Virus record (IMG/VR): IMGVR_UViG_3300042896_000241
Location: 1-22,611 of that record
DNA: 22,611 bases
Origin: a virus
Reading direction: 5' to 3' (one strand)
This document shows, piece by piece, positions 1 to 22,611 of the stretch. The position numbers and the translations under genes are program-made. Numbering within the stretch: position 1 is the first letter of the stretch; each line of letters opens with the position of its first letter. The notes under the pieces are model-generated. The model was not told the DNA's origin and did not search any database. It saw only the letters and a list, made by a program, of their open reading frames with translations.

Positions 1-121
1 CTAATGACGCAATTAATAACAGATTCTTAAACGCCCGTTGTACTGTGGGGTTAGTTGATGACATTGCAGTGTCAAATAGATCTGCAAACTTTTCTAAATC
101 AAATTCTTGTTCATCACTCAT
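1..121 (-). CDS. Hypothetical protein, 3' end beyond window
   Basis: The first 40 codons of a gene that runs off the left edge. It starts MSDEQEFDLEKF and its ATG overlaps the stop of the gene at 118-324 as ATGA. The last visible stretch, N-P-T-V-Q-R-A-F...L-L-L-I-A-S-L, resembles the C-terminal ends of the proteins at 424-849 (NPVVQKAY...LSLSK) and 6519-6998 (NPSVKKAY...CQLSK). It therefore probably ends just outside the window as a very small third member of that group. Function is unknown. Confidence 0.7.
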   Translation of the reverse strand, partial: MSDEQEFDLEKFADLFDTAMSSTNPTVQRAFKNLLLIASL

Positions 122-324
122 ACATCACTCCATCTTAAAATAAACCAGTCACGCTGGCTTTCTGTTTTAAACGACCAAAGTATTTCAGTCATCCGTTTTC
201 CAGTACCTTGTTCACTTTCAGCCCATTCATCGATTTCAGTCATGAGCAAATCAGTCATTGACTCTTTATCAAATACAACTCCCGGTAATCTAAACAGTCC
301 AACCTCACAAGTTTTAAATTTCAT
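118..324 (-). CDS. F-x-LRW family small protein (68 aa)
   Basis: Downstream-most visible member of the array. It has an acidic core around E-I-D-E-W-A (residues about 31-36) and ends W-F-I-L-R-W-S-D-V. The motif codons TTA AGA TGG AGT carry an AGATGGAG Shine-Dalgarno for the next gene, but the junction is displaced, so two extra residues follow LRWS before the TGA. The ATG overlaps the stop of the 36-codon ORF upstream (ATGA). Family membership is clear from the C-terminus; function is unknown. Confidence 0.8.
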   Translation of the reverse strand: MKFKTCEVGLFRLPGVVFDKESMTDLLMTEIDEWAESEQGTGKRMTEILWSFKTESQRDWFILRWSDV

Positions 325-431
325 AATTTCATTATCCGTTGTATTACCTCGTTGGCTTCTTTAAATCTAATGGTGAGTATCGGTTCCCAATTAGCATACG
401 CTTGAGTCCATCTTATCGTATACTTAACCAT
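321..431 (-). CDS. Very small hypothetical protein (36 aa)
   Basis: A short ORF filling the only gap in this part of the array. It begins MVKYTIRWTQAY, with its ATG inside the last codons of the gene at 424-849 (8-nt overlap). An AAAGG Shine-Dalgarno lies 5 nt upstream. The stop overlaps the next ATG as ATGA. It has no LRW C-terminus, although T-I-R-W occurs near its N-terminus. Overlap on both sides and the SD support it being translated. The small size and lack of known homologues keep confidence moderate. Confidence 0.55.
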   Translation of the reverse strand: MVKYTIRWTQAYANWEPILTIRFKEANEVIQRIMKL

Positions 432-849
432 TGCTGCCTTTTGATAAACTCAAAAGCATTTGATATTTTTCATATGCCTTTTGTACTACGGGATTACTAC
501 GTTGTTCCCACTTCTCTGCACGGTACCGTGCTTCATTTGCTAATGCTTCTCGTACCCAGCCAGGGCCTCGTACCTCAGTCTCTCGAGCAAATGCCTTGTA
601 ATCTCCGCGAGGGTCATCCACTTCAGATAATATCTCTAATAAGTCACTAAACTTATCTTCAGGCATGGAAATATCCACTGACTCTACTACATACGTGGTA
701 TGTGTTAAGTGTTGATCATAAAACGCAGGTGTACTTACCGTAGAGGTATCGTATCTATACATTGGATCTCGGCCTCGGGCCGTTCTTGCTTGATACTTAC
801 GGCAAAACTCGTCAATGTGTTTACTGTTTATTGTAACTTGTCTTTGCAT
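424..849 (-). CDS. Hypothetical phage protein with NPxV...LSK C-terminus
   Basis: A 141-residue soluble protein of unknown function, not an F-x-LRW member. Residues about 117-137 read N-P-V-V-Q-K-A-Y-E-K-Y...L-S-L-S-K, matching the ends of the proteins at 6519-6998 and 1-121. This C-terminal helix is a recurring end in phage hypothetical proteins. The start is set by the Shine-Dalgarno AGGTGG, which is part of the I-R-W-N codons ending the gene upstream, one base after that gene's TAA. It is inserted between F-x-LRW genes. Confidence 0.8.
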   Translation of the reverse strand: MQRQVTINSKHIDEFCRKYQARTARGRDPMYRYDTSTVSTPAFYDQHLTHTTYVVESVDISMPEDKFSDLLEILSEVDDPRGDYKAFARETEVRGPGWVREALANEARYRAEKWEQRSNPVVQKAYEKYQMLLSLSKGSNG

Positions 850-850
850 G

Positions 851-1246
851 TTAGTTCCACCTTATTGCAAAATATGTTGCGTATATTCCATGGCATTTCC
901 GAATCTTAATTGTTAATCGATTGTCGGTAATATTATTATCTTCAAATCGCCAGTTCCAATCCCATCGCTGCCGTCCAACTAACTGTTCAAGTAACGGGCG
1001 ATAGTGATCATTTGGATCTGAAGAAAGTAACTGAGCGTCTGTCTTATATTGATCAATGTGCTCTTTAATCACAGGGCCGTTTGGCCATTTTACTGTAATT
1101 GTATCAGTGGGCATAAATTTCCACCAAATAGCATCGAATAAATTTCCAGCACGTTTATGTATTTCCCATTTTGCCATTTGTTCCTCTGTTAAATATCGTG
1201 ACGGTTCATTGTGAAATCGTCGTGGTGGAGGGAGCAATTGTCCCAT
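851..1246 (-). CDS. F-x-LRW family protein with long N-terminus (131 aa)
   Basis: One of the longer members. It begins MGQLLPPPRRF and ends Y-F-A-I-R-W-N, with AGG TGG in the motif serving as SD for the next gene. The N-terminal half is rich in Trp and Pro (A-I-W-W-K-F, V-K-W-P-N-G-P), and a W-D-W-N-W-R-F-E segment precedes the C-terminus. The usual W-C core is not obvious. The ATG lies 1 nt after the TAG of the gene upstream, whose L-K-W-A codons give only a weak SD. Function is unknown. Confidence 0.8.
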   Translation of the reverse strand: MGQLLPPPRRFHNEPSRYLTEEQMAKWEIHKRAGNLFDAIWWKFMPTDTITVKWPNGPVIKEHIDQYKTDAQLLSSDPNDHYRPLLEQLVGRQRWDWNWRFEDNNITDNRLTIKIRKCHGIYATYFAIRWN

Positions 1247-1247
1247 C

Positions 1248-1502
1248 CTAAGCCCACTTCAAAGCAACCCAAGTTGCATCCTGTGGATGTTCAAACCACC
1301 AAACTTGACTAGCGTGATAATTATAAAATTTACCAGTTGACTTTTGTCGTTGGCACCATTGCTTAATCTCTGCATCATCATAAAATTCTGGAAACCAAGC
1401 GTGTGCGCCGTTTGGCAAAACTGATCTAGCTTTCCTCTGTGTAAGGGTTACTTGAGTCCAGCAACGCTTCCTGATTTCTTTATCTTTATTCCAATACTTC
1501 AT
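1248..1502 (-). CDS. F-x-LRW family small protein (84 aa, LKWA end)
   Basis: The N-terminal third is basic (MKYWNKDKEIRKRCW). The core is D-D-A-E-I-K-Q-W-C-Q-R-Q and the end is D-A-T-W-V-A-L-K-W-A. Arg of the motif is Lys here (AAG TGG), which weakens the embedded Shine-Dalgarno. The ATG lies inside the upstream gene (17-nt overlap), directly after AGGTGGAGTC from that gene's R-W-S codons but in another reading frame. Function is unknown. Confidence 0.82.
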   Translation of the reverse strand: MKYWNKDKEIRKRCWTQVTLTQRKARSVLPNGAHAWFPEFYDDAEIKQWCQRQKSTGKFYNYHASQVWWFEHPQDATWVALKWA

Positions 1503-1677
1503 GACTCCACCTCAACATAAACCAAGAATGGTCCTCTTCATTTTTAAAGTAGTAACCACTCAAGTCAACATTCCATCTATCAGATACTGGTCCAAATTGA
1601 TCATGACACCATTGATCTATTTCATATGCAGGATCGTCACCTTTGTAAGATCCTTTGACATAATAATTGTAGCTCAT
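1486..1677 (-). CDS. F-x-LRW family small protein (63 aa, tailed motif)
   Basis: Begins MSYNYYVKG; the ATG overlaps the upstream TGA (ATGA). An in-frame GTG two codons upstream lies inside the SD and is rejected. The core E-I-D-Q-W-C-H-D-Q-F-G-P-V-S-D-R-W is one of the clearest in the array. LRWS is followed by H-E-V-L-E, because the downstream ATG is out of frame with the stop. The AGGTGG still sits just before that ATG, so the motif's position follows the next start codon rather than this protein's own end. Confidence 0.82.
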   Translation of the reverse strand: MSYNYYVKGSYKGDDPAYEIDQWCHDQFGPVSDRWNVDLSGYYFKNEEDHSWFMLRWSHEVLE

Positions 1678-1955
1678 GTACACCACCGCATTCTAAACAT
1701 AGTTGCATGTTTGGGGTATTTGAATACAAACTTCTTTTCGCAATCAGATGATCCCCCGTGCTGTAGAGTGCAAGCATAGTTGCCAGACCCCAGCACCTCC
1801 TTGCACCAACTCACAATTTCCCAATACTGCACGGTATTTTCATTGCGCTCTTCTCGTGACTGATTCCAAGTATAAACTCCAACATTCACAATCTTTAATG
1901 CATCAACATTAACTGGAGTCCATCCATGTTTTCTAATTAGTTGTCTAGTTTTCAT
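1674..1955 (-). CDS. F-x-LRW family small protein (93 aa)
   Basis: Begins MKTRQLIRKHGW. This ATG overlaps the upstream TGA and follows GAGATGG; the ATG 9 nt further upstream lies inside that SD and was not used. The core is W-E-I-V-S-W-C-K-E-V-L-G-S-G. The end is H-A-T-M-F-R-M-R-W-C-T with codons CGG TGG TGT ACA, so GGTGG remains upstream of the next ATG although Arg uses CGG. Function is unknown. Confidence 0.82.
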   Translation of the reverse strand: MKTRQLIRKHGWTPVNVDALKIVNVGVYTWNQSREERNENTVQYWEIVSWCKEVLGSGNYACTLQHGGSSDCEKKFVFKYPKHATMFRMRWCT

Positions 1956-2215
1956 GTTATCCATCTCAGTCTAAATAGTGTGGCGTCTTTATCTCTTACA
2001 AAATACATATACCCTGGCCAACCACCGGCTTGGTAGTAGGTATCGGGCTTACACGTTTTGTAACACCACGCATGCATTTCATTAATTTGTGCATCGTAGT
2101 AGTTTTCTAAACTAACCCTATACGGCATTATAACACGTTTAAGCCCGTAGTCAACAATTAATGAGCTAATGGGGATCGGCTTTTTCTTCTTCGGTTTATG
2201 GGTTGGCTTCTTCAT
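1952..2215 (-). CDS. F-x-LRW family small protein, Lys-rich N-terminus (87 aa)
   Basis: Begins MKKPTHKPKKKKPIP. The ATG overlaps the upstream TGA after GCGGTGGCC. The first 12 residues are strongly basic, unlike the neighbours. The core is I-N-E-M-H-A-W-C-Y-K-T-C, followed by Y-F-V-R-D-K-D-A-T-L-F-R-L-R-W-I-T. The basic head could bind nucleic acid or a charged partner, but that is only a guess from composition. Confidence 0.82.
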   Translation of the reverse strand: MKKPTHKPKKKKPIPISSLIVDYGLKRVIMPYRVSLENYYDAQINEMHAWCYKTCKPDTYYQAGGWPGYMYFVRDKDATLFRLRWIT

Positions 2216-2436
2216 GGCCACCGCAACGAACAAAATATTGCGTGTTTTTCTTCCTTGAACCACACATTAATATACCCAAGCGATTTATATTGAATATTAT
2301 ATTGAGAATTATCCCATCCCACTAGTTGTTCAATCCATTCTCGCATCTTAGTTACTTCAGCCAACCGAGATTCAATATCAAAGACATCAGTTGTTTGTAA
2401 CTTAATAGTGGATTTGAAATTTAGATCATCAATCAT
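2212..2436 (-). CDS. F-x-LRW family small protein (74 aa, LRWP end)
   Basis: Begins MIDDLNFKSTIKLQ. The ATG overlaps the upstream TGA and follows TTGAGGTGGTC, the typical array junction. The core is M-R-E-W-I-E-Q-L-V-G-W-D-N. The end is V-W-F-K-E-E-K-H-A-I-F-C-S-L-R-W-P with codons CGG TGG CCA. Cys of the W-C core is replaced by Ile. Function is unknown. Confidence 0.82.
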   Translation of the reverse strand: MIDDLNFKSTIKLQTTDVFDIESRLAEVTKMREWIEQLVGWDNSQYNIQYKSLGYINVWFKEEKHAIFCSLRWP

Positions 2437-2792
2437 GACCACCTCAAGACAAACCAAACATAATCTTTCTCATCGCGGAAACGAAATAGTGAATTATTAT
2501 TGTTAGTCCACCGTGACCAAGCATCAGCATTCTTATCCTGATTACCAAACTGCGTTGTACACCAGTCGCGTACCTCGTTCATTGTATGCCCGGTGTGAAA
2601 CAAGTCAGCAACATACCACTTGGCACGGCTGAAATTATATTTCTTGTAGAACTTAACAATGTTAGGGTCTAGGTGTTTGAATTTAAGACTGAATATTAGG
2701 CTAGGACGAGCAGCCATTGGCTGTACTCTGCATAGTTCCTGTGCGATTAACCCTGGGGTTACATTTCGTATCATCTGTAATGTTTTATTCAT
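2433..2792 (-). CDS. F-x-LRW family protein with extended N-terminus (119 aa)
   Basis: Begins MNKTLQMIRNV at the ATG overlapping the upstream TGA. The in-frame GTG two codons upstream lies inside the Shine-Dalgarno and is not a plausible start. About 45 residues precede the family-like part. The core is M-N-E-V-R-D-W-C-T-T-Q-F-G-N-Q and the end R-D-E-K-D-Y-V-W-F-V-L-R-W-S. The TTG AGG TGG TCA TGA end is a textbook example of the motif doubling as SD. Confidence 0.84.
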   Translation of the reverse strand: MNKTLQMIRNVTPGLIAQELCRVQPMAARPSLIFSLKFKHLDPNIVKFYKKYNFSRAKWYVADLFHTGHTMNEVRDWCTTQFGNQDKNADAWSRWTNNNNSLFRFRDEKDYVWFVLRWS

Positions 2793-3007
2793 GACCACCT
2801 CAGTTTAAACCAGTTTGCGCACTTTTCTTCTTTAAATTGATAGCATGCTATCTCGTCCCATATAGGACTGCTATCACTGACATCAGTTACAAAATATCCT
2901 ATGTAACTAGCGCAATTGGCTTGAGCCCACTTGTCGATACCTTCAAAGTAAATGTCATTTTGATAGTAGTCGGTACTCTTCGCGTCAGTAATCAATACAT
3001 CAATCAT
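2789..3007 (-). CDS. F-x-LRW family small protein (72 aa)
   Basis: Begins MIDVLITDAKST; the ATG overlaps the upstream TGA after TTGAGGTGGAC. The core is F-E-G-I-D-K-W-A-Q-A-N-C, with Ala at the usual Cys position and Cys four residues after Trp. The end is F-K-E-E-K-C-A-N-W-F-K-L-R-W-S, encoded CTG AGG TGG TCA TGA. The protein is acidic overall. Function is unknown. Confidence 0.83.
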   Translation of the reverse strand: MIDVLITDAKSTDYYQNDIYFEGIDKWAQANCASYIGYFVTDVSDSSPIWDEIACYQFKEEKCANWFKLRWS

Positions 3008-3237
3008 GTCCACCTCAATACAAATAGAATTGCATCTTTTTCATTTTGAAACTTAATATTACCGTAGCAGATGTTATTGAACCAGCGCGGTACTTTTACT
3101 TGATCTTCCCAATGCCAATCGATACCGTATGATTGGCGGCACCAGTCATATACTTCTCGGGCCCACGTTGTACCGGGTTGCCTGGGAAATGTGGTAATCC
3201 AATATCCATCTGCATCTTGATGTGTACTAACTTTCAT
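3004..3237 (-). CDS. F-x-LRW family small protein (77 aa)
   Basis: Begins MKVSTHQDADGYW; the ATG overlaps the upstream TGA. The core R-E-V-Y-D-W-C-R-Q-S-Y-G-I-D-W-H-W is followed by I-K-F-Q-N-E-K-D-A-I-L-F-V-L-R-W-T. The last codons TTG AGG TGG ACA TGA give the SD for the next gene. The SD in front of this gene is degenerate (AAGTGGGCGAC) because the upstream protein ends LKWAT. Function is unknown. Confidence 0.83.
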   Translation of the reverse strand: MKVSTHQDADGYWITTFPRQPGTTWAREVYDWCRQSYGIDWHWEDQVKVPRWFNNICYGNIKFQNEKDAILFVLRWT

Positions 3238-3494
3238 GTCGCCCACTTCAATAAGAACAATGTCAAATCTTTTTCATTTAAAAGGTACACCTCACCCCAC
3301 AAGATGTCATCAACCCATCTTGGAGAATTTTGTCCCATTCCTGTGAGAGTCCCAGACTTTCCGAAGACAGAAGTGCACCATACTCGCATCTCAGTTCGTA
3401 TATCTACCTCGGACACTAATGCCTTCCCCCATGCATTAAATACAGCGACATAGTATCTATCCCCGGTCATTTGACGGTAGTGCTGAATCTTCAT
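3234..3494 (-). CDS. F-x-LRW family small protein (86 aa, LKWAT end)
   Basis: Begins MKIQHYRQMTGDRYY; the ATG overlaps the TGA of the unrelated coiled-coil gene upstream, so its SD is only a weak CTGGA. The core is T-E-M-R-V-W-C-T-S-V-F-G-K-S-G-T. The end is L-N-E-K-D-L-T-L-F-L-L-K-W-A-T with Lys for Arg. This is the point where the array resumes after the non-family gene at 3491-3928. Confidence 0.82.
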   Translation of the reverse strand: MKIQHYRQMTGDRYYVAVFNAWGKALVSEVDIRTEMRVWCTSVFGKSGTLTGMGQNSPRWVDDILWGEVYLLNEKDLTLFLLKWAT

Positions 3495-3928
3495 GTGTAT
3501 CCAGTGGGTTTCTCGCAAAGTGTAGACCACATCTTAAGCTTTTTCTGGGCATCGACCCGCTGTTCATTTGCAGTGTGAAGTTCACGTCGGATCAATCGGT
3601 TGTCATCGTCTGCAGATTTGATTTGCTCTCGTAATTCAGACAATAGGTCCACTACTGTGCGAGCTTTTAATCTATGTGCTTCAGATTGTGCATCCAATAA
3701 TTCATTGTTTAAATACTCAATCTCATTATTTAAATTATGGAGGTATTCACTTATACTATAGCAGTTGTCAAAGCAGAAATCTTCAGGATCAGCACCAGCA
3801 CAGATTAAATCACTTAGTACGTCAGCATGCGGCGTTTGCATCTTAACTAATCGTAAAATTAGCGGGTCATCGCTAAATTTTTCAAGATAGTCCAATAGTT
3901 CAATATCTGATAATAAATTAGTATTCAT
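3491..3928 (-). CDS. Coiled-coil hypothetical protein interrupting the array (145 aa)
   Basis: Begins MNTNLLSDIELLDYLEKF; the ATG overlaps the upstream TGA after TTGAGGTGGTC, so a family-type ribosome-binding site drives a non-family protein. Residues about 60-135 look like a long amphipathic coiled coil (repeated L-N-N-E, L-L-S-E-L-R-E-Q-I-K, R-R-E-L-H-T-A-N-E-Q-R). The N-terminal S-D-D-P-L-I-L-R-L-V resembles heads of other phage coiled-coil proteins as I remember them. There is no LRW end. It is probably oligomeric; function is unknown. Confidence 0.82.
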   Translation of the reverse strand: MNTNLLSDIELLDYLEKFSDDPLILRLVKMQTPHADVLSDLICAGADPEDFCFDNCYSISEYLHNLNNEIEYLNNELLDAQSEAHRLKARTVVDLLSELREQIKSADDDNRLIRRELHTANEQRVDAQKKLKMWSTLCEKPTGYT

Positions 3929-4164
3929 GACCACCTCAATATAAAAAATGTTGCATCTCTGTCGTTCTTAAACGATACATACTTTTTAAACCCTTCATCT
4001 TCACTATAAAACTTTCCACCGTATTTTGCTAATTCTGCGTTTCTCACAGAATGATAATCGACAAGGTAATCTGGTACTACTTTCCAGACACTGTGCGAAA
4101 ATTTATTCCACCAAGCTGGCGATTTAGCAGGTGATTCTAGATCACATACTATAAAGTTAATCAT
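3925..4164 (-). CDS. F-x-LRW family small protein (79 aa)
   Basis: Begins MINFIVCDLESPAKSP at the ATG overlapping the upstream TGA; the GTG two codons upstream lies inside the SD and is rejected. The core is divergent (P-A-W-W-N-K-F-S-H-S-V-W-K-V-V-P). The end Y-V-S-F-K-N-D-R-D-A-T-F-F-I-L-R-W-S is typical, encoded TTG AGG TGG TCA TGA. Function is unknown. Confidence 0.83.
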   Translation of the reverse strand: MINFIVCDLESPAKSPAWWNKFSHSVWKVVPDYLVDYHSVRNAELAKYGGKFYSEDEGFKKYVSFKNDRDATFFILRWS

Positions 4165-4370
4165 GACCACCTCAACATAAACCAGTTATATTCTTTTTCG
4201 TCTTTAAAGAAAATTTTATCTCCGTTGAATCGTTCAATCTTTAATCCGAACTCTTCTCTCCATCTCTCTTTTTCCTGCGACCAAGTATCTATCATATGCC
4301 GTTTCTTATCAAGAAACTCGATTGCATGACTTACAGCTTCTGATATATCATTCATGTAAACAATTTTCAT
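4161..4370 (-). CDS. F-x-LRW family small protein (69 aa)
   Basis: Begins MKIVYMNDISEAV. The ATG overlaps the upstream TGA after TTGAGATGGTC, and the reading frame stays open upstream only by chance within the neighbour. The middle is helical and charged (F-L-D-K-K-R-H-M-I-D-T-W-S-Q-E-K-E-R-W-R-E-E-F-G). The end F-F-K-D-E-K-E-Y-N-W-F-M-L-R-W-S is almost identical to the end of the protein at 4806-5228, a sign of a fairly recent duplication or conversion. Confidence 0.83.
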   Translation of the reverse strand: MKIVYMNDISEAVSHAIEFLDKKRHMIDTWSQEKERWREEFGLKIERFNGDKIFFKDEKEYNWFMLRWS

Positions 4371-4618
4371 GACCATCTCAATATAAAAAATGTACGCATG
4401 CTGGCTTTGGTAAAATAAAACTTGTTGCGCATTTGCTTCCATCCAGTTACTGGATTCTCGCCCCATATGTCAGATGGCCCGAAGGTGTTAGTGCACCATT
4501 CTGCAACGTCGGTATGCCAGTGGTAGCCTCGAGGATCAGTAGCCCACATTTCATCTGTTATGTCCGATAATTCTGCAATGTAATAGTCAACTCCGTCGAA
4601 GCTAAGTTCAATATTCAT
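4367..4618 (-). CDS. F-x-LRW family small protein (83 aa)
   Basis: Begins MNIELSFDGVDYYIAEL; the ATG overlaps the upstream TGA after TTGAGGTGGTC. The core T-D-V-A-E-W-C-T-N-T-F-G-P-S-D-I-W-G is canonical. The end F-T-K-A-S-M-R-T-F-F-I-L-R-W-S uses AGA for Arg. Function is unknown. Confidence 0.83.
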   Translation of the reverse strand: MNIELSFDGVDYYIAELSDITDEMWATDPRGYHWHTDVAEWCTNTFGPSDIWGENPVTGWKQMRNKFYFTKASMRTFFILRWS

Positions 4619-4806
4619 GACCACCTCAATAAAAACAGCGTCTTATCACGCGCTTTATTAAACGCAAAGCATTTGTCGATGTATTCCCAGTCTACGGCAC
4701 ATTCACCAATTGATGCTGAACACCAATTGCTTAAATCTCTCCAATCGCCATTCCACCAATTGCCAGTTCGGGGATACTGTACTCTGAAAGGAAATTTGTT
4801 ATTCAT
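4615..4806 (-). CDS. F-x-LRW family small protein (63 aa)
   Basis: Begins MNNKFPFRVQYP. The ATG overlaps the upstream TAA by one base (TAATG) after TTGAGGTGGAGT, a variant of the usual ATGA junction. The core is W-R-D-L-S-N-W-C-S-A-S-I-G-E and the end N-K-A-R-D-K-T-L-F-L-L-R-W-S. This is one of the most compact complete members and helps define the minimal family fold. Function is unknown. Confidence 0.83.
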   Translation of the reverse strand: MNNKFPFRVQYPRTGNWWNGDWRDLSNWCSASIGECAVDWEYIDKCFAFNKARDKTLFLLRWS

Positions 4807-5228
4807 TAACTCCACCTCAATAAAAACCAGTTGTACTCTTTTTCATCCTTAAAGGCAAAGAACAAATGATCGCCCCCGCCTATCTCATTAAAGCGCCACT
4901 CGTTAAAATGTGGTTCGTTAAACACACGGTGTATATCAGCTCGATGTTTGTGCTTACAATTCTTCTTACACCAATCAATTATATCGTGGTAACCGTACCG
5001 ATAGCCTCCTGGACCGTTATCATAGAGTAGCGAGTGTGCATAGTGTGAAGGTTCTTCGATACAATAAACATATGGATAGCCGTGATAATAATCTGTTACT
5101 CGACTTGCAGGTTTAAATATATCCTCATCAAATCTGTGACGATACTGATCCCAGTTCTCGCAACCATGTTTCTTTAGGAAGCGAGCATCCTTCCAAGATT
5201 TGTAGTGTAGTTTAAGCTTGGTTAACAT
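4806..5228 (-). CDS. F-x-LRW family protein, longest member (140 aa)
   Basis: Begins MLTKLKLHYKSWKDARF, 1 nt after the upstream TAA; an in-frame extension upstream lies inside the neighbour and lacks an SD. About 90 residues of aromatic-rich sequence (D-Y-Y-H-G-Y-P-Y-V-Y-C-I) precede the family part: Y-H-D-I-I-D-W-C-K-K-N-C, then F-A-F-K-D-E-K-E-Y-N-W-F-L-L-R-W-S. I recall similar full-length proteins in other large phages, so this may be the ancestral long form. That is memory, not a search. Confidence 0.83.
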   Translation of the reverse strand: MLTKLKLHYKSWKDARFLKKHGCENWDQYRHRFDEDIFKPASRVTDYYHGYPYVYCIEEPSHYAHSLLYDNGPGGYRYGYHDIIDWCKKNCKHKHRADIHRVFNEPHFNEWRFNEIGGGDHLFFAFKDEKEYNWFLLRWS

Positions 5229-5229
5229 A

Positions 5230-5403
5230 TTAACCCCACGCTGTAAGAAATAGGGTTGCATCTCGATCTTTTCGGAATTCAACATACGCAAGCCCAATCA
5301 ATTTCCAACGATCACCGCTTGGTCCAAAGGTATTATATAACCAGATGATTATCTCGCCACCTACTATGCCGTCTTTTAAATTTCCAAGATCTACAGTAAT
5401 CAT
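5230..5403 (-). CDS. F-x-LRW family small protein with decayed motif (57 aa)
   Basis: Begins MITVDLGNLKDGIVG at the ATG overlapping the upstream TGA. It is the smallest array member. The core I-I-I-W-L-Y-N-T-F-G-P-S-G-D-R-W is well kept, but the C-terminus reads R-D-A-T-L-F-L-T-A-W-G, so L-R-W is lost. The SD in front of the next gene is correspondingly only GTGGGG-like. Decay of the protein motif and of the RBS go together here. Confidence 0.75.
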   Translation of the reverse strand: MITVDLGNLKDGIVGGEIIIWLYNTFGPSGDRWKLIGLAYVEFRKDRDATLFLTAWG

Positions 5404-5690
5404 GAACAGACCCATGCTAATTGAAATAACATTGCTTCTTTCTCGTTAGTAATCCGAGTTATGTACATTGGATTGCCGCTATTAAATTTACGGGTAATGC
5501 TAGCAGTTGGGCAACTACAACCCATCCATTCTTCAAATGCGCGATTATCATTTGGGTAAGCCCAGCAATACCACCCTTTGGGTAGCCCATTGCTAAATCC
5601 GGTAGGATACAACTGATACAAGTGTTTGGGAGTGGGCTCAGGTTCACCAGTTTCATATTTCCAATAACTTATATGAACTTTTAAGACCAT
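5400..5690 (-). CDS. F-x-LRW family protein with divergent end (96 aa)
   Basis: Begins MVLKVHISYWKYETGEPEP; this ATG overlaps the upstream stop by 10 nt. The ORF stays open further upstream within the neighbour, but no SD supports that. The core F-E-E-W-M-G-C-S-C-P-T-A-S replaces W-C-x3-F-G. The end is N-E-K-E-A-M-L-F-Q-L-A-W-V-C-S, with Ala for Arg. Pro-rich segment around residues 17-25. Start is moderately sure; function is unknown. Confidence 0.7.
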   Translation of the reverse strand: MVLKVHISYWKYETGEPEPTPKHLYQLYPTGFSNGLPKGWYCWAYPNDNRAFEEWMGCSCPTASITRKFNSGNPMYITRITNEKEAMLFQLAWVCS

Positions 5691-6040
5691 TTTATTACCA
5701 ATATAGTTAGAAGCTTTTCGTGGATATCGAATACCCCTTGTTGATGCCTCGCTTGTCGGTGGTGCTCGTACCAGTATTTGGTGGGCTGAGTGCGAACCCA
5801 CTCGCTAGCTTCGGAACTACACCGAATAGTAGTCCAATATGCATCATCAACTAGCGCACTATCGTATGTGATATAAGTGAATGGCGGTTCTTTTGGCGGC
5901 ATTCCAAATTGGGGTTTGCCTACGTTGAGGCTGTAAGCAACGTGCGCCAACTCAGAGCCAGCACCACGACTAAAAGTCAAGTTCTCTAAGTTGTATTGGA
6001 TCTGTGATCGTTTCGCTAATGAGGTAGAGTTTGTCTGCAT
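5681..6040 (-). CDS. F-x-LRW family protein, start uncertain (up to 119 aa)
   Basis: The C-terminal part is family-like: E-A-S-E-W-V-R-T-Q, then L-L-T-I-L-V-I-K-W-S. The farthest ATG (6040) overlaps the upstream gene by 71 nt and follows that gene's L-K-Y codons, as a family start should. An internal ATG near 5902 would give 73 residues, closer to the usual size. Neither has a strong Shine-Dalgarno. The annotated extent uses the longer form and is uncertain by about 46 codons. Confidence 0.6.
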   Translation of the reverse strand: MQTNSTSLAKRSQIQYNLENLTFSRGAGSELAHVAYSLNVGKPQFGMPPKEPPFTYITYDSALVDDAYWTTIRCSSEASEWVRTQPTKYWYEHHRQARHQQGVFDIHEKLLTILVIKWS

Positions 6041-6242
6041 ACTTTAATTGTAGCATAGTTACCTGTTTTTCACAAGTGGTTTTAATTCTAATGCTACGCC
6101 CTGTTGGCACTTTAACTTCTTGATTGCGTGCGTGATGAACTGTGTTATACAGCACCTCAACCTCAAGCTCCACACCCAATCCCCTGCACCAGATGTAGTC
6201 GATTTCGTTAAAATCATTGTGTGCCAATGCCCATGTACTCAC
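5970..6242 (-). CDS. F-x-LRW family protein with read-through C-terminus (90 aa)
   Basis: The best start is GTG at 6242, whose GTGA overlaps the upstream stop after AGATGGGC; an ATG two codons upstream lies inside that SD. The core is I-D-Y-I-W-C-R-G-L-G. The family end is recognisable as T-M-L-Q-L-K-Y-A (Trp replaced by Tyr). Translation then continues about 21 more residues to a distant stop, overlapping the next gene by 71 nt. It looks like a member that lost its stop codon. Confidence 0.65.
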   Translation of the reverse strand: MSTWALAHNDFNEIDYIWCRGLGVELEVEVLYNTVHHARNQEVKVPTGRSIRIKTTCEKQVTMLQLKYADKLYLISETITDPIQLRELDF

Positions 6243-6526
6243 GCCCATCTTAGTACGAACATAGTCCTGTCCGATTCCTTTTTAAACCAGTACTTTCGAT
6301 TACTGCCAGTCCACCGGCGTTCGATATTAGTGCCGCCCCAACTTGCTGGTCCCATTACATCGGTGAGCCAATCATCCATACCAGCATATTCGAACCGATC
6401 ATAGTTATCAGGTTGTGCCCAATACGTAAAAATCGGTTGAGTATCTGAAATTCCTAATATGATAGTTTTAGCACACATCAATATGGATTTGTTAATTAGC
6501 AAGTCGACCTCTAACACCCTATTCAT
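6239..6526 (-). CDS. F-x-LRW family protein, first gene of the array (95 aa)
   Basis: Begins MNRVLEVDLLINKSI; the ATG overlaps the end of the upstream gene by 8 nt and follows GAGCAGGGCA. The core is G-M-D-D-W-L-T-D-V-M-G-P-A-S-W-G-G. The end K-K-E-S-D-R-T-M-F-V-L-R-W-A is encoded TTA AGA TGG GCG TGA. This is the promoter-proximal end of the array, so it should be translated first. Function is unknown. Confidence 0.8.
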   Translation of the reverse strand: MNRVLEVDLLINKSILMCAKTIILGISDTQPIFTYWAQPDNYDRFEYAGMDDWLTDVMGPASWGGTNIERRWTGSNRKYWFKKESDRTMFVLRWA

Positions 6527-6998
6527 TGCCCTGCTCTTTAGATAGCTGACAAATTAACATAAAGTTATCGTATGCTTTCTTGACTGAGGGATTCGTCATC
6601 AGTTTGGCTGCTTCTTCCTGCATGGCTTCAATGCCAGCATCAGCACAGTCACGAATACACAATCCGTCAAGCGTGGCTAATTCATCACCAAACTCCTCAG
6701 CTAGCTTTTTCCATGCGGTACGTTGCCCGTCAGTAATGAGAGCACGCTGCGGACGCATCTCACTTGCCTTAGAGATTGCCTTACATATAGCATCCTCAGC
6801 ATATCGCCCCGCAGCAATCATTGGAGCAAGCGCTGGATCAATGTTAAACTTACGACTTGTGCCTCCGGGATAGCTCAGTACGAGATGGTTACCTTTGGTA
6901 AAGCTGTCCAGGAAGTCACTATCATACTCTGCTACGGGCGTATAAGTAACTTTCCCTGCTTCGGATATATGTTTTTCAAAATATACTTTTTTCACCAT
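6519..6998 (-). CDS. Conserved hypothetical phage protein (159 aa)
   Basis: Begins MVKKVYFEKHISEAGKV; a GTG one codon downstream (GTGA overlap with the upstream stop) is an equally possible start. It is an alpha/beta-looking soluble protein with an alanine-rich helical middle (R-Y-A-E-D-A-I-C-K-A-I-S-K-A-S-E). The C-terminus T-N-P-S-V-K-K-A-Y...I-C-Q-L-S-K matches the proteins at 424-849 and 1-121. K-E-Q-G codons provide AGCAGGG as SD for the next gene. Function is unknown. Confidence 0.8.
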   Translation of the reverse strand: MVKKVYFEKHISEAGKVTYTPVAEYDSDFLDSFTKGNHLVLSYPGGTSRKFNIDPALAPMIAAGRYAEDAICKAISKASEMRPQRALITDGQRTAWKKLAEEFGDELATLDGLCIRDCADAGIEAMQEEAAKLMTNPSVKKAYDNFMLICQLSKEQGNE

Positions 6999-7192
6999 TG
7001 GCTTTCATCTGTAATTGGTACTGTCATTTTACCCTTGACACCGTTTGCCATAGTATCAAAAACTAGATCAACCAAACACCCGATGCCAGATTGACCCCGC
7101 TGCTCTATTGTAAAGTTTTGTACTTCTGGAAAACTGCTCAGTATAGTTTGGATCTTTTGCAGATCAGCACGCTTAAGATAAATTTTCTCCAT
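6992..7192 (-). CDS. Hypothetical protein (66 aa)
   Basis: Begins MEKIYLKRADLQKIQTIL. The ATG at 7192 lies within the last 20 nt of the upstream gene and follows AGAAAGGA at about 8 nt; a TTG two codons further upstream is not needed. The predicted fold is a short helix followed by strands (F-T-I-E-Q-R-G-Q-S-G-I-G-C-L-V-D-L-V-F). It ends at W immediately before TGA. No recognised family. Confidence 0.75.
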   Translation of the reverse strand: MEKIYLKRADLQKIQTILSSFPEVQNFTIEQRGQSGIGCLVDLVFDTMANGVKGKMTVPITDESQW

Positions 7193-7694
7193 TACCAATC
7201 CTTTCTAGTGCCTCAGTGAGGGCAAGTTCAATAAACGCATTGAAGGTGATATCCATCTGATGGGCTAGTTTCATGTACTGCAGTAGCTCAGCATCATTAA
7301 ACTCAACTGGTATTGAAACGCGGTTGTCGTACTCTTCATAGTTCATAATTGCAGTTGCCTTCTCCAAAAAGTCGTCAGCCACATCAAGATCAATAAAGTT
7401 AACATCATCCCATGCTTGGTCGTCAAGACCCCGCTGCGCTACTTCAGCCTTAAATGCTTTCAAAAAGTTAGGATTGGTATATCGATATGCTTTTTCCTTT
7501 TTAAAATCGCACACTGATACTTCGTATACTTCTTGAGTTTTGGTGTCAAAAATTACGCAGGCGCTGACACCTTCTTGCTTACCATCCCACGCATCGAGCA
7601 TATATGCATTGGGACCAAAACAATGCCAACAGTAATTGCTTCCTTCTGATATGCGGTACGAAACTACTGCCATCCAGTCTTTGAGAGAAATCAT
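7173..7694 (-). CDS. Hypothetical protein with ribbon-helix-helix-like C-terminus (173 aa)
   Basis: The start is fixed by AGGA 6 nt upstream and by a promoter at 7716-7744. Residues 1-115 are an uncharacterised domain with Trp and Cys (N-Y-C-W-H-C-F-G-P-N). Residues about 126-165 (V-S-I-P-V-E-F-N, then helix L-L-Q-Y-M-K-L-A-H-Q-M-D, then F-N-A-F-I-E-L-A-L-T-E-A-L) look like the strand-helix-helix of ribbon-helix-helix/HicB-type DNA-binding proteins. It may be a regulator. It is first in the operon leading into the F-x-LRW array. Confidence 0.75.
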   Translation of the reverse strand: MISLKDWMAVVSYRISEGSNYCWHCFGPNAYMLDAWDGKQEGVSACVIFDTKTQEVYEVSVCDFKKEKAYRYTNPNFLKAFKAEVAQRGLDDQAWDDVNFIDLDVADDFLEKATAIMNYEEYDNRVSIPVEFNDAELLQYMKLAHQMDITFNAFIELALTEALERIGNGENLS

Positions 7695-7715
7695 ATATGT
7701 CCTTAGTAAAATTAA

Positions 7716-7744
7716 ATTATAACGTAGTTTAGTGAACTCTGCAA
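7716..7744 (-). promoter_or_regulatory. Sigma70-type promoter TTGCAG-17-TATAAT
   Basis: The -35 TTGCAG lies in the last codons of the L12-like gene, followed by exactly 17 bp and a perfect TATAAT. The predicted start of transcription near 7709 gives a leader of about 15 nt carrying AGGA before the ATG at 7694. It probably drives everything from 7694 leftward, including the array. It is the only promoter of the set with a -35 outside TTGANN. Confidence 0.75.
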
Positions 7745-8169
7745 CCTAGGTCACGAAGTTCTTTGGCCAACTTGCGGCCAGCATCAACAGTGAGACAATC
7801 AATCTGAACGTCATGTATTTTACTTGCATCGTAGAGGTCTTTAGCTTCCTTAAGGCCAGACCCCGCTGCGGCCCTAATGGCTTTAATGCAGCTTACGGCA
7901 TTCGGGGCAGGTGCACCGACGTTCCCATTGTTCCATGTATTTGATGGGTGTTGCCCATGCCCTGTTTTCATTGCATCTATGGAAAATCTGACGCGGCCCG
8001 GGGAGTTATCAGTCAGCATAGAAAAGAACACTTTGCCCTTTAGTTCTTTACCCATTGCATCGCCCATGGCATTCCATACATCCATTCCGCGATCAGGACC
8101 ATAATGATCAGTGAGGCTGCGCAGAAAAAGCACTGCATCAGAAACTACTTGATCGAGAGTATTATTCAT
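7729..8169 (-). CDS. Phage protein with ribosomal L7/L12 C-terminal-like domain (146 aa)
   Basis: Residues 90-146 (A-V-S-C-I-K-A-I-R-A-A-A-G-S-G-L-K-E-A-K-D-L, then R-K-L-A-K-E-L-R-D-L-G-C-R-V) match the pattern of the ribosomal protein L7/L12 C-terminal domain (V-I-K-x-I-R-x-x-x-G-L-G-L-K-E-A-K). That domain recruits translation GTPases to the ribosome. Residues 1-65 (Y-G-P-D-R-G-M-D-V-W, K-G-K-V-F-F-S-M-L-T) are a different phage domain, joined by a Gly/Asn/Pro linker. L12-like proteins are known from some phage genomes. Possible ribosome or translation-factor targeting is inference. The start overlaps the upstream stop by 8 nt. Confidence 0.78.
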   Translation of the reverse strand: MNNTLDQVVSDAVLFLRSLTDHYGPDRGMDVWNAMGDAMGKELKGKVFFSMLTDNSPGRVRFSIDAMKTGHGQHPSNTWNNGNVGAPAPNAVSCIKAIRAAAGSGLKEAKDLYDASKIHDVQIDCLTVDAGRKLAKELRDLGCRVH

Positions 8170-8416
8170 CGTTTGGCCCTATAATTTTAAGGTTAGTGTA
8201 TGTTGCTTTACGCTGGTATGTTTCAAATGCTAATTCAGTATCATGCAGTGTGCGATAACGACCAACTAGGCAGTCCTCCCACAGCCAAATATTACCAGTG
8301 ATCTTGTAAGGTTTGACTATTTTGCGGTTCTTGACATGAATCGTGGTTTGTTCTACTATTCCCTGCCTAATATCCTTTGCGTGGCTTGCTTCTGCTTTGG
8401 ATCTAGCATTACTCAT
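8162..8416 (-). CDS. Hypothetical basic protein (84 aa)
   Basis: Begins MSNARSKAEASHAKD; the ATG overlaps the upstream TGA, with GAGGA 7 nt before it. The protein is basic. The second half (N-I-W-L-W-E-D-C-L-V-G-R-Y-R-T-L-H-D-T-E) looks beta-rich. I do not recognise the family. Cotranslated with the L12-like gene downstream. Confidence 0.78.
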   Translation of the reverse strand: MSNARSKAEASHAKDIRQGIVEQTTIHVKNRKIVKPYKITGNIWLWEDCLVGRYRTLHDTELAFETYQRKATYTNLKIIGPNDE

Positions 8417-8682
8417 AGGCGATCCTCGTTAGGGGATTCTTTTGGTAATCCAAAATGTTCTGTTAGAATCTTTGCACACGATTCGGCAGTTAATGCATTT
8501 GATGGAAAGTTAAATTGCCTAAGCTGGTTGCCGTGTGCCTCCAACAGTCTTGCACATTCGCTAATGAGCAGTTCAGTGTACTGTGTAAGAAGTACACGCT
8601 CGTAGATATGTGGTTGACTCTCGGCAACTATGTCAGCCAATGTTCTTGCTTCTTGTAGTAACGGTATGCTATTTTGATTCAT
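8413..8682 (-). CDS. HFGV family small protein (89 aa)
   Basis: Begins MNQNSIPLLQEARTLA. The upstream ATG (8700) is excluded because it is 2 nt from the -10 box, before the predicted transcript start; the chosen ATG follows AAAGGGC. It shows the family pattern: helix, L-L-I-S-E-C-A-R-L-L around the middle, and A-K-I-L-T-E-H-F-G-L near the end. A 10-residue tail follows HFG, so this copy does not use the motif as the next gene's SD. Function is unknown. Confidence 0.8.
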   Translation of the reverse strand: MNQNSIPLLQEARTLADIVAESQPHIYERVLLTQYTELLISECARLLEAHGNQLRQFNFPSNALTAESCAKILTEHFGLPKESPNEDRL

Positions 8683-8702
8683 TAACTGCCCTTTATACAT
8701 TA

Positions 8703-8731
8703 ATTATAACATGCATTGGCCGCTATGTCAA
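8703..8731 (-). promoter_or_regulatory. Sigma70 consensus promoter TTGACA-17-TATAAT
   Basis: A perfect -35 TTGACA starting 1 nt after the stop of the gene at 8733-8996, exactly 17 bp, and a perfect TATAAT. The predicted transcript starts near 8696, 14 nt before the ATG at 8682. This should be a very strong host-polymerase promoter, suited to early expression. Confidence 0.85.
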
Positions 8732-8732
8732 T

Positions 8733-8996
8733 TTAAGCCTTAACCAAACAAGTCCGGTAACTCCCAACATACTTGAACTGGTGCTTGCCAGGACAGCTTG
8801 CTCTCTCGCGCTTTAGAACGCCCTGTTTCAGCAGTTTCTTGAGGTCTGTATCGTGCTGTAACTGCGGGCGATACTTGCAGTTAACAGCTAGACGACCCTC
8901 AGGATGAGCCTCGAACCAGCTCTTAATTGCATTGCGTCTAATCATGCCGTACGGTGGCGGTGGCGGGCAGTACCAATCAGGAAATATGGGTGTCAT
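8733..8996 (-). CDS. Winged-helix-like phage protein (87 aa)
   Basis: Begins MTPIFPDWYC followed by six Pro in a row of eight; the ATG lies inside the end of the upstream gene, after a TTGAGC stretch. Residues about 19-70 (R-N-A-I-K-S-W-F-E, Y-R-P-Q-L-Q-H-D-T-D-L-K-K-L-L-K-Q-G-V-L-K-R-E-R) fit a short winged-helix fold seen in many small phage proteins. The C-terminus is strand-like (Y-V-G-S-Y-R-T-C-L-V-K-A). It may bind DNA. Family recognition is from memory. Confidence 0.7.
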   Translation of the reverse strand: MTPIFPDWYCPPPPPYGMIRRNAIKSWFEAHPEGRLAVNCKYRPQLQHDTDLKKLLKQGVLKRERASCPGKHQFKYVGSYRTCLVKA

Positions 8997-9159
8997 ATTT
9001 TTGCTCAATTAATGTGTATAACTTAACTTTCTCTGCTTCTCTATCTGGATTGGTTTTACGTTCATATGTATCAACCCTGCGGAGCCATTCTAACCGCTCG
9101 CTAGCAGCTAATACTGGTCGTGAAATTGTATTTGGATTTGATGGAAGTAGTGGAGTCAT
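8977..9159 (-). CDS. Hypothetical protein (60 aa)
   Basis: Begins MTPLLPSNPNTISRPVLAAS at the ATG overlapping the upstream TGA. The Pro-rich head is followed by a charged helix (E-R-L-E-W-L-R-R-V-D-T-Y-E-R-K and E-A-E-K-V-K-L-Y-T-L-I-E-Q-K). The MTP-hydrophobic-P head resembles that of the next protein (MTPIFPDW). The 20-nt overlap with the downstream gene suggests translational coupling. No known family. Confidence 0.72.
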   Translation of the reverse strand: MTPLLPSNPNTISRPVLAASERLEWLRRVDTYERKTNPDREAEKVKLYTLIEQKYDTHIS

Positions 9160-9476
9160 ATTTTGAATGTCGCCCAAAAGGCAGTCTTTGACAGGTCCTT
9201 TTCAAACTCAGGATACACGTCGTTTAACTTAGTACTATCAATAGAACGGTAGCCATCCTGTTCCTTTTTGTCGTGCATACGCCTCATGGAATACGGTGAG
9301 TCGGTAAAGACTTTTGTTTGTAGCTTTTTACCGCGCCTACCCCAAAACGAGACGTAGCTACAACTGTCACTGTCCCATTGGTCGCTGTCGGGTTCGCTAA
9401 GACATATAATGCCCCACACTTTGTCAGCATTTTCAGCCTCTACGCGTTTCCATCCAATAAATTCATAGCGAATCAT
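9156..9476 (-). CDS. WGR-like domain protein (106 aa)
   Basis: Residues about 18-106 (K-V-W-G-I-I-C-L..., Y-V-S-F-W-G-R-R-G-K-K-L-Q-T-K, D-G-Y-R-S-I, Y-P-E-F-E-K-D-L...W-A-T) follow the order of a WGR domain. There the W-G-R-x-G turn is followed by a helix and a G-Y strand. WGR domains bind nucleic acids and occur in PARPs and in bacterial and phage proteins. The ATG overlaps the upstream TGA. The domain call rests on the WGRRG motif and general layout. Confidence 0.65.
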   Translation of the reverse strand: MIRYEFIGWKRVEAENADKVWGIICLSEPDSDQWDSDSCSYVSFWGRRGKKLQTKVFTDSPYSMRRMHDKKEQDGYRSIDSTKLNDVYPEFEKDLSKTAFWATFKI

Positions 9477-9688
9477 GATATATTGTTAATTCCAAAATGT
9501 TCTTTGAACAGATCAGCCACTGGGCGAGTCCAGAAATCGCTATTTTCCGCAGCGGTGGCTAGTATGGCACATTCGTTGATTAGCAACTCAGCGAATCTTT
9601 CCTTGTCAAAACTACCAGCGTCTGGATCACCTGGCCAACACGCTTGCCAAGTACACTGTTTCATCAATTCTTTAAGTCGTGTGTTCAT
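9473..9688 (-). CDS. HFGV family small protein (71 aa)
   Basis: Two adjacent ATGs exist. The second (9688) gives MNTRLKELM, matching the family's usual MN-x-R-[IL]-x-E-L start, and it has the better distance to GGGA. The pattern continues with E-R-F-A-E-L-L-I-N-E-C-A-I-L and ends K-E-H-F-G-I-N-N-I-S. The six residues after HFG put its GGA about 13 nt from the next ATG, so this copy is a poor SD donor. Function is unknown. Confidence 0.8.
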   Translation of the reverse strand: MNTRLKELMKQCTWQACWPGDPDAGSFDKERFAELLINECAILATAAENSDFWTRPVADLFKEHFGINNIS

Positions 9689-9897
9689 CATCTGTCCCGG
9701 TAATCGTAATCATAATCGTCACCAATCTGTCGTTCTAAGCTATCAATTTTACTCTCGTATTGATCTTTGACCTTATCTAGCTCATCCTCTGCACTAGATA
9801 ATTGCTCTTGCAAGTAAGTCACTTGGCCACGCAACCCGTTAATTTCCTGGTTGAGTTCGTAGATTCGGTCGGCAGCTAATTCCTCATCGCTATTCAT
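9688..9897 (-). CDS. Small coiled-coil protein (69 aa)
   Basis: Nearly all of the protein is a heptad-rich coiled coil (residues about 10-57: I-Y-E-L-N-Q-E-I-N-G-L-R-G-Q-V-T-Y-L). It ends in an acidic tyrosine tail with repeated D-Y-D-Y. The ATG overlaps the TGA of the gene upstream, after GGAGTAACAGG. Likely an oligomeric adaptor; function is unknown. Confidence 0.8.
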   Translation of the reverse strand: MNSDEELAADRIYELNQEINGLRGQVTYLQEQLSSAEDELDKVKDQYESKIDSLERQIGDDYDYDYRDR

Positions 9898-10070
9898 CCT
9901 GTTACTCCAAAATAATCTTTAATATGAGTGGCCAAACTTTGGCTCATATACGGTGCTGCCGTTTCACAAATTTCAAGTATGAGCAATTCAGCCAGTCGTT
10001 GAGCCCGCGGCGCAATCTCTGGCGCTGCATAACCCGCTTCCAGCATCAGTTCTTTAATTCGGTTGTTCAT
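9894..10070 (-). CDS. HFGV family small protein (58 aa)
   Basis: A short ORF filling the gap between two ATGA junctions. Begins MNNRIKELMLEAGYAAPEI, then R-L-A-E-L-L-I-L-E-I-C-E-T-A, and ends I-K-D-Y-F-G-V-T-G. It is a complete, compact family member. The G-V codons GGA GTA place GGAG 7 nt before the next gene's ATG. The perfect fit in both overlaps and the family match make it a convincing gene despite its size. Confidence 0.85.
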   Translation of the reverse strand: MNNRIKELMLEAGYAAPEIAPRAQRLAELLILEICETAAPYMSQSLATHIKDYFGVTG

Positions 10071-10228
10071 GTGTTAACAATGTAATTAAAATATATGTAA
10101 GTTATGATGCCAGTAAGTTGAAACCAACTACGTTCCAGCGCAACATTCCAGTCAGGAGTTGTTAGCATCAATTGATATACAAAATTTCCGGCCAAAATCA
10201 AAAAAATACCGTAAATTGACCTTTTCAT
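10067..10228 (-). CDS. Small membrane protein (53 aa)
   Basis: Begins MKRSIYGIFLILAGNF, 1 nt after the upstream TAA, with AGAAGG 7 nt before the ATG. It has two hydrophobic stretches, residues 5-22 and about 35-50 (F-Q-L-T-G-I-I-T-Y-I-Y-F), so it is probably a two-helix inner-membrane protein. Function is unknown. Confidence 0.75.
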   Translation of the reverse strand: MKRSIYGIFLILAGNFVYQLMLTTPDWNVALERSWFQLTGIITYIYFNYIVNT

Positions 10229-10229
10229 A

Positions 10230-10493
10230 TTAATACCTTCTGCCGTCACCAGCGCATTGATCAAAGTCTTGGTCTGCTATAGTCACCCATGATACTGGCT
10301 CACTAGCTGCACACAACTTAACCTCGGCCAAATACTTTTCTTCTCTCTTGATTGCAGTTTCCAACAAGTCAGCAGTAGTGGCGCGGTGTTGTTCTTCAGC
10401 GTATGTTAGCTTTGGCTCACCATATAGCATCTTAGTGAATTCAAATGCTTGCTGCAATGCCTTGAGTGTCGCAGTTTGTCGTTGATACATCAT
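10230..10493 (-). CDS. Hypothetical helical protein (87 aa)
   Basis: Begins MMYQRQTATLKALQQAF. The start follows a good SD, TAGGAG, 7 nt upstream. The open frame extends much further upstream through the neighbouring gene but has no SD there. The protein is mostly alpha-helical and charged (A-D-L-L-E-T-A-I-K-R-E-E-K-Y-L-A-E-V-K). It ends G-D-G-R-R-Y, whose codons give the next gene's AGAAGG SD. No known family. Confidence 0.72.
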   Translation of the reverse strand: MMYQRQTATLKALQQAFEFTKMLYGEPKLTYAEEQHRATTADLLETAIKREEKYLAEVKLCAASEPVSWVTIADQDFDQCAGDGRRY

Positions 10494-10503
10494 TCTATAA
10501 CTC

Positions 10504-10731
10504 CTAAATAGGGTTACTGCGCCAGGTAGTGATTCCATCTTCTTCGCCGTAGCCCATTTGTTCACCAACATAGTCACCCGGGTACTGGCAGTCTTCTGCC
10601 ATATCAGCAGCATCAGCACATTTACGGACAATCAATGCTGCGAATTTTTCTTGGTCAACTCGCACGAAGTATCCAGTGGCAGCGTCAAATACGCTAGCTT
10701 GATCCAGTAATTTTTTGATAATAGCATTCAT
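10504..10731 (-). CDS. HFGV family protein that has lost its end (75 aa)
   Basis: Begins MNAIIKKLLDQASVFDA and carries the central E-K-F-A-A-L-I-V-R-K-C-A-D-A-A, clearly of the HFGV family. The C-terminus is instead Y-G-E-E-D-G-I-T-T-W-R-S-N-P-I. Consistent with the loss, the next gene has its own SD (TAGGAG) after the stop. The start overlaps the upstream TAA (TAATG), with GGAG from the upstream HFGV codons 7 nt before it. Confidence 0.78.
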   Translation of the reverse strand: MNAIIKKLLDQASVFDAATGYFVRVDQEKFAALIVRKCADAADMAEDCQYPGDYVGEQMGYGEEDGITTWRSNPI

Positions 10732-10949
10732 TATTTCACTCCGAAATGTTGTTTGGTCCGACGATTTACTTCTTCTACGCCAGAAATATATCCCTCAAAC
10801 CATGGTCCTTGGCCAGCAGCGTTTGCTACATCTTCACTCACTGCCATACATTCCAACACAATCAACTCGGCAAATTTGTCCATATAAGTTTCAGGTGAGT
10901 CACACGTTGCCCAAGCCAAGTCTTTGAGTTCACCAATACGTGAGTTCAT
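10731..10949 (-). CDS. HFGV family small protein (72 aa)
   Basis: Begins MNSRIGELKDLAWATCD; an ATG four codons upstream lies in the neighbour's HFGM codons and is rejected. Family pattern: M-D-K-F-A-E-L-I-V-L-E-C-M-A-V, ending T-K-Q-H-F-G-V-K. GGA GTG AAA TAA TG at the end supplies GGAG 7 nt before the next ATG. Function is unknown. Confidence 0.83.
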   Translation of the reverse strand: MNSRIGELKDLAWATCDSPETYMDKFAELIVLECMAVSEDVANAAGQGPWFEGYISGVEEVNRRTKQHFGVK

Positions 10950-10950
10950 G

Positions 10951-11154
10951 CTACATTCCAAAATGTTGTGCGATCAATTCTTCGGGACTTTCCAACGTAT
11001 TACACGCAGAATCAGTACACGCAATAGCGCATTGTGCCATGATCTTTTGTGTAAACACCATCATTGTTTCATCATCAAAAACAAACATGTTGTCTTTGAT
11101 GGCGTTGCACTCCACGAGTGCAAGGTTCAAAATATCAGTATTTGCGTTTTTCAT
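10951..11154 (-). CDS. HFGV family small protein, possibly leaderless mRNA (67 aa)
   Basis: Begins MKNANTDILNLALVECN; the mid-region M-V-F-T-Q-K-I-M-A-Q-C-A-I-A and the end E-E-L-I-A-Q-H-F-G-M place it in the HFGV family. The -10 box of the promoter upstream ends 6 nt before the ATG, so transcription should begin at or next to the A of the start codon. No SD is present. Its GGA codon lies 7 nt before the next gene's ATG. Confidence 0.82.
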   Translation of the reverse strand: MKNANTDILNLALVECNAIKDNMFVFDDETMMVFTQKIMAQCAIACTDSACNTLESPEELIAQHFGM

Positions 11155-11160
11155 GTGTTA

Positions 11161-11189
11161 ATTATACAGTAACAGTAGGGAGAGGTCAA
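11161..11189 (-). promoter_or_regulatory. Sigma70-type promoter TTGACC-17-TATAAT
   Basis: TTGACC, exactly 17 bp, then a perfect TATAAT just before the gene at 10951-11154. The -35 box forms the loop of an inverted repeat (11178-11195). The transcript is predicted to begin near 11154, which would be leaderless. Confidence 0.83.
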
Positions 11190-11195
11190 TCTCCC
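11178..11195 (-). promoter_or_regulatory. Inverted repeat with the -35 box in its loop
   Basis: GGGAGA and TCTCCC are separated by six bases that are exactly the -35 hexamer TTGACC. As RNA from the upstream gene it would fold as a terminator-like hairpin but has no U tract. As DNA it could be an operator. Either way it couples the end of one unit with the start of the next. Confidence 0.55.
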
Positions 11196-11205
11196 CGATG
11201 TGATG

Positions 11206-11445
11206 TTAGTAATCTAAGTCTTTCAAAGTTGTTACACTAAGGTAGTTTAGTTTCATCCACGTTGCTAGGTCAAAATCATCTGGAAAACCAAGAGTAGTCA
11301 CTTGCAGACCGTCTCCGGACGAATACGCTTCATCATCGTCATCAACCAATTCTTCCATTCGATCAATAACTTTATCGTCGAGAACCCATTGGATGCTGTT
11401 AGACCCATCACCACCATTTGTAATCACCATATACACTTTAATCAT
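11206..11445 (-). CDS. Small acidic hypothetical protein (79 aa)
   Basis: Begins MIKVYMVITNGGDGSNSI, with AAAGGA 7 nt upstream, 10 nt after the nadV stop, so it is cotranscribed with nadV. It is acidic, with a run of Asp/Glu at residues 34-40 (L-V-D-D-D-D-E-A). The predicted fold is mixed alpha/beta. No known family; its position suggests expression together with NAD+ salvage. Confidence 0.8.
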   Translation of the reverse strand: MIKVYMVITNGGDGSNSIQWVLDDKVIDRMEELVDDDDEAYSSGDGLQVTTLGFPDDFDLATWMKLNYLSVTTLKDLDY

Positions 11446-11455
11446 TTTATTTCCT

Positions 11456-12880
11456 TTAAATATTACTGTTAGCTCTAACTTGATCGAACGTCTGTGTAAA
11501 GTAAATTACACCGTCGTCAAAGTATGTTTCCAAACAATCTCTCCAATCGCCGACCCCTTTGTCGGTCCAATTGCGTGGGGCATCTACAGCAGTTTGGTAT
11601 TCACCACCACTTTCCCACAGTGTAACACGCCCTTTCTTGGATGCCTTACCTGGGTCAGTGATCGGGTCCTTAAACACATCACGCCATACCACGGTAGTAC
11701 GACCGTCAACATCGACCTCTTCACGAACGCCAATTGAAGAACACTTCATGGCAAACTTCAACGTGTCACGGTCCAATTGCTGCAACAGTCCACCGCCCAT
11801 ACCAAACGCAAAGTTGTCTGCACTGTAGCCGTGAAAGTCAACCATAGTGCGAAGGATAGTTTCAAGTGATTGAGCGTTAATACCGTCGCCCCAAATTACT
11901 CGCACATTGTTCAACAGTTTGTAGCCCTTGGCGTTCTTCGGTGCACCGTACAGCTTTTCCAGGATGTACATCATCTTAGGAATAACTTCAATCGGATCAC
12001 CCGAGTCTGGCCGGATCACAACAGTTGCACCACTTGCAATCACTTCATCTTTAAGTTCAGTTCCCCACAGTTTACAGGCATTGTAAATGTCATAGCTGTC
12101 GGAAACGACTGCAAGAGTGGCCCCGGGCCGACCGAAAGATACAAGCATGTTTCTGTAGGCATCGACTTCGTTGTCTCGTCCCCAACTTGTGATGGTGCTG
12201 TGTTCACTTGCTGGGATACTAAATCCGCAGACATCACCGCCGTAAGTATCCATAATATGAAGCACACCCGACATAGTATCAGTGCCCATGAAATTAACAA
12301 GGTGCGCGGCGCCGCCCAGTCCGGCGCTTTCCATGGAAGAAACACCGCGAGCACCAAAGTCGTGCAGTTTAAAGCTAATTGTAGAAGGGTCACCAGATTT
12401 CTCCAAATATTTAAGAATAAATTGTTTCATGTCCCATGACATTGTTCCTACAGTCGTCGGGTACCAAATTGCCCGAAGTGCAGGCGTTTCGACCCATGTC
12501 GTAAGCCATGGCACTTTAGGGTCAGTGTTCTCGATCGTGCATAGAACGTTTTTTGTTGGGATAATGAGACCTTCCTTAGCCGCTCTAATACGGATCGGGA
12601 GTCTACCTCCATGCACATCCAGAATGTACTGCCATCCTGCACGGTTGAAAGGTTCTCCGTGCGCTGTCCAGATTTTATCTGCATAGTCGATTTGTTCCTG
12701 TGTGATAGGGGTCGCAAGATATTGCGCAAGTGCTTGAACGCCGAGGAATTCGGTTTCAGCATATTTGCCACCACGTGACTCAATGTAAGAGTACACGTAT
12801 TCAGTCCCTGGGGGATATTGACAGCTCATGCTAACTTTATAACTATCTGTATCCAATATAATACTATTTAATTTGCTCAT
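11456..12880 (-). CDS. nadV: Nicotinamide phosphoribosyltransferase (NAMPT/NadV)
   Basis: A 474-residue, full-length enzyme that makes nicotinamide mononucleotide from nicotinamide and PRPP, the first step of NAD+ salvage. Diagnostic motifs: H-D-F-G-A-R-G-V-S-S (173-182), H-L-V-N-F-M-G-T-D-T (193-202), the catalytic histidine region P-A-S-E-H-S-T-I (His227), R-P-D-S-G-D-P (290-296, phosphoribosyl binding) and F-G-M-G-G-G-L-L-Q (359-367). No key residue is missing. It pairs functionally with the NMN adenylyltransferase at 18064-19092, though the two are in separate operons with similar leaders. Known phage NAMPT/NMNAT pairs rebuild NAD+ depleted by host defences. The start follows AAAGGA held in a leader hairpin. 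Confidence 0.97.
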   Translation of the reverse strand: MSKLNSIILDTDSYKVSMSCQYPPGTEYVYSYIESRGGKYAETEFLGVQALAQYLATPITQEQIDYADKIWTAHGEPFNRAGWQYILDVHGGRLPIRIRAAKEGLIIPTKNVLCTIENTDPKVPWLTTWVETPALRAIWYPTTVGTMSWDMKQFILKYLEKSGDPSTISFKLHDFGARGVSSMESAGLGGAAHLVNFMGTDTMSGVLHIMDTYGGDVCGFSIPASEHSTITSWGRDNEVDAYRNMLVSFGRPGATLAVVSDSYDIYNACKLWGTELKDEVIASGATVVIRPDSGDPIEVIPKMMYILEKLYGAPKNAKGYKLLNNVRVIWGDGINAQSLETILRTMVDFHGYSADNFAFGMGGGLLQQLDRDTLKFAMKCSSIGVREEVDVDGRTTVVWRDVFKDPITDPGKASKKGRVTLWESGGEYQTAVDAPRNWTDKGVGDWRDCLETYFDDGVIYFTQTFDQVRANSNI

Positions 12881-12968
12881 AATAAAAATCCTTTATTTAA
12901 AATTGCCCCAAGTCTATCTCAGGGACTTTAGTAAAAACTTTAAGTATATATTGTTGTTACATAAATAC
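12881..12968 (-). promoter_or_regulatory. nadV leader with two hairpins (copy a)
   Basis: The RNA leader of nadV. Hairpin 1 (12906-12924) pairs CCCUGAG with CUUGGGG around an AUAGA loop. Hairpin 2 (12881-12897) pairs AAUAAAG with UUUUAUU around GAU and contains the AAAGGA Shine-Dalgarno. The same two hairpins, with compensating base changes, occur at 13909-13956 and 19442-19492. This copy also has about 30 extra AT-rich bases near its 5' end. It does not match any NAD-related riboswitch class I can recall. Confidence 0.6.
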
Positions 12969-12997
12969 ATTATACAATAAGTAGCATCATGAGTCAA
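12969..12997 (-). promoter_or_regulatory. nadV promoter TTGACT-17-TATAAT
   Basis: TTGACT, 17 bp, TATAAT, reading leftward into nadV. The -35 box is formed by the reverse complement of codons 2 and 3 (AGT CAA) of the rightward endonuclease gene, and that gene's ATG lies in the spacer. The two oppositely directed genes therefore share the same base pairs for start codon and promoter. Confidence 0.83.
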
Positions 12998-13915
12998 CAG
13001 GTTATAACAAAGTTTCAAAAAGTGCATGGCGATAAGTTCGACTATTCGAAAGTATCGTATAGCACAGCCAAAACCAAGATAGTCGTTATATGTAAAATAC
13101 ACGGCGACTTCTTGATTACTCCGAACAACCATCTTTCTGGTTACGGTTGTCCAAAATGCAGAGGGCGAGGATTTACTGATCAAGAAAAACTTGAAAGGTT
13201 TATCGATGCCGGAAATGCAATTCATAATAACAAATACGATTATTCTAAAGTTAATATGTCTGATGTTAAATTAAATATTGCCTGCCCAATACACGGTAAT
13301 TTCCTTCAATTGTACCGAGCGCATATTACTAATAAATCTGGATGTTTGCAGTGTGGATATGAAAGCAATAGCCAAATGGCGCGTTTGGGAAAAGATGCCT
13401 TTGTAGAGAAAGCTAATACTGCTCACAATAACAAATACACTTACGATAATGTAGTTTATGAAGGTGCTCATAAAAAAGTTAGCATAACATGTCCTACCCA
13501 TGGAGATTTTAGCGTTACTCCGGCCAATCATTGGAGCAACGGCGTTGGCTGCCCGTCGTGTTTTAACAGTAATCCTAGCAAGGGAGAAGTTAAAATACAT
13601 GAGTGGTTGATTAAACATAATATACCATTTGAGTTTCAAAAATCTTTTCCTGATTTATATTACAAATCTAAGAAGGGCCGCCTTAAGTATGATTTTTATA
13701 TCACGCATCTAAACTTGTTAATTGAGTTTGATGGTGAATATCATTATTCACCAATATCGTTTTCAAAATTAATATCAGGTACTGATCAATTGGCTCTTAC
13801 ACAAATTCGTGATAATCTTAAAACCGAGTACGCAAAAAAGAATGATTATAAACTTTTACGAATACGATTTGATGATAACGTGATTGGGGTATTAGAGAGC
13901 AAAGTTGACATATAA
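12989..13915 (+). CDS. Freestanding homing-type endonuclease with DUF723-like repeats
   Basis: The only rightward gene (308 aa). Three repeats (about 1-60, 69-125, 136-195) each read H-x-N-K-Y-D-Y-S-K-V, then C-P-x-H-G-[DN]-F, then G-C-x-x-C, as in zinc-binding DNA-recognition modules of phage endonucleases. Residues 198-308 look like a Vsr/PD-(D/E)XK-type nuclease: G-E-V-K-I-H-E-W-L, Y-D-F-Y-I (235-239), L-I-E-F-D-G-E-Y-H-Y (244-253), K-T-E-Y-A-K-K-N and L-L-R-I-R-F. It is AT-rich relative to nadV and lies between two copies of one leader. It probably cuts phage DNA lacking the insertion. No good SD is seen. Confidence 0.9.
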   Translation: MSQQVITKFQKVHGDKFDYSKVSYSTAKTKIVVICKIHGDFLITPNNHLSGYGCPKCRGRGFTDQEKLERFIDAGNAIHNNKYDYSKVNMSDVKLNIACPIHGNFLQLYRAHITNKSGCLQCGYESNSQMARLGKDAFVEKANTAHNNKYTYDNVVYEGAHKKVSITCPTHGDFSVTPANHWSNGVGCPSCFNSNPSKGEVKIHEWLIKHNIPFEFQKSFPDLYYKSKKGRLKYDFYITHLNLLIEFDGEYHYSPISFSKLISGTDQLALTQIRDNLKTEYAKKNDYKLLRIRFDDNVIGVLESKVDI

Positions 13916-13967
13916 AAATCCTTTATATAAAATGTGCATCGAGTCTATCTCTTTGCTGCATGTATTT
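13909..13967 (-). promoter_or_regulatory. Orphan leader with two hairpins (copy b)
   Basis: Nearly identical in layout to the leader at 19442-19501. Hairpin 1 (13936-13956) has loop AUAGA and stem GAG/CUC plus outer GCA/UGC. Hairpin 2 (13909-13929) pairs UAUAUAAAG with UUUUAUAUG, holding the SD and an AUG. That AUG opens only a 21-codon frame antisense to the endonuclease 3' end. The endonuclease stop codon lies inside this hairpin, so the leader's original gene appears to have been displaced. Confidence 0.65.
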
Positions 13968-13996
13968 ATTATAACACCTATTGCTGTAGGTGTCAA
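13968..13996 (-). promoter_or_regulatory. Orphan consensus promoter TTGACA-17-TATAAT
   Basis: A perfect -35 and -10 at 17 bp. The transcript would start near 13961 and run antisense through the whole endonuclease gene into nadV, giving nadV a second promoter. An inverted repeat (13974-13993) fills the spacer. Confidence 0.83.
13974..13993. promoter_or_regulatory. Inverted repeat ACACCTA-6-TAGGTGT in promoter spacer
   Basis: A perfect 7-bp stem with a 6-base loop lying between the -35 and -10 boxes of the orphan promoter. It could act as a repressor operator, or as a hairpin at the 3' end of the rightward endonuclease mRNA (no clear U tract follows). Confidence 0.5.
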
Positions 13997-14020
13997 TTAA
14001 TTTTACATTAGACTCATAAA

Positions 14021-14269
14021 TTATGAACCCCATTTCAAAATTGTCAGTGTAACTTCTGGCCCGTCATTCCAAATTCGTATTCCTTCTGGAGTCATGTGTT
14101 GATCCATTATACCAGGGTAATGAGGAGACGGCGTTTCGTAATAATCACCTGAGCTCCAAAACCAAGTTTCTTTACCTTCTTCATCGCAAGGGTGTCCAAA
14201 CTTAGGAACTAACCACTCTGCTACTTTATCGCGTCGGAAGCCCTTAGGCAATTCGATTCTAATTGACAT
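14021..14269 (-). CDS. F-x-LRW family protein outside the array (82 aa)
   Basis: Begins MSIRIELPKGFRRDKV, directly after the macro gene's TGA with GGAGT 8 nt upstream. The core K-V-A-E-W-L-V-P-K-F-G-H-P-C and the end E-V-T-L-T-I-L-K-W-G-S place it in the array family, 7.5 kb away from the other members. It is the last gene before an operon end, so its L-K-W codons (no GAGGTGG) do not serve any following gene. This copy could show whether the motif has a protein role. Confidence 0.8.
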   Translation of the reverse strand: MSIRIELPKGFRRDKVAEWLVPKFGHPCDEEGKETWFWSSGDYYETPSPHYPGIMDQHMTPEGIRIWNDGPEVTLTILKWGS

Positions 14270-14746
14270 TCACGCAAACTCCACAACAGTAACAGATCCG
14301 CCGCCTTCGGTAATAATTCGACTGAAGTCTTCCAGCATAGTCATAATTCGAACTGGATCACCACCGGCCAGGCCCATGCCAATTAGTGGAAATCCGAATC
14401 GTTTGTCCTTGTACAAGTATGCAAACTTCTGAAGAATCAAGGCGAAGCTTGCATATTCAAAAACATCTTCATTGGCACCACCGCGATTGAATCCGTATTG
14501 TGTATAAGCGTTTGCAATTACGAATTTTGGATCTTTAAGATCGTTTACCGCAAGAGTATAGCTGCCCAGCTTTGTATAATCGCCTGATGATGTCGTTGCA
14601 TCAGCAGCGTATGCGGTTGGATACTGTTCTCGGATCTGCTTCGCGACCCCGCTGCCCATAGTACACCAGCAATTCGCGCCATGAACTATAATATCAAACT
14701 CACCTTGTTCTGCTAGTTTAAGCAGATCACCTTTAACTAAAATCAT
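14270..14746 (-). CDS. Macro domain protein (ADP-ribose binding/hydrolase)
   Basis: A single macro domain of 158 residues. Signature segments are I-I-V-H-G-A-N-C (19-26), M-G-S-G-V-A-K-Q-I (30-38), K-L-G-S-Y-T, V-I-A-N-A-Y-T-Q-Y (76-84) and F-P-L-I-G-M-G-L-A-G-G-D (119-130). Relatives bind ADP-ribose and may hydrolyse ADP-ribose-1''-phosphate or remove ADP-ribose from macromolecules. In a phage with NAD+ salvage it could process ADP-ribose released by host NADases or reverse ADP-ribosylation (inference). The ATG overlaps the upstream TGA, with AAGGAG 6 nt before it. Confidence 0.93.
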   Translation of the reverse strand: MILVKGDLLKLAEQGEFDIIVHGANCWCTMGSGVAKQIREQYPTAYAADATTSSGDYTKLGSYTLAVNDLKDPKFVIANAYTQYGFNRGGANEDVFEYASFALILQKFAYLYKDKRFGFPLIGMGLAGGDPVRIMTMLEDFSRIITEGGGSVTVVEFA

Positions 14747-15021
14747 GTTAACTCCTTATCAATTCCATTTTTGTCTAGCAGAGCCGAGAGGCGCTTACGT
14801 TCCTGTTCCAGTTCGTCTGGGTAGCGCCATCCTTCAAACTCACTCGCCTTGATCAATCGAAACTCTTCGGCAAAGGCGAACAGAGATGTTTGAACTCGAG
14901 TGATAGTTTCAAGGCAAATACTATCAAATCCGCTATGCTCAACATCAGCAATCACACCAGACAACTCGTGGCCCAGCAGTTTGATATCACGCGGCGTTGT
15001 TGCAATGTATTCTTCAGACAT
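14743..15021 (-). CDS. Hypothetical helical protein (92 aa)
   Basis: Begins MSEEYIATTPRDIKLLG, overlapping the upstream gene by 8 nt. Mostly helical: L-S-G-V-I-A-D-V-E-H, then S-L-F-A-F-A-E-E-F-R-L-I-K, and a charged C-terminal helix E-L-E-Q-E-R-K-R-L-S-A-L-L. Its final codons hold the strong AAGGAG SD for the macro gene. No known family. Confidence 0.78.
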   Translation of the reverse strand: MSEEYIATTPRDIKLLGHELSGVIADVEHSGFDSICLETITRVQTSLFAFAEEFRLIKASEFEGWRYPDELEQERKRLSALLDKNGIDKELT

Positions 15022-15523
15022 TTGGAGCTTTCATAGTAGCTCTGCTGTCGCTAATTGTCAATGTTTGACCTTCTAGTTCATCGCGAACTGTAAGTTTACG
15101 CTGCATGACACCATAGCTTGCTCGATACACATTAGCTGCAATTTTCGTTACTTTTACTAGTCGAACTTCATTGCTGCTAGCAACATACAGCACATCACCA
15201 ACGTGGATTTCGTTGTTATTGCGATCAAAAGGGATACACAGATCTTCATAGAGCCCTTGATAATTTATAGTTTCATCAATAGTGACCTCGCGCTCCCGGT
15301 TTGGATTTCGATACAAAGCCTGTTTGATGCTGTCCAACCAGATGCCCCGGCCTCGACTTTGCTTGCTTACTATATGCGGCCCGATCAAGTCTTGGGAAAT
15401 CTCTTCCCGCATCTCATCAAACTGTTCGGGATAATCTTGGTATCCAATTTCTTGCCCATCAAAGACTTGACCAGCAAATTGCCCAGACAATACCTTATAT
15501 CGATGTTTGTAAACCCGTTTCAT
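15014..15523 (-). CDS. Hypothetical phage protein with SH3-like barrel appearance (169 aa)
   Basis: Begins MKRVYKHRYKVLSGQFAGQ. It is first in its operon, behind a consensus promoter, with an AGG SD about 9 nt upstream. Residues 1-30 (Y-K-V-L-S-G-Q-F-A-G-Q-V-F-D-G) and 105-165 (I-H-V-G-D-V-L-Y-V-A, R-L-V-K-V-T-K-I, L-T-V-R-D-E-L-E-G-Q-T-L-T-I) look like short beta barrels of KOW/SH3 type. This is a shape impression, not a family assignment. Function is unknown. Confidence 0.78.
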   Translation of the reverse strand: MKRVYKHRYKVLSGQFAGQVFDGQEIGYQDYPEQFDEMREEISQDLIGPHIVSKQSRGRGIWLDSIKQALYRNPNREREVTIDETINYQGLYEDLCIPFDRNNNEIHVGDVLYVASSNEVRLVKVTKIAANVYRASYGVMQRKLTVRDELEGQTLTISDSRATMKAPNV

Positions 15524-15551
15524 TTATAAGCCTGTGTGTTGTTAAGTGTTA

Positions 15552-15580
15552 ATTATAACAAAGACGCGCAATTGCGTCAA
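15552..15580 (-). promoter_or_regulatory. Sigma70-type promoter TTGACG-17-TATAAT
   Basis: TTGACG, 17 bp, TATAAT, followed by a leader of about 22 nt before the ATG at 15523. It lies just after the stop of the gene at 15582-15908 and overlaps a terminator-like hairpin. Confidence 0.83.
15557..15578 (-). terminator. Terminator-like hairpin overlapping a promoter
   Basis: On the minus strand GACGC, six bases, GCGTC, then TTTGTT. This is a short GC stem followed by a partial U run, right after the stop at 15582. It could end the upstream operon while the same bases form the -35 and spacer of the next promoter. The stem is short, so efficiency is doubtful. Confidence 0.45.
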
Positions 15581-15581
15581 C

Positions 15582-15908
15582 TTACCTATAAGCTGGAATC
15601 TTGCGAATGAGTTCGGGACTCACTGTTAAGATATCCTTACTGTGCGAACGGATATAGTAATCCTTGTGTTGATCACCCACACCACTTCCATCTATGTTAT
15701 AAAAGTCGGCTCGTGAACATCGTCGTTCAGCAGCCAGCACATCAAGCCAATCATCACGATCGATTCGTGCAATCATGCAGTAGGAATTGCTGATTCTCCT
15801 ATACCCTTGCCGCGTTAATTCAAGGGGAAGCATTGCTACTTCGAACTCATCAGGTTCCCATGATCCCATTGTAATGTCACGTTCGGTAATATTGCACTTA
15901 AAGTTCAT
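15582..15908 (-). CDS. Hypothetical protein (108 aa)
   Basis: Begins MNFKCNITERDITMGSW; the ATG overlaps the upstream TGA, with GGACAG before it. A ten-residue upstream extension lies inside the MazG-like gene and is rejected. It shows strand-rich segments (E-V-A-M-L-P-L-E-L, Y-R-R-I-S-N-S-Y-C-M-I-A-R-I) and D-R-D-D-W-L-D-V-L. It is last in its operon. No known family. Confidence 0.78.
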   Translation of the reverse strand: MNFKCNITERDITMGSWEPDEFEVAMLPLELTRQGYRRISNSYCMIARIDRDDWLDVLAAERRCSRADFYNIDGSGVGDQHKDYYIRSHSKDILTVSPELIRKIPAYR

Positions 15909-16216
15909 GACTGTCCGTTCAAAAGCATCTTCGACCACTTCAACGTCTTCTTCTCTAGATGCCTCTGTAGCAGCGAAGACACCTCAGATATACTCAGCTC
16001 GGGGTTTGCTGCTGCAAACGTGTCTAGTACGCAGATAATAACGTCTGCAGCCTCCCCTGCTAAGGGTTCCTTCATTGTCTTATGCGGGAGATGTCCCTCT
16101 TTGTGCATGAGTGCCTCTGAAAATTCTCCAAGTTCCTCCATAATCTTGCTGTTCCGTACAAACAACGGTTTGGTATTGTGAGCACTACGACTCAATTCAA
16201 AGATTTCATTAAACAT
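15905..16216 (-). CDS. MazG-like nucleotide pyrophosphohydrolase
   Basis: A 103-residue all-alpha protein with the metal-binding pattern of the MazG/all-alpha NTP-PPase superfamily. It has E-E-L-G-E-F-S-E-A-L (Glu27, Glu28, Glu31), then P-L-A-G-E-A-A-D-V-I-I (Glu55 and Asp58). Such enzymes hydrolyse (d)NTPs to NMPs. Phage copies clean nucleotide pools or have been proposed to lower alarmones. The start follows GGAGAT from the upstream stop region (about 11 nt). The size is typical of a single-domain phage MazG-like protein. Confidence 0.82.
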   Translation of the reverse strand: MFNEIFELSRSAHNTKPLFVRNSKIMEELGEFSEALMHKEGHLPHKTMKEPLAGEAADVIICVLDTFAAANPELSISEVSSLLQRHLEKKTLKWSKMLLNGQS

Positions 16217-16222
16217 ATCGTA

Positions 16223-16525
16223 TTAATCTCCAAAGGAAACTGTGATGTCAGTTTTAATGGTCATTGCATCAATGGCAAATACCTTAAACGGCTTACTATT
16301 GCTATATTTGCTTTCCTTTTCTTGCTTGACCCAAGCGGCAACTTCTTCTTTTGTTTTGAATCCGCGTATGCTGACATAAGTCGATGTTTCCATTGAAGGA
16401 GGTGGATCTGGCGGGCCATAGTCCGCACCCATATGACTCTCAATGTATTCTTGAACTACTATAAAGTTTGGCGAGTGCTTATCAAAGTCAGCAAGCCTGC
16501 TAATACTATTTCCAATATAACTCAT
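16223..16525 (-). CDS. Hypothetical protein (100 aa)
   Basis: Begins MSYIGNSISRLADFDKHS; the ATG overlaps the upstream TGA after GGAGTAACACC from the HFGV codons. A Pro-rich segment G-P-P-D-P-P-P-S (residues about 37-44) splits an N-terminal helix from a strand-helix-strand part (Y-V-S-I-R-G-F-K-T-K-E-E-V-A-A-W-V, F-K-V-F-A-I-D-A-M). No known family. Confidence 0.8.
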   Translation of the reverse strand: MSYIGNSISRLADFDKHSPNFIVVQEYIESHMGADYGPPDPPPSMETSTYVSIRGFKTKEEVAAWVKQEKESKYSNSKPFKVFAIDAMTIKTDITVSFGD

Positions 16526-16740
16526 GGTGTTACTCCAAAATGGTGTTTAATCATCCCTGACATTTTACCGTCTCCGTTCCACGAACTAACCTCAGCACAT
16601 TCCTGAACAATCAACTCAGCGAACGTTTTATTGAACAGCGTTTCGTAAAATGCTGCGTCCCCTTTATCCCACAGTGCTTGGTATTCTGCATTAGCTAGTG
16701 ACTTGGCTTTGCTAACTAATTCGTTAATTCTCTCGTTCAT
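16522..16740 (-). CDS. HFGV family small protein (72 aa)
   Basis: Begins MNERINELVSKAKSLAN, then F-A-E-L-I-V-Q-E-C-A-E-V and M-I-K-H-H-F-G-V-T-P. It is a canonical family member away from the 8-11 kb cluster. GGA GTA ACA CCA TGA places GGAG 7 nt before the next ATG. Its own start overlaps the upstream TGA, with AGGTG before it. Function is unknown. Confidence 0.84.
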   Translation of the reverse strand: MNERINELVSKAKSLANAEYQALWDKGDAAFYETLFNKTFAELIVQECAEVSSWNGDGKMSGMIKHHFGVTP

Positions 16741-16928
16741 TTTACACCTACTTCTTTACTACAATTAGGGCAATCAATGTGCCGGTAATCTTCAGAGCTG
16801 CCACTGTAATCTCGTATAATGCGCGACTTAACTTCGCGTGGTACATAAGATAATGTAGCGCCACAGTTACGACACACGACTTCTTTCACCACGCTTTGGT
16901 GTGGTATTTTTGATACTACATTTACCAT
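16737..16928 (-). CDS. Zinc-ribbon protein (63 aa)
   Basis: Begins MVNVVSKIPHQSVV; the start follows GGAGAT about 5 nt upstream, and an ATG four codons earlier lies in that SD region. Cys19-x-x-Cys22 (C-R-N-C-G) and Cys53-x-x-Cys56 (C-P-N-C-S) form a four-cysteine zinc ribbon. The basic segment between them (R-E-V-K-S-R-I-I-R) could contact nucleic acid. Partner and role are unknown. Confidence 0.82.
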   Translation of the reverse strand: MVNVVSKIPHQSVVKEVVCRNCGATLSYVPREVKSRIIRDYSGSSEDYRHIDCPNCSKEVGVK

Positions 16929-16929
16929 A

Positions 16930-17304
16930 TTAATCTCCATCTCCGTAACGACCGCGCTGCGGTCTTGGTGTTTCTTCGGAACCTATCATAAATGTAACAG
17001 TATATCCATTAAACTCACGAATACTGTATCGATCTTGTGGGGAACTACAGTCGATGTAGTTGGCAGTGACCTTATCGACCTTCTTGCCAGTCTGTTCTTC
17101 AACCATTTTGCGAACCATTTCTTCCACCACCTTGGCGGACAATGTTGCGCTCATTGCGAAATCAATATTATATCCATTCATACCATTATCCTTATTTGCT
17201 TGTTTACCCAACATTTCAACGATTTTATAGCCTCCGCCCATCTTGACTAATATCGGATAAGTTTTGTTATCTTCATATATTTGTCTCACGCGGACGCTTG
17301 TCAT
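16930..17304 (-). CDS. Hypothetical protein with charged tail (124 aa)
   Basis: Begins MTSVRVRQIYEDNKTYP; the ATG overlaps the upstream TGA. Strand-rich N-terminus (I-L-V-K-M-G-G-G-Y-K-I-V-E-M-L-G-K) and a helix K-V-V-E-E-M-V-R-K-M-V-E-E-Q. A C-terminal Arg/Gly/Asp tail ends G-R-Y-G-D-G-D, whose codons give GGAGATGGAGAT, SD for the next gene. Not an HFGV or LRW member, but it also encodes the next RBS in its end. Confidence 0.78.
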   Translation of the reverse strand: MTSVRVRQIYEDNKTYPILVKMGGGYKIVEMLGKQANKDNGMNGYNIDFAMSATLSAKVVEEMVRKMVEEQTGKKVDKVTANYIDCSSPQDRYSIREFNGYTVTFMIGSEETPRPQRGRYGDGD

Positions 17305-17501
17305 TTTGAAGTCTTTCGTAAACTGTCATTAAACCAATCAGTTAAATTAGAATTCAAAGTAACTGTGTTATCTTCGTAGAATTCTTTCTCTGCGGCAACT
17401 CGAATCATTTTATATAGGTGGGTGATTCGAGATGAGTGACTGCCTTGACGTACTGCGCGATTAATGATCCGCTTCATAAACCAAGTTTCAAATTTATTCA
17501 T
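17301..17501 (-). CDS. Conserved small phage protein (66 aa)
   Basis: Begins MNKFETWFMKRIINRAV at 17501; an alternative ATG at 17513 (MVTGMNKF) overlaps the upstream stop. Neither has a strong SD. The pattern R-Q-G-S-H-S-S-R-I-T-H-L-Y, then A-A-E-K-E-F-Y-E-D-N-T and a C-terminal L-T-D-W-F-N-D-S-L resembles a small helical protein I recall from several large phages. Function is unknown. Confidence 0.72.
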   Translation of the reverse strand: MNKFETWFMKRIINRAVRQGSHSSRITHLYKMIRVAAEKEFYEDNTVTLNSNLTDWFNDSLRKTSK

Positions 17502-17506
17502 ACCAG

Positions 17507-17758
17507 TTACCATGTTATGGTTGTCCAATCGCCGTCACGTTGATCTGATGTTATTTCAACAGTATACCCAATGTGTTCAAGTCGCTTTACAATTACTTTA
17601 TGTAAAGCAAATGACGCCACCATCATAAACTCACCTTTCATTGCGAGTTTATGAATTTCACCTATAATGCGATCAGTATCTGCTCGCATATATTCTCCAT
17701 CAATGCATTGAGTAGCTTCTGCTGCTACTCTTGCTGCTTTCGCTGTTAAGTATGCCAT
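17507..17758 (-). CDS. Hypothetical protein (83 aa)
   Basis: Begins MAYLTAKAARVAAEATQ at the ATG 1 nt after the upstream TAA, with GGGG about 9 nt before it. An N-terminal Ala-rich helix and a second helix I-I-G-E-I-H-K-L-A-M-K-G are followed by strands I-G-Y-T-V-E-I-T and W-T-T-I-T-W at the end. The helix-helix-strand order with a terminal Trp is common in small phage proteins; no family is assigned. Confidence 0.77.
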   Translation of the reverse strand: MAYLTAKAARVAAEATQCIDGEYMRADTDRIIGEIHKLAMKGEFMMVASFALHKVIVKRLEHIGYTVEITSDQRDGDWTTITW

Positions 17759-17759
17759 A

Positions 17760-18008
17760 TTAAAACCCCAACGATTTTCGTTCAATAGGTGTCAATTTTG
17801 CCAATGCACGTTCACGAGTCTTTTCGGACTTGCCTTCGAGGTATTCCTCAATAGTGTCGTAAATCTCAAACTCTCGGTCATTCACAGTGTCGTATGTGTT
17901 CTTTTGCTTCCACAAATCTGCTTCTGTTTTAGAGGTAACATAAAAAGCATGATTGCAACGGTCGCCACCGTCCCAAATTTGAATATCCCAAACTTTAAGT
18001 GTTTTCAT
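17760..18008 (-). CDS. Hypothetical protein (82 aa)
   Basis: First gene behind the promoter at 18039-18067, with AGGAAG 7 nt before the ATG. Strand-rich start (K-T-L-K-V-W-D-I-Q-I-W-D-G-G) and a C-terminal helix (T-R-E-R-A-L-A-K-L-T-P-I-E-R-K-S-L-G). The end K-L-T-P-I-E-R-K-x-L-G resembles the K-L-S-K-E-E-K-E-L-L-G-L end of the protein at 20315-20680. Function is unknown. Confidence 0.8.
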   Translation of the reverse strand: MKTLKVWDIQIWDGGDRCNHAFYVTSKTEADLWKQKNTYDTVNDREFEIYDTIEEYLEGKSEKTRERALAKLTPIERKSLGF

Positions 18009-18038
18009 AACCGCTTCCTACTTTGTTTCTATGTATTA

Positions 18039-18067
18039 ATTATAACAAGGTTACCTATTGATATCAA
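18039..18067 (-). promoter_or_regulatory. Sigma70-type promoter TTGATA-17-TATAAT
   Basis: TTGATA, 17 bp, TATAAT, then TAATACATAG. The -35 overlaps the stop codon of the NMN adenylyltransferase gene and lies in a perfect 10-bp palindrome TTGATATCAA (18058-18067), a possible operator. Confidence 0.8.
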
Positions 18068-19092
18068 GCTCCGATAGCCCATTGCACCATTTCGAAATGA
18101 TCTTCGAAACACTCTTCACTTTTAACTTCGGCAATGGGAACCCACCGTGCCTTCTCAGCATCGTCACTACCCTTGACTTTAGGCAGCTCACCATCAGGTA
18201 ATTGGATCTTAAATGCGTGTGTAATAGTACGCCCTCGAGCGCTGCGATCGACTGCGTCAAACACTCGGCTAGCCTTGATACTCCCTGCAAGCACCGGAGT
18301 AGGTACTTTGATACCAGTTTCTTCGCGTAACTCTCGCAACATAGCAGATTCAACACTTCGATCAGTATTGGCATTGACAAATCCGCCGGGCAGAGCCCAC
18401 AGTCCACGACCTGGCTCTGCTTTACGCTTGATCATAAGCACATGGCCTGAACAGATTACAGCAGCATCGCTAGTCACAAAGATCGGAGGGTAGGCCAAGC
18501 CAGCGAACTGTGCCTTGTAAGCCTCTACAAATTCACGCTCCTTGATCACTTGTGCTCGATCTGGACTATCCATCCATCCGTCCAGCATACGTGCTACTGG
18601 TTGTGGCACTACGCTATTGATCAACCGCATGTTGCAGTCTTTACGGAAGTACAAGTCTCGCACATGACTAGCATTCAAAGGCTCAATCAATTCTACTTCT
18701 TCCAAGCCCCATTGTGGGAACATGTTAAGGTAGAAGCTGCTTTCATCTTTGCGGTGACCGATGATTCCAGTAGTACCACCCAGTACTCTATACTTAGACA
18801 CAATGCCTTGCACCCTAGATGCCCAAGCTTGGTCGTTGTAGATAGTATCGATGTTGTGTTCAATGTGAACTCGCGTATCACCCACGTCCATTTGATCCAA
18901 CACGTTTTCCAACATCATGGCTCGTTCTTTGCTAGTGAACGGGTTTTTATATGTGCGCGGTTGATTGGCACTACCTACAATGATAATCAGCTCTCGCGTC
19001 ATAGCCACTGCACGACGGATAATCTCAACGTGTGCAACGTGCACCGGTTGAAAGCGTCCAATGAGGACTAAGGTGTCATATTTTTTAGACAT
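18064..19092 (-). CDS. nadM: Bifunctional NMN adenylyltransferase / Nudix hydrolase (NadM-Nudix)
   Basis: 342 residues from the ATG that follows GGAAGGA; a longer frame upstream lies in the neighbour. The N-terminal nucleotidyltransferase has G-R-F-Q-P-V-H-V-A-H (12-21), F-T-S-K-E-R (52-57), I-G-H-R-K-D-E-S-S-F-Y (111-121) and S-H-V-R (142-145). It joins NMN and ATP into NAD+. The C-terminal Nudix domain (about 205-342) carries P-G-G-F-V-N (235-240) and R-E-L-R-E-E-T-G (253-260), probably acting on ADP-ribose-type compounds. With NadV it completes nicotinamide to NAD+ salvage. First-glutamate spacing of the Nudix box is slightly atypical, as in this fused family. Confidence 0.95.
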   Translation of the reverse strand: MSKKYDTLVLIGRFQPVHVAHVEIIRRAVAMTRELIIIVGSANQPRTYKNPFTSKERAMMLENVLDQMDVGDTRVHIEHNIDTIYNDQAWASRVQGIVSKYRVLGGTTGIIGHRKDESSFYLNMFPQWGLEEVELIEPLNASHVRDLYFRKDCNMRLINSVVPQPVARMLDGWMDSPDRAQVIKEREFVEAYKAQFAGLAYPPIFVTSDAAVICSGHVLMIKRKAEPGRGLWALPGGFVNANTDRSVESAMLRELREETGIKVPTPVLAGSIKASRVFDAVDRSARGRTITHAFKIQLPDGELPKVKGSDDAEKARWVPIAEVKSEECFEDHFEMVQWAIGA

Positions 19093-19093
19093 A

Positions 19094-19444
19094 TTACATT
19101 CCTTCCAGTGTGGCAATTTTACGGGCAAGTTCCTTTTGGATCTTGTCGATCTCTGCCATTGCTTTTGCTTTTGCGTCCGAAACAAGTTCGGTTGATTCAA
19201 CGATTGTAGCACGAAGTTCTACAATAAGTACCTCGATCCTAACTACATCAGTACGCATATACTCGTCGTTCTTCAGCGTCGGAATTGTTGCCAAGTCTTT
19301 GAATTTTTTGGCTTGCACTGAATACGAGCTCCAGTACGGATAGCCACCGCTATGTGCATCAGTATCGTAGTAAACCCGAGAACCGTCTTTTTTAATTGCA
19401 GACAGCAAGTAGCCCGTTGAAATGGTGAATGTTGTGTTTGACAT
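19094..19444 (-). CDS. Hypothetical protein, first gene of the nadM operon (116 aa)
   Basis: Begins MSNTTFTISTGYLLSAI behind leader copy c. The N-terminal half is aromatic and strand-like (R-V-Y-Y-D-T-D-A-H-S-G-G-Y-P-Y-W-S-S-Y). Residues about 65-116 are a coiled-coil helix (A-K-A-M-A-E-I-D-K-I-Q-K-E-L-A-R-K-I). The end T-L-E-G-M codes GGAAGGA, SD for the NMN adenylyltransferase 1 nt after its stop. It is likely cotranslated with nadM. Function is unknown. Confidence 0.82.
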   Translation of the reverse strand: MSNTTFTISTGYLLSAIKKDGSRVYYDTDAHSGGYPYWSSYSVQAKKFKDLATIPTLKNDEYMRTDVVRIEVLIVELRATIVESTELVSDAKAKAMAEIDKIQKELARKIATLEGM

Positions 19445-19501
19445 ATAAAGATCCTTTATATAAGTTAGTGTGCTCGGAGTCTATCTCCTTGCGATGTATT
19501 T
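19442..19501 (-). promoter_or_regulatory. nadM-operon leader with two hairpins (copy c)
   Basis: Hairpin 1 (19472-19492): GC, A-A/G-A internal loop, GGAG, loop AUAGA, CUCC. Hairpin 2 (19442-19462): UAUAUAAAG, loop GAU, CUUUAUAUG, enclosing both the AAGGAU Shine-Dalgarno and the start AUG. This implies control of ribosome access. It is close to copy b in length and layout, and shares both hairpins with the nadV leader. Confidence 0.65.
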
Positions 19502-19530
19502 ATTATAACAAAATACTTGCGTACTGTCAA
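19502..19530 (-). promoter_or_regulatory. Consensus promoter TTGACA-17-TATAAT of the nadM operon
   Basis: A perfect -35 and -10 separated by 17 bp and followed by AAATACAT, as in the orphan promoter at 13968-13996. It lies directly after the stop of the gene at 19536-19742. Confidence 0.86.
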
Positions 19531-19535
19531 GCGGT

Positions 19536-19742
19536 TTATGAAATCAGTCTGGCGATTATGAATGCAACGGACGCCATGAATCCAACAATTCCGTACGGAC
19601 TAATTGTAATTGTGGCATGCACTTGTTCCATCGGAGTAAGCTTGCAATATTGGGCGAACAAGACGCTGAGCATCAAACAAAATGCGATAATGTAAATTAT
19701 CGATAATACAGTTAAAAAGGTAGTAATCATTTGATTATGCAT
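19536..19742 (-). CDS. Small membrane protein (68 aa)
   Basis: Begins MHNQMITTFLTVLSIIY; an internal ATG four codons on (19730) is a possible alternative. AGAGGA is close to the first ATG. Two hydrophobic segments, residues about 7-30 (L-S-I-I-Y-I-I-A-F-C-L-M-L) and 48-66 (G-I-V-G-F-M-A-S-V-A-F-I-I), suggest a two-helix inner-membrane protein. Last gene in its operon; function is unknown. Confidence 0.75.
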   Translation of the reverse strand: MHNQMITTFLTVLSIIYIIAFCLMLSVLFAQYCKLTPMEQVHATITISPYGIVGFMASVAFIIARLIS

Positions 19743-19932
19743 GTCCTCTAATAAGCATATCGTTAATGATAATTTGCTCGGTTAACAGCTTGGCCAGCAC
19801 GGCAAGAGCTTGATCATATTCAGTAGTTAATGCAGTGTTCCCGTCAATAGCAATCTGCCGATATAGTGATCCGCAATGTGCTTTCAATTTATCAACTTCT
19901 TGATCTAACAATACTATTCTATCCTTTAACAT
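19735..19932 (-). CDS. Small coiled-coil protein (65 aa)
   Basis: Begins MLKDRIVLLDQEVDKLK. The ATG at 19932 lies 14 nt inside the upstream gene, with GGAGAA before it; a longer in-frame reading has no such SD. Two heptad-like helices flank a short turn with N-T-A-L-T-T-E. The end I-R-G-H-A overlaps the start of the membrane protein downstream. Resembles a phage spanin or holin accessory only in size; function is unknown. Confidence 0.72.
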   Translation of the reverse strand: MLKDRIVLLDQEVDKLKAHCGSLYRQIAIDGNTALTTEYDQALAVLAKLLTEQIIINDMLIRGHA

Positions 19933-20116
19933 TATGTTCTCCTTTAGTGGGCCACCGTTCACGGGCAAAATTACCGACAGTTCTTCCAATCGACAATGCG
20001 CCGAATAGGAATAGCACAGTTTTGTAGAATTCCATATCGATTGCAGCCACGGAAATCATCACGACTATCATCAACACGAAGGTCCCGATTTGTTTGTATA
20101 AATTTGTCTTGTTCAT
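19919..20116 (-). CDS. Small membrane protein (65 aa)
   Basis: Begins MNKTNLYKQIGTFVLMI; the ATG overlaps the upstream TGA after GGAGTTGAAGA from HFGV codons. Two hydrophobic segments at about 11-26 (T-F-V-L-M-I-V-V-M-I-S-V-A-A-I) and 31-46 (Y-K-T-V-L-F-L-F-G-A-L-S-I) and a basic C-terminal tail. Together with 19536-19742 and the coiled-coil gene between them, it forms a small membrane-associated cluster. Confidence 0.78.
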   Translation of the reverse strand: MNKTNLYKQIGTFVLMIVVMISVAAIDMEFYKTVLFLFGALSIGRTVGNFARERWPTKGEHNVKG

Positions 20117-20313
20117 TCTTCAACTCCGAAATGTTCTTGTATTAACCGTGCAATTGCACTAGGTACTGGTTCCAAGGGATCATATGAATACGCCACAGCC
20201 GCACATTCCCGAACAATCAACTCGGCGAATGCTTGCAGACAATGCGGATCGTTATACCAAGAATGTCCGCCTTGGCCGGCCTCGAATGCAAGTGCTTTGA
20301 TTCGTTCGTTCAT
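20113..20313 (-). CDS. HFGV family small protein (66 aa)
   Basis: Begins MNERIKALAFEAGQGGH, then A-F-A-E-L-I-V-R-E-C-A-A-V and I-Q-E-H-F-G-V-E-E. Very close at both ends to the member at 16522-16740. GGA GTT GAA GAA TGA puts GGAG 7 nt before the next ATG, the family's constant spacing. Function is unknown. Confidence 0.85.
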   Translation of the reverse strand: MNERIKALAFEAGQGGHSWYNDPHCLQAFAELIVRECAAVAYSYDPLEPVPSAIARLIQEHFGVEE

Positions 20314-20314
20314 T

Positions 20315-20680
20315 TTACAATCCCAACAGTTCTTTTTCTTCCTTGCTCAACTTAGCAAGGGCACATTGTTTAGCGAGGAACTTGCGATTGGCTTCTGCTT
20401 CGCGTTCCTCAACACGCTTCACTTGCCACTCCAGTTCGTCCAAGGTGTCGTTAGCGGATTGGCTGTATTCCAATTCCAACACATTTGCATCATAGTCGCG
20501 GTCGTTGCGATTGCGCAGTACAAACGACATGCCCTGAACTTCCAACTCAAAGTTCGCAGCCCGTGCCCGTTGCATAGCAGCCATCAATCGTGGCAAGTAT
20601 GTTGCTTCTTGCTCTGCAAGATACATACTCCGTTCATTTCCTTCACGGAGTGTGCGTTCTGCTTTAGTTTCTTTTGCCAT
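20315..20680 (-). CDS. Hypothetical charged helical protein (121 aa)
   Basis: Begins MAKETKAERTLREGNER. Two charged helices flank a strand pair (F-E-L-E-V-Q-G-M-S-F-V-L-R-N-R-N). The C-terminal half is a coiled coil (W-Q-V-K-R-V-E-E-R-E-A-E-A-N-R-K-F) ending K-L-S-K-E-E-K-E-L-L-G-L, with GGGATT as the next SD. No known family. Confidence 0.78.
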   Translation of the reverse strand: MAKETKAERTLREGNERSMYLAEQEATYLPRLMAAMQRARAANFELEVQGMSFVLRNRNDRDYDANVLELEYSQSANDTLDELEWQVKRVEEREAEANRKFLAKQCALAKLSKEEKELLGL

Positions 20681-20681
20681 T

Positions 20682-20822
20682 TTATTCTACCTCGCGCATT
20701 GCATCTGCTCGCACTTCGTACATCAAATCTTCGATCAAGTCAAACGCTTCGAGTGGATTCACCGAACCCCTCCAAGTTTGTTCTAAGATCATTTTCAGTT
20801 TTTCACGTTGTTCAGTAGTCAT
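20682..20822 (-). CDS. Small hypothetical protein (46 aa)
   Basis: A short ORF that fills the gap behind the promoter at 20856-20884. It begins MTTEQREKLKMILEQTW and ends D-A-M-R-E-V-E, 1 nt before the next gene's ATG. GGGTGA lies 6 nt upstream of the start. The sequence is a charged two-helix hairpin around S-V-N-P-L-E-A-F-D-L-I. Promoter, leader, SD and tight spacing all support it being real. Confidence 0.75.
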   Translation of the reverse strand: MTTEQREKLKMILEQTWRGSVNPLEAFDLIEDLMYEVRADAMREVE

Positions 20823-20855
20823 CTTATTCACCCTATCGTTTGTTGCTATGTATGA

Positions 20856-20884
20856 ATTATACAGCCTTTCGACGGTATCGTCAA
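20856..20884 (-). promoter_or_regulatory. Sigma70-type promoter TTGACG-17-TATAAT
   Basis: TTGACG, 17 bp, TATAAT, then TCATACATAG. The -35 is part of a small inverted repeat (GACG-4-CGTC). It drives the six-gene unit from 20822 to 19536. Confidence 0.83.
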
Positions 20885-20886
20885 CT

Positions 20887-21402
20887 TCAACTCAGTGCGT
20901 ATGTTTCAACAGTCTTGATGGTCAGTTTAGTGATCTTACCAGTTGCCACGTTAAGGATTTGGATGTCACTTGGGTTAACAATAACAGCACGCCGAGCAAA
21001 TAATGCAATCGCTGCTGAAATTGTAGTACCAGCATAGAAGTATTGGCTTACCTTCTTACTTGTGTCGAACATCACGTATTCGAATGTTGGAGCAATGCTA
21101 TCAAGCTGAACTTGCGCATCATTAAGTGGAATGCCTGCTACGTTGACTACCTTAGTGGGTGCAACTACTGTGCACTGCACCAATCCATTGAGCACTTGCT
21201 CCAACGTCATTGACACTTTGCCCAACTTGGTGGACAGATTAACCCGCGCCACTTTTGTGACAGATGATCGAAACACCTGGTGCTGTGGTACACACCACTT
21301 CAGTGCATAAGCTGGCCCAACACGTTTCTTGGAGTAAACCTGTTGATCATCTGTGTCGAAGAAATAGTCTTTAAGTTCTGGGTCTTTGAATGTACGAAGC
21401 AT
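20887..21402 (-). CDS. Hypothetical phage protein (171 aa)
   Basis: A single-gene unit with its own promoter; AGAAAG lies before the ATG. Begins MLRTFKDPELKDYFFDTDD. Mostly strand-like: S-V-T-K-V-A-R-V-N-L-S-T-K-L-G-K-V-S-M-T-L-E-Q, A-G-I-P-L-N-D-A-Q-V-Q-L-D, and a C-terminal I-L-N-V-A-T-G-K-I-T-K-L-T-I-K-T-V. It resembles a beta-rich phage protein, but I cannot assign a family. Confidence 0.8.
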   Translation of the reverse strand: MLRTFKDPELKDYFFDTDDQQVYSKKRVGPAYALKWCVPQHQVFRSSVTKVARVNLSTKLGKVSMTLEQVLNGLVQCTVVAPTKVVNVAGIPLNDAQVQLDSIAPTFEYVMFDTSKKVSQYFYAGTTISAAIALFARRAVIVNPSDIQILNVATGKITKLTIKTVETYALS

Positions 21403-21429
21403 TTTATATCTTTCTGTGTGTTACTATGT

Positions 21430-21458
21430 ATTATACTCTTGTTTAGCTGACTAATCAA
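21430..21458 (-). promoter_or_regulatory. Sigma70-type promoter TTGATT-17-TATAAT
   Basis: TTGATT, 17 bp, TATAAT followed by ACATAGTAACAC. It lies just after the stop of the gene at 21463-21849. Confidence 0.8.
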
Positions 21459-21462
21459 CCAC

Positions 21463-21849
21463 TTAGTAGCTGACGTCACCAATACGATCCCATGTTTTCA
21501 CACCTTTAGTCTTGGCCTGCATAATCTGTACTTTGCGAGCAGCGTATCGTTTCTTGTCGATGTCTTCCTGTGTAACGTATTGATTATCTTCCCACTTGCA
21601 AACCGTGGTGTATCGCTTCTTCAGCCTTGCCACTTCCTCTGCTGGCATTTGATATGCCCAATCTTTTCGCTCAATACAGTCTTGTATTCGACATGATTCC
21701 AACCAGTATGCCTGAGTCATACGCACCAAAGTAACAGGTACCAACTTTGCGTCGACATCTACCCAGTCGCTGACAAATCCATTCCACAGCTTGACTTCAG
21801 GATTGCCTTTGATTGCGGTCAGCATTTCGATCAGTTTAGATTTTTTCAT
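21463..21849 (-). CDS. Hypothetical phage protein (128 aa)
   Basis: A single-gene unit. Begins MKKSKLIEMLTAIKGNPEV, followed by K-L-W-N-G-F-V-S-D-W-V-D-V. This head (helix, G-N-P-E-V, then an aromatic strand) recurs in small phage proteins of unknown function. The C-terminal half is helical and Lys-rich (Y-A-A-R-K-V-Q-I-M-Q-A-K-T-K-G-V-K). The start follows GGGACACGGA. Confidence 0.8.
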   Translation of the reverse strand: MKKSKLIEMLTAIKGNPEVKLWNGFVSDWVDVDAKLVPVTLVRMTQAYWLESCRIQDCIERKDWAYQMPAEEVARLKKRYTTVCKWEDNQYVTQEDIDKKRYAARKVQIMQAKTKGVKTWDRIGDVSY

Positions 21850-21870
21850 TCCGTGTCCCAGTGTGTATGT

Positions 21871-21899
21871 ATTATAACGTCGTTACTTGGATTTGTCAA
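21871..21899 (-). promoter_or_regulatory. Consensus promoter TTGACA-17-TATAAT
   Basis: A perfect -35 and -10 at 17 bp, then ACATACACACTGGGACAC up to the ATG. The -35 overlaps the last codons of the gene at 21883-22107, so operon end and promoter are interleaved. Confidence 0.85.
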
Positions 21900-22107
21900 T
21901 GTCGCCTCGGTATAGCATCCAAGGGCCCGATAATTTAAAATCATTCAGTCCGAGTTTGTGGTTGGCATGAGCAAACCTCAAGGAGTAAGTCGGACAGTAA
22001 CCGCGTTCTTCCTGTGCTTGCTCCATGCCGGCAAACGCTGCTACTCGTTTGAGTTCTTTATCTGATGGCGCAGTATGACATAGGTACATTAGTCTGTAAT
22101 TTCGCAT
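21883..22107 (-). CDS. Hypothetical protein (74 aa)
   Basis: The ATG at 22107 follows a perfect GGAGGAG; an ATG six codons upstream lies before that SD and is rejected. Begins MRNYRLMYLCHTAPSDKEL. Charged helix E-Q-A-Q-E-E-R-G, then Y-S-L-R-F-A-H-A-N-H. It is translated after the lipoprotein gene from the same promoter. No known family. Confidence 0.77.
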   Translation of the reverse strand: MRNYRLMYLCHTAPSDKELKRVAAFAGMEQAQEERGYCPTYSLRFAHANHKLGLNDFKLSGPWMLYRGDIDKSK

Positions 22108-22133
22108 TACTCCTCCATTATACAACTTGATGT

Positions 22134-22517
22134 TTAAAGTTTTACGTCAATGTCTGGAACAATCACAGCCGGTTTGAAGATAACGCGGTAACGGTATACA
22201 TTAACTGCACTAGGTTCAATCTGCTCGACAAAGTAAGTCACATTGGCAGATAATCCTAGGAAGTGCTTCTTATATGCCCCTGGGCCGGTCTTACAAGTGA
22301 TTGACAATTGCTTCGCTGGGTCTTGATTACCAAGCGAGCACAGTCCTTCGATAGTCAGCATGTAGTCGCCAGTGATGCCATTGTAAAACACCACGCGGCG
22401 ATTCACTTCAAACTGGTCTGCTGCTTTAGACAAGTTCGATGATGCTACATCAGCATCAGTACATCCAGCAAGACCAACAGTTGCGGCAATTGCAAGCATA
22501 GTAATAAGTTTTTTCAT
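22134..22517 (-). CDS. Phage lipoprotein (beta-sandwich lipoprotein type)
   Basis: 127 residues with a classic lipoprotein signal: M-K-K-L, hydrophobic stretch, then lipobox L-A-G-C with Cys19 as the lipidated residue, followed by T-D-A-D-V-A-S. Asp at +3 rather than +2, so sorting is uncertain. The mature part is strand-rich (R-V-V-F-Y-N-G-I-T-G-D-Y-M-L-T-I-E-G-L-C, C-K-T-G, N-V-T-Y-F-V-E-Q-I). It matches my memory of a small lipoprotein found in many phages of Gram-negative bacteria. Such lipoproteins can act at the envelope, for example in superinfection exclusion (inference). SD AGGA. Confidence 0.85.
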   Translation of the reverse strand: MKKLITMLAIAATVGLAGCTDADVASSNLSKAADQFEVNRRVVFYNGITGDYMLTIEGLCSLGNQDPAKQLSITCKTGPGAYKKHFLGLSANVTYFVEQIEPSAVNVYRYRVIFKPAVIVPDIDVKL

Positions 22518-22547
22518 CGTGTGTCCTAGTGCGTTGTTTAAGTATGT

Positions 22548-22576
22548 ATTATACTGTTAATCTAACAAGCTGTCAA
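22548..22576 (-). promoter_or_regulatory. Consensus promoter TTGACA-17-TATAAT of the lipoprotein gene
   Basis: A perfect -35 and -10 at 17 bp. An inverted repeat TGTTA-3-TAACA (22555-22567) fills the spacer. The -35 overlaps the stop of a gene entering from the right edge. Confidence 0.85.
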
Positions 22577-22611
22577 AGCGTGTAGAACTCTAAGTCGTAA
22601 CCTTGCGCAGT
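22573..22611 (-). CDS. C-terminal end of a gene entering from the right edge
   Basis: The last 12 codons (T-A-Q-G-Y-D-L-E-F-Y-T-L, then TGA). The stop overlaps the -35 box of the lipoprotein promoter, exactly as other operon ends in the window do, which supports this reading frame. Nothing can be said of function. Confidence 0.5.
   Translation of the reverse strand, partial: TAQGYDLEFYTL

Follow-up and report, generated by a model that had tools for sequence, protein, structure and literature searches.

Does a short protein ending that recurs through an array of small viral genes, Leu-Arg-Trp (LRW), persist because of the protein that it closes or because the same nucleotides form the ribosome-binding site (RBS) of the next gene? 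The question arose in an IMG/VR record that we analyzed whole (the window; 22,611 bases) and that had no near match, by nucleotide or protein, among 50,697 phage records. Using a profile HMM built from homologues, we delineated on the minus strand an array (118..6526) of genes whose products end in F-x-L-R/K-W. Seventeen members scored at E<1e-4, with stops at 118, 1248, 1486, 1674, 1952, 2212, 2433, 2789, 3004, 3234, 3925, 4161, 4367, 4615, 4806, 5230, and 6239. The gene ending at 5400 was a marginal match (E=0.15), and ORF 851-1246 was not a member by HMM. The members form a true homologous family, their relatedness extending well upstream of LRW, with the consensus W...WC...FG...RW...F-F+DEKDA..F.LRW.

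The joints between these genes, all on the minus strand, combine the end of one ORF with the start of the next. The copy of TTGAGGTGGTCATGA at 2433..2447 supplies the codons LRWS and the stop of ORF 2433-2798 together with a candidate Shine-Dalgarno (SD) sequence and the ATG at which the next gene begins (~2436). Three further exact copies end ORF 3925-4170 (3925..3939; the next gene, 3491-3934, is non-family), ORF 4161-4466 (4161..4175; its start may be 4379), and ORF 4615-4815 (4615..4629). Similar joints end ORF 2789-3013 (CTGAGGTGGTCATGA, 2789..2803) and ORF 3004-3246 (TTGAGGTGGACATGA, 3004..3018), and at 4806..4820 the joint is TTGAGGTGGAGTTAA(TG), a TAATG overlap with the ATG at offset 11 (offsets are counted from the start of the Arg codon). 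With up to two mismatches, TTGAGGTGGTCATGA has eight copies in the window, where shuffles expect 0.05, and these copies always lie at a stop/start overlap. GAGGTGG occurs at eight minus-strand sites, 8/8 at family stop/start joints, and nine times on both strands of the window, compared with 1.55 expected. The end of AGG lies 5 nt upstream of the ATG, the distance at which a reading of the window from sequence alone (the sequence-only reading) had placed the SD of the next gene.

Other joints vary. An AGA version (TTGAGATGGTCATGA, 4367..4381) has a weaker SD, with in-frame ATGs at both offset 2 and offset 8; a CGG version (TTGCGGTGGCCATGA, 2212..2226) ends ORF 2212-2457; and CTGAGATGGATAACATGA (1952..1969) offers ATGs at offsets 2, within the R-W codons, and 11, in the same reading frame. 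In ORF 1486-1677, TTGAGGTGG (1507..1515) is internal. The protein does gain the tail SHEVLE, as the sequence-only reading proposed, and the motif holds its place relative to the next ATG only to within 2 nt (offset 10, not 8). Elsewhere the codons before and within Trp themselves make an ATG: AGA-TGG of ORF 6239-6526 (6246..6248) gives the ATG of ORF 5970-6248, AAA-TGG at the end of ORF 5681-6040 (5688..5690) gives one for the gene ending at 5400, and GCA-TGG in that gene (5413..5415) gives the ATG of ORF 5230-5415. LRW and SD had been said to decay together at 5230 and 5400, which they do, with GCA-TGG at 5400 supplying the next ORF's ATG instead. Likewise, we recovered the reported use of AGG in 9 of 15 Arg-containing members (8/14 once the non-family ORF 851-1246 is dropped). 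Elsewhere in the window AGG accounts for 23 of 303 Arg codons when minus-strand genes are tallied (Fisher p=7e-6).

To obtain homologues, we scanned viral contigs with DNA patterns and protein patterns, some of the latter placed away from LRW, and collected 1,098 distinct family members from 237 viral loci; a scan with a single protein found no relatives. Ten large records (166-374 kb) each contain between 4 and 29 copies, most of which lie in clusters. A search of 71 diverse members against Pfam and PHROGs gave scattered weak hits and no convincing family match, a profile search of PDB sequences with the family gave 0 matches, and one query of bacterial genome contigs found no relative. AlphaFold2, given a window member (3004..3237) and 70 relatives, modelled a beta-beta-alpha-beta-beta-alpha domain (mean pLDDT 88.6) in which LRW is the end of the C-terminal helix. 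A fold search of the PDB with this model returned nothing at E<=0.001, and the best BFVD matches were mainly uncharacterized proteins of uncultured Caudovirales phages; any function of these proteins is putative. Our paper searches, which reached a minority of subscription papers, found neither the family nor a standardized coding SD joint described.

With these homologues we asked whether codons and residues shift at motifs that no downstream gene requires as an SD. Each 60% identity cluster contributed one sequence, which was assigned to one of three classes, with the motif column set by the alignment (some members carry F, Y, or C in place of W). In class A, the ATG of an ORF of at least 45 codons follows the first nucleotide of the Arg codon by 8-12 nt; in class B, the R/K-W codons themselves make the ATG (NNA-TGG, offset 2); in class C, there is a start in neither place. 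Class A members (n=433) have Leu in 96%, Trp in 95%, and Arg in 374 (86%), encoded by AGG in 306 of the 374 (82%). In class C (n=133), Leu (93-96%) and Trp (92-93%) do not differ significantly from class A, whereas Arg falls to 71 members (53%; p=2e-14) and AGG to 26 of those 71 (37%; p=8e-14). Class B (n=61) has Leu in 95%, Trp in 100%, Arg in 31 (51%), Lys in 15, and no AGG. As background, AGG accounts for 229 of 2,903 Arg codons (8%) in the rest of these proteins.

AGG use also depends on where the downstream start lies. By ATG offset, AGG use is 335 of 418 at 8, 107 of 121 at 10-11, and 6 of 32 at 13-14; its share is 80-88% across offsets 8-11 and 19% at 13-14, a fall-off that matches the range expected for an SD. 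GTG and TTG starts within 8-12 nt act like ATG (Arg in 26 of 27 members, 24 of them AGG). The family of the next gene makes little difference, AGG being used in 81% of cases if that gene is a member and in 82-84% if it is not. An earlier two-class split, which pooled members lacking a next gene with those having an offset-2 ATG, led to the same conclusion: AGG use was 450 of 574 with a near start versus 6 of 47 without a start in range, and column entropy was about equal at the inspected columns except for Arg (0.76 versus 2.02 bits). The Phe before LRW, like Leu and Trp, is kept regardless of a downstream start.

Because the DNA-pattern scan selects for AGG, we repeated the tests on loci found by protein pattern only, where the result was unchanged, as it was after removal of the query sites. 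Two further scans, from which sequences at least 80% identical to the first set were removed, provided held-out loci. There, Arg was present in 171 of 197 class A members (AGG in 141 of the 171), 28 of 46 class C members (AGG in 14 of the 28), and 14 of 32 class B members; classes A and C again differed for Arg (p=1.6e-4) and for AGG (p=3.9e-4).

As Arg and AGG drop in the absence of a start while Leu and Trp are unchanged, the choice of codon and roughly one-third of the Arg conservation appear to reflect an RNA signal for whichever gene comes next. The sequence-only reading, in which the protein motif might be wholly or partly such a signal, therefore holds for the Arg codon and the Arg residue and fails for Leu and Trp. 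These comparisons indicate that Leu and Trp are protein constraints and that part of the Arg conservation serves the neighboring gene, not the protein that carries the residue. AGG in class C (37%; 50% in the held-out set) is still above the 8% background, an excess that may stem from recent loss of a neighbor, missed starts, or another constraint. Nor is the SD indispensable, since ~18% of class A Arg residues use another codon and certain overlapping pairs (LSCV and LTCG ends) have no visible SD.

The joints have further features of an SD. With starts taken from ORFs and the host anti-SD assumed to be the usual CCUCC, TTG/CTG-AGG-TGG is computed to pair more strongly with the anti-SD than any other of the 36 possible codings (duplex -14.1 kcal/mol), and TTG-AGG is enriched 42-fold among members having a start within the 8-12 nt range. 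Anti-SD complementarity is present 4-11 nt before the start, with GAGGTG ending close upstream of the ATG. Most members have an ATGA or TAATG overlap (ATG offset 8 in 483, 11 in 159). An SD-like tetramer precedes 64% of family genes that follow a family gene, compared with 30% of those that overlap, by ATGA, a preceding ORF from outside the family, and a strong SD is found after 56% of family genes versus ~12-16% of the ATGA pairs that other genes form at these loci. As the other ORFs of these loci favor AAGGA/AGGAG-type sites, GAGGTG would be the form that the L-R-W reading permits.

We therefore considered whether selection on one product alone might suffice. That L-R-W is kept solely for the protein, with AGG a matter of local codon bias, is extremely improbable: AGG is rare elsewhere in the same proteins and tracks the spacing of the downstream ATG, the Arg residue itself declines without a start in range, and the offset dependence and held-out replication contradict it, even though conservation spans the whole domain rather than LRW alone and Phe, Leu, and Trp persist whether or not a gene follows. 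The strong form of the sequence-only reading, that L-R-W is present only since the RNA encodes an SD, is also very improbable. It accommodates the enrichment of AGG and TTG and the spacing dependence and survives for Arg only; Leu and Trp contradict it, as they are kept in 92-96% of homologues without a start, even with non-SD codons (e.g., CTA-CGA-TGG), and LRW closes a confidently predicted helix.

Causation might also run the other way, with genes settling after members that already carry AGG, so that the association reflects tolerance of insertion rather than codon selection. Given the highly variable gene order, choice of insertion site could make part of the association. As an explanation of the whole it is improbable, for it needs AGG to be common before insertion and members without neighbors have much less of it, while the sharp offset limit and the ortholog pairs (class C versus class A, 65:3 for AGG and 40:4 for Arg) favor selection after assembly.

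We consider it most likely (probability about 0.87) that the C-terminal codons of the family are dual-purpose, serving as protein end and as translation-start signal for the next gene. In the predicted structure, F-x-L-R/K-W would end the C-terminal helix of the small domain, and the comparisons show that it is the protein that requires Phe, Leu, and Trp. A start 8-12 nt after the beginning of the Arg codon would place selection on synonymous choice (TTG, AGG) and on the residue (Arg over Lys, Thr, and others). The pattern xxG-AGG-TGG would yield GAGGUG, which can base-pair with the 16S rRNA 3′ end and so is presumably bound by the ribosome, and in other members the R/K-W codons, which read NNA-TGG, would be used as the next gene's start. 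The standard joint that ends each gene would then start translation of any gene that follows and let whole genes be gained, lost, or re-ordered without breaking expression, an arrangement that we infer to be of selective advantage.

Such gains and losses occur at the joints, in keeping with the proposal that each gene is a cassette carrying the RBS for whatever follows. Among 485 direct family-to-family joints, gene order is shuffled: in many ortholog groups almost every joint leads to a different follower (13/14, 9/9). By comparing related loci, we identified 69 collapsed insertion/deletion events involving a family gene; both breakpoints are at family stops in 33 of the 69 and one in 35. Near-identical phages place the breakpoints of whole-gene gain or loss inside the repeated joint: loci L070 and L075 (flanks 98% and 98% identical) are distinguished by a single gene with a 25-bp direct repeat, including TTGAGGTGGTCATGA, at its borders, and L231 and L216 (95/96%) by a single gene bordered by the 17-bp repeat TTGAGATGGGCATGAAA. 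Phages commonly gain or lose gene-sized segments at gene boundaries, so what sets these events apart is the repeat and not the boundary. Repeat length at indels averaged 15.6, compared with 10.3 for random joint pairs, a difference that is only suggestive, as it comes from seven partly redundant events. A joint of three layers, in which protein C terminus and translation signal double as a 15-25 bp direct repeat for recombinational gain and loss of whole genes, is a tentative extension to which we give slightly less than an even chance; the array would then be an evolvable set of interchangeable small genes, with any insert translated at once.

The family, which is widespread and absent from the family libraries searched, offers a natural experiment in which selection on RNA and on protein can be told apart residue by residue: among three adjacent motif positions, the protein seems to hold two in place and the RBS of the next gene largely the third. 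Caution is thus called for in compact genomes, where conservation of a residue need not mean that it functions in its own protein. The arrangement also points to a way in which phages could maintain expression of long, shuffled arrays of small accessory genes after each rearrangement.

Parts of this arrangement resemble known systems. T4-type phages reportedly have mobile regulatory cassettes, short regulatory repeats between genes that coincide with gene shuffling and are said to be non-coding promoter or stem-loop elements. The joints likewise repeat at the breakpoints of gene gain and loss (as in the 33 events with both breakpoints at family stops); however, the element repeated here is coding, comprising the upstream ORF end and the next start, and is an RBS rather than an intergenic non-coding sequence. 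In termination-dependent translational coupling, stop and start overlap by four bases (ATGA/TAATG) and the SD lies in the upstream frame. The joints share both features and differ in the conserved protein ending of the family; to our knowledge, ordinary ATGA/TAATG overlaps share no such ending. A further precedent is the SD within the last codons of the preceding gene. According to PMC2784483 (2009; citing Eyre-Walker 1996), the SD of a gene that lies 1-4 nt from its neighbor or overlaps it sits in the neighbor's last codons and constrains that 3′ end. There the effect is reported genome-wide, for unrelated gene pairs; here a standardized form recurs at a set position in one protein family, and the shift reaches an amino-acid residue as well as synonymous codons. 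An SD inside the upstream gene was already known, and the family-wide standardized joint appears to be new.

In one ortholog group of the family, the N-terminal arm of gp23, the T4-type major capsid protein, precedes the LRW domain as a fusion. This group comprises the window member at 2433-2798 and homologues at the viral loci L100, L226, L288-L295, L297, L112 and L242. Matches to Pfam PF07068 were obtained for the window member (E=3.6e-7), the L297 member (E=4.7e-12) and the L112 member (E=8.5e-10). Possibly, the gp23-arm proteins act as a capsid decoy or a regulator.

In other family members, at L259:2127-2609, L302:4761-5216, L307, L299, L318, L067:706-1080 and L202, the N-terminal piece is P-loop-like (GRQTGKS). 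The L259 member weakly matches a terminase large subunit (PHROG, E=0.0025). In several cases, the KYxFSRAKWY domain of the gp23-arm members is also found behind the P-loop-like piece. The N-terminal pieces of the family look interchangeable.

At L055:6249-6507 (oriented strand), a family member has an early TGA and ends in FLLRM, and TGAGGTGGTCATGA is retained upstream of the next ATG. Here the Trp is lost from the protein, yet the putative RNA signal is kept.

The window also contains a second group of small paralogous ORFs with the pattern MNxRI.EL...FAELI..EC..., often ending in I..HFGV (8413-8700, 9473-9691, 9894-10070, 10504-10731, 10731-10961, 10951-11154, 16522-16740 and 20113-20313). 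By reading, one ORF that resembles a nicotinamide phosphoribosyltransferase (11456-12880) and another that resembles an NMN adenylyltransferase plus NUDIX (18064-19212) look like a putative phage NAD+ salvage pair; close to these presumed NAD+ genes is an ORF read as macrodomain-like (14270-14746). The window's gene set lies on the minus strand, except for one plus-strand ORF with repeated CPxHG...GCPxC motifs (12989-13915), which resembles a zinc-ribbon endonuclease of the homing type.
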